A stretch of 64,000 nt of DNA from Branchiostoma lanceolatum (Eukaryota; Chordata; Leptocardii; Amphioxiformes; Branchiostomatidae): positions 14,739,242-14,803,241 of the forward strand of contig NC_089730.1 of NCBI RefSeq assembly GCF_035083965.1, given 5' to 3'. Under the pieces are notes generated by a model. It searched no databases. It was not told the origin of the DNA and saw nothing but the letters and a program-made list of their open reading frames with translations. Numbering within the stretch: position 1 is the stretch's first letter; each line of letters opens with the position of its first letter. Shown piece after piece: positions 1-64,000 of the stretch. Both the position numbers and the translations under genes were made by a program.

Positions 1-190
1 GTGTAGCCCTCGATTTCGTAATTGGACTATCATGCAAAATTTTTGACTGAAAAGACATGCAACAAAACACACAACGCGTAAAAACATTCGTTTTCTAAAA
101 AAATCTATGACATTCGTTAAGCGCTCTGTCAGAATGCTCGGTCGCAGCGAAGTCGTAGCGAGGTCATCGCCGTGGTGGAATTCGGGTATG
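1..190 (+). repeat. Short interspersed repeat, GTCGCAGCG family, copy 1
   Basis: This stretch matches 4605-4825 (same strand) and 24228-24405 (opposite strand): all share TCATGCAAAA, ACAAAACACACAA and a terminal block with GGTCGCAGCG and GCGAGGTC. The 4.6 kb copy has inverted ends, so a MITE-type DNA element is likely. This copy is cut by the window edge on the left and abutted by another element on the right. No coding potential. Confidence 0.6.
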
Positions 191-191
191 A

Positions 192-432
192 GGGCCCTGT
201 CACACTTGTGCGTATATTCAAGGGCGTATTAGTTCCGCAGTTACATTTTTTGTGTTTAAGTAAATTTTGCGGGGAGGAGGTTGTTTTCTACTTTGATCCA
301 TCGTTGTGCAGTCTGGTTATCAAACCAAATAAATAACTTCTTCGGCTGCAAACTTAACCTTAACCAAAAACATGTTAATACGCAACTCATGCGGGCTTGT
401 ATGTATATACGCACAAGTGTGACAGGGGCTTT
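192..432. mobile_element. MITE-like element with CCCTGTCACACTTGTGCG ends
   Basis: The two ends are inverted repeats of about 23 bp (GGGCCCTGTCACACTTGTGC at the left and its complement at 405-430). The 240 bp element has no ORF. It follows directly on the repeat at 1-190, as if inserted into or beside it. Superfamily not assigned, since the target duplication is unclear. Confidence 0.65.
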
Positions 433-435
433 ACG

Positions 436-870
436 GCATTAGACAAGTGAAATACTATCGTTTAGTGTTATGTCTATGTCACTTCACCTTTGTTATTTCC
501 GATGCTTGTATATCTTCACTCATAAAAAGTAAGCCTCCGGAACATTCTCAATAAAGAAATCAATTATCTTCCACGAATTTGCGCATAAACATGTATTGCT
601 AATGCTAGGACCATAAACTTGTTTGTAATAAAACTTGATTACTTTGGGAAATAAAGACATCCCAATGATGTATTGTGCAATTAAACTTTTTGGTATTACC
701 AGCGATACATAGATCAAAGACTTGATGAACGTTTACGGATGTGGTATGCTGGCAATGTTTACAACACGTTTCTGAAGTAACTTGCCAGTCTTCCGGAAAT
801 ATTTTCTTTTTATTTCCAGTGACTTATATTTGCCCTTTTGGGGTCAGTATAGTTAGGCCTGGAAGAAATA
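436..870. other. Intergenic, nothing recognised
   Basis: AT-rich sequence. Short ORFs only, with no family resemblance, splice context or repeat match inside the window. Confidence 0.5.
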
Positions 871-1213
871 TGTTGTGTTTCCGGTTACGAGTCAGAGTCG
901 GTAGGTAGGGATTCTTGTATTGGGCACTGGTATTTTCGACATCATATTGTAACGTTAACCATACAGATATAAATTGTACGAGCACAAGTGCATTCATGAA
1001 CAGAACAACTTTTAAGTACAGTATTTACTACACATTCTTACATCAGCTGTTCAAAACATTCATCTGTTTACAGAGTGTTGAATAAACGAAATCTGTCTTG
1101 AATTTCATCACTCAGATGCCAAATCGATGTCCCTCGCCAGCGTTCTACCAAGAACAAAAAGCTAGTGTCGGTAGGTTTTTTGGTAGGGTCGGTCAGGTAA
1201 CCGGAAACACAAG
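871..1213. mobile_element. MITE-like element, TTGTGTTTCCGGTTAC ends, copy 1
   Basis: Ends are perfect inverted copies of TTGTGTTTCCGGTTAC. A second copy with the same ends and the internal words GTCGGTAGGTA, TACACATT and CAGATG lies at 13081-13458. Both are about 0.35 kb and non-coding, so they are members of one non-autonomous DNA element family. Confidence 0.75.
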
Positions 1214-1929
1214 ATTTTTTCCATAGGCCTTAGGACAAAGTGAGTCATAAAAACATTTCGTGACGTTGAAGCTACGATTCAACCTTCGGTGCAACCTTCG
1301 GCCCAACAGACTGCAGATAATTCTTGCAACTGTTGCGGACCTTATCTTAGGCCTTAGATCCTCCCGCAACTTTATTGCTCTCCAAAGGTTCCGATTTTGC
1401 GCTGGTACTGAAATATCCTCAAGTGAATTTAATCCAAGTGCCTTCCCATCATTTTGAATTGTTCGTCGTAGAGTGACTGTAGGTCGTCCTCTCTGTACGC
1501 GGTCTTGTACCTTCAGGTTTCCAAATGTTGCCGAAGATTACAATATTGTTCGCCCAATCTTTGCGGGTCACTCCGGGATAGTATTGATCCAAGACCACCC
1601 AGTGCCCATCTGAAGGCACCAGCAGACGTGCAGGCTCGTTTTACCTGCTGCTGTAATTGAAAGGTGTCGGACTGTAAATTGGCGGCTCCTGCACACATTC
1701 AGCTCACATACTTCACAAACACAAGCTACAATATGTTACTGCATGACGCTGACGCTGCCATCTCTTGGGTGTAAGGTATGGTACCATCCTGACCTTATAT
1801 CGTTATATCTAGATGGAGATCTAGGTAGAGATTGCAATCTGGCAGAATCGCCGATTCTAGATCTGCCGGTTGAGATCGCGATCGGAATCAGGATAGTTAC
1901 ACTTCTGAACTTTTAAGCTTGTTTCAAGG
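1214..1929. other. Intergenic, no gene recognised
   Basis: Moderate GC with weak internal repeats near 1260-1330 (AACCTTCGG twice) and a cluster of partly palindromic AGATCT/GATCGC words near 1805-1885. No convincing exon was found. Confidence 0.4.
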
Positions 1930-2171
1930 CTGATGTCATCATGAGTACGATGTATTCAATGTAAGATTGTATGATAATGTTGTATATTTTAAAAACCCAA
2001 CGTGTATATTCGTATGTGGAAGCATGTGTCCAAGCACGTTTTCTATTGTTTTAACGTGTAATTGAGAATAAGACTTGTTTTAATTGTGGCGGTGTACTGT
2101 GTAAAACAAACCACAATTCAGCCTCTGGCTGCGAGAATTTGTTGACGATAAAAACCATTTGATTGATTGAT
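1930..2171 (+). mobile_element. 3' tail of a CR1/L2-type LINE
   Basis: The segment ends in GAATTTGTTGACGATAAAAA followed by a short ATTGATTG repeat, the usual 3' end of CR1/L2-like LINEs. No reverse-transcriptase coding part is present, so it is a 5'-truncated copy. The left boundary is approximate. Confidence 0.5.
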
Positions 2172-2740
2172 ACTAGAATTTGTTAGGGTGGTCTCCCGTT
2201 TATAAATCCTAAATGTGTAAATGTCAATCCATTGATTATAAGGGACATGGATCGAAGTTGAAACTTCTGACTATCCTTTGAGGGAAAATCTTTAAATCTA
2301 CAGACTCCGGTTAGGGATCCGTACCAACAGAATCGGCGATTCTCCCAGACTGCAACCGCTACTTTGACATACATATACTCACGAGGCTATGCATTTGCAT
2401 TTCATCGATTATTTCTGTGCAGTTATATCTCTCTAGCAGTCTTTAGGTCACGCTGGTATTGGCCCCAGATTACTGTCATTAAAGGGTGGTGGTAGACACG
2501 TCAGACACTAGCATTCGGGATTTGCAGAGAACACATCGATGCACTGATTGAGATGGCATAAGATTTGGTATGCAACACCATCGTTCTACCACCAGCCCTA
2601 GTAGCCAGCTTATGTCATTGAACAGAAAAATATCGTACAGATGCTCAACATTTGGAATCGCATCATCTCATTATTGTTGCTCTTATAGTAATACCTTTAC
2701 ATTTGGGACCGCTGTTCAAAATGAACCAGTCAGAATTGCC
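2172..2740. other. Intergenic, nothing recognised
   Basis: No exon, RNA gene or repeat copy recognised. Confidence 0.4.
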
Positions 2741-2775
2741 CTGACGAACATGACAGACGTTCATCGAAACGTCGG
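2741..2775 (+). other. Hammerhead-like core motif (retroelement end?)
   Basis: CTGACGA is followed after 18 nt by GAAACGTCGG, and the intervening bases can pair (ATGA with TCAT). CTGANGA plus GAAA is the conserved core of hammerhead ribozymes, which Penelope-like retroelements carry. Related arrangements lie at 5168-5203, 9042-9072 and 14034-14063. Stems I and III were not demonstrated, so this may only be a retroelement end with chance similarity. Confidence 0.3.
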
Positions 2776-3959
2776 CTCCTGTAGAATATGTGGTTGTGAA
2801 TAAGATAACGTTGATATGCATCCATTCGCCGGCCTGATGAAATCATTCGCGGAAGCAAAATATCTTGTTGATTTGAACAAAGCAAAACTTTTCAAAATTT
2901 CATCCGTATTTCCTGGAATAGTTTGGAAGGGAAGTGAGCTTCATAATCAAGAGAACCGAGGGACGGAGGTTGGGCGTCATCGCGCCCATAAAAGGAAACT
3001 CATTCCCTGTAACGTTACTTCCTTGAATATGACGCATAATGTAGAGTTCAGTGCCCTATATATTGACTTTGACCTTACGCAGAAGGTGAGGGTTGGTTTT
3101 GCTACAGATGATGTGGTGGGCTGTGGGAGTTATTACTAAGGCTATCAGAATCTGCCCCTACATTTGATAGAGAGAGACAGCCACACCCTCGGCCGTAAAA
3201 TCCTTTCTTGATTAGATTGAGCGTCATGAACTGTGCCAACTGTATGTCTTTTGGCAACATCGAAATTTCATTTTCCAAGAACTAGATCGCAGAAAAGGTC
3301 AAGAAGATCACCGGAAGTCACTGAAATATTTCATGTCAGGAAACAATTTCTGATGATCTTTCATTTCAATTCTGATGGCTCATGCCATATAATCTTGCTC
3401 ATATTGACATGTAACTCGTAAAAAAACTATTTCAAAGTTTACGGTAGTTTACTGGTGCCGTTTTATAGCAATTCGTCTTCCACTGCTTCAACAAAGAAGT
3501 ATTAACAAAATGTATTTTGTATACCATAGCAGCTCTTATCAGTTCTATGTTCCACTTGTCACCATTGTTATCTTGCATCGTCTGTATAGTTTTTCCATAT
3601 ACTATTTCACGTAGCAGTTAGCCCTCGGGGAAGAACTTGTACATTAAACTCTTTTATCGTTACCATAACTGGGTGGGGAATTAGGACTAGCCCTGTTATG
3701 GACGTATCAGACTGATCATCATAAAGCCTGCTGGTTCATTTGTTCATTTGGTTGTTAGAGACAAATATAGTACAGGAACTCCATAATCAAACGGGGCAAT
3801 CATGGGCGCATGAGCTTAGATGACCCTTTGGGTTCATGTAACCTTCACCTTAAGATCCCTTTTGTGAGTTTTATTTCTCTTCTTGACGGATAGGTCAGTG
3901 AGCAATAGAGGGGTATTAGATAGCACAAATTTGGCCAGTTTGTTACACGTAAGGGCTTT
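2776..3959. other. Intergenic; one unassigned 107-codon ORF
   Basis: An open frame at 2816-3139 (+) has balanced amino-acid composition but no recognised family and no clear splice signals. It is not called a gene. The rest is AT-rich with no repeat match. Confidence 0.35.
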
Positions 3960-4230
3960 ATTACCTTCGCCATGAAGGTTATGTTCTCGGTAGCGTTTGG
4001 TTGTATGTATGTATGTTGTTTAGCAGCATAACTCAAGAAGCTATGGATGGAATGTCATGAAACTTAGTATGTGGTTAGGGCATGTCCTGTGAAAGAAATG
4101 ATGAGATTTTGGGCCCCCTGGCAGCCTTTCTAGGTAGTGCAGCAGAACTTCTGTCTAAAACATCTCGTGCTCTGGAGAAGCTACGGTCACGAGTTTTAGG
4201 TGGTATATAGCTCTTTTGCAGGATAAGTCG
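3960..4230 (+). repeat. Interspersed repeat, ACCTTCGCC / GGGCCC family, copy 1
   Basis: Starts with TTACCTTCGCCATGAAGG, itself an inverted repeat (CCTTC/GAAGG), then GAAGCTATGGATGGA and TTTGGGCCCCCTGGC. The same order of words occurs at 14110-14500 (+) and, reversed, at 28430-28660; a short left end is at 45843-45880. Non-coding; class unknown. Confidence 0.6.
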
Positions 4231-4604
4231 AGAAGGGATTAATGAATTTTTGAAATAATGGCATGTTCAGAATATCTAACATATCGCTTTTAAATTGGTA
4301 AAATGTCTTGAATATGAAACAACTGTTTCATGAAAGAAGAGGAAATATTGCCTTCGCGGCTCTCGAAATTACCATTAGAGATCTAGAGCATGACAGGTAA
4401 CGGCGTGAGACCGTTATCAAGGCACTTCATTTATCTTGATACCGTCCCAGTCGGACCTTCCTCGCCACATATGTCAGGAGTCAATGATGCTCTCAACCGT
4501 TCAGGTCCCCTGTGGGGTAACGTCAGTGTTTCCACGTACATTGAACGTCTCCAGAGAAATCTTCAGCTTCCTCGCTCCACAGGATTCCAGGACAACGAGA
4601 AACA
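4231..4604. other. Intergenic with an unassigned open frame
   Basis: A frame open over 4390-4674 has protein-like composition but runs into the repeat that starts near 4605. No acceptor, donor or family supports it as a host exon. Confidence 0.3.
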
Positions 4605-4825
4605 CTACTTGAGCGACCTCGCTGTGGCCTCGCTGCGATGTAAATTGGATTTGTGTAACCCACCCGTGATTTAATCACTGGAGTATCATGCAAAATACAA
4701 AAGTATGACCGAAAAGACAACAAAACACACAAAGTGTAAAATGGATTGGTTTTTTTATCTGTTGAGTGAGCTGTCAAGATTTGAAGTCGCAGGGCGGTCG
4801 CAGCGAGGTCGTCACCCTGGTTGAA
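4605..4825 (+). mobile_element. GTCGCAGCG-family MITE, copy 2
   Basis: The most complete copy of this family. The left end carries GCGACCTCGCTG and GCCTCGCTGCGA; the right end carries GGTCGCAGCGAGGTCG, so the element has terminal inverted repeats. The middle shares ATCATGCAAAA and ACAAAACACACAA with copy 1. Confidence 0.65.
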
Positions 4826-5167
4826 ATGAGGGTGTTACAAATGTTGGCAGTATCCTCGTGAACGGATGCCAACGTTAGAGTTTTGATATACCTTTCTCAG
4901 TGACACAAGCAATCAATAAATCTTTAAGGCTTTCCTCTTAGACCAAAAATGTCGCAGTCGTACATCACGTGGCTCGTCTTTGAACGGATCTTTTAGGAAG
5001 CATCTTATAAGATCTATGAAAAGGCGTCTCCTTGTCTGTGTTGTACATGTGACCTGAATCAGGCAAAGGAAGTGCATTTACGCTGAGGTACGGATCAGTG
5101 CCACGTACATGGGTGCAGATGTGGATGAATAAAGATACTCTTTGTACACAACCAAGTGCTTTATTCA
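4826..5167. other. Intergenic, nothing recognised
   Basis: No exon or repeat copy recognised apart from the element that begins near 5150. Confidence 0.4.
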
Positions 5168-5203
5168 ACCGACGTTTCGGTGACCATCTGTCGTCTTCTT
5201 CAG
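5168..5203 (-). other. Hammerhead-like core motif (minus strand)
   Basis: On the minus strand CTGAAGA is followed after 18 nt by GAAACGTCGG and then TTGAATAAAGC. The core words fit CTGANGA...GAAA, but the middle pairs only as GAC/GTC with unpaired flanks. It looks like the end of a retroelement, with similar ends elsewhere in the window. Confidence 0.3.
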
Positions 5204-5394
5204 GACAATTCTGACTGGTTCACATTGCGCTGCAGCGATAGCTGTCGTTGCTTGCAGACACAGTCCCAAACTGATGTTGTAAACTGACAGGACCCATGAC
5301 AGGATTCACTACTGCGGATTCAGTGATGAGTCGTTCGGTGGATCTTTAGGGTACTCAGGATATCGGTTCACACTAACTCCACAGTACATTGAAA

Positions 5395-5570
5395 AAGGTA
5401 GACATAACCGCATTCCTTTGCAGCAATTATTTTGCCAATATTCTATAGATCTGATTTGGATAAGATAGAAGACGTGTGTCATTTTATCATTAACTGTACA
5501 TTATACAACAATGAGAGAATTATTCTCTTCAATTGTGTACAAGATAGATTTTCTAGTTTTTGATATTCAA
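5395..5570 (+). mobile_element. LINE ORF2 C-terminal remnant
   Basis: One frame reads IEDVCHFIINCTLYNNERI, matching the pattern (I/V)ED.(Y)HF...C..Y...R found at the extreme C-terminus of several animal LINE reverse transcriptases. The same motif, better kept, is at 33150-33220. Only a short 5'-truncated piece remains, and the upstream part is out of frame. Confidence 0.55.
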
Positions 5571-6730
5571 ATAACATAGAAAAATTCGTATTCCTTATGC
5601 AATTAGATAAGCCTTGTATTATAAGCTCCATCTGTCCTTACAATCACAACTGCCTCAAGAATCGAGAAGAAGTTGAACCTGTATATAGTAGTATACATTA
5701 GCTGTTGTAGATATAGTAAGATATCACGTTCTAAAATCACTGTAATTATACTTCTGCCTTCTTTAGCACCACGACCTGTTATTAGCTTGTACGAGCACAA
5801 ACGTACAATGAAGGACTTTTATTCAATGACAGCCTTGCGGTAAGGATTACGCCTCGTCGAAACTGTAAGCCCCTTACTCCTGTTGTTTTTTCCTGAGAAA
5901 ATCCTGGCTTCAGGCTATGGAAAGTTTTAGCTGTAGTTTGAATTTCAATACACAATGCACTTTCAGAGGGACGCCTAGTGTATGTCAATAGGGTGATGGA
6001 ATTTATCCATTGGAGGTCGGGAATTGTTTACAACAAATGATATCGAGTGACCTCAATGACATAGTCCTGGATAGCAAATATCAAGATGTGCCTCATATGA
6101 AAGATAATGCATGATACTCCCGGTACTCTAAATGGCCGAGAAATGAATTATAGATTAAAGGTAATATCTGCTTCACTGATGCAACTCGTTTTGACGTAAT
6201 GCTATGGGGCCAAAGGAAAACGGAGGAAGAACACATATTTGTAACCGGTGGGTCGAAGTCTATTATCTAGGTCATTAATGTACGGTTCAGTGGATAAATT
6301 GATGTTCAGGAAAGCATGCAATTGCCGTTATCAACAGAACAAGTTTGTCAAGTAACCGTGTCTCCAGCACTAATCAAAAGCGTAACTGATTGTCATGGCA
6401 TGAAGAGAAGTACACCGGACGTGGCAGATGGGAAACGTCATATCCGGTCTCTAGATCCCCGAATATGGCTAATATTGCCGACGGAATCTGCCTCTAAGTT
6501 TGACTCATCGTCAATGACAATGGATGACTGGAACGCCCCCGACCTAATTTTTATCTGGCATAAAAGGGACAGATACCGCCGATGAAACATTACACGAGCC
6601 TGCATTCGAGATCTAGGGGTTGTCTCCACGGAAAAAGGTCACTCTTCTGATAGGTAAGGTATCTTATTGACCCTGTTTCAAATGACACTATTTCATAACT
6701 TAGTCACGTACGTAGCAGGAAGAAGAGATG
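5571..6730. other. Intergenic, no gene recognised
   Basis: Contains an open frame at 6316-6585 (+) without family resemblance. No splice-supported exon was found. Confidence 0.35.
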
Positions 6731-7052
6731 GTAGCAGGATTCTCTGTTCAGGTTTTCGTCCAGCACTTCAAATGTCAATGGATGCTATTACAAGTGTAAC
6801 AGATACTTCAAAGACAGCTGAGGGAATTGAGATAGGCCATGAAACCGGTAATTTAGTAGAACGTCCATTACCCTAACTACCGTTAGCAGGAGTCTCTGTT
6901 CATGTTTTACTCCAGCAATTTCATATGTCAAATGATGTTATCACAAGTGTAACAAATGTCGCGTTTCCTGGATCCTGCTTCAAAGACAGCTAAGGGAATT
7001 GAGATTGGCCATGAAACCAGTAATTTAGTAGAATGTCCATTAGCTTAACTGA
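6731..7052 (+). repeat. Two-copy direct tandem duplication (about 150 and 170 bp)
   Basis: Unit 1 (6731-6881) and unit 2 (6882-7052) share GTTAGCAGGA/GTAGCAGGAT, TCTCTGTTCA, ATTACAAGTGTAACA (ATCACAAGTGTAACA in unit 2), CTTCAAAGACAGCT, GGGAATTGAGAT and GGCCATGAAACC in the same order. Unit 2 carries about 20 extra bases after the GTGTAACA word. No coding function is apparent. Confidence 0.8.
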
Positions 7053-9041
7053 CACGTAAGTAGTCATTACGCCCGTTCAGCTCATCGACAACGCACGTCG
7101 TCTTAGTACCTGAAGCATCGGGATAACAACGTGCCTATTGGAAAACACTTTTGGGCGGATTGGATCATTTTTCACGGAGATGAGGAGCTGTAGGTCAAGG
7201 TTAGAGGTCAATATTTCGAAGATGTCTTCTGTTTTTATGTTCTGAAGTAATATGCGTAGGCGATGGGCGTAAAATCGAATACAGGAAATACTATTCTTTA
7301 GTCAGAGGAAGCTACATCTGTTAAGATGACTTGCCGGAAAGAAGAGTCGTTGTTCACGACTTTCAATAACACATTCTCGTACCATATGGTGTATCGGTAA
7401 TGGTCGTGTGCTTGTGCCCATAAGAACGTACATGTTTCCAATACCCTAGTGCGTTGTATGTCATGCGCTGCACTACTACCCTACCCGAAAAGGGATTTCC
7501 CCCTCGCGAATGTGAATTTCATTGCTGTTGTTAGTCTAGGCACTACAATGGTCTGAACGAATCGAACGGACAAACGAGCATCTTGCTGTCAAAGATCAGC
7601 TCCAAGATACGTGTGAGGTCACCACACATAAAACATTTAGCTTGTATTTTACTGTAACCGTGTCTATTGAATAATTGCTGTCTAATGCCTTTTTTGCACA
7701 ATAAGTTCTGACCTGAGTTGAGCTAAGATATCGCTGTCGGCAAAAAGGTTGAATGCATTGATGAATTATTCATAAAACAAGTAATTCCAACAATACATCA
7801 ACAGTGACCTTGGCATGTATTCAAAAACAATATATCTTCTTCCGACTGGACTATATTTCTGGTTCATCCGGTCTTAAGCAAAAACTCTTCATTTGCAAAG
7901 AAAGCGAAGGCAAATTTTAGATAACCAAATAGGAAAGGGAAATAAGACAAATTCATGACAAAGTTAATGTTAATGAGTCAATAAGCTCATGCTGTTTAAG
8001 TACAGGAGCTAATATTAGCTCGCGGAGCGGGGGTGTCTATGGCTAGGGCTTGGACTCGAGTGCATGTCAGACAGTTCGACATGCACTCCTTTCCTGTTGA
8101 TGTTGGGATTGTACCTTCTCTCACTGCGTATGTTTTACCTGAATGTCGAACCTTCATCGACCTTCAAACTTGATATTCATCTTTTATCAATTGAGTTGAA
8201 CCCAAGGCCAGTTATCATCCCACTAACATAGGATTGTGTCGTTTGTGACATATTGTCTGAAGGTTCATCTGTGGTGGTAGAAGTCAGTATGAAACAATGT
8301 TGAACTGGGGGCCTACAGCTACACCTAAACAGAGACGGGGGAGGGCACAAACTTTCTGCAACCTATGATTCACTGCTCAGCGAGTCACGTATTCTATCTG
8401 CATATAACGTGACGTCACAGAAGCAATTGCTCATTCCTTGACAAAGACAGTCTGAAAATTGGGTAACTCCAATTTTTTTTGTGTTGGAAGTTACAGTTTG
8501 CTTCATAAGATATAAAAACGGTTTGGCACTCCCGGGTCTGCCTAAGTACTCAGGCCATGTTCTGACCCCTTGCTCCTTGTATCATGTCTTGTCCTTAGCC
8601 ACCGGTGTAGCAGCATCTTCTAACGCAACACAGACGTTGTTAATATATGTTTTACTTGTTTTTGACAAACCCGACCAAGTACAACGACCTTCGACCCAAA
8701 CACATTGCTTCCAATCGATTTTTATAATTCAGAATCGTTCTCAGCGTCCATAATCCTAAGTCTATACAAAGCACGTCCAGCCGAGTCGACCTTTACCTAT
8801 GTGATTTTCTAATGTCAGTCAGTTGGAACATACTAAGATAGTCAATACAGCAGTCGATGCATGGGAAATCAACTGTGTCCCGTTATCCATGCAATGGCCA
8901 TTTGCTGAAGTTCATCTGATATAGAAGTATGCATCTGAAAATGTTACGTATTAGCATGAAAGTTGATCTGAGTTGGTAGATTGCTAAATAAAGAGAAATA
9001 AACTGTTCTCGAACTCAAAGAACTGAATGACCGGATAGTGG
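7053..9041. other. Intergenic, nothing recognised
   Basis: About 2 kb without a recognised exon, RNA gene or repeat. An open frame at 8481-8753 has no supporting features. Confidence 0.4.
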
Positions 9042-9072
9042 AATTTCGACCGAATAACTCAGTCTTCATCAG
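9042..9072 (-). other. Hammerhead-like core motif with a 6-bp stem
   Basis: On the minus strand CTGATGA is followed by GACTGA, a 5-nt loop, TCGGTC and then GAAA. GACTGA/TCGGTC forms six pairs including one G-T, so this is the best stem II of the four motifs in the window. One unpaired A sits between CTGATGA and the stem. Cleavage stems were not found, so catalytic activity is not claimed. Confidence 0.35.
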
Positions 9073-10017
9073 CTATCTGACTCAAGCGCTGCTGTGGACA
9101 CGTATTCTTTACGCAGGTGTGACGTCAGCCCTGGGTCAAAGTTTGTCGGAAGTCGGTACCGCCTCCCTCCAATGTTGTCATTGCTAGCCTCGCGAAACAG
9201 TAACAATGATGTAGTCAGGAAACACTTGTCGTAACTTTTGATACTGGTGTTCTGTATGGTTGACTTTATATCGGCAGATAGACTCAATCATCAGAGTTAC
9301 TGCACTAGCAGCAATATCGAGTTTTGTTTTATCATGTATGAGTTTGATATTGGGTATTTCCATCATTTTTCATCAACTAGTCCGTATGGCATATGTTCCA
9401 AGATTTCTAAGTAGTAACTCATAAACAAAGGTGTATATGTAGCCATCCACTATGGTCATTCAACAACCACGTAGCAGGATGATCTGAAAAGCTGATTCTC
9501 ATGTTTACTGCCGGATGTTGACAGAGTCTCAGTCACAAAATGTTTGGAGAGTTGACGTGGATACGGCTGGATATGTTCGATGATTGACCTACAAAGTTGC
9601 AACTTGCCGCAAATCGATTCAAAGATAATTGGTTTTAAAAAAATACTGGCAAAGTTTCCTGAGAATTTCCGTGCTCAGCGACTGCGTAATGAGGCTGAAA
9701 TGAGCGAGTACCACCGCTAGACAGATGTCTGGGCCCCCGGTTGCTGCTGCCACGCCATCCAATTTTCTGGCGGTTTCCTAGAAGCTTGGGTCCTTTTTTA
9801 TCTCACAACTATGGCGTTACAGATTGAGATCCGCACCAAAGGGTAACACTGTACGTGCCTCACGAGCCCACTTTGCTAGATCTCTCCGAAATGTTCGGTG
9901 TCCTGCAGGTCGGTTCATCTCACCTCAGAAGATGATGAGGAATGTCTTATCTCTGTTCAGTTGATCTGTGATGACCCGGCATGGAAAGTTGTCCAAGAAC
10001 AGAGAGAGGGGGTGGAG

Positions 10018-10020
<3 letters not shown>
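9073..10020. other. Intergenic, nothing recognised
   Basis: No exon or repeat copy recognised. Confidence 0.4.
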
Positions 10021-10094
<74 letters not shown>

Positions 10095-10336
10095 AGACAG
10101 AGAGAGACAGAGACAGAGAGAGAGACAGACAGACAGACAGAGAGACAGACAGGCAAAGACGCACAGAGAGAGAGAGACAGAAAGAGAGAGAGAGACAGTA
10201 AGAGACAGAGAGAGAGGACACTCTGTAAAGAGAGAGACAGAGAGAGAGGGGGGAGAGAAAGAGAGACAGAGTCAGAGAGAGAGAGAGAGACAGAAGCCGA
10301 GAAAGAGATAGACTGAGACAGAGAGAGACGGAGAGA
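10021..10336 (+). repeat. GA-rich low-complexity tract
   Basis: About 315 bp dominated by GA dinucleotides with interspersed CAGA and CAGACAGA. The first 60 bp are almost pure GA. The long Arg/Glu and Ser/Leu open frames across it are artefacts of composition. Confidence 0.95.
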
Positions 10337-11375
10337 AACCGACATTCCCACACTTATTCGTCCTATTTGATGTTTCGTCGAGCTACTTGATTAGACGACT
10401 AGCCATGTGAAACACGGACCATTTGTACCAGAACGTTCCTTTGTGACTGTTATCTTATACAACATAGCCGTTCTATTATACAAAGCATGTGCTCCAACAC
10501 CATGATACCGTGTCCAGCTAAATCTGTTGCAGAACATTGCAATTTGCAAACTCAGGCTCTGTAACTGCAAATATGTGACCGGCTTACAAGAACCCAATCT
10601 CTGCTAAGGATAGTTTAAGTGGCCTCTTGTGTTAATGGCCAAGAATATGGGATGTTTCAGAACCATTCTGGTAATAGCTATTACGTGCAATGACCGCAGC
10701 GGATTTGCCGGTAGACTTCTTCTGACAGTAATGTGGTTAATATTGTACTGAGATGTATGAGGCACCGAGAGGAATGTGTCAGTCAAGAAAGTCATCGGTT
10801 TAACTCTCACATTTTTCAACCACAAGGAAATGTACCAGGCGTGATGCGTTTTCGGTAAAACGAGAAACGATTAATCAGAAGGTGACTTGAGTTATAGACC
10901 TTAAGCTTGTGCTTGAAGACGTACTAAGTATTGCCCTCATCTATCAGACTTGCTGTGATGAATAGATAGACCATAGATAAGGGTAAGGGTCTACGGTATG
11001 CACGTCACGCATCACACGAACCATCCATCTTTGTGAACTGTGCAACATTTAGAAAGGAAAAGGAAAAGAACAAACAAGAAATAGTCATAGGAAATTGGAG
11101 TTTTCTTTTTACACAACCAGTAATGTCTGACCTGCTGACGTGTCGGTGTCTCTCAGACACTATCCTTAAGCTAGAGCTTCTGACTGGAGTGCTGCTTCTC
11201 GCCGCTATAAGTAGCCGAAGTATATATGTTGCGCGGTGCGAGAACACTGGTTGTGTAAAAAGAAAACTCCAATGTCATATTTTCTACCAACCTGATGAGA
11301 TTATTTTCGGAAGATATTCATGCCTTCAAGAACCAGAGTTATCAACCCAAAATTCAGATGTTCAAACTTTTTCCC
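10337..11375. other. Intergenic, no gene recognised
   Basis: Contains a pair of short related words around 11095-11115 and 11255-11275 (TGTGTAAAAAGAAAACTCC and a reversed form), suggesting the arms of an unclassified inverted-repeat element of about 180 bp. Otherwise nothing. Confidence 0.35.
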
Positions 11376-11575
11376 CGTGAACTATCATTGAGTGGAACTC
11401 GTTACCACCAAGGACTGTAGGAGCATGTGCAAAGGTTAGGTCGTTCAGTGTTATATAACCAGCTGCTGCCGCGCCGTGCGCCTGCGAAACTGGTGTCTTG
11501 TAATTACACTGAAGGGTGGTTATACCGGCTCTATAGATAGTGTACAGATACAGAACTAGCGCGCACCGTAGATAA
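11376..11575 (+). mobile_element. LINE 3' end, WNSLPP family, copy 1
   Basis: One frame reads IIEWNSLPPRTV, the (V)xWNxLP motif at the C-terminus of reverse transcriptases of the CR1/jockey type. It is followed by a 3' UTR with TAACCAGCTGCTGCCGCG, GCCTGCGAAACTGG and GGTTATACCGGCT and an ATACAGATACAGA tail. Copies with the same 3' UTR are at 26035-26255 and 53632-53825. Confidence 0.7.
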
Positions 11576-12094
11576 GTCAAAGGTAATGCCATATGGTGTC
11601 TATACTGTAATCATGCTCTCTCTCTCTCTCTTGCGCGACCAAACATTCGTTGAAAGCTGCACTTGGTCATTTGCGGGGTTCTAAGTTTTCCTTGATAGTC
11701 CACTACGATCTTCCTAGGTATCAATGAAAGGCAAAATTGAAAGATAAAGCGTTTGGGTGAACACAAGATTGCAAGATACTGCCATACTGTGACTTAGAGG
11801 TCATAGCTGATGGCGGACGCCATTTTGTATTCTATTCATGTTTTCAGATGTGCAAGGCTTAAATGGGGAATGAAGCTATATCAAACAGGCACACGGAACA
11901 AAGTAGTTCTCCGATAACTTCAAAAGAAGTTCTTAGATCGGATGTGTGTCTAATTGGACGGAAAGAAAGGGCAATCAAATCGGCTAACACCTGGCTGAAT
12001 AGATTACTGTTATTGTAGAAAAAAGGCAAAGGTAGTCCGTAGCCTTTTTGAGGCCGCAGGGGCAGTGAGTTGGTATCCACTGTGTCTAGGGCAT
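11576..12094. other. Intergenic, nothing recognised
   Basis: A short CT run is at 11611-11631. No exon was found. Confidence 0.4.
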
Positions 12095-12310
12095 GGTATT
12101 GGATGGTGGGGCACAACCCTCTCCTTTGACCACCCTTTACCTCCCCAACGGAAGCCAGGTACCCATTTTTACACCTGGGTGGAGTGAGAAGTTATGTTAA
12201 ATGCATTTCTCAAGGGTACAGCATCGGTGGCATGTCAGCTAGAGAATTCGAACCCAGGACCTCTAGGTTGTGGACCAAACGGCCTAACCGTTACACCAAC
12301 ACGAGGCCAC
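12095..12310 (-). mobile_element. tRNA-derived SINE
   Basis: Read on the minus strand it begins GTGGCCTCGTGTTGGTGTAA with an A-box-like word (TGGTGTAACGGTTAGG) and a B box (GGTTCGAAT), then CCCTTGAGAAATGCATTTAAC and AATGGGTACCTGGC. The CCTTGAG...TTTAAC part followed by an AATGGGTA word resembles the Deu-type central domain of deuterostome SINEs (inference from memory). Truncated at the 3' side. Confidence 0.65.
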
Positions 12311-13080
12311 TTAATTGTTCTTGTAGCAAAAAATACAGCCTTGAGCTGCTAACCTTATTCTTCGTAATTTCAAAGACTCGGTGGGGGCTTACACTTGTTA
12401 TGATGTTAGTACGTCCAAGGGCACTTACAACACTTAGAGGGCTCGGCGAATTGCAAACCTAGCAGAAACAGCAGACAGACTGGCACCTTTGGCCCACTAT
12501 TTAAACCTCGTGCCTGAGAGGTCACGAGACCTAAATGAAATGTAATTTTGCCAGCGGAAATCCATAGAGTAAGCCAGAAAAATATCTGGAGAATCATAGA
12601 TTATTGGTGCGTTGAAATTAACTTCAATATAGATACTTTAGAGCAGTATTCACAACGACAAATGCAGGTAACGAAGGGACGTAGCGTTTGCAATTTTTCA
12701 GTGGTTCTAATGACCTGCATATTTACAACTACCAGATAACTAAGAGGCACTTACGGTTCCAAATCACTCTCCCCTGGAACACTGGTAATTACACAACTGA
12801 TAAGATACGTGGTGACTCCACTATCAATCAGGAGGATACCTAAGCACTTCGTCCCTTGTTTTGGCACATAGGTTATCGTTAAAGCCAGCCTGAAGCGGGG
12901 CCACGGTGCTATATGATCGGCAGTCCTGGCCACACAGCCAGCCAGACGGAATTCTGATGCAGACCCGAGATCACTCTTCCCGAAGAAAACATCCGATACT
13001 TCAAGGATACAGGTACGTGTACCATCTACCGTTAGAAGATCTAGGATCGGTATGTATGGGAATATAATTAGAAAAATATA
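12311..13080. other. Intergenic, nothing recognised
   Basis: No exon, RNA gene or repeat copy recognised. Confidence 0.4.
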
Positions 13081-13458
13081 TTGTGTTTCCGGTTATGGTC
13101 CCTAAAAAGCAGGGTCGGTAGGTAAGGATTTTCCTTTTTATTCTTCTCTTTTTTAAATTACATTTCGGCCGAAGAGATCCAAGAAATACATTTTCGCAAT
13201 GTAAAATAGATATGCATTGTACAAGCAAAAATATAGCAATCAAATGAACAAAGAATTAGAACGTTTACTACACATTATTACATCAACTGTTCAAATCCCT
13301 TATCCGTTAGCAGAATCTGAAATACACCACACGATGTTTTGAATATTTATCACTCAGATGTAAAATTGAAAATTTTATGTCCCTTAGCAGCGGTCGACCC
13401 CAAAAGGCTAGGGTCGGGAGGTTTTTGTTTGGATCAGTCGAGTAACCGGAAACACAAC
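13081..13458. mobile_element. MITE-like element, TTGTGTTTCCGGTTA ends, copy 2
   Basis: Starts TTGTGTTTCCGGTTATGG and ends GTAACCGGAAACACAA, matching the element at 871-1213 in ends and in internal words (GGGTCGGTAGGTAAGGATT, ACACATTATTACATCA). The copies have diverged, so the insertions are not recent. Confidence 0.75.
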
Positions 13459-14109
13459 ATATTTGTGCACATGCTTTGAATCCCCGGCCCTAAAGTATTC
13501 TCATCAGACAGAGATAAGATTAAATACAAGAATCTACCAGAAGCTAGCTCATGTACGTGATTGAAGATCATAATGTACAATTCACATGCGCTCAAGGAGA
13601 CCCAATAAACTTAACCTTAATTAACCAGAGAATTGACGACCTTCGTGGTTACAACGTTATTCATCTTAAGAGCACACGTTTTGCTGATATCCAAGAGAGT
13701 TTTCACATCCGGATTAAAATTTCTAAATCATCCCTTTTGTCATGAACAATCGGCTCCCAAAAATAAACTGTTGCCCTTAATAAGGGTAACACGATGCATC
13801 ACGCAACATAAGTACCTTTAAATGTACTGATTAAAAAGGACCTACGCCTCCACTTGCTATTGAAACAAACTGGAATACCCAAGTGAATAGAAATGACCGG
13901 TGTTAAAGATATTGTCATAATTGCATTTGCACAAACGTTGACTACATGAAATACGACTCTAATCAGTGTACGGCCTTTAATTAGGGACCATTAAGGCTGA
14001 GTATCATTACTATCGTGAGTATTGCTAACTGAAGTTGATGAAGACATCAAACTGGTCGAAACTGTTTTTTCTAGTCTGAACATATCTAGAAATTAATTGA
14101 ATGTTGTAC
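13459..14109. other. Intergenic; degenerate hammerhead-like motif at 14034-14063
   Basis: The only structured word is TTGATGAAGAC...GGTCGAAA near 14034, a decayed relative of the motifs at 9042 and 5168: its first core base is T instead of C. No exon recognised. Confidence 0.35.
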
Positions 14110-14500
14110 AATAATGGCAAATTTGCCATTTGTTACCTCCATGAAAAATTGAGATATTGTTTTTGGTTTGTCTGTTGTCTGTGTGTGTGTGTTTTTAATT
14201 CTTATTTTATTCTATTGTCAGCATATTCAAGAAACTCTGAATGGATTGTAATGCTACTTGGCAGGTGGATAGTTGTGTGGAAGACAAAGGTCACCGTCGC
14301 TTTTGGGCCCACTGGCGCGGGACCTTGGTACTGCAGCAGAACTTCAGGTTTTCTATCGTTTGTCCTGGACAAGCTATGGTCTTAACTTTTTTGTGGCATA
14401 TAAGAAAGGAATGGTGTAGGTTCGGCCCCCTAGCACTTTGCTCTGGAACTGCAGGGGCGTTTTTGTTAAGCATTAATGGTATCTTGTATCTCAGTGATAA
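14110..14500 (+). repeat. GGGCCC interspersed repeat, copy 2 (in the intron before the membrane exon)
   Basis: Contains TTACCTCCATGAAAAATT, a TTTGTCTGTTGTCTGTG segment with a short GT run, then TCTGAATGGATTGTAATGC, TTTTGGGCCCACTGGCGC and GCAGCAGAACTTC, in the same order as 3960-4230. The open frame that runs through it into the next exon is fortuitous. Confidence 0.55.
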
Positions 14501-14523
14501 ACTTTTGTGTCGTTCTTTTGCAG

Positions 14524-14810
14524 AGAATCAAACGACTCGAGCGCAAAGCATCATGGGAGGGGTCATGACCATCATCCTGGTGGCGGGTTCCATCTTGGCC
14601 GTCCTGACGCTCATCGTCATCATCATCATCCTGTGCTGCTGTCGTCTGAAGGAACACTGTGACGCGTGCTGTCTATCCGAGGAGGACGACAAGAACTTCC
14701 CACACATCTACAGAACACACCACGGGTTGAACGACAGGACTAGTAACACGACAAACTCCCGACAAGGAAGGATATGCCGGTCGGGAAGCCTTTACGTATC
14801 TGCCGTATGA
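14524..14810 (+). CDS. Terminal exon of a single-pass transmembrane protein (partial gene)
   Basis: An acceptor (TTCTTTTGCAG) opens a frame that begins ENQTTRAQSIMGG, continues with a hydrophobic stretch of about 25 residues rich in I, L and V (predicted membrane helix), then a Cys-rich juxtamembrane segment (CCCRLKEHCDACC) and an acidic-to-polar tail of about 55 residues ending SGSLYVSAV and a TGA stop. NQT just before the helix is a possible N-glycosylation site on the outer face, and the cluster of membrane-proximal cysteines could be palmitoylated. This suggests the C-terminus of a type I membrane protein; a C-terminal SAV could bind a PDZ domain (speculative). Upstream exons were not recognised in the 14 kb to the left, so they are far away or outside the window. 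Protein family unknown. The 3' UTR follows. Confidence 0.6.
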
Positions 14811-15415
14811 CTGGCAGATTGCTACCGGGACGTTGAAAGACCCTTGCACACCCTCTCGCCTTTGCAGTGACACTGACGTTGTTTTTGTTGTATGTGAGAA
14901 TTTGATGGATAATTTTTCGAGACCATGACCATCAAATGTATGAACCGGTATCTGTCCTTGTTGGAGCATGCCGAAAAATGCTACAGATGTGTCAAGAACG
15001 ATGTAAAAGATACCGATAGCCTTGGAGGCCGCTCAATGGACCTTTTGACTTCCAGGTCGTTTTGTATTCAGCTCTACAAGACACACAGCAACAGATAAAA
15101 ATACACACTCTGTCTTATATGACACAACTATTGGAAAGCATCAATGACAATCTATACTACATCCCGACGGTTATCTACAAAATAGGCAGTTTCGATTTCA
15201 TCGTTTACTTGATATGAACATGTAATGTTAAGATGTGTACAAACGTTGTGAGAAAAAAAGATACATTGGTGGAAAGGAGAAGACGCCATCGAAATAGCAC
15301 GAGTTCTCTGTATTTTATTGAAATATCTAGGAGAAACAAGCGACGAACAGACTACTGACACCGTTTATAACCACCATTGTGATGGTACGCAATAAACATA
15401 TATTTGTCTCACTGG
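14811..15415 (+). other. 3' UTR of the membrane-protein exon
   Basis: About 0.6 kb without coding features separates the TGA stop at 14808-14810 from a polyadenylation signal, with no intervening splice signals needed. The cleavage site would be about 15410-15420. Confidence 0.5.
15391..15396 (+). terminator. Polyadenylation signal AATAAA
   Basis: AATAAA followed by a T-rich downstream region (TATATTTGTCTC). It is suitably placed about 580 bp after the stop codon of the membrane-protein exon. Confidence 0.5.
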
Positions 15416-15808
15416 GGCTTGCTTTAATACTCCTAGAACCATAAGAGAATAAGATCTACGCAAGTTTCGTCCTAGTCTCGTGTTCTCGCGAGACTAGGTC
15501 ACTCCGTGATCAAGACGTACAGTGGACGTCGAAAATTTGGAGGTACGTGTTGGTTACCTTTAGAATATGTCACTGATTGAAGAATATTCTAGTAACTGTG
15601 ATTATACGTGACTGATAAATCTCTTCAACGATAAGAGAATATGATTTTGTGGATGATTAAAAAATTGATACATTTCATTCACTTTATAGTAGCTATGATG
15701 TGAATTCCCCGGCGACATGGTAGAGGGTAATTGGACGTTCACTGTAATAAAACAGGGAGCAAATGACGTCGAATAAAAAGTTCGTATAAAAAGAAAAGAA
15801 ATACAAAT
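15416..15808. other. Spacer before the tRNA array
   Basis: Contains a small palindrome CTAGTCTCG/CGAGACTAG at 15472-15498. The A-rich run at 15788-15800 is, on the minus strand, the T-rich Pol III terminator of the first tRNA. Confidence 0.5.
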
Positions 15809-15881
15809 TGTCACCGCCCGGGATCGAACCGGGGACCTTGCGCGTGTGAGGCGCACGTGATAACCACTACACTACGGTGAC
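15809..15881 (-). tRNA. tRNA-Val(CAC), copy 1 of 3
   Basis: On the minus strand the gene starts GTCACCGTAGTGTAGTGG, has an A box (TAGTGTAGTGG), an anticodon stem TGCGC/GCGCA around the loop CTCACAC (anticodon CAC, valine GTG codons), and a T arm with the B box GGTTCGATCC. The 7-bp acceptor stem GTCACCG/CGGTGAC is perfect and the discriminator is A. No CCA is encoded, as expected in eukaryotes. A T-rich Pol III terminator (TTTCTTTTCTTTTT on the minus strand) follows within 25 nt. Identical in sequence to copies 2 and 3. Confidence 0.97.
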
Positions 15882-16205
15882 TTGTGATAAAATTATTACG
15901 ATAAATCTTCCAACTTTTTCAATCTGTTAGTAATATCAATTCTTTCCAAACTAGATATAGGCAACGTCGTACCATCTTACTCGTACAAGTTCCAAAAAGG
16001 ATTTTTTTCTTGTTTTCCTCAAAACATTGGTCCTTTCCTTGGTGCTAAACAGATATCATATCGATTTGATGAAACAGTGTACTAGTTTTGATAATGCCAT
16101 CACAACGAAGAACGGATGGCGAAAAGAGTTGCCCCCGGAAAGAAACTACCATCCTGAGGATTTTTGGTTAGAATCTTTCAAACAGTCCATAAAAGGAAAA
16201 AAGAC
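15882..16205 (-). repeat. tRNA-Val array spacer, unit 1
   Basis: This spacer is a diverged copy of the next one: both contain GATAAATSTTCCAAC next to the tRNA, TACCATCTTACTCGT/TACCACCTTACTCGT, TACTAGTTTTGA, AGTTGCCCC and ACCATCCTG...GGATTT. It also holds ATTGGTCCTTTCCTTGGTGC at 16026-16045, a word found three times in intron 2 of the monooxygenase gene. Confidence 0.85.
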
Positions 16206-16278
16206 TGTCACCGCCCGGGATCGAACCGGGGACCTTGCGCGTGTGAGGCGCACGTGATAACCACTACACTACGGTGAC
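16206..16278 (-). tRNA. tRNA-Val(CAC), copy 2 of 3
   Basis: Identical to copy 1 over the whole 73 nt, including the anticodon loop CTCACAC and both internal promoter boxes. The repeat period to copy 1 is 397 bp. A TTTTTT run on the minus strand directly after AGTC serves as the Pol III terminator. Confidence 0.97.
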
Positions 16279-16621
16279 TTCTGCCAAAAAAACCTTTATG
16301 ATAAATGTTCCAACCTTTTCAATTGTAAAAAAGATAAAGCAGTTATTTTTCGCAGACTATATAGTTGCTTTCAAGATATCATTGTATCATACGGACCAAA
16401 ATGTACCACCTTACTCGTAAAAATTCCCAAAAAGTTTTTTTTCTACAAAAAAATGATACTTTTCTTCGTGTTGAATAGTCACTTATATCTATCTGTAACA
16501 ATATACTAGTTTTGAGAATTATGAATGACGATAAAAGTTGCCCCAGCAAAATAGCATACCATCCTGTGGATTTCTGGTTGGAACCTTAAACTTTCAAATA
16601 GTAAAAAAAAAAGAAACCTGC
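16279..16621 (-). repeat. tRNA-Val array spacer, unit 2
   Basis: Second diverged spacer copy, with TGATAAATGTTCCAACC, TACTCGTAAAAATTCC, a decayed form of the shared word (ACTTTTCTTCGTGTTGAATAG near 16458), AGTTGCCCC and ACCATCCTGTGGATTT. It ends in a run of ten A, the T-run terminator of copy 3. Confidence 0.85.
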
Positions 16622-16694
16622 TGTCACCGCCCGGGATCGAACCGGGGACCTTGCGCGTGTGAGGCGCACGTGATAACCACTACACTACGGTGAC
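16622..16694 (-). tRNA. tRNA-Val(CAC), copy 3 of 3
   Basis: Identical to copies 1 and 2; 416 bp from copy 2. On its upstream (right-hand) side the array ends, but the first 40 bp (GTAGATGTTCCAAGGTTTTCA) still resemble the spacer, so the duplication unit included the tRNA upstream flank. Confidence 0.97.
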
Positions 16695-16838
16695 AACTGT
16701 CGACAACCTGTCCAGTAGATGTTCCAAGGTTTTCAATCTCAACGTCCATAAAACAACGCTTTTACAAACTTCATCGATTAAATAGTTCCTATGGTACAGT
16801 ATCATTGGGACCAATACCGGACAGCGACAGAAAAAAAC

Positions 16839-17336
16839 ATTGATCATTCCAAGATCGTCGGAAAATCTTGGCGGTTGGAAGACCTTGGTCCTGGATATCC
16901 TTGAAAGACTTTACAAAAATCATTAAAAGATCGTAGGAAGACATTAGAGATCATTGAAAGATTACTTAAAGATCACTGAAGGATTAATATCATTGCAATA
17001 TCACTGAAAGATCATTGAAATGTCACTGACGGTTTACTGAAAGATCATGAAATATCATGAAAGGATAACTGAAAGATGATGAAAAAGATCACAGAAGATA
17101 ACCAAAAGATCACTAATAGATCATTAAAAGATCACTGAAAGATTATCAAAAGATCACTGAAGGATCACGGAAAGATCATTGAAAGATCACCGAGAGATCA
17201 TAAAACGAAATACAATTTTCAAAGAGAGAACATTGCCTTGGAGAACATTGAAATGTCATCGAAATACCTTACTGATCACTGAAAGATCTTTGAAATACCT
17301 TAAAGATCATTGAAAGCGAACCGAGAGATTATGGGA
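16839..17336 (+). repeat. Minisatellite of an 11-bp unit, consensus AAAGATCAYTG
   Basis: About 500 bp in which AAAGATCACTG, AAAGATCATTG and close variants recur at multiples of about 11 bp, with many GATC words. The array is best kept between 17090 and 17200 and decays at both sides. It starts about 145 bp upstream of the third tRNA. No ORF. Confidence 0.85.
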
Positions 17337-19120
17337 GAACCTTGGAGAATATTTAGTGCTCGCTGAAGATCTCTTTGGTGTTTCAACATCTTCTGCATTG
17401 GAATCCCGAGGTGGTTTTGATATACCTACCTACATGTACCTACCTACCTACCTAGTCCCTTGACCTCCAGGTCCTTTGGGGGGGGGGGGGGGGGCTAGAC
17501 AGGAAGTATACAAATCTCATATTTTTACAATGCTACAATGTTCAATTAACAGTCCCAAAGTCTTTCTACAGCATCAGCTTTTTTCCACGGATTGTCAAAC
17601 TATAAAAATCTCTCTATGACAACTGTTTCCCGTATACAACCGGCCAGATTTCAAAACCAATGTTCACTGCGATCTCCTTACATATATCAACATAGTCCAA
17701 TGCCTAGAAGTGGTCAAATATGACATTGCATCGAACAAAACCGTTAGAAACAACCAACACGTGGACACACTACCATTGGGGAATACACCTACCTTGTGTG
17801 TGGGATATAAGTTCAATTCGACGGTTCCATCCATTTATTCACTGGAAGAAAGCCAGAGAAAAAGTCAATAGAATATAGATGGGATGGGAATATCATGGTA
17901 GAAATGTCATCCTGTCCTTAAAAAAAATGGTTCAATAACTTGCCCTTTGTCCATCCTAAAGATTACTCTCGTGCAGATATAAAGGTCGATAGTGCATTTA
18001 TTTTCTTTATATGCATCGTTCAAAATCGAAAATGTACCACCGTAGGCTGCGAATGAAAAAAAAGTCATAGAAAGATGTTACGACGCCGAATTGTCCCGAC
18101 ATGCAATTTGATGGTAATCACAGGTGATGAGCAAATTAAAATGGCGGCCTAGCGGGTGGATAAAACAGCCTTGCGTTTATCCTTCTTTTATCTGCCGAAA
18201 GCCATATCTGATACCAACAATCACAGAGGCGATTTGGAAATAATCAAATTACCGAGCTGTGACGCTTGGTTCCGTAATTGTTAAGGATTACATGCCATTA
18301 CGTTACTTATTAGTGGGAGATATCGCTGCAGATACGCAAAGAGAAACGCCATTATGTCGTGACCTTTTTGCGTTAAAACGTAAAACGCGTCGATGACAAA
18401 GGACGGTTTAATGGTCAGGCCAAAACAACGCAATACGTCGAACATCGTATCAGCTGCAAAATATAAGGAGAAGTGGAGACTTGTGACATAAGACATGCTT
18501 TAGAGCGTAACAAATAATTTTGATGAACCATACTACTGTATCTTTTATTCCTTATTAATTGAAACCCTACTCTCAATTAAGACTAGTTGATATGCAATTT
18601 CAGACGATAATGTTTGCAATATGCCGTTGCTTAATACATTTGTACATTTGTACGCTATAGCGTCTATATTCAAGCTCTATCTTTTGATCAACATCAGTGA
18701 AACTAGGAAATTCATATTATATTATTTCTACACAGATTAAACTTTCCCTCAATCAAAAACGATCTTTTTATCCAAAAGTGTTAACAGAAACTTATGTAAT
18801 ACCATTTTTATCATCAATCCTACATTTTGCCTTGCCATTTGGCCACAATATGGTTGGAATAATGTCGGCCTGTCGGTGGCCTTTTTACGAATCATAATCT
18901 CTCTTACGCCTCGTCGCAATTCATTGTTAAATGGACGATTAGTACGATGTGTATTAGTAGGTTTCCCTTGTAGCCGTATTACCACGGCATCATTATTTAA
19001 GTGGGCGACGTTTACCAAGCTCTTTGAAGTTGCTTCTAGCTAGTTTTACCCAGTTCTTTCTATTTATACCAATTTGCGGCTAATACTCCATTGTTAGCCA
19101 TACTCAATTGTTCACTTTTC
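17337..19120. other. Intergenic, nothing recognised
   Basis: Contains a short CCTA repeat at 17422-17453 and a run of 17 G at 17478-17494. No exon was recognised. The last part is the upstream region of the monooxygenase gene. Confidence 0.5.
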
Positions 19121-19126
19121 TCCCGT

Positions 19127-19134
19127 ATATAAAA
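19127..19134 (+). promoter_or_regulatory. TATA box of the DBH-like gene
   Basis: TATATAAA lies about 48 bp before the start codon, so transcription should begin near 19155-19162 and the 5' UTR would be very short (about 15-20 nt). No upstream exon is needed. Confidence 0.7.
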
Positions 19135-19174
19135 CGCTGAGACTCAGTCACATTCTATATACAACACCTCCATC

Positions 19175-22100
19175 ATGTTACTGGCAACCTTTCTGAGCTT
19201 CGCTCTTTGTATTGTACTGTGTACGTGTCAACACCTAACAGTGTACAACACATCCCTGGACGACAGCAACAGAATATGGCTCCACTGGCAGGTAGACTAC
19301 GAAGCATCGACGGTGATATTTCAGCTTAGTGTAGATACAATTGGGAACGGCTTCGCGTTCGGTATGTCCGATGACGGGACATTAAGGAAGGCGGATCTTG
19401 TGGTGTTCTGGACCGAGGGAAACTCAGTCAATGCTGTGGTTTGTATTCATATCTCGTTGCAATCATTATCCTTTAAGGCACATTTATACACACAAGATAA
19501 CAGGTACTCAAGCAAGTGGATAAAATTTGGAAACTGTCGGACGTTTCAGACAGCATCCGATGCCTTTTGTCTGTGACCAAACGAGACGAAAGACAGCGGA
19601 TGCTGTCTGAAACGTCCGACCGTTTCCAACTTTAATCCAGATGCTTGAGTAGCTAGAACCTTGCGTATCTTATTACCTAAATGTCTAACCTTCGTCGATG
19701 TCACAGTTATATACCTTTTTGATTTAGTCGTGCGATCTTTTTATCCTACGATATTCAGCGTGACCATTGTAGAATCGATCTTCGACAATTAAGGATCTAC
19801 AACCTTCAACGGCAAAAGACAGCTGAATTGTACAACAAAACCACCACTGTCCGAAGGATGTACCCAATATGCAGTTGTAAAACTGTTGTATATACAGTAT
19901 ATACAGTAGTCTTAGTCTCGGACGTTTATCATTGGAGAAGCAAATGATTTCTTAGAAGTTGAGATAAAACTTGAGAAATAACGCGTAATCTGCGGGTGTT
20001 TTTTTTTGTTCATTCGGTGTTTCTTCTCCATAGGACTCGTGGACAGACAGCCAGGGACATTTTCGCACTGACAATAGCCAGGACTATCATCTTATTAACT
20101 ACACGGTCAACAATAGGAAAGTCAGCGTCACATTCAGTCGCCGATTCGACACCTGCGACGAACGGGACTATCTGATTGATGTAAGTTCTAAAGTGTTGAT
20201 TGTTCATGCAAACATTTCCAATGTTTGAAAAATGGACACTTCTAAAAGCTTGTCTCGTTGAAAAATTGGTCCTTTCCTTGGTGCTGAACATACACTCATA
20301 ACGATTACTTGCAACTACAGACATGTTCATCTCCAAACTAAAGAAGGGATAAGTCAAAGTATCCCAGTGGCTTCAGAGGTTTTCTCTTTGAGTGTTTCCT
20401 TTAGAAATTGGTCCTTTCCTTGGTGCTGAACAGACACCCTACCGATTTGTTGTAACTACATACAAGTGTTATATCAAGACTAGAGAAGAAATCTGTTTTA
20501 AGAAATAAGATTTTTTCTCGGAGTGTTTCCTTCACATATAGATCCTTTCCTTGGTGCTGAACAGGCACTAGAAAAGTAAATTCTATCGGCTTTGTAAAAC
20601 ATTATTAACATTTGCGACATGGTCCTTCTTTTGTCTGCTTAAAGTACGAGCTTTGTTTTTCTAAACTATTGTTGACAGTCAGGAACGACCAACCTGTTGT
20701 ATATTCTACCGGAATACGACATCACCGCTGTGTCCGATCTGAATAATGTCGGCATGCGCATGCGCTTTGGAGCCAAACGACAGCAGCTGTTGAAGACCGA
20801 TATGTCCATTCCTCCTTTTCCACCGGATGTGAGATCATTTGACGTCCGGGTGAACCAGGTACCACCAAAGACTTTAGCCTAGAACTATGTTTTTGTAATT
20901 TTGTAATGTTTGATTGCGTTCAAATGTTGAATCCTGTATCTATGGTGTTTTGGTTTAATTTTATCTCATAGTATTGACTGTCATAGTTGTGTTTTCTACT
21001 GTTCTTTAGGCAAGAATCCCACCAGAAGAAACGACATACTGGTGCAAAACACAGCCACTTCCGACACTCCCTGCCAAGGTTCATGTACTTCAGGTAAATT
21101 TTCAGATTTCTCTCCTTTTTTCAGGTGAAGATGACGGTTGTAACCTTTTCTACAGCAACCCCATTATGTGACAGCACTATTTGGTTGCTGCCTATATATT
21201 AGGAATGACTGAAATGTGAAGTCAATTGCAAATTTCCGATGTCATTCAAATATTACAGTACGAGCCCATCATTACTCCTGGGAACGAGGAGACAGTGCAT
21301 CACATGACCGTATTCCTGTGTGGGAACGACTTGAGTAGTACCGCGGGTTACGACGGACCATGTGAGGGGGAGGAGGAACGGACGGAACTCAAGACCTGCA
21401 AACACGTGATCGCTGCGTGGGCCATGGGTGCACAGGTTAGTTAACACGTCATCGCTATGTGGGCCATGGATGCACAGGTTCATAACATGTCATCGCTGTT
21501 TGGGCCATGGGTGCACAGATACATGTATGTCTTTAGTCCGCAGTCTTCGATACGTGGGTACAGGATGCATTTCAACATTTGCAAACAAGAAGAAAAAAGA
21601 AAGTGCCGTCCGACTTCACTTTTGTCCCTCATAGGTAAGTGCAAGGCAATGCAATAATTCCAATATAATGTGCCTTAAAATATCAATTTCCTTTGTCTCC
21701 TGAATTAGGCATTCGCCTACCCCGAGGAAGCGGGAATACCTCTGGGCGGTCCGGGTGCTTCTACGTTTGCTATGATAGAAATCCACTACAACAACCCACA
21801 GCGGCGGAATGGTAAGGTTACTGAAGAATATTGCTATCTTATTTCGCAGTCCCTGAAACATTTTCTACAGCTTTTGAACAACATATTACCGGCCAACGAA
21901 CCAGATTTTAACAAGTTATTGTTGAAAATTGGTGGTACAGTAACAGTCAAATAGACATGATCCTTTAGCCCAGCCATACTCCAAAATCCTACGAACCCAG
22001 CGATGAAAAAGTTTGATGAAAAATGGCGGACGCGCCAAGGTGCAGTCATGTGCAACCACACTTATGTTGGATAAACTTCTATTTTTGATGGGCGGTCGGA

Positions 22101-25100
22101 ATCGATCTATCAACTCTCGTGAGATGACACTTTTATATTATTATTCCACAGATATTGTCGACAGTTCGGGCGTCAGATTCCACTACACACCGACGCTGCG
22201 ACGTCACGACGCAGGTATCATGGAGCTGGGCTTACGTTACTTGCCGTCCATGGCGATACCGCCACGTCAGGACGGTTACGTCATCACAGGGTACTGTCCC
22301 GCAAAGTGCACATCTAAGGTCAGGACAATCAACTATCGTGTTTTTGTACCACCGTGCAGTAGGTTCACCTCCTACAGAGGTATTGCGGTTGATTGTGTCC
22401 GTGTGTTCGCAGTTATAACTCAATTGCAAGATGCCTCTGATGCGTTTGTAAGTATTGCCATATCGTCTTCTACATACAGTATGGGCGAGATGATGCCCGT
22501 TGATTTGGGGCAAGGTAGCAGAATTTCTAGGCAATATAATGATACAGAACGACACCCCCGTCTTGAAGTTGTGGTACAGCCCACAGCTGGCGCTACCTAG
22601 TCTCCAAGCAAATGTTAGGCTCCGGCTTATTACACTGCCTTCACAGGTTGAATACTGCATAGTGTTACAATAAACCACTACCTGGGAAATAAATGGAAAA
22701 GGGTTTCAAGAAAATTGTTATTCCTGGTTAAGAGGGTATCAAACACCTTTGCCCACAGCGCACACACCATAATTACTTCACGGAGGTTTGCATCCTACGG
22801 ACTCTTGTTTCCTTTAAGGATAGTTACGTGCTCCTAATCCCGGTTGATTACTGCCCGATTAAGGTACCGCGAAGGTCACACCAACCAATCATAACATCTT
22901 GTCTTTTATTACACTGGCTACGTGTCCTCAATCCTAATTACTTTGATTTTGGCTACAGCCTGCACATGAACGTGTTATGTATGTGCTCTCGAAAATACAA
23001 ATGGAGTTCGTATGCCATGAGCCATCTACAAGAATAAGTAGAAGACGTATACTATACGTCTTCTACTTATTCTTGTAGATGGCCCATGGCATATACGGTC
23101 TATGACAGAGACACAATACAAGTAAAATTACATGCAGATTGTACGAAGGGGGCCAAAAAGTAATACAAGTGATTTTAGGTGCTAAATTTCAACTCATTGG
23201 ATAAAAAATGAACTTGTTATAAAATTACTTGCTTTATTTTTGACTCCCCCTCGTATTGTACATGTATTTGGCCGATCTCGCCTCACACGGGCATGACGAC
23301 GGAGTCATAATTTCTCTTTCATTCACCAATGTATTAATTAATTCATTAATTCATTTGTTCATTCATTCATTCATCCACTAATGCTGAGGTCCTGTTTTCA
23401 CACTGTCTTTCACACAGGGCCTCCCCGCAGGTGGCATTCAGGTGTTCGCCTCGCAGCTGCACACGCACCTGGCAGGGACAGCTGTGTGGACCAAGCACGT
23501 GAGAGGCGGAGTGGAACTGCCCGAGCTGAACAGAGACAACCACTACAGCACCATGTTTGAGGTGAAGTGCCTGTACTGAGAGAGAGAGGCAGACAGAGAG
23601 AGGGAGACGGAGAGAGAGGGGGGAGAGAGAGATAGAGGGAGAGCGAGAGAGATGGACAGAGAATGGAAGGGATAGAGAAAGGAGAGACAGACGGAGACAA
23701 AAAGCAGGAGAGAGACAGACAGACAGACAGACAGAAGAGAGCATACGATAGAGAGAGAAGAAGAGACAGGCAGACAGTGAGAATAGAATGAAATGAACAC
23801 CAGTTCTGAAACTAGTTGTGTGTAATCTATACATAATATAGCTATGGTGTCGATAGGTTTCGTATGCGATGTGTTCCTACTCTGACTTTCTTCTTCTTGT
23901 GAAGTATCTGGTTTTATCAATATCCTACAGTATACATGATGACTTACGTTGCTTCCCTGGCCCACATGTATGGACTAGAGCTCACACAAAGTCATTACCC
24001 TGTCCCCTCACGGGGCGAGAGAACGCGCGTGTCCTGAATCCCCCTGTGAAAAACAGCTCCAGCAATCGATCAAACATCGCTGGGATAAGACGAATGGATG
24101 GTTGTTTATGGAATTGGCGCGTGTCCGGAGCTGACTTTGCTGCATGCTTCATTATTGTGCAGTTTTTAAATCGGTCGCACGTTGGCGCATTATGTAGGAC
24201 AGTTTTATATCCCCATTCCAGTAGGGTCAGGGTAGCGACCTCGATGCGTCCGAGCGATTTGACAGAGCGCTAAAACTATTTCATACATTCTAAAAAGTAC
24301 GCTTTGTGCGTTTATTGTCTTTTCAGTCATACTTTTACACTTTGCATTACATTCCAATCATGAAGTCAAGGGCTACATAAATCCAATTGAGGTCGCAGCG
24401 CTGTCAAGTTGAATGGAAACCTTTAAAATGTTGTATTCTGTAATTACAGGGGATACGGCCATTACGAAGAAAGGTAACCGTACTACCGGTAAGCAAACCA
24501 CTTTTGTACGAAAGATTCTCCTACGTTGTTTGTCGTTGGCGTAGCCATGGCGTTGCAATCAAAGGCCCTTTGTGCTCTCTTTACAAGATTTCAGACGAAA
24601 CTCTAGATGAACCTATATCTATTTGCGTGCACACACGTCTGTATACCATTAGAACTAATGTACTTGCAGCCACCATGCGGTGCTAACCAGAATCGACCCA
24701 TCCTGCTCCAAGGCTTTTTGCTGGTACAGTAGTTGCAAGCAATCACTTTCCGACAACATGGTCTTGTATCTACAAAATTATTTCCCGCCATGCATAATTC
24801 GAATTACATCCATCACCATGATACACTTGATAAAATATACAAATGTTGCTTACTACTTCCAGCATGTGATTTTTGCCTAATTTTCCCTAGCACCTTCTCA
24901 TTTCATGCTATCGTCAGTATTCGTCACTGTATGGTACGATTCGGGGACAACATGTATGAATAGTAGAAAAAATGATTTTTCAAATGATTATTCATGACAT
25001 TTAATGACATTTAAAGGGCGATGTCCTGATGACCAGCTGTAAATACAACACCGCAAGTCGTCGCAGCGTTACTCTAGTAAGGACTTCATATAACGACTTT

Positions 25101-26460
25101 CTGATAACTTTCCAATTTAATGCGTTTTAATCGCTTCATCAACAACAAAGTTGAAAGAACTGAAAATAAATTATTTTTACCACCTTTTCCTCAGGGTGGG
25201 TACGGTATCCATGATGAGATGTGTCTGAACTACATCCACTACTACCCAGCCTCACCGCTACAGGCCTGTAAGAGTGTGGCGGCAGCCTCGGCTCTGGACA
25301 GATTCTTCGACGTGGTGTACAGGTATATTGGAAAAACTAACACGTGAATAAACTTAAAACTTGAGTCTATTTATTTACCATGAAACAGGGTAGTGGAATA
25401 GGGTAGTGTAAGGGTTTTATTCATTTGTTTGTTTGTTTGTTTATTTGCTTGCTTCTTTGTTTGTTGTGTCCCTGGCGAGTTGGCCAGTAAATCTAGTTGA
25501 TGCGTCTGTTTTTACCTGAATTGTCTCAAAGGTGTGTCAATCATCTTTTTAACCCTCTTCTGACAACCGTATCAACATGGTCTGTTTACTACTAGCTTGT
25601 TTGGGGCATCGAGCAAACCACCAAACGTTGCAGACGATTTTTCTGACATGCCATGGAACCCCTTGACAACGGCCTATCTGACGTCACTCTACCGACGCGG
25701 ACCAATAGACGTCATGTGCCAGAAAACCAGCGGTGCAATCTTTGAGGTAGGACTGAATGTAGTCGCAGATTCCGGTACTAATATCATTCAGTATTGATGT
25801 TTATACAAATGTGCTATATATAATGACGATTGATAAATGCCTTCAAGTTGATATATTGTTCCAAAATGCATGCATGTACGATCACTCAAGGGACTGGAGT
25901 GAAATACACATAGTAAACAGGTGGCCACTATAGAAAAATGATGTAATGTGCACCCAGAAAGTGACCATGATAGCCAGGTTGTCCCTATGCAGAGGTGACC
26001 ACTAGTGCAGGTTTGAATTTCGTATTTTCCTAGAACGATCGTAGATTGGAACTCGTTGCCACCAAGTACCGTAGAAGTATCCTCATTTGACAGCTTTAAA
26101 CAATGCATGCAGTTAGATATTCGAAGGTTAGACGTGACAGGTCGTTTGGTGTAACATAACCAGCTGCTGCCGCGACGCGTGCCTGCGAAGCTGGTGTGTT
26201 ACGCCGAAGGGCGTTTATGCCGGCTATATAGATACAGATACAGACGCAGACTTTATAAATTGAATTGTGTGTGGAATAAGATTTGACACTCATCTTAAGC
26301 TTCTGCTTCAAAGATAACAATGCCATTGATGCTTCTGTTGTCTCATCGACGAAAACTGGCAAGTTGAACATTTTCTTGCTTTCCACAGGGGAAGTGGAAC
26401 GATATAGAACAGCCCGACATCCAGAAACCCCAGAATCCTCAGCGGATGTGCCGTGCATGA
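19175..26460 (+). CDS. MOXD1-like: DBH-like copper monooxygenase (MOXD type), 13 exons, 571 aa
   Basis: Exons: 19175-19438, 20034-20180, 20679-20858, 21010-21093, 21259-21435, 21709-21811, 22152-22318, 23418-23561, 24450-24488, 25017-25076, 25195-25322, 25596-25746, 26389-26460; together 1716 nt, in frame throughout. The protein has a signal peptide (MLLATFLSFALCIVLC), a DOMON domain in exons 1-2 (IGNGFAFGMS, QDYHL, FDTCD), then the two Cu type II monooxygenase domains. Visible copper ligands are the CuA pair in VHHMTVF and IEIHYNN, and the CuB set LHTHLAG (HxH) and the Met in DEMCLNYIHYYP. DAGIMELG and TTYWC are family signatures. It should hydroxylate a benzylic or similar carbon of a small substrate in the secretory pathway or outside the cell; the substrate is unknown (family members act on dopamine or tyramine, and MOXD proteins are largely uncharacterised). 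The end MCRA shows no GPI or membrane signal, so it is probably soluble. Exon 1 uses a weak donor (GTG/GTTTGT). Introns hold a palindromic MITE, minisatellite repeats, a LINE end and a GA-rich tract. Confidence 0.93.
19497..19705. mobile_element. Long-arm palindromic MITE in intron 1 of the DBH-like gene
   Basis: The arms 19500-19555 and 19598-19655 are inverted copies: GTCGGACGTTTCAGACAGCA against its complement TGCTGTCTGAAACGTCCGAC, extending to ACTCAAGCA/TGCTTGAGT. Related elements are at 36555-36642 and 46673-46800. It starts about 60 bp after exon 1, so the exon frame runs on into it. Confidence 0.85.
20257..20600 (+). repeat. Intron 2 tandem repeat (about 135-140 bp unit) related to the tRNA-Val spacer
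   Basis: Three units carry TGGTCCTTTCCTTGGTGCTG (20267, 20409; the third, near 20541, reads GATCCTTTCCTTGGTGCTG), each followed by AACA and, in units 1-2, CGATT. TGTTTCCTT precedes the second and third. The tRNA spacer at 16000-16075 carries the same core preceded by GATTTTTTTCTTG and followed by CGATTTG, so the two sites share ancestry. Confidence 0.8.
21401..21525 (+). repeat. Tandem triplication of the end of exon 5 and its splice donor
   Basis: Three copies of a 41-42 bp unit (start 21401, 21443, 21484), each with TCATCGCTG or a variant, GGGCCATGG and GTGCACAGG. The first is the true exon end (donor CACAG/GTTAGT). The second keeps CACAG/GTTCAT; the third has CACAGATAC, so its donor is lost. 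Confidence 0.85.
22319..23417 (+). other. Intron 7 of the DBH-like gene, including a near-perfect palindrome
   Basis: Apart from the palindrome at 23010-23096 it shows a short ATTC-type repeat at 23330-23375 (ATTCATTCATTCATTC). No extra exon was recognised. Confidence 0.5.
23010..23096. repeat. Near-perfect long palindrome
   Basis: The arm CCATCTACAAGAATAAGTAG plus AAGACGTATA is followed, after a single C, by its exact complement (about 30 bp each side). The outer parts GTATGCCATGAG and CCCATGGCATATAC continue the pairing with a few mismatches. With practically no loop it could extrude as a cruciform. Probably a small MITE or a fresh inverted duplication. Confidence 0.9.
23578..23790 (+). 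repeat. GA-rich tract just after exon 8
   Basis: About 210 bp of GAGA/CAGACAGA sequence beginning 17 bp after the exon 8 donor. It is similar in composition to the 10.0 kb tract. The Ser/Leu-rich minus-strand frames over it are compositional artefacts. Confidence 0.9.
24228..24405 (-). mobile_element. GTCGCAGCG-family MITE, copy 3 (intron 8)
   Basis: Reverse-orientation copy of the family at 1-190 and 4605-4825: AGCGACCTCGATGCGTC at the left, TGTCTTTTCAGTCATACTTT in the middle and GAGGTCGCAGCGC at the right. Confidence 0.6.
26035..26255 (+). mobile_element. LINE 3' end, WNSLPP family, copy 2 (intron 12)
   Basis: One frame reads VDWNSLPPSTVEVSSFDSFK, the typical C-terminal end of a CR1/jockey-type reverse transcriptase. 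It is followed by the family 3' UTR (TAACCAGCTGCTGCCGCGAC, GCCGGCTATATAG) and an ATACAGATACAG tail. 5'-truncated copy inside the last intron of the DBH-like gene. Confidence 0.75.
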
Positions 26461-28429
26461 TGGGTAGTCAACATCCGGATTTCTGCTACAGTTAGAACAT
26501 CAATAGGATATGCGACAGAATTGAATGTTAAGTTGTTAAGTTGTAGATTTATGCGGCAAAGTGTGATAAGAATTTACGAGGTTTGGCGAAGAATTCCAAA
26601 GATTTCATCTGTTTTTAATGTTCCACTGACAATGAGGTCAAACGGCAAAGATACATGTAATGTTGCCTAACCACCGGAAACTTATATCATACCCTGTAAA
26701 ACATAAAGATGAAGCCACGTATTGTGACGTATCTTACCATTTTCAGTATCTTTAATCATTATATCAGCCTTTACCTGCACTACATGTGGCAAACTCTGCA
26801 AGAGTAGAGCTGGACTAGCCGCTCTCGGTCGAGTCAATCGACTTTGAACAGATCGTCCGACAGGATGAAAGAATAATATGATGATGATCATTATATCATA
26901 TCATATTGAACTGATAATAGATGTTGATACAGTTCTCACCAGATATGAAGAAACTCCACCTGTCTTCGTCGATGTTAGATACAAATAGTGAAGCAGGCTT
27001 CTCTTGTGGCTGTTGTTATAGTCTTCTCACGAATGTTTACAAAATGATGTACGAATTAGTATACTGGCTTGTAAGCAATCGAAAATACCCTAGAGGAAAT
27101 ACACTTTAAGTTGACAAAATGTTCAAGTTGCATATCGATCGTGAATATCGCTACCACACTCCGATATTGGTAGTGCGTCATTTAGCGGCAAATATACGTG
27201 AATCATGCCGGCTAAACAAGGACACCATCAGCTCAATCAGAAGTTATCATCTAGACTCTACCAGGCTTCACATGTCGCTAGGAAATGGGAGAAATTGGCA
27301 TAATAGACAGACAACATGCCGAGCTGTCACCCATTACGAAATCAGCTGAGAAAATGGAGTCGTGAAGAACGCCTTTAGCCAGTATACAGGCGTGATAACC
27401 TTCAGTGTTATGGTGATTGACAAGGGGTTAAAGGATGTAGTGATGGAGTTTTGCGCCCGGTTTTTGCATTTCGGGCACCTTCCACATGACCAAGCATATG
27501 TTCGTTACGACATTGACTTGGAAGCTCTCCAGAATTCCGATATGTCAAAACCTGTTACTAAGTCCAAATACTGAGGACAGAAAAAAATCGAAGTCAGTCG
27601 ACAAACGCAAGAAGTTTACGTTTGCTTTGACTATTTGTTGTAAACGATTAGCAATGCGGAAATTTGTGCAGATAAGTAACTTTAAAAAGTATGAAAACCT
27701 CGCAAAATGAATTTTCAATGAGAAAATCAAATGGGGAAGATAGTGTTTTTGAGAAAAATGCAGGTAAATGCATACAAATAAATATGTAAGGTAAATTACG
27801 GCTTGGAAATTAAAGCCCAAGACCTGGAAAAGTAATTCTATTTATGTACTTATTTATAATGTTTATCCAACACAGCGGAAGGCATGACGAAACAGGTCGT
27901 CATACCCAAATCATAACAAACTCAATTTTGCCATTTCTTTACGTCTAGCTTCACTTTTTCAAAGAGATAACAATGGTACATGGTTTGGCAAAAAGGCCAG
28001 CTTTTAAGTGTAACTGTGGCTGTACATGTATGATAGTGTTTACACTGCATGTCAGTAGTTCACTGTTTTGTGTTAGAAGATCACCAGCAGCAGCCTTATG
28101 AATCAGAAGAATAAGTAGTATCAGCATATCATCATAGATTTGCATTGAGAAATCTGCTAGGGATACACCGTGATAAACTCGACCAGTTTCGACCATCTTC
28201 TGGTTTAGTATCGTTTCGCCCAAAGGTGCAGCCCACAGTGCAATCCTGAACCGACAACAACAACACTAGATTTCCATGATCTCATACCTTAAATTATGAT
28301 TTTTTTTCTTGTTGCTAATGCAAATTAGGTCCTCTTTGGCCACCCAAATAACACAAGGTGTTCAAAGGATGAACGTCTTTTCCTAGCTTAGAAATGTATT
28401 GTAGTGTTTCCTAACAAAGTATGTAAATA
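26461..28429. other. Downstream region of the DBH-like gene, nothing recognised
   Basis: No clear polyadenylation signal was singled out. No exon or known repeat was recognised. Several open frames at 27.1-27.8 kb lack splice or family support. Confidence 0.4.
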
Positions 28430-28660
28430 AGGCCCTGTAGTGCAAAAAAACGCTAGGGACCCAAACCTACATCACTTACTCTCTTCCCGGTCCCAAGAGC
28501 TGTCTACCACTCAAAGAACACGAAATATCACATCCGGAAGTACCACTGCAGCGCCTCAGAAAGCCGCTAGGGGGCCCATTATCAAACTTGACCTTCGTTT
28601 TCCCGACACCTACACAAGTATTTCACGGATCCATCCACAGCTTCTCGAATTATGCTGACC
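28430..28660 (-). repeat. GGGCCC interspersed repeat, copy 3
   Basis: Reverse-strand copy of the repeat at 3960-4230 and 14110-14500: read on the minus strand it gives GAAGCTGTGGATGGATCCG, AATGGGCCCCCTAGCGG and GGTTTGGGTCCCTAGCG. A further scrap, TATGTAAATGAGGCCCTAGC, is at 55372-55391. Confidence 0.6.
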
Positions 28661-28859
28661 ACAAAAGAAAAAAAAAACGACCATAAACGGCACCGAAAAC
28701 ATAACCTTCTCAGCAAAGGTAAAAATAGGACAAGTGATTACACATGTGCTTTACGGCCCGGTCCCAGTTGTACGTTTTCTTTTCATCCCTGGCGCGTCTC
28801 CCTCTCACAAAAGAAACGTCCGTCTGCGTCTCACCAAAGAAAGAAAATCAGAGGTTTCC

Positions 28860-29662
28860 CTCCGAGCTGAAAGCGATGTTTTTCTCTTCACGGACGGACT
28901 GTGGCGATAACGAGCTCTCATCACTCAGCGGGCACCGCGCGACAAGCCTACATTACCTCACAATAGCTGTCTTCACTCCTGACCCAACGACCGCTCCCAA
29001 AAAAACATGCCAACCACTATCTCACAGGAGTTAGAAGATTACCGACTTAGCGCGAAAACACGGCGGTCACACAGAAAGGCTCTTGATACTTCTAAAGTTA
29101 CCCGAGAACCGACTCGTTAGCTGTGTCAACCTCTTTGGACCTCGGCTGTATTATACGTCGGTTTTAGACAAGCCTTTTGTCGTTACGTACGAGTAGTGTT
29201 TCAAGATCACGAGGTGTGGAAAGCTCCTGATGTAAAAACCATGCCCGGCTTTAGTCGACATTGACTCTACATAAGCGGATCACCGTGTGTTGGCTTAACA
29301 GTTTTGCCGGCGACAGGAAGCTAGAACTCTTCCATTTCGCACGGTTCAGAAGAGAACTTTGACCGCGGATCGGCTTAGGTACGGATCCATTCACTGCAGC
29401 AGCCCCTGTGGTGTATTCACAGATAGACTACATACAGTTAAAGGTGGAGCCGTTTTGATTCGGTTTACTTTGTCCGTCAACACCGGAAAATTACCGTTAA
29501 TACCTTACTGAGACGCGAGCGTTACCGTTTAAGGATCCGCGCTCAGTCAGGATCTGGAGTTGCCAGTTTTCAGGAGCATATACCGCAGCCGTTGGGCACT
29601 TTCTGGATCGACCCTACCACCCAAGAGAGCGTTTCCTGGCGACCCGTTTGCAAAACGGGAAG
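28860..29662 (+). promoter_or_regulatory. GC-rich promoter-like region with a non-coding first exon
   Basis: GC-rich and CpG-containing compared with the neighbours. It ends at a good donor (CGGGAAG/GTATGTT, exon end 29662), and no ATG occurs in the last 190 bp before it, so the exon would be 5' UTR. Which gene it starts is unknown; the candidate exon at 35978 is one possibility. Confidence 0.4.
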
Positions 29663-31657
29663 GTATGTTACTTTTCACGTTTTTAGAAAACTGAGGTAAA
29701 GGTACTTTGATTCACGTTTATTTGACATCAGCGAATGAAACTTGGTATTTTTGCCAGTAGATGTGTAAAAGCGAAGATGTTGACTCTGCGTTAATGAGTA
29801 ACAGCCTCCATCCAAAGCACTGGACATGCAACATGTTATATGGAAATAACAGATGGTATAACCCTTGGAAGTACAGTAGTATTCCGCAGTTGGCATTCGA
29901 TATTTGTGTGTGATTTTAACAAAGTTTAGCTCCATAGTCGTGTAAGTGTGAAAGTTTCTGTTCAGCAAAAACAGAACCAATTGTATGATCAAGAACCCGT
30001 GCATGAAGCTACCAAAACAAAGGCGTGTTTTCTCTTCCTTCGTGTATAAGTTTGCCTTTTTACCTTTCAGGATATTGAGAAAGTTACTTTCAAAGTTACA
30101 AATAAGAGGTTTTAACATTAACATTGGTTATATATGTATTAATCATGTAATAGAAAAATTAAGCCCTTGTCAAAATCTAGCATTCATCAGATAAACGAGT
30201 TTTTTAATATTTGAACGTATCGCAAATAGATTTGATATCGGTTCAGCTTAAATGTTGAAGTTACCTTAGATGTTTTTTTGTCGGTGACTGACAAACAGAG
30301 GAGAGGCTCAAAACATGATAATTTTCAACATAAGCAAGAAGCAGGTATCCTTTTATCAGTTGCCTTAATACAAATTCCAAACTAAACTAGAAAGCACCCT
30401 AGTTTGGTTTATGTGAGGGCTGGTTCTTCATTCTGAGTGAAATTTTACTTGAGTATATGGGATACATAATGACAATTCCACTCGGTACCAACCTCATGGT
30501 AAACTTGGATATTTTGTAGGTAGCAAAATTCATAGTTGACCTAAAATTGAACCAACAGTTACAGAAAGAGACGAGTGTATTTTAGTCTAATCTTGTTTGA
30601 TTCAAGGTTGCTTTTTTTATCATTATATGGTCAGATTACTCAATAAGATGTCTAAATAGAAATGTATATATTTGTATTTCGTTCAGGCTTTTTGGATACG
30701 GGTTTTGACTTGGACTTTGGATTCGGTTCTTGGGTATTGTATACAGGTAATCAGGTACAGCGAACCTGTATCCACAAAGTTTAGGACTTTTCCGTAAAGT
30801 AATCGTAAAGGTTAGGGCATTTCATCAGGTGTAGATGAGACAAGGACATGTTGCGGGTTACCACATGGTCAGCTAGCTATGAGCCCTGTCCTACTTTGTC
30901 CGGTAGAATCTCCTTCTAGTCACGATCTACAATTCTTCACATACTGCCTACACCACGTCCGGCTACAATGTGAAGGATTGAGAGTGCCGTGATTAGTTCA
31001 CCAGACGAAACATTACTATCAATACATGTACAGGCTGCAGCCTTACTGTTCTTGTTGATGTCTTCTGGTTGTCAACTTTTGATTTGATTTATTATATAGG
31101 CTGTATAAAAAGACATACAGCTAGGGCTACCCAACTAGCCGGAGGCTATCAATAAATGGATAGCCCTGGTAACTGGACACTATACAATAAAATCGTTACA
31201 ATGCACATTTAAATACGTTAACAGAGCTTTTACATAGGTTATACAAATTATGTTAAGCTTTTGTACATGTATTTACGCTTCTTGTTACTGGTTGGACAAC
31301 ACTCATCTGGATGATTGAGTATTTTTCCACATCTAAGCTACCAAACAACTAGTAAGTTATTCATTATACGAAGCAATGAATATACACTTATTGGTTTTAA
31401 CTGTTCAGTCACAACTTTATCCTGTCTTTCTTCTATATGTTACCCTGTAAATAGATTTCGCAGTGTATACACTTGGGGCAAAAGACATTTGAATAAAAAA
31501 AGGGCTTTTCGGAAGACCTAGAATTATGACAGGGGGTGGTACAGATATATTCTTGTGAAGGTAAGCCTTGAGATCGCACCGTGGTCTGTCTTGTGGCTTA
31601 GGTAACACCACAGTCTTACAACGATAACTTACTAACACTAAAGCAAGCTTCCTTGTC

Positions 31658-31693
<36 letters not shown>

Positions 31694-31825
31694 GTCCAAC
31701 AAAGTTTAGTTTACAAAGACTAAAGGGAGCATTCCCGTCTCTTTAGAAGCATGATTCGAAAGCATCATGCTAACTGATAATCTCTACCAGTCTAACGACG
31801 CTGTCTGTAGGGAGAATGATTTTGC
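29663..31825. other. Long AT-rich stretch, no exon recognised
   Basis: Around 31090-31180 there is AGCTAGGGCTACCC...GATAGCCCTGG, a small inverted word pair typical of a repeat tail. A TG microsatellite is at 31659-31691. Nothing else. Confidence 0.4.
31659..31691 (+). repeat. TG microsatellite
   Basis: About 16 TG units. Confidence 0.95.
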
Positions 31826-32170
31826 CACAGGAGTTTGGCCATTGGGTTGCAATGACCAGGCGCAGTCAGGGAGGGGGAGATGTTGATTTAACCTTCCCGC
31901 GGACTGACGCCTCTCGCTGCTTATTTTCCCCCTTTTTGCCGAATTCTAGGATCCATACCCCCGTATGATATACTCTCTAAGCAGAGGAATGAGTCCGACT
32001 GGTGTTTGACGTGTTTTAGCCGTTTTTGTTGGTATGGGTTGGCGATATAAAGAAAATGGGACAAAATAGAAAGCCCGACAAAAATGCCTAAAAACACGTC
32101 AAAAACCAGCCGTACCCATTCCTCTGCTAGAGAGAGTATATAGAATTAAAGGCCTGGTGGTGGCTCATGC
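31826..32170 (+). repeat. Interspersed repeat (GCCGAATTCTA family) interrupted by a MITE
   Basis: GAGTTTGGCCA near the left, TTTTTGCCGAATTCTAGGAT, CCATACCCCCGTATG and, after the insertion, AAAGGCCTGGTGGTGG match 43612-43790 in the same order. The 43.7 kb copy lacks the 170 bp insertion. Confidence 0.7.
31969..32140. mobile_element. Palindromic MITE, TATACTCTCT ends
   Basis: The two arms of about 65-70 bp are inverted copies with few mismatches: TATACTCTCTAAGCAGAGGA at the left against TCCTCTGCTAGAGAGAGTATA (given in two parts: TCCTCTGC and AGAGAGTATA) at the right, continuing through GTGTTTGACGTGTTTT and its complement. The centre is AT-rich. TA at both borders fits a TA target duplication, as in Tc1/mariner-type elements. 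Confidence 0.85.
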
Positions 32171-33139
32171 TAACTGGTATGACCGTTTAAACGGGACAGA
32201 TTGACCGATGGATGGGTGGGCGTGGCGCGGCACAGTTCGCTCCTGTAGCCCGTCCATCCATCCCCCCTGCCCCGTCACACACCGACTTTGATGTGCCCAG
32301 CATGGCGGATCAAACATGGCGGGTGGGACATGCCGACGTACCACCCACACTAGCCGCGCTGGTCTGTTGTGGTCAGGCCTGATTTATATGATACAACTTG
32401 TGGTGCTATGAATTTGTAAAACATCGCTCATGAAATACAGCGGAAGACGAAAGTCATTTCATTTGAAGGTGTTTACTTAATGATGTTGAAAGAAGCCAAT
32501 TGTTTACAGAGGCGTCCAAAATATATTCCTGCTTTACCACAATTGCTGATGAAGAGAGAACAATTCTACTATTGAATTTTAAAACCAAGGAACCCCCATA
32601 TTATTGAAGAAACCCAACAGAAGTGGACCTAGATCTTAGCATGTCACTTCATCAGTATCTTAGTATAGGTATCATCTGTTGATATCACTCTTATCTCTAT
32701 TCATTACATGTATTTGCAATTAGCCTTCGGGCATGTCTTTGCAAATAAACGAATTGATTCAACATCGACGAAATATAGAGCCTAGTAACTAAAGCATGTT
32801 CGCTTCCTCAACAAATTAGGGATTCCATGCGCATTGTATGGACACAAAAATAGTACCAGTAACGCATACTTCAGGTGGTGTTCTACTTGCGTCTGTCTAG
32901 TTAGGTGCAGTGATATAAGAATGTTGTAACTGTGACTGCGTGTTATAAAGATGAATGATTAAACAGCTTCAATAATCTTTAGCTTCTCAGCCTGTATAGG
33001 TTATAAATGCTTGCTTCTTAGTCATGCTAGGTAATATACATGTGCTTGCTCCGTTTAGTTTTTTTATGGCATAGGTCGCTCACATCTATTGCTATGATAG
33101 TACTTGTAGATTTTCTATTAACATTTTTTTTTGTTAACT
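32171..33139. other. Intergenic; probable LINE tail near 32690-32760
   Basis: TTTGCAATTAGCCTTCGGGC, ATGTCTTTGCAAATAAACG and ATTGATTC resemble the 3' tail of an L2/CR1-like LINE. No host exon was recognised. Confidence 0.4.
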
Positions 33140-33562
33140 TCATAGTGTTGAAGACGAATATCATTTTTTAATGAAATGCCCTACCTATAATGATGAAAGA
33201 CAAAAGTTAATGCAATTAATTACATGCAAGTCGAATATTACCCTGACACACTCAAGTACCGATACTTTCAATGTACATTTATCTTGTCGAGATTCCTTAT
33301 ATATCCACATAGGCCAAAACATCAAAGCGCTATACGAAAAAGAAACTGTACTATTCCTAAATGAGATTTGACGAACGTTAAGTCGCAAAGTAGCCTAGAA
33401 TAGTTCCGTTTAGTTATCACTGTAGATTATATTTGATATAATAAAGTAGTGATTAGAATTGTGGAATAATACACCTAGATTTTTAATTATGTTATCTGTA
33501 CATTGCCATACATTGTCATCGTTGCAATTGTTGTGCAAATAAAATCATCATCATCATCATCT
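33140..33562 (+). mobile_element. LINE 3' end with (ATC) tail
   Basis: One frame reads VEDEYHFLMKCPTYNDERQ, the C-terminal Cys/His motif of an animal LINE ORF2, and runs to a TGA near 33370. The 3' UTR ends in TGTGCAAATAAAATC and a short ATC repeat at 33547-33561. 5'-truncated; same group as 5395-5570. Confidence 0.75.
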
Positions 33563-35977
33563 ATAAAAGTATTGGTACATGACAAATACTGCAAATCTGT
33601 AAATCTTCTTCTTATTTCAAGGTATTTGTTTGATCATGATTTTACAATGGCAACGGTGTTATAAAGGTTCACTTTTCACTTCGCAATACTCAGATGTGAT
33701 GTACCCTAAATGGATAATTGATACCGAACCTGCCAACTCATAAAGGCACTACGTCCTCTTTGGTGTAGTCGCTACTATCACCAAGAACTTGAATAGATGT
33801 TACGAGGGATCACGGGAAAGTTAAATGAATGTTTGTGGCACTTTTATAAGCGTTTTATGTTGCTCTATGAGGCCATATTACTCATTGATGTGTGTCTTCC
33901 TTCCGTCATAACAACGTTTTTACTACTCACTTCAACAGGCTCTTACAGAGCAGTGCATAGGCAATTTTGACAAACTTTAGACAGTTTTTCGCCAATTTTG
34001 AAAGTTTGTGGGAGGCGTGCTTCTTCTTAGTTCTGAATATAAGTTGTGGCGAAAACGCGGAGCAAAAGTTTCCGCTTTTTATACTTCCCAAGTCTGTTTT
34101 GTTTCAAAGTCTATAACTCAACGATACAGTCCAAAGTGCTCCAACCAGTTTTCAATACATGATTTTATCCTTCCCAAAACAATTTTGCAGGAAATCAATC
34201 AATCAGCCATACATATCATAAGCTATATTTTACAATAATTCCGAGATGCCAAATTTAGCAACATATCCCTGTCAGTGCATTCGTCACATTTTTTACAGAT
34301 CAGAGTGGCTCTTGAACTTTTGATTTAAATGTCAACGTTAGATGCATGGAATATATGAATATTCTGAGACTTTCATTTGTTAAATATCAAGTATTTGTGT
34401 GGTGTACAAGTGTAGGTGCTAAAAATTATCACAACACCTACAATTCTATAAAACAATTATTTCATTTTTCAATAGCATTACAGCTTCTTATCACTACCAC
34501 TTTTCTTTAAATGACAGACACATCTGGGAAGCTCTTAAACCGCATTGAAATTAATCAAGTAGCTATTCGCAACCACATATCAAACCACATATCAGACCTA
34601 TGTCTCTGGCTTTCGAGGCTAAATTTGTGAACCTGAAAAGTATTTCATTTGCGTCAATGCATGGCTAAATATAACTGTCCTGACAACCAGAGTTACAGAA
34701 AATAAATAATGATAAAAATCGGTAGAGAATATCTATGATTACATTTTTGGTAAAATGAAATTTCGAACCATGTTTGCAAGGTTTATAGACACCTGGGGTA
34801 GTTTAGCATTTAGTTTGTTAGTGACTGACAACGACTTCCTCTGTTGTCAATATCAAACATTGTAATCAAAAGCTATGGGGTGTTTTGTACCTATTTTGTA
34901 GCATTTTTCAGCATTCTTATTTTATATACGGTAGTGACTCTGAAATAGATACAAATATTGAGTGAGTGAATGAGCAGCAGTTCAACTTGCACAACTCTAC
35001 CAAAACAAGATGTTAGATCTAGAGAGCAATAACATTATCCAAGCAGATCATGGCGTTCTGCTTTGATACTTTTTACACGGTGTTATGCTTTAACTTATTT
35101 TCTCTCTGTCTAAGAGGTCCAAATGCATGTTAAGTATGTTTGGCGTTCAATTTCAACTCTTCGCCTACAGTTAGCAGTTTTGTATGATTGAGAATGAATA
35201 ACAAACAGCTTTTACATACAAAGAAAATAAATCACTTGGCTGACTGACGCTCACTGGTCATTTAGCAAACTGATGTTTTTTCTTAGCTCCAAATCACAAC
35301 TTACTGCGACATTGAACACCACTTCATGTTATCTCAGAAAGGTGTACATTTGATATTGAATGTTATACTTATCTTTATCGCTATCTACATTCTCTTGCTC
35401 AGAATAAATGTACAAAAACAGACTTGTGAGTTTTGTATTTTCATGTATGTACTCGCACTAATCAATCATCACAAAGCTGTACATCTTATGATCTTTACTG
35501 TTCAATCCAAAATCTATAATTTTGCTATCAATATCATTTTGCAATACAAGATGATGGAGAATCTTGAATTGTATAGCTATTGTATTAGAATTATTATAAA
35601 ACTTCATCATAAGCCTGCTGTAGCGTTATGGAAAACAAGTTGCTCTTTTATCCCTTCAGCTTTATAAAGTTGTTCTCCACTGATAGACAACCGAGTTATA
35701 TGCCATTTTCTGTGTTCATCCCAAAATCTGCTTTTTATTGCCATTATTATCGTCGTTTTGTGATACATGAAAAGGAACAAGGGTGTGAATAATTTGACCA
35801 AATAAAACATTTAGTAGCTATACTAGATCCATTGCTGAAGCATCATCATATGCCTGAGTGGCAATGCGATGCGGGACATGATCTCGTTTATCGGGGTTTA
35901 AGATATAAAGTTGTACTTTACTATAATAATCTTATTACATTGTGAGACACCACTAGGTTCAGTACTGTTCTCTGCAG
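33563..35977. other. AT-rich stretch, nothing recognised
   Basis: About 2.4 kb with no exon or repeat match. The open frame at 35326-35667 is AT-rich and hydrophobic by composition only. Confidence 0.4.
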
Positions 35978-36090
35978 AGTCTGTTCTGCGGAAGGTCCCG
36001 ACCCCGATGCCGGCCACATACCCGGGTCTGCCCGGTCAGCCCATTCCCTGGCGCAGCAGCCGTTTTTGGAAAAACAAACACCAAGCGATG
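35978..36090 (+). CDS. Orphan candidate exon of an unrecognised gene
   Basis: A GC-rich island of about 110 bp in AT-rich surroundings, preceded by a good acceptor (TACTGTTCTCTGCAG). The most natural frame starts SVLRKVPTPMPATYPGLPG, continues with PWRSSRFWKNKHQAMT and stops at TGA, as a last exon would. An ATG inside (MPATYP) could instead make it a short first coding exon. All three frames are open over most of it, so the frame is uncertain, and no family was recognised. Confidence 0.3.
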
Positions 36091-36554
36091 ACGTGATAGG
36101 TTAAGGGTAAAGGATTTCTTCAATTCCGTCAATTATAAACCTCATACTTACGCAAGCAAACCAACTTGTTGCAAACGTGTCTGAACTTGCAGAATTGGAA
36201 AAGACTTCGTTGCCAACAGAATATAGTTGGTGTTTGTTTGCATTAAGCGAACGTGACGTAAGTGGCCTACACACTACGAGAGTCACCATCACAGAGGTAG
36301 GTAGAAACATCACTATAGTTTCCGTAAGAGGTGCTCTAAGAAATAATTGCTGGAACGTATACAATGCTTACTGAAAACGTCGAGGAAGATACATAGTTTT
36401 CAGCTAGTCTTTGCAGCAGCAAATAGTACAGGGGAACACTCTAGCTGTACCTTGGTGGACATATCGTCATTATTTAGTATTCAGTGGTTTCATGGGCGTG
36501 TTCATGGGCGTGTTGAGGAGTGTGGTTCACATTGTATAGTAGTCCATAAGCCAA

Positions 36555-36642
36555 ATGACAGCTACTCAAGCAACTGGATAAAATACAGAAACGGCCAACC
36601 GAACGTTTCTAACTTCATCCAGTTGCTTGTGTAACTGTCATT
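36555..36642. mobile_element. Short palindromic MITE (ACTCAAGCAACTGGATAAA family)
   Basis: ATGACAGCTACTCAAGCAAC and TGGATAAAA at the left pair with CATCCAGTTGCTTGTGTAAC and TGTCAT at the right. Shorter relative of 19497-19705; the outer word CTTATTACCTGGAT follows, as in the other copies. Confidence 0.75.
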
Positions 36643-37547
36643 TGTCTTATTACCTGGATCAAATAGTCATCATGATTGTGCAAAGCAAAAATATACCTGC
36701 AAGTTCTATTTCAAGAATTCAGCACGTGTCATGCAGTGGGTGTATATCAGCTGTAAGAAAAGTAGTTATTGACCACAAATGGTAACTTAAGTCTTAAGGC
36801 TCCCATAACAGGCTTTTAAAAGATGAAACTACATGAAAATCTATCTCTGTTATGTGTTTATAATCTGAGTGTGTATTTAGCACCCATTACACACGTAAGT
36901 TCAGGATCTATCCTGAACTAGACTGTAGATTGTTCTTTCTTAAGTTTCTTTACAAATGCAATGTTGTGATCAAAGGTATACACTAAGAAGCTCTATTTTA
37001 AGACATTAGCAGTTGTGACCTTTGACAACTGCTAACATCTGCTGAAATACGAAAAACTGCATGAAAACTCTCATTGTTTAGTATAGATAATTCAATATAC
37101 GTACTTGCTAACCGATAGACACATTTCAGTTGAGGAGCTATATATGACTAGATTCTTTGGTTCTTTGATATGCCTTTTCAAATTTCGTCAATCGTACCAT
37201 ATTGTGATGACAATACTGATCCGTTATTCAAGGATAATGGATAAGATAATAGTGATAAAATGTGCGCTTCCTCGTAAAGATGAGAATATTTTTGTTATAT
37301 TTTCGGAAGCCTTGTGATGCGTCAGTCAGTCATTCAACATTAAGGAGTTACTCACATACTCCTTCGTCGCCTCTGATCTTTTATGAACAACATAAAACGT
37401 TCATTGAGACACACAACAGACTAGTGCACCCCAACATTGTGTCTTAACAACTGTGTTGCACATTTTGTAACATTTTCAGTTAAACTAACCTTGAGCATGA
37501 ACTTCCGAGCACCTCAAAAGGCTGCTCGAAAACCCTACTCGTTTTGT
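36643..37547. other. Intergenic, nothing recognised
   Basis: Contains small inverted word pairs (GTTCAGGATC/GATCCTGAAC near 36900; AGCAGTTGTGACCTTTG near 37010) but no gene. Confidence 0.4.
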
Positions 37548-37641
37548 TAAAAGTACTGCCTATGTTGTCCTGTAGTTTTATACTGCAGCAGCAGGGGATG
37601 TTATAAAACTACTTGTGAGGACAACATATGGGTACTTTTAG
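37548..37641. repeat. Short inverted-repeat element
   Basis: Arms AAAAGTACTGCCTATGTTG, TCCTGTAGTTTTATA and the complement TATAAAACTACTTG, TGAGGACAACATATGG, GTACTTTT enclose a 20 bp loop. No coding content; MITE-like. Confidence 0.75.
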
Positions 37642-39140
37642 ACGTCATATTTTCACATGAATATCAACGTTGTTGAAGTACCTCTACAGCATTGTCTTTG
37701 CGACCTACTCTTGTGCGCTTCACATCATATGGTTCCTATGACTGCTAACGTTGGTGCTAGGGGATTGGAGTGTTTATAGTGGATGGAAATGATTAGGCTT
37801 GCTTGGTATGATCAAGAGCATGTCCAGGGACTTTGACATAAGGTAATACATGCTTCATGCAATATGTGTAACAAATTCTGGACAGGATTTCCGAGATGAT
37901 GATACAATATTTTGACAGAACTGTGTATTCCTATTTATCTAGTCCGTAGTCGTAAACATCCATGAAAAGAAAAACATATTTAGAAGTTTGTGAGTTTGTA
38001 CTATTCTATGTAGTATCTTCAAAATGGTACCGGGACGGCAGGTCCCATTCCCAAGTCAAACATGCCACCCTAGAAAGTCGTTTACAAATCAACATTTGTT
38101 GCTTAAAAAGTAAAATCCTGATGGTATTAAGTCGGAGCCAAACACTGGTTTGAGCATGTCATCGTTGATGGTATTGATGCAATCATGAAAAGATCTACGA
38201 AGGAACGTTGTGCTTGGCTTGAGAGCTCTTCTACTTCCAAACAGATATATATGGCGCCGTAATAGAAAACAACATGAAACCACATCAGACAGCAAAGATG
38301 GCGGTCATAACGACAAGTTTACCGTCATGGCGTTCGGTACCACCTGACTATGCAGCTAAGGTCAAAGGTAAACCAAACGACAACATGATGAACATCACTA
38401 ATCATACACATCATTTAATATCAGAAGACTTTCAGCTCTTGAATTATGAAACGGTGTTTTTCAGAATGTGAAAGGAATTCGAAATTGAAAAAATTCAAGA
38501 AAAATATTACACAAACTACTGGTCTTGCTTTCTTTTATTTGCTCTATCAGTCTTACTATGCAAGTCTAGTCATGCATTAAAAAAAAGTCTAGTCATACAG
38601 TAACCCATTTGATCGGTTAGAATATGAATAACCGCAGAGCAGACTGTCAAGAGTGAAACTCTACTTATCATCCCTACACTGATGTTATGTAATAGTGTCC
38701 GGAAGCATGTCAGACTCTTGGCTTTGCCACAGAAAATCCTGACAACTGCAGTGCTCGTAAATTTCCTAAGCCCTGACCAATGCCCAAGCGGCATTTTAGT
38801 CTTTTTACATGTGCAGACGTTCAGCCGGTGGGACGGACACACCCTCAACCCGCCCCTGCACGGTATCCAGTTTCAGTCAAACGTTCGTGACAATACCGAG
38901 CACTACATTTCGTCATTTTGTCTCCCACTTATGCGTCATGTTATACTTGTACTCTGGTAGGCACTTTTCTACATGCCAATCAGTCTGACTCGTACAAAAT
39001 GTTCATTCTTCACACCATGAATGTGACAGCGCACACGTACAGCCACTCTTAATACGGACGGCCCTACCGCACTCTGTTATGCCCCACTTCCAAAAAACCT
39101 CCGCGTCATGCAAGTTCAAATATCAAAATGTCATGGGTGG
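37642..39140. other. Intergenic; weak coding-like fragments
   Basis: ATGGCGGTCATAACGAC at 38299 has a strong start context and runs 22 codons (ending PPDYAAKVK) to a GGTAAAC donor, but no continuing exon was found. Not called as a gene. Confidence 0.3.
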
Positions 39141-39387
39141 GGTCAATACGTCATCAGCTGACGTCATCAGCTGCTGGCGAGGACAACTGTAGCCGGTGGC
39201 GCGGGGAGCTGTTTGATTGATAGGGGGAGAGTTTGCTGTAGCAAAGGCCGCAGCCTGAAATATCCGCGCCTAGTCCGCCCACTTCCGACAAAAATAGACC
39301 CCGTGCGTTCAGATCAAGGCGCCAGCGAGCCCTACTTCCTTGGAAGGGACAGGAACGGCAGAATTTCTTATTCTTAAAGTACTACAG
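39141..39387 (+). promoter_or_regulatory. Promoter with tandem CRE/E-box 13-mers and non-coding first exon, probably of the CAP gene
   Basis: ACGTCATCAGCTG is repeated exactly twice head to tail (39148-39160, 39161-39173), creating one full CRE (TGACGTCA, 39159-39166) and two CAGCTG E-boxes. GC-rich sequence follows down to a donor TACTACAG/GTTAGT (exon end 39387). The next acceptor that leads into a coding exon is 41783, 2.4 kb downstream, so this is probably the 5' UTR exon of the CAP/LDLa gene (inference). Confidence 0.5.
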
Positions 39388-39529
39388 GTTAGTCTTGTAT
39401 CACAGATGGCTGTACATCATGTCTTCTAGCTGTCATTTACCGTATGTCAATCATGTTTACGCCGTTAGATACGTCATCGTCCCAGCACCTTAGACCCTCT
39501 CTCAGTCCATGCGAGCATATGATATAAAC

Positions 39530-39850
39530 TCATTGGTTACGACTGCAATCCCTCTTCTTCCACAATGAATTCAGAAACTTCAGTAGACGTTGAGTCCTCA
39601 AACACATTTGCTGTCTATGTAGTACATGGAATAAATTTCGCCATGCTAACAATGGTTTATCCGCCTTGTATTTATCTAGCTGGAGTTGGTGCCATACTGC
39701 TAAGCCGGTTGTTCTAAATGCTGACCCTTTGCTTTTGTATCGAATGTCTATGTTTACTAACTGTCCCCCATTTGCGCCAAGATGTGAGCTCCTTGTGTTC
39801 GGTGTGTGTGTACCGATAAGACCTATGTGGCTCAAGAGTTGTGGGGACAT
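39530..39850 (-). mobile_element. LINE ORF2 C-terminal fragment
   Basis: The minus-strand frame contains RSSHLGANGGQLVN, then SKGSAFRTTGLAVWHQLQ, matching the (S/A)F...G..xWNxLP end of jockey/R1/CR1-type ORF2, then a Cys-poor tail. No reverse-transcriptase core remains. Confidence 0.5.
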
Positions 39851-41454
39851 ATGTAGAAAATTTGGACTTTACTGTGTCTAGTATATTTTGGATTTTTGCG
39901 CTTAACGGTAGTTGACCAAAGCATATTTGTGCGCCAATGTTTTCTCAGCCATTCACTGATCCTTCCGAATTCTTCCGGCTCAAAAAAAAACGCCGCTCAC
40001 AGAAAACACGCATGCCTCTCTTTCTCTCTTCCGTAAATTTGACGAGGCCATTTTCAGTATGATCGGTTTCTTGCTGTATATTGAAACGCACTTGCCGAAG
40101 CAAGATGTAAACAGAAAACTTCAGGGTCACAACGCCCATGTTTCGTCTACCAACTCTACTTGGCAACTGTCAAAGTTGTCTCCGAATCCGTGCCAAGCAA
40201 AAGGAACGTCTTTCTGTTCTCCCCTTCTCCTTCTTACTGATATACAAGGGCGTTGACATAGACGTTTCTTGAAGATACGCAACATAATAGCTTAGAACAA
40301 TGATATAATATCGATATGAAATTTCTGAAATTAGTATCGATGTTCCCTTTTTTCGGAAGCCCTTGTGTTCTTGGAAATTACTAAGCCTGTCGCTGTTTGT
40401 AATCATTCCTCTTCAACTGTTTACATTGAAATAACTCAAACAGATCGCGCTTCCATCTGTCAACTGAGGACTTTAGACAGGATTCCAACTGCAAACGCCG
40501 CCGTTTCCCTCTAAAAACAGACCGCGGTCTTTGATGAGATTCCTCACAGGGTTTTTCCCAATGACCCATTCAAAGAATGAAATGTTTCTGCTTTATAATG
40601 ATAATAATAACAAATCTATTGCAAAGACATGCCTTAAGGATAATAACATGTACTACGTACATGTAACATAGATGTAATGATATAAATGATATCAAGGAAT
40701 AGTTCCCACAGTGGATTCTAAATTGATCTAGTTTTGTTTAAGTTTGACTTAATTACTCCAAAGACTATTTTCCGCCTTTGATAAACTATGGAAGGAAAAA
40801 ATATCATCTTGAGGGACAGAAGATTTTGCCGAAAAAAATGTCTATGCTATGTTTTTGGGCATGGCTACCAAAAGGATCTCTGAGACATCTCGGTACGCCC
40901 TAGAGTATCAAACTGGTATCCATTCATCTTCTTAAAGTCGGCATATGGTTGCACTTCTGTGGGGAAAACGTTTTCGCAGAAGCATCAAAGGAGCCCAAAA
41001 TTCGTGCTAAACAAGGGGACTGTTCCATATAAGCAGATTATTAGTTCTTGGAAAATCTTGAAGGGAAAGAATAGTTTGTTCGTCGATTAATGATTGTTTA
41101 CATTACGACGGCCGAGCAACTGTCACAACAGGCAAACATTCACTAATTATGATGTTCATAAGATCCGCTATGATGGGTAAACAGCAGTGGGCATTGAGTT
41201 TCCTGATCTTCCAGAAATACCACAATCAGGGGAAGAGGGAACCCATGAATATTAGCTGAAATTACGTAGCATAACATTTCATATGCCTAATACAACATTA
41301 TTGCATCGACATTGTACATCATCATTACAGATGGCTTACGGGAGCACAATTCAATGATGACAATAACTATTGCCATTGTCATGTCCCAACAAATAGCATA
41401 TTGCACCCTTGTCCTCTTGTTTTATTTACATGATAATAGTGTTTGCTTGTTAGG
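39851..41454. other. Probable first intron of the CAP gene; a LINE tail on the minus strand
   Basis: On the minus strand 40595-40690 reads GGCATGTCTTTGCAATAG followed by TTATTATTATCATT, as in an L2/CR1-like 3' end. No exon was recognised. Confidence 0.4.
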
Positions 41455-41632
41455 CGTTGGGGCCTGTCCGTCTTTCGGAAGGTACGTAAAATGGGGGTCC
41501 CATGTTTGAGAAGGCGCCTCAAGCACATCAAAAGTCAAGGGCTAGCACCCCCTGTAAAAAAACTGCTACAGAAACAGCAAGTTAACGCGATGACATATGT
41601 GCCACTAGGCGCTACAAAGTGAAACATCATAC
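41455..41632 (+). mobile_element. SINE, head-truncated copy
   Basis: Shares the body (TTCGGAAGGTACGTAAAATG, GGGGTCCCATGTTTGAGAAG, GCGCCTCAAGCAC) and tail (CTGCTACAGAAACAGCAAG, TATGTGCCACTAGGCGCTAC) with the copies at 41970-42180 (+), 54045-54300 (-) and 63826-64000 (-). The tRNA-like head is absent. Confidence 0.7.
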
Positions 41633-41821
41633 CTGTGGAAATGTATCACAAAATGTTTTAGTATTATCTTTTCGCCGTTTTCTCAAGCGAAGATGTGCTT
41701 CCCTATTTTTGCGTACATCATAACATTGACTCTAACTCCAATGCACTTCGATAATAACCAAGATTTTGTGTCACTTCTACAGGTTGATACGAATCAGTTT
41801 TGCTGCGGGCCGTGTGCGGGG

Positions 41822-44800
41822 ATGGCGGAGTTCAGAGTGGATCTACTGGTGACATTCCTCACGACTCTAACATGTGTCAGCGGATGGTACGACAACAGGG
41901 TCACCGGTAAGTACATGTGTAACGTCGTCTTTCGTTTACTTTAGACGTCACTGGTGTTCTTCAAACAGGGATGCCCCTGTAGCTCAACTGGTATCAATCT
42001 CACAGTTGAGCTCCAATTAGTTGCAAACGGTGAGACCCGGTTAAATCCTGGGGCAGGACATATTGGATGGGGCTACACCCGTATTTTGGAAGGGACGTAG
42101 TAAATGGGGTTCCCGTGTTCGAAGAGGTGCACGAAACACGTTAAAGGGGAATGCGCTAGCAACCCCTCCCTGTAAAGAAATATACATTTTCTAACCTTAA
42201 AAGTAACACTGTACGCCTACACAAAGAACATTTGGGCAGGTATCTGTTGATAGTATACTTTGTATATCTTGCTTAAATACAGAATGAACAGAATGAAACT
42301 GTATGGACAAAATCGCAAAAATGGGTAATTTATAGATGTACCTTCATTAGACAGTATCCCACAGTCTACATACATCTAACTAGAAAGGCAACATTTGCGA
42401 GCAAATACAGCATGTTTAGCCATACTCCTCGCCATGCAAAAAATGGACTCTCCCAAAATAACAATGGACCATTCTAAAATACTTGCACTAAAAAAATGAA
42501 TCACCCCAGTCCAAAATTGAGTCTTCCAGTAGCACCTCAACACAATATGGACCAGTCCACAACCATATCCACTAATTGATTAACAAATACACTTCTGCTA
42601 AAAAATGGACTTTTTCATAATCATTCCAGCTCAAAATTGAAAAATAATTAAAGAATCCTCCCCTTGCAAGAATGGGATATTCCGTGCCATTTCCATGTAA
42701 ACCAGTCGAAAAATATCCGCTGAAATTACACTCTTGCGCATAATCAACCCAGTTCAAAATTGAATTAAAAAAGATCAACCCCAGGGAAGAATGAAGTTTT
42801 CCATAGTATACATATGAAGATTTGACAGGAGACGAAGGAAATGACCAAAAACAACATATTTGAGTCAATTCAAAGTCACCGAGAGGGTTTTAGTATAATA
42901 TTTGTAATATGTTTGAACTATTTTGATTAAAAGAATGTCTAAGTCACAATAGTTCTAAAGTGTTCAAACAATTAGCATTGAAACTTATAACATGTTTGAA
43001 CTTATTTCACATACGTTGGAAACATTTCGAACGTAACTACACAAAAATCTCTTTATTTAGAACAGTTTCAAACCATCTATCCAAATGTATCAATGTTCGA
43101 ACAATTTGTAACAAGAGATTTTCACAATTGCCCTCATAAACGAAGGTGCTAAGTCCTCCTGTGTGTTTCTGCCTATTTTCGGTGGCCGCGCTAGACCACC
43201 AGCGGATTTGTTTTGACGGAGCGTCACCCGCGCGCGACGATGTACACTGTTCGGCACCGCTAATATCCGGCATTTTCCCGCTCCAAAACACTCCACAAGA
43301 CCCACGTTTTAGTGTTTTGCCTCTTGTGCAACACGATTCGATTTGCATTACTAACGGGACGAAAATGATAGAAAAAATTCACCCCGTCCCGGCGTCCGTC
43401 CCAAAAACATGAACGACATGAAAATATATTTTCTTACAGATTCAATCACGAAAATCAACAGCATGGGATTCCAAATTTTCGCAACGGCCGACCATTTATC
43501 ATGGCTGAACTTCCTTCCAAGGCGTGCGATAGATAAACATTCCCGGCACATAATAGTCACTAGTACCAGACTAACGCAAGCTCATGATGATAATAGGGAG
43601 AAAGTTTGTCAGTGAAGTTTGGCCACCAGAGGGTACATTCATTTAACGTTACAAGCTAGCGCAAAGGGGCGAATCATTGACCTTACCGGGGACTGACTCT
43701 ACTGGCCTAATCATTCCTTTTTTGCCGAATTCTACGATCCATACGCCCGTACGTAGGACATGTAGGAAGGCCTGGTGGTGGACGCTACACATCACGGGAG
43801 ACGCGTGTTGGTCCGAGACAGACAGCGGCGTGCTTTCGATCGCGTAGCGGCGACGCACCACTGCGACAACGTGCCGGACCAAATGTATGAAGTCGGCGGC
43901 AGAGAGAGATCATCAATCAATTTTGACAGGAGTGTCGCGCCAGTCTGAGGAGAAACGATCTCCCGTGTTGTGTTGAAGAATTTGGAGTTTGAAAATATCT
44001 GGAATAACTAATGCTAGAATAAACATTCACAAAATCATTGATTTAACTTGTTTTCTGTTATAAAATTTCCTAAACTGCAATTTAACCACTGAGTTTAAGG
44101 GAACATGGTGTTTTCCCGATAATCACGTTAAATGTTTATGTCCGGTCTTTCCTCCTCGTAAGCAAACTTCTAGCTTGGCCAGGTGCAAGGCACTCGGGGT
44201 CAACGACCTGTAGGTCATATGTAGTATTGAAAGTGACAGAAGTGGCAAATATTGTCAAGAAAGCCCAAAATAAATCGTTTTGAATATATGTATGCCAAAA
44301 ATGGGAATGTAGTCCTTTAAATATTTGTTTAAGCCACATATACAGCAAATTTCAGGTCATTCGGTTGAAATACCAGGGCGCAGGAGGCCAAGATATGCTA
44401 AAAATAGCTTAAAAACCTCGATAAAATCACTTTCAAGGTCAATATCAAAACAAGGAAAAGAACGCACATTGGTTTTTGCCTACATTACCTCTGTACCAAA
44501 TTTCAGGTCATTTGGTCAAAAAATGACAGAGATGAATCGATTTGAAGATTTGACAGGAGAAGAAGAAGAAGAAGAAGAAGAAGAAGAAACATGAGAGAAA
44601 ACAATATGTTTAGCCATACTTATGGCTAAACATAATGAACTTTTATCATAACCTTCATTCTTTAGATGTCTTGAGTCCATAGTTGTCTTGATCTTTGGGG
44701 TCGCATGGGGGCGAGTCTATTTATTGTCTTCTATTTGAGGCGTCGGTGGAGATAAGATTAGAAAGAGGGCACCGACGGACGTGTTCTAACAACGTCGTTA

Positions 44801-47800
44801 CAGCTACTTTCCTTCCACAGACTGAACAAAAACATAACTGTTCATCTACCTTCCCTTCGTGTAACCATTTTGAAATAGGTGCTTTGCATTGTACGTTTGC
44901 AGTTAACCTAAGGTATGAGGATTATAAACTAACTAGGATGGTATCCAGGCTAGCTTTCGGTTGCATTTTAAGCATTTCTATGGATCCTAACGTACCACCA
45001 ATGTTTGAATGTCCCTTGTTTCATCATTTCTATTTTGCAACACTGGAAATGCCGTGGTCGGTCTGCTGCCCTAGGAGAACCCAGTCTTGTTAGCGTTGAT
45101 ATATTGTGTTGCAGGGTTTGCTGCATAAAAAGAGACCGCCCGTTTAAGAGTAACCAAGATATATTGAGTCGACCAGCCTTATACAAAGAGCCAAGAGCTC
45201 CTGACTAAGCCGTTATTTCAACAAATATCCACCCATTAGTACGGCATAGAAGCTGGGCGTAATCTGTTTTCGTCTCTTTAGCGCTTCCATTAGGCTTGTG
45301 CAATGCCCATTACACTTGACGTGCGCCTTGTTTAGCGTTGATGAATCGCACAGGCTATGAACCTAAGTCCTACTTTAGGCTCACCGGAATGGCAGGTGAT
45401 TAAGAGTAAATCAAGAGGATTACATGCTTTAAACGGGGTGGTCTACAGCACCTATTGGAGTAAGTCATGGCGTTTGGTTGAGCTGTATCAACAGGGGGGC
45501 TGCAGTTTGAGGTAATGACGGACATGTTCTATTCGCAAGGGCAACGGGAAAAAGTTAGATAAATAAACGGAAGTATAAATAGAAACTTTAGTACCATTTA
45601 GCTTTTTACTTTACACTTATGGCTATGGGGACCAATATGGCCCATGTACAAACAAGACATACAAGAAAGCAAGTCAAGTGTTCCCTATGTGAAGGAACTT
45701 GTAGAAGTGGTGTGACTTAAAACTTTCAGGTAAAAAGACATTCGCACGTAAATTCGTCGATGTAAAATAAAAATCTGTGTTATGCAACTTGGTTGGTGTA
45801 CACAATAACTAGTGCTGGACACGCTCCCAAAATATTTTCATAATTACCTTCGCCAGGAAGGTTATGCTCTGCGGGTTGGCTTTCAAATAAAGTGATAAAA
45901 CTTCAGCTCCCTTGCATTTTTCTTCCAAATTGCAGATTCCTTTTAAACTGTAGATCATAGATGATATACGCTTTATTACTTTTAAAGTAGAGCATTTTCA
46001 AATTAACATGTGCACTATGTGTTTAGGTAACCAGAGAGGTATGAGTCCAGCCCAGGTCCAGACTATCGTGGACGCCCACAACAGGTACAGATCGTACGTC
46101 TACCCTTCCGCCGCCAACATGAAGAAAATGGTAAGTCTACGGTTGCTGTTAGTCATTAGAACACGGCCATGGACATCCAAATCGTGAACCCCGATGGTTT
46201 GACCGTGGTATTAGAAAGGCAATACTGTAATTCACTTTATCTTTAAGGTAGCAAAATTTCACGGTGTAAGGAAAATGGACATTCACGGTGGTGGCAAGTG
46301 ATTTACAGAACGGATGTGTGAAGGAATCATAAATAATAACAGCAACTTCTTTCACGGTGATGATAAGTTCACGGTACAGAGGTGACCGTGAAAGCAGTGG
46401 ACATAAAGTTACAATAAAAGAAACAAGAATTACAAAATATGAGAAACCGTACAATCCCACCTCAACAGGAAAGGAGGCATACGTGTCAAACTGCCTGACA
46501 CTTGGAACCATAGCCTACCACCGCCGCGATCCAACATTACTCCTGTACTCAAACAACAGGAGCTAATCAACTCATCCACATTAACTTTGTCTTGACTATG
46601 TTCAAGTTTTCGCTTTATTTGCATATGAAATTCATAGTTTTTGCTTAAAACTTGGTGGTCTAGAAATCTCGTCCAGTCACTGACGAAAAGTAGCGGATGC
46701 TACCTGAAACGTTTGACTGTTCCCAGAATCTACCCAGTTGCTTGAGTAACTGTTTTCTTGCGTACCTTATTGATTGGATGTCTAACAGTCATCGATGTAG
46801 AAAAGTAACGGTTACAAGTGGGGGTTTTGTCGGTTGTATAATGCTCCTGGCAAAAGATACGGAATATCCCACGTAATGCTAGGGTCACATTTCCAAGCCG
46901 GGGCCCGGCCGGGTTGTTTGCGAAAACGAAAAATAAAAAGTGCATATCAAGAAAATATATAATTTATGGTCAGGAGTCATTTTTCACTTCTTGTGTCTTT
47001 CTTTTGTCTTTTATATCATATTTCGTTCCCGCAAGCTGCCCGACCGGGCCCCGCTTTGGAAATGTGACCTAGGCATAAGACAGATACCCGATTAAGCATC
47101 ATTTTATGATAGAACATGGCACGATACGGGGTTTTAAAATACTATGGTGATCTGGTAACCCAAAAATTCAGACGAGCTAGACAATATATAATCATATAAT
47201 TTTTTAGAATAGTAAGATAGAGCCGAGCTGTTTCCTGGCTGTATTATGGGCCATGTAGGACTGAGCTACCTGCAGTTAACTGACCTCCGCATGAGGGCGT
47301 GACAAAGAATTAAAGCTATAGTGCGTCAAAGATATATCGTGTTTTCCAAGACTACATCTTGTACCATTTTGCCCCAATTTTCACTCTCTATTCAAATATC
47401 ATTTTGCATCTTCATCATAGTTTCTTTTGTCCAATATGGTATTTTGAGATATATCGAAATTCCTGTGCGAATATAGCATTCTACAAACTACGGGGGATAG
47501 GACTAAATGGCACATGTGCGCAGCTAAAAATCACAGATGTGGAACGGGTTTTCTGCGAGGTTCTGTTAGAGCGACGAGTATGTAAACAAACCAGTCTGGG
47601 ATGTCGTTCAACATGTGTTATCTCAGGAAATTACAGCAACAGAAATGCACGTATCGCATTGGCACCGCGTTGCGCGCCGTTCTTACTTTGCTTTTTGCGA
47701 CATTATTCTCTAAACCTATTCAATGTTTATGTCGTTGTTAGTAGACCGTATTCTGAAGTGAAATAACGAAAATGTCGTCAATGCCTCTTTTGCAAGGAAT

Positions 47801-50800
47801 TGATATGTGGCAAAATCATTCAGAATTTTTTTTTTAAATCCTGATGAAAGACATTATTCAATATAGGGACTTGTGACTAAGTTAGTCACGCGACTTTGGA
47901 TATAAGATATTGATATCAACTGTCGATGTATTTCCTTTCATAAACATATCATTAGAAAAGATAGATCCATTAGTAGAGGCACGTAAAACCTGGTCTTGTT
48001 GTCCTCAATGTGGGTCAAGGTTCTATAAACTGCATGGGGGGATTAGTAACGGGTCGGGGTCATGACCCCGTGATGTCAGTTCCATCTACTGTCTGGCTGC
48101 TGAACTGTCAAGGCCGATATGAAAAACTCTAAAATTGATAAGAATAAAGGTGCTACTGATGAACAGCGTAGTTATCTATTAGACATTTCCTTGACCAGAT
48201 TACAGTCTATTTCATCATTTTATCAATTCTAATTTCTTTGAAGTTGACTGGGAGAGAATCTAAAAATCATCATCATCATCATCATGTCGATTGGCTTGCC
48301 CGGACTAAGGCTACCTTGTCGCTCCAGACCACACGGTCCGCTATCTCAACATATATTGATAATTTCGAAACGTAGATTTTTCTGAAAATGCTGAATATGG
48401 TTGCGCAGAATTCCATCTTAAAGGTTAAATGACACCCGTGTAGAGAGCTAGCAGCTGTAACTTAGAGGAATGTCAGCCATCTCCAAGTGACAGTTCACGT
48501 ACTTGACATTATTGTCGTCTGACTTCTTGTTGCACAATGTGCATGGAATATTGGCAAGTCTTCAGGATTCGAGCCTCACATTTCAATCATTGCTCCATCG
48601 CCACGTTTAAACTTATCTGCCTGAATGATACATTTTGACAAGATTTATTACCTTCTATAAACGAATCGTTTAGCTGATACTAAAGCAACTTACACAAGAT
48701 ATTGTGAAAATACGTGTGCCTGTGTGTATGTGTGTATGTGTGTGTGTGTGCGTGTATGTGTGCGTGTGTGTGTGTACATTCACATATACGCTTTTAAAAC
48801 ACCTAACACAATGACGATGAACTCCTCCTATTTTTCCATCCATAGGAATGGGATCACTTGTTATCACAGATGGCTCAGGCCTGGGCGGACGGATGCAGGT
48901 TCCAGAAAGGCATTGTGCCAACCATCCAACACCCGTACAACAACGGCAACCTGGGACAGAACATGGGCATGGTCTTACAGAACTTCAAACCAGTGGAACA
49001 GGTAAGACGTTCTTGACATTACATCACAAACAGGCAAAACAAAAGCATACCAAATCTCAATGTGCGACTGGCTGTAACAGTTACCTCAGTAACAGCGTGG
49101 TCAATTTCGTTGTGGATAGTCGTACGATTTTAATTTGAGGTCAAACTATTTTCAATCAGGCTGTGACAGAACCAACCACCTACAAGGATCTAAGGCAACG
49201 TTTTTGATAACAAGACAGCTGATTTTAGTACGACACGTGCACATGCACGACCATATCCCAAGATTGTCCTTAGTTAGCGATTGTACGATGATCGCGCGAC
49301 AATCGCACGACGCCAGTGACCGGGCCCTACTTTTTCGATGTTTTCGCAGCTAGTATACTTAAACTTTATTTTTCAACTAGTTGGTATCAGACTGGCACAA
49401 GGAGGGAAGATACTACATCTATGAGACAGGGGAGTGTATGCAGAGACGACCCTTCACGTGTGACGAGTACACACAGGTAAGGATCACTTTACCTTCACTG
49501 GCTTTTTCTTGCAGGCAGCCAAGAAAGACAATGTGACAACTTAAACTAAATTTGGTAAACGTTCATCCAATACATTCCCCAAATCTTTGAATGTTTGATT
49601 TGAGGATTAGTTTTGCCTTTTTATTCTTCTCGGGCTGATGTATCAATGTAGCGACGTTAAGTGGATTTCACAAATATTTACGAAATGCATTTCACAAATC
49701 TGTCGTATTTCAATCTGCACGATGAAAAGCCGCGGAACCAGCAATCACATGATAGAATGAAATGCATATGTACGGGTTGTAATGTTTTTATGGATTGGAT
49801 TCCGAGGGTGCCGTAAACACAGAAGTAAGAATGTAGAATACATGAAGGGATGAACTTCAAACACGCCGATGTGTCTGCCGCCCTACTTTATACCGCTTTT
49901 TTGGGACAGACAATATCTTCAGGTCACGCCTAGCTCGTAATTTTACACAAGGCATCATGCTGGGACCACTTCTGCGTGCTCGGATATTCGTCTCCTTGGG
50001 TTGATTTAAAGGTGAAAGTCATAATTCGCTGGAACGTATCAGTGGGGGGTCGAAGGGGGTAAATTCCAGCGCCTGTCAACATATAGATATTGTTTGATGT
50101 CTTTATCATGTTTTCGTTATGATATGGTAGCCTCTACCAGGCTCCAGAGGCGGCTAGAAAGAGTAGAAATTGGCCAGATAAACAGATACCATGCCAGAGG
50201 AGTTAATCCGATAAAGGAGTTGTTTGCCGCAAACATGATGTCGTTGGAATCTACGTAATCAATTGTTTTCACTACAACAGTACAAGTCTGCAGTAATTAT
50301 CACAACATCTGTACGAGACAAGCATCCATTCAGTTGCAAATTAATGACGGAATCACCATTATCACCATCTATAAACATATGATTTAATGTTCTTATGTGC
50401 TCAACGACAAAATCAAGTCAAAAGTTTGGTTCTGATAAGATATCAATCATTTTCCCACTGTTCTATATCATTTGTATTATGCTGTTCTTTCCCTATAGCT
50501 AAGCCGCGCGCTCAAAAATAAAATGCCGCGCCATGCTTACTAATCATGTAATTGTCAGGTACCTCATTGATGATCCAATGAAATTCGAAAGTTGACAGTG
50601 CACAAATATATATGATATGTTGACGTCATGCTGCAGAGATGACCTGCCATATGTCACAGGGTCTGACCTTTTTGACCTTGGATGGGTGCGAATTCCTTGA
50701 GATTGCACCTGTACTTGAGAGCTCAGTCCGAAATACCTTTAGACAAAATCAATGTTCATAAGTCCCTAAACACTATCCCTTCTTCAGTACAAGCATACGT

Positions 50801-52825
50801 AATGGTTACATCTTCCTCATTGTCGCCATGACAGTCAGGTTATGACCTTAACCCCTAGAGGTCACGAATATTGACAAAGCCTGTATCGTGTGTCCAAGAT
50901 GGCGGGTCATGTTACCGAATAGAAGCATCTTCCCACGGTACCGGACAAATATAACCTGAATCGGGCAGTCAGACTGCAGTACTAAACCATTTCGCAAGGT
51001 GGAAAGTACAGTAAAGTTCCACAATGCTTATACACGAAATTGTGTGGAAACTGTGTTAATTCATTAGGAACCTTATAAGAGAACCAAACAGAAAATTTCC
51101 TCCAGATAAAAATGCACCCGCAGCAAGAAATTATAAAACTCCTAAATTGATATAAACAAAACACAGTGTCTGCCAAAAAAACAACCTTTTCAACTGCACT
51201 CTTGTATTGATAGTAGGACTTATGTATAGGCCCCAGATACCAAGAAAAATGTTTTTGCGTGAGGACTGAAGACCCAGTTGTCAGTGAACTAGATCGCCTT
51301 CCTAATGTGATAATATAGACGCCCTCACCTTGATCTCTTGACATTCGACATGAACGTTCGTCTGTCATCCCTGTTGGACCGGTACCGTGGCATAGCAGAC
51401 TGGCTGGCGGGAACAGCACTTGTGATGGGCCGCACGGAATATTACGTGTTCTATATATGTAGAGAGTGGGAGGGGGGCAGAGGGAACTAGACTGTACACT
51501 GATCTCAATCATTATGTTGCTTGACGGTGCCAAATGTACCTAGCCACAGTACAGTTGAACTGAGTAGAATACTGTAAAAGTGTACAAGTAAAGAAAAAAC
51601 ACCATTAGTACAAGTTAGTTCCACTAGAAACAAAACTTGCAGAAATGCTACATTGTCAGTCAGAGATTTCGGGACACACATTTAAAACATGGCGGGAACA
51701 GGCGGTACTCACCTTTGACCTTCACATCCGGGCACGAATGGACCAATCCTGACTGTCCATCACAGTTAGTAGTCCAACCAATGACAGAATCACAATTAGT
51801 GGTTCGACCAATTAGAGAGTGGCTGCATGTCCGTCAACTTAAGTTTTCATTTCTAGGTTTATTTTGACGGAGGTTGGCGGGGCTCTGGGGTCAACTTTTA
51901 CCTGAGCATCGTTATGCAAATCGAGACAATGGTCAAGACAGAACTGTTTACAAGCCAGGGGCCTTCACCTTTGACACTGCACATGCGTACTCGAATCTAC
52001 GAGTGGGCTCATTACCTGTGATGCCTTTTTAGATTTATTTCAAGATATTAGAAATTCCAGATCCACAGAACATGAGGGATTTATCATCGAAGAAAGGGTG
52101 GCTGTAATCGGAATGTCATGATTGTCATGTACGGTCACCTTTTATATACCAAATGATATGAATAAAAACTATTTTCTATCAGCATATTCCCTTGTATGTG
52201 TCCACTACTTGTAGTTTCCCAACGGCTGCGACTATATTGTGCGCTAAAACGTGTTATCATAGAATTTTGACAAAATGAAAGAAACTGTAACTCCATTGTT
52301 TTTCTTCAAAATGATTACTTCAGATGGTGTGGGCAGACACTACTAAGCTGGGCTGTGGTTGGACACAATGTAGTGACATGGGTGGTATTCCCGCTGACTT
52401 CCTCGTCTGCTACTACTCACCGGGGTAAGACTAGCGCTAACGTTAGCACTATCTGCTGCCAATTACTCTTCAATGTAACGTTACGTGCATGGAATGTTCA
52501 TCATTTAACTGATACCATTAGATATCTTGACATATATAATTTCGTTACAAGATTGTTTTTGGTCTTCATCATGTTTGGCCTTCGTGTTCATCTTCCACAC
52601 TATGCTTATTGTGAGTTATTCAATGCCAATGCCCTCTCTACCTTAATTCAGGGGGAACTTCCAGCTCCACGGGCGGACACTCCCACCCTATGCCCGGGGT
52701 TCACCTTGCTCGGGTTGCGCCTCGGATGAGAAGTGTGAGGGCGAGACTCTGTGTGGTAAGAGACGCTTCTGTGAAGTAGTGTTCTTGGCATGTCTACCTG
52801 TCTGCCTATCTGTCTATCTATCTAT

Positions 52826-52864
<39 letters not shown>

Positions 52865-55691
52865 TGTTTAGATCTCTCACTTAAGGTATCTCTCTATCTC
52901 TATCTCTATATCTCTCCCTCTCTCTCTCTAGATCTCTACATCTCTCTAAATCTATCTATCTCTTGGGCTTGTTTTTGTTTTTGTTTGTTTGTTTGTTTGT
53001 TTTTTTGTTAGTTTGTGTCTGTATTGCTGTGTTTCTGACCAATGTTATGGGTGTAAAATCTGTCATCTGTGACCCGCTTGTGTATAGTAGATTAACTCTT
53101 AGACCCGTTCAACTACAATAGCTACTAAACACCAGTAAGGAAAAGTGTTTGCATCATATTATTGGCCTGTGTGTAGTGAAAGCCCCTCCCGTGGCTGAGC
53201 TGGCGGTGCGCCGGCCGTACGACATGCTGAACACCCACGGACACCAGAGCAGGTTCGCCACCAACGGGATCGTCCGGAACGGCATGATGAACGACCCGTA
53301 CTACACCGCCACACGGAAACGGAAAGCCCTCCGCAGGATTCCCAAGAGACAGGTAGGACCTTCTGGTCGTGTCCTCGCATGCTGTCATTTTGACGCAGTC
53401 ATATCATACATACAAATGATTGTGCTGTTAACTTCACTGCACATTCATTTCAACTGATTGTGGTATCATCGGGAAAATCAAACTATTTAAACTAGACAAT
53501 GAAATACTCAGTTCTCGAGTATCTACAAGTTCCTCTTTCTCTCAGTTTTTCTAGCTATAGGCATGTCTGGATACAGGGAAAGATAAGGATGTATAGGATA
53601 AACGAAATGGTACAACGAGTGTATTGTTACAATGATTGCGGCCTCAGCTCCAGTTAGGCGTTCCACAAGGAATCGTTCTGGGACCTGGGAAAATCTGAAC
53701 ACCCTCGAGTCATGGAAAAGCAAATGGCTCGTGCAGTTTAATCCCGAAAAACGTTACATCATGCAAACGTGTGTTACGCGGAAGGGTGGTTATACCGGCT
53801 ATATAAATTCAGATACAGATTATTGCATTACAACACTATTGCATCTCTTCATTTTCGTAGATTAATGGTAGTTTTAAATGTGATGTATTTGTGCTCACTA
53901 CTCCAGAACGTGATCCGACCGTTCCGATGTTGGGACGGCCGCCTGACCATCCCGCACCACTACATCTGTGACGGCGACCAGGACTGCCAGGACGGGTCGG
54001 ACGAGGTCGACTGCAGTAAGGAATCTATTCCGTTGTTAATTGTTGTTCACCTTGTAGTGCCTGGTGGCACATAGGTCAGCAAGGTGTCTTGCTGTTTCAG
54101 TAGCAGGGTATAGGTTTACATGGATGGGTTGCTAGCCCTTCCCTTTATGTGCTCAAGGCGCCTCCTCGAACACGGGGCCCCCATTTTACGTCCGTTCCGA
54201 AAGTCAGTGCAGCCACGAGATGTCCTTCCCAGGATTTGCACCGGGGTCTCCTTGTTACCAACTAGTGGGAACCAGGAGCTCAACTGTGAGGCTGCTACAA
54301 GTTGTCATGAGTATCTTATTCTAGTAACTTAAAATATGTCCATAGAAGAGGTAGTCTATTGAAAGTCATTTCATCTTTGAAAGAGTGGACATCTGTCTTG
54401 TCTCAAGCTTCATTAGATAAGGTCTGTGACAAAAAGTTGCTCAACTATTTCTGGACAAGGTCAAATAGTCTCCCCTTTGCTCAACGTTTGAAATATGTAT
54501 ATACTTATATAGGCATGGACGATGTGCAAGGAGCTTGGCGCCATTTTCTATGTATGTTTGATTTCGACCAATCGTAGGCTGACCCGTCGACGCGTCTAGA
54601 ACTTCAACTTTCAAATATCAATCGCCGTTGTAGCAGAGTTGACGTTGGCACTGGCATGGCACGAACAGAAAAACAGTTATGAGTATCACTGTATCACAGA
54701 ACCGTTGGCACGTTATAAAATCTTGTCGCCCGTCGTGATATGCGTGGAAAACGATATTGGCACGATAAGTGTGTGATGTGTGGAGTACTTATGATCTGTT
54801 GACAAGGTCGCCAGGAGATGTGTCAAAGGTCAGGTTTCCATGGTTACGCCGCTATTATGAACTTCAGTCGAACCAAAACAGCCAATGATTATTATTATTA
54901 GGACACAGTACACTCTACATAAAGCGTCTTGGCTGTTACAAAATACGATTCTATGTAAAATGGAAATAGATAAATAAACTCTGGTAAAATTACTTTGCAT
55001 AAAAATAAAGAGACTGAATTACGTGAAGAATACCGAAAGGTCGTGGAATTAGGACTCGTAATATTTGTTAAGGTCCCGAAATGATTTCCAAGAAGAGTTC
55101 GGAGATCTCAAACCACCGTGAAATATTTGGAGCTTTTATGGCAGAATTTCATGTTTACGTTTCATCATAAAAGAGTCCCACGACCTCATTCCTTCGCCAA
55201 ATGATGTTAACCTTTTCGAGTGACGAGATGTTTCTCATTGGTTATGCAAATAAGTTTAAATTTTCATGAATTATAGCAGTTGATCATTTCAACTCAAATA
55301 ATACAAATTGGTCAAAGTATTAAAGTTTCATCTGAGCAAAGAAGTCTATTGTAGCATTTCCTCATCAATTATGTAAATGAGGCCCTAGCAATTCTGCACC
55401 ATAATGTGCCTGTACTTATTCTAGTCTACTTTTTATTCCCTTTTTATCTGTACAGCGAGAAGCTGGTGTAAGGGGTACTACTGTCCGAGAAAGAAAGGGC
55501 GAGTCAATTGTGTCCACAGTAAGAAGGAATGCCGGGCCGTCCGACGAACATGGCGACAATGGCAGAAGGAGCAGCGGTCTATCCGGATGAGCTCTCTCCA
55601 CGCGCCCTCCCCCTCCCCACCGACAGAACAGGGAACAGAAGAGTGTACCGAGGACATGATAGAAAGGTTAAAGATCTTCTCCGTGGAGTAG
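41822..55691 (+). CDS. Secreted CAP (CRISP/PI16-like) protein with LDLa module, 9 coding exons, 388 aa
   Basis: Coding exons: 41822-41906 (exon from 41783), 46027-46130, 48846-49001, 49381-49476, 52324-52424, 52652-52755, 53177-53352, 53907-54015, 55456-55691; 1167 nt in frame. Order: signal peptide (MAEFRVDLLVTFLTTLTCVSG), CAP domain (about residues 32-185) with VDAHNRYRSYVYP, WDHLLSQMAQAWADGC, EYTQMVWADTTKLGCGWTQC and the CAP2 motif VCYYSPGGN; a Cys-rich hinge (PCSGCASDEKC); a basic linker of about 58 residues (RKRKALRRIPKR could be a furin-like cleavage site); an LDLa module (YICDGDQDCQDGSDEVDC); and a basic C-terminal part with five Cys and a Ser/Pro segment. CAP proteins are secreted and bind lipids, ions or proteins; the precise role here is unknown. 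Of the usual CAP His/Glu tetrad, His (AHN) and Glu (WHKE) are kept, but the GEN glutamate is Gln (GQN) and the second His is Glu (EYTQ). Confidence 0.9.
41970..42180 (+). mobile_element. tRNA-derived SINE, full head
   Basis: Head GATGCCCCTGTAGCTCAACT with an A-box-like word (TAGCTCAACTGGT) and a B-box-like word (GGTTAAATCC), then the family body (GGAAGGGACGTAGTAAATGG, TTCCCGTGTTCGAAGAGG, GCTAGCAACCCCTCCC). The tail is cut. It lies 63 bp after the first coding exon of the CAP gene. Confidence 0.75.
42375..42880. repeat. Degenerate internal repeats in intron 1 of the CAP gene
   Basis: AAAAATGGACT, CCAGTTCAAAATTGAA / CCAGCTCAAAATTGAAA and TGCAAGAATGG/AGGGAAGAATG recur several times, so an old tandem array of roughly 100-120 bp units is likely. 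GATTTGACAGGAGACGAAGG near 42815 and TGTTTAGCCATACT near 42413 are shared with the element at 44145-44640. Confidence 0.5.
42881..43611. other. Intron; GC-rich patch of unknown nature at 43150-43420
   Basis: A CpG-rich patch (GGCCGCGC, CACCCGCGCGCGACG) with open frames on both strands, not matching any recognised protein. No splice signals join it to the CAP gene. It could be a repeat or a lost exon. Confidence 0.3.
43612..43790 (+). repeat. GCCGAATTCTA-family repeat, uninterrupted copy
   Basis: AGTTTGGCCACC, TTTTTTGCCGAATTCTACGA, TCCATACGCCCGTACG and AAGGCCTGGTGGTGG match 31826-32170 without the 170 bp MITE, and so show the empty site (between GTACG and TAGGACATG, about 43753). Confidence 0.7.
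44145..44640 (+). mobile_element. Non-autonomous retroelement-like repeat with (GAA) tract
   Basis: Repeated motif AAATTTCAGGTCATT occurs twice (44348 and 44500). GATTTGACAGGAGAAG leads into a GAA run at 44558-44589 and then ACAATATGTTTAGCCATAC with a terminal hairpin (TTTAGCCAT/ATGGCTAAA). Class not established. Confidence 0.5.
44641..46026. other. Intron 1 of the CAP gene, right part
   Basis: Carries the left end of the CCTTCGCC repeat at 45843-45880 (TTACCTTCGCCAGGAAGG). A 132-codon frame at 44695-45093 is without support. Nothing else. Confidence 0.4.
46131..46672. other. Intron 2 segment with TTCACGG words
   Basis: TTCACGGTG and related words occur at 46257, 46283, 46351, 46369 and 46382, as in a decayed repeat with inverted parts. 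No exon. Confidence 0.4.
46673..46800. mobile_element. Half of an ACTCAAGCAACTGG-family MITE
   Basis: CACTGACGAAAAGTAGCGGA, TGCTACCTGAAACGTTTGAC, CCCAGTTGCTTGAGTAACTG and the tail GTACCTTATTGATTGGATG match the right arm and tail of 19497-19705. The left arm is missing. Confidence 0.6.
46877..47076. mobile_element. MITE with TAGGTCACATTTCCAA ends
   Basis: Terminal inverted repeats of about 50 bp: CTAGGGTCACATTTCCAAG, GGGGCCCGGCCGGG, TTGTTTGCG at the left against the complement of CCCGACCGGGCCCCGC, TTTGGAAATGTGACCTAGG at the right. The centre is AT-rich. Located in intron 2 of the CAP gene. Confidence 0.85.
47077..48845. other. Intron 2 of the CAP gene, right part
   Basis: Contains a short ATC repeat at 48266-48285 and a TG-rich microsatellite at 48722-48776. 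A 135-codon frame at 47359-47766 is not supported by any family. Confidence 0.4.
48722..48776 (+). repeat. TG-rich microsatellite
   Basis: Imperfect TG run with TGTA and TGCG interruptions, ending 70 bp before an exon of the CAP gene. Confidence 0.9.
49477..52323. other. Large intron 4 of the CAP gene
   Basis: About 2.8 kb. The 183-codon minus-strand frame at 50982-51533 has no recognised family and no ATG-anchored or spliced support. No repeat copy from elsewhere in the window was identified. Confidence 0.4.
52793..53006 (+). repeat. Compound microsatellite in intron 6 of the CAP gene
   Basis: CTGT/CTAT repeats, a TG run (52830-52862), TCTC/TCTA repeats and a GTTT run (52977-53005) follow one another. 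Confidence 0.9.
53632..53825 (+). mobile_element. LINE fragment, WNSLPP family, copy 3 (internally deleted)
   Basis: The left part reads VRRSTRNRSGTWENLN in one frame and, in another, the reverse-transcriptase word GVPQGIVLGP; it continues SWKSKWLVQFNPEKRYIMQT (the W...FN..K motif after the catalytic core). It then jumps to the family 3' end GTTATACCGGCTATATA with an ATTCAGATACAGA tail. Catalytic residues are missing. In intron 7 of the CAP gene. Confidence 0.7.
54045..54300 (-). mobile_element. SINE in the last intron of the CAP gene
   Basis: Minus-strand copy of the 42 kb SINE: head GCCTCACAGTTGAGCTCCTG, a B-box-like region before AAATCCTGG, body ACGTAAAATGGGGGCCCCG and GGGCTAGCAACCC, tail CTGCTACTGAAACAGCAAG and GTGCCACCAGGCACTACAAG. 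This tail defines the full 3' end of the family. Confidence 0.75.
54301..55455. other. Last intron of the CAP gene, right part
   Basis: An open frame at 54359-54577 is unrecognised. A scrap of the GGGCCC repeat (ATGAGGCCCTAGC) is at 55377-55389. Confidence 0.4.
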
Positions 55692-57560
55692 GCCATGACG
55701 GTTTTGGTGAAAAAATGTGTGTAGAATTAGCAAACGTGCCAAGAAGCTGAACGCCCTGCAAATGGCTGTGTTCATAGCCGGCAAAATACGAGCATCAAGC
55801 TTGACTTCCAACAAGCAAACTCTCGAATTTGCTTGGAGATGTCTGTCAAGAACTATATCCCTATCACTCTATAAGTTGCCAATAGAAGTAGCATTTGTAC
55901 TTATTCCTCTTATCAACTCTAATGCGACTGAGTTTGTAAAAAGATATAAAAATCGGTAACTTGGATGAACCTCGCCAACAGTTGGTGTACTGTATATAAT
56001 GTTTCTATGCGGGGTACGTCCAATTATACCTATAGATGGGTGCTTACGTTCTAAGAAGTTACCAATATCTTTAAGTATGTAAGATTAGTAGTTAGCTCGA
56101 CCTGTGATAGAGCTATATGATAAAATACCTCCATGACTTTAGGAATAACATTCTGTATTTACATATTTTGTGTAGGGTGTTAGAGAACGTTATGTACGAA
56201 ATAAGAATACATTTTACATCAATATTCGCAAATATAGGTTATTGGCCGTAAGAAATCAATAACGAAAAAAAAGGAAATTGTATTGGAGAAGACTACGTCT
56301 AAAAAAGAAAAAAAAGAAGACAGCTTGGTAGCTAACAAAAATTCTCTTTTTACTTTCTGTATGTTTTGGTAGCGTATAGTTATTTAGACGACGAATTACC
56401 GATGGTTTATTTCATCCCAAACTACAAATGTATGCTATAATAGAAATATCTAATTCACTTTTTTCTGTTTATAAAAAAGCTTGACTAAAGAATGTCCATT
56501 ATGAAAGTTTAGAAAAAATTAACTTAAAGTACAATGCCAATGGTAATCGTTTGTCATAACATAAATATCACAATATTAGAAGTACTTAGTGTCTGAAAAA
56601 AAGCTGACTAAGAATGTTGCAAAGACGTTGGGGCTATGGTGTGATCTGATTGGGTTTGGAGGCGATAGTTGGATCTTATAAATGATGTCTTGCACTTGGT
56701 ACTGACAGTTGACCATCTCCACCCGGACTGATTTTACGTTGATAGAACATGATATGTTGCAGCATTGGGGTTGGAATTCTTCCGATAGCTAGCTTCTATT
56801 TAAGAGAAGGGTTATCTCTAGGTGATATCTAAACCACTAGCAGTACATTAGGCTTCAACTTGGAGACAGAACCAACCAATGGGTGCATTTCTATGACCCA
56901 AATATACTATGTATGTTGCATTTATACTTACAGTTCGTTGATATAGCCTGGTGTTAAAACGCACAACAAAGCTGCTTAGTCTCTTTCATCCTCTGTGCAA
57001 ATATTTGCAGAGAGAACGAAATTAAAGAGACTTGCGGTAGCCAGAATAGGTTTTGATACCATGCTACTTTAATATACATGGAAATACATGTACATGACAC
57101 ATTCACAACGTAGAATAGAAATGACAAAATATTTAATGTTTGTAAGATATGAGCCATGAGGTAGATCACATCATAATCTAAAAGATATCTATGCGCTCAT
57201 ACAACTGGACTCCTTGCAAACGTTAAGATTAATATTCACGTGTACATCTCTGTAGATATTTTGACGTTTTTAACTAAATAAACATATTCCTTACCGCAGC
57301 ATCTTGGGTTATGGTGATATTTGTACCAAATTTGTCATTGCAAAAGTGCTTTATATTACTTTCCATTGCAATCTTATAACGTCAAAAGTATACATGTATA
57401 TCAACCGAAAACTACATGAATCTACGAGATGTAACGAGGCTTTTATTGCATTATCATCATTTACAATAATAACGTTCATATTCGTATATCAGACATGTTT
57501 TCCAGTGGCACCAAACTATCTCAATGATAGAAAACTTTGGCAAACTGCTGTGATTGTTTA
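55692..57560. other. 3' flank of the CAP gene
   Basis: AT-rich; includes the CAP gene 3' UTR of unknown length. No recognised exon or repeat. Confidence 0.4.
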
Positions 57561-58124
57561 TCAAAATTGGTCAATGAGCAAAGACAAGTGATACAGAAAC
57601 AGTAGTAGTAAGCAAAGTGACGAGATTGTCATTACGTACTTGAAACAAACGGCCTGAAAACTCTCCTCGTCAAAAGTCTCGTGTGAGTCTCCGCTCTCTA
57701 CGTCTGAGCGACTTCGTTTGATCATCTTCCTCCACTCAGAGGCAATCGCCTTGATTTGGTTGTCGAATTCGGTGTCCAGGACAAGCACGGAGCGCCCCCC
57801 GGCAGTTGTTAGCTGTTTTTCACCTGTCCTGTCTAACACTTTACTGGAGAGGTATCTCATTCGAACCTTCTCGCAAATCCCGCAGTGCTCTAATTCTTGG
57901 AACACGCGAAGTCTTTTGTTACCGTCCAAGCACCACATCTTCCTGTTAATTCTCACCACCTCGATGAGCGGCACTCGTTTGATGTCCACCTCTTCGTATA
58001 GGATCTGTCGGAAGAGTTCGGATAACTTCGTGCCGTTGTGGAATTCTCCCCCTATCGACTGTTGGGTGTACAGCACCCGGGAGGGGCGAATGGCGATCAC
58101 CCGCTCCGGCGTCCTGTTTGTCAT
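57561..58124 (-). CDS. Small ParB/sulfiredoxin-fold-like protein, 187 aa
   Basis: Minus-strand frame from an ATG that directly follows an acceptor-like TGTCACAG. It begins MTNRTPERVIAIRPSRVLYT, has LSELFRQILYEEVDI, PLIEVVRINRKMWCLDGNKR and LRVFQELEHCGICEKVRMRY, then LDRTGEKQLTTAGG and a charged tail. IRPSRV...F...PLIEV...CLDGNKRLRVF follows the ParB-like nuclease / sulfiredoxin fold: a strand, the DGN(K/R)RL loop at the place of ParB GERR or sulfiredoxin GCHR, then a helix. The chemistry is not known; without the sulfiredoxin GCHR cysteine it is unlikely to be a sulfiredoxin. The frame ends in a hydrophobic stretch (MTISSLCLLLLFLYH) that is either a C-terminal membrane anchor or read-through past a donor (GTACGT starting at 57639). 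A 5' UTR exon candidate is at 59938-60085. Confidence 0.65.
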   Translation of the reverse strand: MTNRTPERVIAIRPSRVLYTQQSIGGEFHNGTKLSELFRQILYEEVDIKRVPLIEVVRINRKMWCLDGNKRLRVFQELEHCGICEKVRMRYLSSKVLDRTGEKQLTTAGGRSVLVLDTEFDNQIKAIASEWRKMIKRSRSDVESGDSHETFDEESFQAVCFKYVMTISSLCLLLLFLYHLSLLIDQF

Positions 58125-59937
58125 CTGTGACACCCGCTAGTGACAATGGTAGAGTCCAACCAGTCAATCATTGTAGAAACAAGTTTTGAAAAGAATCCAC
58201 GTACTCCAAGTTCATGCAGCTACTTGACGACAAGTCTGAAGAACTCTTGGCCTTACACTCCCGTCGTCCTATGAAAACAAAGAAGCGCATGAAACCTATA
58301 GAAAGTCCTCTTGTGCTGCATATGTAATACGTATATGAGCAAGTGTTTAAGTGGCCTAATGTGCATGAAGAGGAGTTATTCTACCGTTTGTTTAACAAAC
58401 AGCACATGTCATTGGAAAATCGTTAGACTAACAAGTTGTAAAACGTATTGTCAACTTTTAAAATAACCTTTCTTTTGTAACAAGACAAAAACATTATGAC
58501 AACATACACACTTTTAGTTAAGTTGACCTTGTTATCGTATGCACCATGCATTAGAGTGCTGTGTACGTTGTGCATTTAAATTATTCATGGTTTAAATGTG
58601 TTTCTTATGCTTACAATGGGTAATCAGGCCAATACATTGCGCATACATTGTCATAGTTAGGACGTAACTAGGGCACATTAATACGACGAAGCAAACTGCT
58701 TCAAGCACCTGATTTTTTTTCCTAAAGCAACTTAAATTGTTTTCAACATTCTACACCTCACCGGGAGAATACAATTCTTCAATCACTTTCACCTAGTGTG
58801 AAACAAGACACAAACACGAACAGATCATTCAATAAAAGACAAATTCATCAAACCGTCACAAGGATTGCTTGTATCTAGTTCTTGATTTAAAGCGGCCCCA
58901 AAGTTGACACAGACTCCTATTGTTGTGTCAGCTTGTTTTTATCTTTACATTCTTGACCTTTGTACGGTGACTTTTGGTACATGAGCGAACACGATCGATC
59001 GTGAACAACGTCCTTACGAAAATGATGCCCTTCGCATTCCCCCTTTTCAAGCCAACAGAATGCGAAGTTAACGCAACATTTGGTGCTCATTCGAGTCACT
59101 TGACGTCCGTCGACTTGTGGGAAAAATAATCGACCGTGGGACCGGTAAAAAGGCTGTAACATTGTTGTGTTGTCCAGCGGCTGTTACAAACACGTGGACA
59201 GTTCTGAACCCATGGGGTTCTATCTAAAATCCCATGCATTGAAAGCAAATGCAGGCTATCAAGTAGAAAATCTGTTAATCTGCTGATAATACGGTTGCTT
59301 CGTTTGTAATATGCCATTGTCTACCTGTTACTGAGGGTGTTATCAAAACATTTTTAGTGCCAAAAAGTCCAATCAGTCTATTTTTGATTAAACCTCCTTG
59401 GTCTATAAACATAACGTTATCATTCTAGCTAGCCCACGATGGTACGCCACTCCCTCAAAATCAAGCTTGTGTACACAGAAAATTGACAATCCATCCGTAA
59501 AGACCGTTATCTAAAACGATATGTAAACAACTGTAGCTAGGTGCGTCCGCGAGTGCACGCGTCAATTCACGTGCCGTACAGGTTGCACTAAATCGCTTAG
59601 AGTTAGACAGAAATACAAACTACTAGAACTAGTAGAAGAATGTGACGTTACACTTAAGGTTAGGGAATATCTATATATTACATAAAAATGTAAGAATGTA
59701 GATAAGTGCTACACAGACAGTAAATGTTCAATCTATTACCCCCCCTCCCTCTCTACCTGTCCATAGACTTTGCACCTGTCTAACACTACATATCTTAACA
59801 CACAGAAGTTACCGGTCTTCAGAAGACTCTTAGACTTTACACTGCCTTACCTCTGTAACCGTGGAAATAGAAAGTTCTTGAAAATATCTGTTGGCGATTT
59901 TAGGTTAAACAGGTGAAATTACGTAAACGGGACTTAC
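58125..59937. other. Intron or 5' flank of the ParB-like gene
   Basis: A minus-strand frame at 58917-59162 has a run of Cys and His (CCVNFAFC, GECEGHHF) slightly like a CCCH finger, but its spacing does not fit and it is not called. Nothing else recognised. Confidence 0.35.
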
Positions 59938-60085
59938 ATCGGCTACGTGCGAGGGGTCACCAGGGTTCACAGACTAGGATCCGGAAAGGGCGGGAGAGCA
60001 AATAGCGGTGAAGCGTTATCACTGAACAAGCACTGCTTGGAGCTTTAACGTTCTTAGGCCGGCCATGTTGTGTCGATTGTATGGA
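59938..60085 (-). promoter_or_regulatory. Candidate promoter and 5' UTR exon of the ParB-like gene
   Basis: Minus strand: GC-richer block with a GGGCGGG-type box near 59988 (as read on the plus strand) and a strong donor GCCGAT/GTAAGT ending at 59938. It contains a short upstream frame ATGGCCGGCCTAAG (15 codons, stop near 60019). The next minus-strand acceptor seen is the one just before the ATG at 58124. Confidence 0.4.
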
Positions 60086-60395
60086 CGACATCCTCTGGGA
60101 ACACCAAAACTGATACGAGAGAGCGAAAAAAAGGTAAAAATTGGGTAAAAAAAGTTGCCTTCATTTTATTATGAAATCTAAGTGGCCAGGAAGGTTAAGC
60201 AAATGACTGAACACACAGAGTATGGTATACTAAACAATAGATATCTTAATTTCTGGTCTTTTTATGTTTATTTATCTTTGACTTTGGCATTCTATGACAT
60301 TAGCGTTCGCTATTTTGGGCAATATATGCCATACATTTGCTCATTTTATAGCTGCTTTGTACGATTTACAGTATGGTCAGAAGCTTTTGCTTGAA

Positions 60396-60467
60396 GCTAT
60401 TGACAGGATGATCCTGTCAGCAGTGCAATTCTTTTCTATTGCTGACAGGATCATCCTGTCAATAGCC
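60396..60467. repeat. Palindromic satellite, array A (single hairpin)
   Basis: A perfect inverted repeat: GCTATTGACAGGATGATCC, TGTCAGCA at the left and TGCTGACAGGATCATCCTG, TCAATAGC at the right, with an 18 bp loop. GACAGGATGATCCTGTC is also a palindrome in itself, so each arm can fold on its own. Confidence 0.9.
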
Positions 60468-60937
60468 ACCTCCAAAACTTGTTTCCAAACAAAATTAATG
60501 GGCACCCGAATGCCATCCATTTAATCGAATCAACATTGGCTTATCTCTGTTTTGAAATGGATCTAAATGCCACAACTTGAACATTTTATGTTGACACATT
60601 TGCCAGAATTGTGCCACGGTGATTTATGTTAATTTCTTTTGTTCTCGTTCAACATTAAGGGGACTCCGTGTGGAAAGATGATATCCATTTACATCATGAA
60701 ATTAATCAATATTAGGCTATTTTCTGTATTCTTTTCCCGGCATAGTTTGTATGTAACAAAAAACAGAATTGTGGACTTTCCCACGAAAACTTTCCTACTC
60801 CGATCCAAAAGTACATAACACTATTTGGGAATATGTTGAAAGTAACCCTTTTGATAGTTTTTACCCTGACCAATGATCATTGCCAGTGTTTTAAGAAGTG
60901 TTCGAAAAAAACAGCAAAAGTTAAACTAAAGCCTAAG
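60468..60937. other. Spacer between palindromic arrays A and B
   Basis: AT-rich; no exon or repeat recognised. Confidence 0.4.
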
Positions 60938-61245
60938 GCTATTGGCAGGACGATCCTGTCAGCAGTACAAAAATTTGCACTGCTGGCAGGACGATCCTGT
61001 CAGCAGTACAAAAATTTGCACTGCTGGCAGGACGATCCTGTCAGCAGTACAAAAAATTTGCACTGCTGACAGGACGATCCTGCCAGGAGTACAAAAATTT
61101 GTACTGCTGACAGGATCGTCCTGCCAGCAGTACAAAAATTTGCACTGCTGGCAGAACGATCCTGTCAGCAGTACAAAAATTTCTACTGCTGGCAGGACGA
61201 TCCTTTCAGTAGTGCAAAAATTTGTACTGCTGACAGGATCGTTCT
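60938..61245. repeat. Palindromic satellite, array B (41-bp unit)
   Basis: About seven units of AGGACGATCCTGTCAGCAGT, ACAAAAATTTGCACTGCTGGC. The first three are nearly identical at a period of 41-42 bp; later ones vary or are inverted. AGCAGTACAAAAATTTGCACTGCT and the GGATCG/CGATCC words make every unit self-complementary. The array opens with GGCTATTGGCAGG, like array A. The open frames over it are artefacts. Confidence 0.92.
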
Positions 61246-61249
61246 TTTT

Positions 61250-61365
61250 TTCAATGCATTTTCGCAACCAATCAGAAGCTAGCATATGTAATTGCTACGG
61301 TAACAGCAGATATTAGGTGTTTCAAGATGTCGGCCATCATCACAGCGTATCTAAGGACCTACCAG
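61250..61365 (+). promoter_or_regulatory. CCAAT-type promoter and possible short first coding exon
   Basis: CGCAACCAATCAGAAGC (Y-box) is followed at 61327 by ATGTCGGCCATCATCACAG, 13 codons ending CTACCAG at a GTGATT donor. The start context AAGATGTCG is fair. No continuing exon was found, so the gene is unproven. Confidence 0.25.
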
Positions 61366-61848
61366 GTGATTACAGCGCGATCTGATCGGATCCGGCGAAC
61401 GCATGAGCTGGAAACCGGGCAATTTTAATTTCATAACTTCAGCTAGGCTTAACCTATTCATGGGGCATATTTCGGATCGTGATTATAGTCATGTTTTATC
61501 TCAAATGTCATCGATGCTAGGTGCCAAATTTCTGACATGCTCCAGTACTGATACTCCCATCCGAGCCCTCTATTAATTGAGCTGAACTACTAGTTAACGT
61601 ACAACGTACAAGTAACAGCCGTTTCGTTATCACAACTGACTCTTTTTCATGCTGAAATGTTTGAATCCGTCGAAACGCACTTTTAATAGAAGGAAGCCAC
61701 CCGCCTCCCACTGGATCCTAATGCCAATTCTTCAATAAATCCCATGACTTCACCAGACAGGTGTGGTTGTGCTCTATTATTACGAGTCATTTCTAGTTTA
61801 CTGCTGTACATATATCCGGTACATAGAGGTATAATAGCAGGCAGACAC
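61366..61848. other. Stretch between the two candidate first exons
   Basis: No further exon recognised; contains open frames without support. Confidence 0.35.
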
Positions 61849-61942
61849 GCTGCACAAAATTGGCCTCTTGGTACTCATTCAGGGCGGCCTGGAAATCCGC
61901 CCAGTTGGAAAACTTATCTCCAGCCTTCATGGCTGCCGCCAT
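61849..61942 (-). CDS. First coding exon resembling a ZSWIM3/FAR1-like protein N-terminus (partial)
   Basis: Minus strand: ATGGCGGCAGCC opens MAAAMKAGDKFSNWADF, then QAALNEYQEANFVQ, 31 codons, with a weak donor (CAGC/GTGTCT). The pattern (K)xGDxFxxWxxFxxxLxxYQxxNxVQ is that of the start of FAR1-like N-terminal domains in ZSWIM3-type and transposase-derived animal proteins, where a W(K/R)RDSRT segment would follow in exon 2. No exon 2 was seen to the left. Upstream on this strand CAGCCAATCAGAGCTCGC is a Y-box promoter element. The exon lies between palindromic arrays B and C. Confidence 0.45.
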
Positions 61943-62004
61943 GTTCCTCGCTGAGTCCTTTTGCGCGGGCAATCTTTTTGCGAGCTCTGATTGGCTGAAA
62001 CTTT

Positions 62005-62225
62005 TTCCTGTCAGCAGTAGAAAGTTTTGCACTGCTGACAGGAAAAATCCTGTCAGCAGTAGAAATGTTTGCACTGCAGACAGGATGATCCTGTCAGCAG
62101 TAGAAATTTTTACACTGCAGACAGGATCATCCTGACAGCAGTGCAGATTTTTCCGCTGCTGTCAGGATCATCCTGTCTGCAGTGCAAAAATTTCTACTGC
62201 TGACAGGATCATCCTGACAGTAGCC
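62005..62225. repeat. Palindromic satellite, array C
   Basis: Five or six units of TCCTGTCAGCAGTAGAAA...TTGCACTGCTGACAGGA with GACAGGATGATCCTGTC or AGGATCATCCTGTC joints. Near 62135-62185 the orientation inverts (CAGCAGTGCAG...CCGCTGCTG), making a larger palindrome. The array closes with ATCATCCTGACAGTAGCC, the complement of the opening GGCTATTGACAG. Confidence 0.92.
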
Positions 62226-62587
62226 ACAACCTAAACTAAATTAAAATCGGTTGCAGGGTGTCTTGTGGTCGCATGGTGGCAGTGAATGTCGTAAAACCAC
62301 ACTATCATTCAATATCCTCTGAATTTCGGCCACAGATCACAGAAAAGGATCTCTTTAAACACGTTTTCTTATATGCCAAAGATGAAATATGTAATAAGTA
62401 TCAGCGTTTCGGCTTGATTTGCCAGAAAACTTTCAGAGGTGTCCTGAGTTAGCCGGTTTACGGCAGTTTGGCTGCAGACGACAGTAACCTTGCATGTGTG
62501 GCTGATATAGATTTGTGTCCAGAAATCTTGTTCGTAAATCGTCCTTTAGAGCTATATTAGCTACTTATCTGCACTACAGAAGTCATC
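62226..62587. other. Upstream region of the C11orf98 homologue
   Basis: No TATA box at a fitting distance; the transcription start must lie in the last 100 bp or so before 62588. Two short ORFs here are not supported. Confidence 0.4.
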
Positions 62588-63798
62588 ATGGCACCAGGAA
62601 GCAAGATAAATCGGCCGAAAATCGTGAGTACGCAGAGAACATCACAAAACAGCACGCACATACACGCGGCACGTGTGTACATGTTCACATGGCGTGGGGA
62701 GGGGGGCGGCTGTACTGACGTTGTGATCGATAATAAGATTTTTCTTATGATTGAGCATGACAAGGCTTAATTTTTCAATAAATAACTTGTATACGTACAC
62801 AATTGTTGTGTATGTGCTATCAAGTTAGCTATTTCCATCAGGATGGCCCTGTCAATAGACAGTAGAAATATTTGTACTGTTGACAGGATGATCTTGTCAG
62901 CAGTAGAAAAAGTTGCACTGTTGACAGGATCATCTTGTCAATAGCCTCAGGCTATTGCGAAATTACGTTTGATCTTATCTCATAAATTTTAGCAATAATA
63001 TCTAACATTACTTGTAATTTATAACGTTAGCACTGACCTTTTTTCATATTGATACGTCGAACCGCAGGAAAAACTGAAGAACCCACGAAAGTTCAAGAGA
63101 CAGATGAAGGCCCAGAGGAAGAGACAGTTCGAGAGACAGTCCGGAATAAAGATGGCTGATGTACAGGACAAGGAGATCATGCCAGCATCACATTTACTCA
63201 AGAGAAGGTAAATATGTTAACCGTCTCCCTGTTGCCTAAATCTGTAACTGATAGAGAGTGGGGTACCAAATGGCTACTTCAGTGTGTTAATGGTGTGTTT
63301 TACCACATAAACAGCAAGCTTATGCTGTGATACTTTGCAATCAACCTTCTATTCTAACTAAGTGCTTGCTTTTATCATAAATAGTGTTACTGTAAATGTT
63401 GAAATGTTCATGGTGGTTTTACTGTCACTGTTTTTACATGGCCTTCCCACCACAAATGATACTTCAAATCAAATGTGTATTTCTGTGTGTCACTACATAC
63501 ACGGTAGTATAATGGCAAATTTAAAACACCATGAAAACTTTATTTCCCGTTGTACTGTAAGATTATGTCCCGCAAAAATAAATGAATTTACAGTATTATA
63601 GGGTGTTGAGGGCTTGCACTTGATCTCCATGCTATGCTGAGTTACCTGTTAAAATTTCCTTGATTTCAAGACTTCATATCCTTTTTTGATATGCTAATAG
63701 AACATGTCCCAAAGCCAACATCACGCTGTCTGGGAAGAAGAAGAGGAAGATTCTCAAACAGCTCCGGAGATCGCAGAAGGAGAAAGAGGAGATGGAAT
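62588..63798 (+). CDS. C11orf98: C11orf98 homologue, first three exons (3' end not in window or not seen)
   Basis: Exons 62588-62623 (MAPGSKINRPKI), 63068-63207 (EKLKNPRKFKRQMKAQRKRQ onward, to ASHLLKR) and 63701-63798 (TCPKANITLSGKKKRKILK onward, to KEKEEME). Phases fit: exon 1 ends in phase 0, exon 2 leaves AG which with A makes Arg. Recalled human C11orf98 has the same signatures in the same order: GGKINRPR at the start, a basic middle, a HHLKKR-like word, then ANITLSGKKRRKLLQQ and QKEKTAME. Donor ATGGAAT/GTGAGT closes exon 3, so at least one more exon should follow. The protein is small and extremely basic, which suggests nucleolar or RNA-associated location, but its function is unknown. 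Intron 1 contains palindromic array D. Confidence 0.85.
62838..62958. repeat. Palindromic satellite, array D (intron 1 of C11orf98 homologue)
   Basis: ATGGCCCTGTCAATAGACAG, GTACTGTTGACAGGATGATC, TTGTCAGCAGTAGAAAAAG and TTGACAGGATCATCTTGTCA, closing with AATAGCCTCAGGCTATT, a further palindrome. The most diverged of the four arrays. Confidence 0.85.
63208..63700. other. Intron 2 of the C11orf98 homologue
   Basis: AT-rich; nothing recognised besides the splice sites at both ends. Confidence 0.5.
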
Positions 63799-63825
63799 GT
63801 GAGTTACTTCAACAACTGGGAACAA

Positions 63826-64000
63826 GTTGTTAACCTTGTAGTGCCTAATGGGAAGTTTAGTTGCTGTTTCAGTAGCAGGGTATATTTCTACAGGGAGGGG
63901 TTGCTACATGCATGAGGCACCTCCTCTAACAAGGGACCCCCATCTAATGTCCCATCCAAAAGACAGTACAGTCTCAACCAAGATGTCCTGACCCCATGAC
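63826..64000 (-). mobile_element. SINE running off the right edge
   Basis: Minus-strand copy of the SINE family seen at 41.5, 42.0 and 54.0 kb: TTAACCTTGTAGTGCCTAAT, GCTGTTTCAGTAGCAGGGTA, GGGGTTGCTACATGC, GGCACCTCCTCTAACAAGG, GACCCCCATCTAATGTCCC. The tRNA-like head would lie beyond 64000. It begins about 30 bp after the donor of exon 3. Confidence 0.75.

Follow-up and report, generated by a model that had tools for sequence, protein, structure and literature searches.

Arrays of a self-complementary 41-bp repeat near gene starts in Branchiostoma lanceolatum and their possible origin from foldback-type insertions

Tm1 Mutator/Foldback elements of root-knot nematodes are described as having target duplications of 9 bp, outermost 7-bp motifs that differ between the two ends, and inverted arms with a variable number of 13-15 bp tandem repeats; 45 of the 53 complete copies carry 8-10 bp duplications, and MITE-like short forms, one gene-containing form (enclosing Cg-1) and a transposase-bearing copy are known (PMC3169594). 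For the Mutator superfamily, a target-site duplication of 8-11 bp is given in a survey that reports limited evidence for chordate Mutator elements and did not confirm the one reported for Branchiostoma floridae (PMC6446971). Tetris and Galileo of Drosophila have internal tandem repeats in inverted arms; repeat number differs between the arms of a Galileo copy, the repeats are proposed to be extra transposase sites, and those of Tetris seed satellite arrays (PMC4079207, PMC3573991). MITE-like arrays of two alternating palindromes, (M1-M2)n-M1, are described in pithoviruses (PMC10664404). Bacterial BIMEs contain regularly spaced REP palindromes in alternating orientation and are proposed to be non-autonomous (PMC2817692), and tandem minisatellites named mirages are found in lancelet genes (PMC3087553, PMC3902484).

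We analyzed a 64-kb stretch of B. lanceolatum DNA, here called the window, in which an initial annotation had located four repeat arrays, A-D. Their location was confirmed (Table 1), and so was their composition, a GACAGGATNATCCTGTC palindrome (labeled P) alternating with an AGCAGT...ACTGCT palindrome (labeled Q) at a period of 41 bp. With up to three mismatches, GACAGGATNATCCTGTC had 15 matches, every one in the array region, compared to 0.22 expected and at most two in 100 shuffles. TRF reported period 41 with 7.2 copies in B, 5.2 in C and 2.0 in D. A profile built from 13 units found nothing convincing in the rest of the 64-kb window (best outside match E = 2.4). Counted as P palindromes, the arrays have sizes of 2, 3, 5, and 8; D is decayed as annotated, but B and C, thought to hold about six units each, hold eight (the last partial) and five plus a half. 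Self-folding of each unit, as annotated, is an approximation: the arms of single palindromes are imperfect, with 7-9 of 10 bases matching in most units and fewer in several.

Judged by analogy, the plan of A-D is that of Mutator/Foldback elements such as Tm1, with which they share a probable duplication size, unlike end motifs, repeat-bearing inverted arms, MITE-like short forms and a putative gene-enclosing form. The Tm1 repeats, however, are shorter and in that account not described as palindromes, whereas this locus has a palindromic 41-bp unit, three copies and one clean duplication. The annotation was right that this is not an ordinary MITE plan, though it is close to the known Foldback plan; A does resemble a MITE in size (85 bp) and ends, but its candidate duplication is only 6/9. 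Tetris and Galileo, as described, differ by units of about 210-220 bp, long arms and several copies with target duplications, and Galileo is placed in the P superfamily. The pithovirus palindromes, similar by description, measure about 140 bp, have putative TA duplications and occur in a virus of amoebae (PMC10664404). BIMEs are bacterial, with RAYT tyrosine transposases as proposed movers (PMC2817692), and no relation is implied. Mirages are described as duplicating an intron-exon boundary (PMC3087553, PMC3902484), whereas A-D are palindromic with fixed ends; identity with a mirage minisatellite was rejected because, on reading the sequence, no exon edge is visible in the units. Searches by blastn of phage records, and with one exact pattern each in genome_contigs and viral_contigs, found no copies, as expected for collections of prokaryotes and viruses. 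A literature search by topic and by words of the unit, with subscription journals mostly outside it and no repeat database included, found no description of the repeat, which does not prove that it is unpublished.

Table 1. Coordinates of the arrays, proposed elements and neighboring features in the window.
Feature	Position	Strand	Description
Array A	60395-60467		
Array B	60937-about 61245		
Array C	62006-62225		
Array D	about 62827-62946		
Element A	60389..60473	.	Class-1 outer end GCTTGA, AGCTATTG, 2 P around a 17-nt loop, CAATAGCC, class-2 end ACCTCC; 27-bp perfect stem
A, candidate target duplication	left 60380..60388; right 60474-60482	.	GAAGCTTTT (left), AAAACTTGT (right); 6/9
TAAACTAAA, left copy	60922..60930	+	Proposed B-C target-site duplication
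B-C left arm (array B)	60931..61245	.	GCCTAA, GGCTATTG, 8 P (last partial) alternating with 7 Q
Proposed B-C middle	61246..62005	.	Two CCAAT-type boxes near the edges; ZSWIM3_N-like open frame
Open frame MAAAMKAGDKFSNWADFQAALNEYQEANFVQRVC...	61796..61942	-	Weak ZSWIM3_N match; possible first exon
B-C right arm (array C)	62006..62231	.	Half P, 5 P, 5 Q, CAGTAGCC, class-2 outer end ACAACC
TAAACTAAA, right copy	62232..62240	+	Proposed B-C target-site duplication
Element D, reversed and decayed	62820..62952	.	Left end TCAAGT or CAAGTT, AGCTATTT, 3 P (first decayed), 2 Q, CAATAGCC
D, right outer end	within 62820..62952		TCAGGC (GCCTGA on the other strand), class 1
DUF5564-matching gene	exon 1 62588-62623; intron 1 62624-63067	+	Exon edges placed by eye; D in intron 1
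Proposed family			36-bp end GCYTRARGCTATTGRCAGGAYGATCCTGTCAGCAGT; also GGNNGTGGCTATTG...

With respect to the ends, A is the only array in which both are well formed (AGCTATTG...CAATAGCC). B has the opening end GGCTATTGGCAGG and no closing end, C the closing end CAGTAGCC and no opening end, and D a decayed opening AGCTATTTCCATCAGG and the closing CAATAGCC. The annotation that every array opens and closes with complementary ends thus applies to A, and to D in decayed form, but not to B and C, which both stop within a P palindrome, either right at CTGACAGGA or a few bases past it. Of the six 6-mers that directly flank the RGCTATTG ends on the outside, five can be assigned to one of two classes, GCYTRA (class 1) and GGNNGT (class 2); the sixth, at the decayed left end of D, is a good fit to neither and poor for class 2. 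If B and C are joined as the arms of a single element and D is read in reverse, every element has one end of each class. In this post hoc framing, the identity sum of the two classes was 23 (22 with the other D anchor), with a null P of 2e-5 (2e-4) in 50,000 draws; in an earlier run P was 6e-5, or 0.0011 when only the better class was considered, and restriction to A and B-C gave P = 0.0073. The outermost base is G in all five well-preserved ends, and all six end palindromes have a central G when read from the end inward. These results support bounded elements with shared ends, as annotated; instead of the four elements assumed, three are better supported, B and C being arms of one.

B-C is flanked by a perfect 9-bp direct repeat, TAAACTAAA, with the same 6-base offset outside the left end of B and the right end of C, which is the boundary given by the end classes. 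A 9-mer at equal offsets (0-12) was obtained in 67 of 200,000 random pairs and with a chance of 0.0015 when flanks were dinucleotide-shuffled. TAAACTAAA is AT-rich, and a shared word of at least 9 bp anywhere in 30-bp flanks has a chance of 0.034 with shuffled flanks; the window contains two further copies of the word, at 49542 and at 31705 (minus strand). The flanks of A agree at 6/9 positions (chance of at least 6/9, 0.012 per comparison, with nine offset pairs examined) and are a candidate for a decayed duplication or a chance likeness. For D no convincing duplication was found; the longest word shared by its flanks has 5 bp, which chance gives with a probability of 0.28. The annotation had proposed to look for target duplications; set against the 8-11 bp of Mutator elements, B-C has 9/9, A 6/9 and D none, and the duplication size is probably 9 bp.

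Altogether, ten end pairings were tried for shared flank words. No target duplication was found for B or for C taken singly (the longest exact words within about 24 bp of the ends are 2 and 5 bp, and in 30-bp flanks the shared words reach 4 and 5 bp), and a single element spanning A to D was rejected because its shared flank word never exceeded 4 bp. The left flank of A and the right flank of B gave another 9-bp word, TCAGAAGCT, at unequal offsets (9 and 21); its B-side copy overlaps a CCAAT-type box, and the word was not used.

In our best reading, to which we give an even chance, A, B-C and the reversed D are three insertions of one non-autonomous foldback-type DNA transposon family whose arms then grew in place. 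Long inverted arms with tandem repeats, as in foldback elements, are found in B and C if B-C is one element. Shared ends, two end classes (five of six ends), unit arrays, variants private to one arm, flipped units and a single 9-bp duplication are observed; mobility, superfamily, transposase binding and the route of growth are inferred. Against this reading, the 27-bp stem of A is perfect while its duplication is only 6/9, although a clean one would be expected in a young copy; D has no duplicated flanks and a left end that fits class 2 poorly; and the unit profile detected no convincing copy in the remaining 61 kb.

We consider it unlikely, though far from negligible, that the arrays are instead a local palindromic minisatellite, whose 41-bp self-complementary unit arose once, was spread within 2.5 kb by repair primed from hairpins, by inversion and by conversion, and was never a transposon. 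All copies found lie within 2.56 kb of the 64 kb, a placement with a chance of 0.0047 for three independent random insertions, although local hopping or a preference for gene starts would also give clustering. The lack of clean target duplications at A and D and the orientation flips of units likewise favor this explanation, and several lancelet genes are described with minisatellite-like duplications and, in one gene cluster, an inverted-repeat-rich haplotype (PMC3087553, PMC2632668). Against it stand the shared ends of fixed polarity with their two outer 6-mer classes, and a 9-bp repeat at the boundary that ends and classes set. If correct, the locus would be no more than a good illustration of how palindromes drive the growth of repeats close to gene starts.

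The B-C middle bears on another alternative, that B and C are separate truncated mobile-element insertions flanking a host promoter and that TAAACTAAA is due to chance; this appears rather improbable to us. The middle contains two boxes near its edges, presumably CCAAT boxes, and the minus-strand open frame, whose weak match to ZSWIM3_N covers positions 1-27 of 102 and stays below the Pfam cut-off (E = 0.012; second scan, E = 0.18). The greater difference of units between the arrays than within them also fits separate insertions. However, each array lacks its inner end, the outer ends are of class 1 and class 2, and the 9-bp repeat lies at equal offset on both sides. Because the middle holds a possible host first exon, B-C as a single element requires sequence capture. 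The two CCAAT-type boxes align over 20 bp with a score of 23, reached by 6 of 300 shuffles, and were taken to be a pair of ordinary CCAAT boxes; an inverted duplication of two promoters was rejected, as the self-complementarity of the whole middle was reached by 139 of 200 shuffles.

According to the reading as three foldback-type insertions, each element would have a class-1 end (GCYTRA, then RGCTATTG) and a class-2 end (GGNNGT, then GGCTATTG; poor in D), followed inward by an inverted terminal block containing the CTGACAGGATGATCCTGTCAG palindrome. A transposase encoded elsewhere would act on these ends. By analogy with what is proposed for Galileo and Tetris, the role of the palindrome would be that of a dimeric transposase site, present in the arms as tandem copies. 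No transposase domain was found in 59 of the 73 listed open frames, nor, for the middle of B-C, in three minus frames and, of the plus frames, one 33-aa peptide; the MULE transposase of an autonomous Mutator copy was thus absent from the frames scanned. This argues against an autonomous copy at the locus, not against mobilization in trans. The further-reaching proposal of a Mutator/Foldback-type family in a chordate, with arms of self-complementary units growing in place by copying and flipping and with B-C enclosing a candidate promoter and first exon, is tentative and on balance doubtful. If true, the family would bear, as structural evidence, on the disputed presence of Mutator elements in lancelets.

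Growth by internal amplification of units, as annotated, is supported by the alikeness of half-units, which is 0.860 within B, 0.831 within C and 0.823 between the two arrays (P = 0.007 by permutation, with B contributing most). A column table revealed variants in B that are absent from C and others in C that are absent from B. Inversion of some units is evident from orientation variants: B contains two reversed units, one at 61107 and a partial one at 61230, and in C the types of halves 8 and 9 are exchanged relative to their orientation. An array-wide mirror gave P = 0.18 for C and P = 0.39 for B in the same test, and is therefore not claimed. After insertion, the 41-bp unit would multiply in the arms through slippage or unequal exchange, and units may now and then be flipped by template switching or by inversion mediated by hairpins. 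A real family, with its arrays of 2, 3, 5, and 8 palindromes, would present the stepwise change of a transposon end into a minisatellite within a single stretch of 2.5 kb, where the orientation variants keep a record of unit inversion.

Two functional explanations, compatible with either origin, were considered. The arrays might be a source of miRNA- or siRNA-like hairpin RNA, which we regard as very improbable. They fold strongly compared to shuffles (z of -12.4 for A and -5.8 for D as DNA, -25.6 for B and -17.8 for C as RNA), and D is intronic as annotated, lying in a gene with a Pfam DUF5564 match (E = 2.5e-16), which we take to be the C11orf98 family. However, none of the 81 Rfam matches listed for 60000-63500 (E up to 1), a search that included miRNA precursor families, reaches its gathering score. 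Moreover, none of 10,000 shuffled orders gave as low a likeness between adjacent half-units of B, the would-be hairpin partners, so B shows no sign of maintained unit hairpins; the suggested cruciform or hairpin-RNA role thus found no support. Equally hard to credit is that the arrays are homotypic clusters of transcription-factor sites under selection, based on TGACAG/CTGTCA, which presumably resembles a TALE-homeodomain half site. Only 7 of the 16 palindrome arms of B contain an exact half site, indicating that half sites were not kept. The arrays do lie near gene starts, and the four of them (722 bp) contain 22 half sites compared to 54 in 61,300 bp elsewhere, an enrichment expected of any repeat containing the word.

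Arrays A to D (see table) consist of a 21-bp palindrome P (CTGACAGGATNATCCTGTCAG) alternating with a 20-bp palindrome Q (CAGTACAAAAATTTGTACTG), which gives a period of 41 bp. In the whole window, the P core was matched 15 times with up to 3 mismatches (0.22 expected), always inside the region of the arrays. A profile from 13 units gave no convincing match beyond them in the 64 kb (best outside E=2.4), and phage, prokaryote and viral collections yielded no match to the repeat. Whole arrays fold strongly, array A into a perfect 27-bp stem with a 17-nt loop. Either role would be compatible with any of the origins discussed below, yet it is unlikely that the arrays serve as clusters of transcription-factor sites, as exact half sites are left in only 7 of 16 arms in B, and equally unlikely that they are a source of hairpin RNA, for which Rfam gave no match at its threshold.

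Arrays, flanking features and other repeats of the window
Feature	Position	Strand	Motif or remark
Array A	60395-60467		outer 6-mers GCTTGA (left, class 1), GGAGGT (right, class 2)
Array B	60937-about 61245		outer 6-mer GCCTAA (left, class 1)
Array C	62006-62225		outer 6-mer GGTTGT (right, class 2)
Array D	about 62827-62946		outer 6-mer GCCTGA (right, class 1)
9-bp repeat flanking B-C	60922-60930 and 62232-62240		TAAACTAAA, just outside end-class boundary
CCAAT-type box	61265-61284	+	CAACCAATCAGAAGCTAGCA
CCAAT-type box	61979-61997	-	CAGCCAATCAGAGCTCGCA
Intron 1	62624-63067		edges by eye
191-aa open frame	57564-58136	-	
Hairpin	19505-19651		68-bp arms, TACTCAAGCAA-TGGAT
Hairpin	36546-36650		34-bp arms, TACTCAAGCAA-TGGAT
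Inverted-repeat elements	866-1219 and 13074-13464		matching ends AAATATRTTGTGTTTCCGGTTA
Further inverted repeats	11087-11280, 23011-23093, 31980-32128, 46883-47069, 1825-2362		31-41 bp arms
Tandem array	16915-17205		AGATCATTGAAAGATCACTGAA, periods 11, 22 and 33 bp

The arrays match the plan of known foldback elements. For Tm1 of root-knot nematodes, target duplications of 9 bp and 7-bp outermost motifs that differ between the two ends are described, along with short tandem repeats of variable number in its inverted arms, one copy enclosing a nematode gene (PMC3169594). For Galileo, repeat numbers unequal between the arms of one copy are reported (PMC3573991), and both in Galileo and in Tetris the repeats of the arms have been proposed to act as additional transposase sites (PMC3573991, PMC4079207). 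Because of this common plan, we give about even chances to the reading that A, B-C (arrays B and C as arms of a single element) and D arose by insertion of non-autonomous foldback-type elements, whose end palindrome would have multiplied within the arms, hairpin-mediated flips contributing to arm growth. In the present arrays, the repeated unit is self-complementary and 41 bp long.

The initial annotation had each array bounded by an opening and a closing end. Shared ends were confirmed, RGCTATTGRCAGGAYGATCCTGTCAGC being common to the arrays and the first palindrome keeping one polarity at each of the six ends, but B has no closing and C no opening end. The outer 6-mers lie immediately beyond these shared ends. 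On the assumption that B-C is a single element and D is reversed, each element carries a class 1 end (outer 6-mer GCYTRA) and a class 2 end (GGNNGT), with D-left (TCAAGT or CAAGTT, depending on the anchor) fitting the classes poorly. An equally good split in three random pairs has a chance of 2e-5 to 2e-4, flattering values from a test framed after looking; the chances for the better class alone (0.0011) and for A and B-C only (0.0073) were likewise framed post hoc. Separate insertions of B and C would require no captured exon, but they account neither for the 9-bp repeat TAAACTAAA nor for the fact that the two arrays lack complementary ends, and we hold this reading only tentatively.

With respect to candidate target duplications, a common 9-mer at equal offsets of 0-12 occurred in 67 of 200,000 real pairs (0.0015 with shuffled flanks), and any common word of at least 9 bp in shuffled 30-bp flanks has a chance of 0.034. 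Among ten end pairings inspected, one besides B-C also had a common 9-bp word, at unequal offsets. The flanks of A (GAAGCTTTT/AAAACTTGT) are 6/9 alike, with a chance of 0.012 per comparison and nine offset pairs examined, and those of D revealed no convincing duplication. The absence of clean duplications at A and D, together with the tight clustering (chance 0.0047 for three random insertions within 2.56 kb of 64 kb), favours a purely local palindromic minisatellite, a possibility we hold only tentatively.

Division of B, C and D at the palindrome centres yielded half-units of two alternating types (e.g., ATCCTGTCAG-CAGTACAAAA and GTCCTGCCAG-CAGTGCAAAT in B), only four of them from the decayed D. 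In B, same-orientation halves, two steps apart, were 18.2/20 alike, and adjacent halves, which would pair in the unit hairpin, 15.9/20, below all 10,000 shuffles. C showed the same direction more weakly, with 15.9 for adjacent halves (P=0.039) versus 17.0 two steps apart (difference P=0.076). Since same-orientation halves are more alike than adjacent ones, copying proceeds by the tandem 41-bp unit, and palindromy at unit level looks inherited, not maintained. B contains an inverted unit at 61107 and an inverted partial one at 61230, and in C halves 8 and 9 bear each other's type. With P values of 0.18 (C) and 0.39 (B) in the array-wide mirror test, we claim flips of units; a second-order palindrome is not proven. 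Each of B and C has private variants absent from the other. Mean identity was higher inside the arrays (0.860 for B, 0.831 for C) than between them (0.823; permutation P=0.007, a signal mainly from B), and the variant pattern fits independent in-place growth of each array.

No transposase was found in 59 of the 73 listed window frames of at least 90 aa, the other 14 lying outside the scan (eight in GA-rich tracts around 10 kb and 23.5 kb, six in 60746-62161), nor in three minus frames of the B-C middle (61246-62005); from its plus frames one 33-aa peptide was scanned, without match. With a clean duplication in one of three elements and no transposase, membership of the putative foldback elements in Mutator is therefore not established. 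For chordates, a survey notes limited evidence of Mutator elements and failed to confirm one reported from B. floridae (PMC6446971).

The gene that has array D in its intron 1 matches Pfam DUF5564 (E=2.5e-16), which we take to be the C11orf98 family. A minus-strand open frame in the B-C middle shows weak likeness to the start of ZSWIM3_N (E=0.012 in a 49-aa frame, below the curated cut-off; E=0.18 in a longer frame). Two CCAAT-type boxes, one close to the inner edge of B and one to that of C, both point into the middle. The 191-aa frame matched nothing significantly in Pfam and nothing in PDB up to E=5; its fold looks ParB-type to us, and a gene starting in the B-C middle could have it as a later exon.

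Elsewhere in the window, the two hairpins with a common motif are probably another MITE family, and the two inverted-repeat elements with matching ends probably a third. The further inverted repeats show no obvious kinship among them, and a tandem array is also present.
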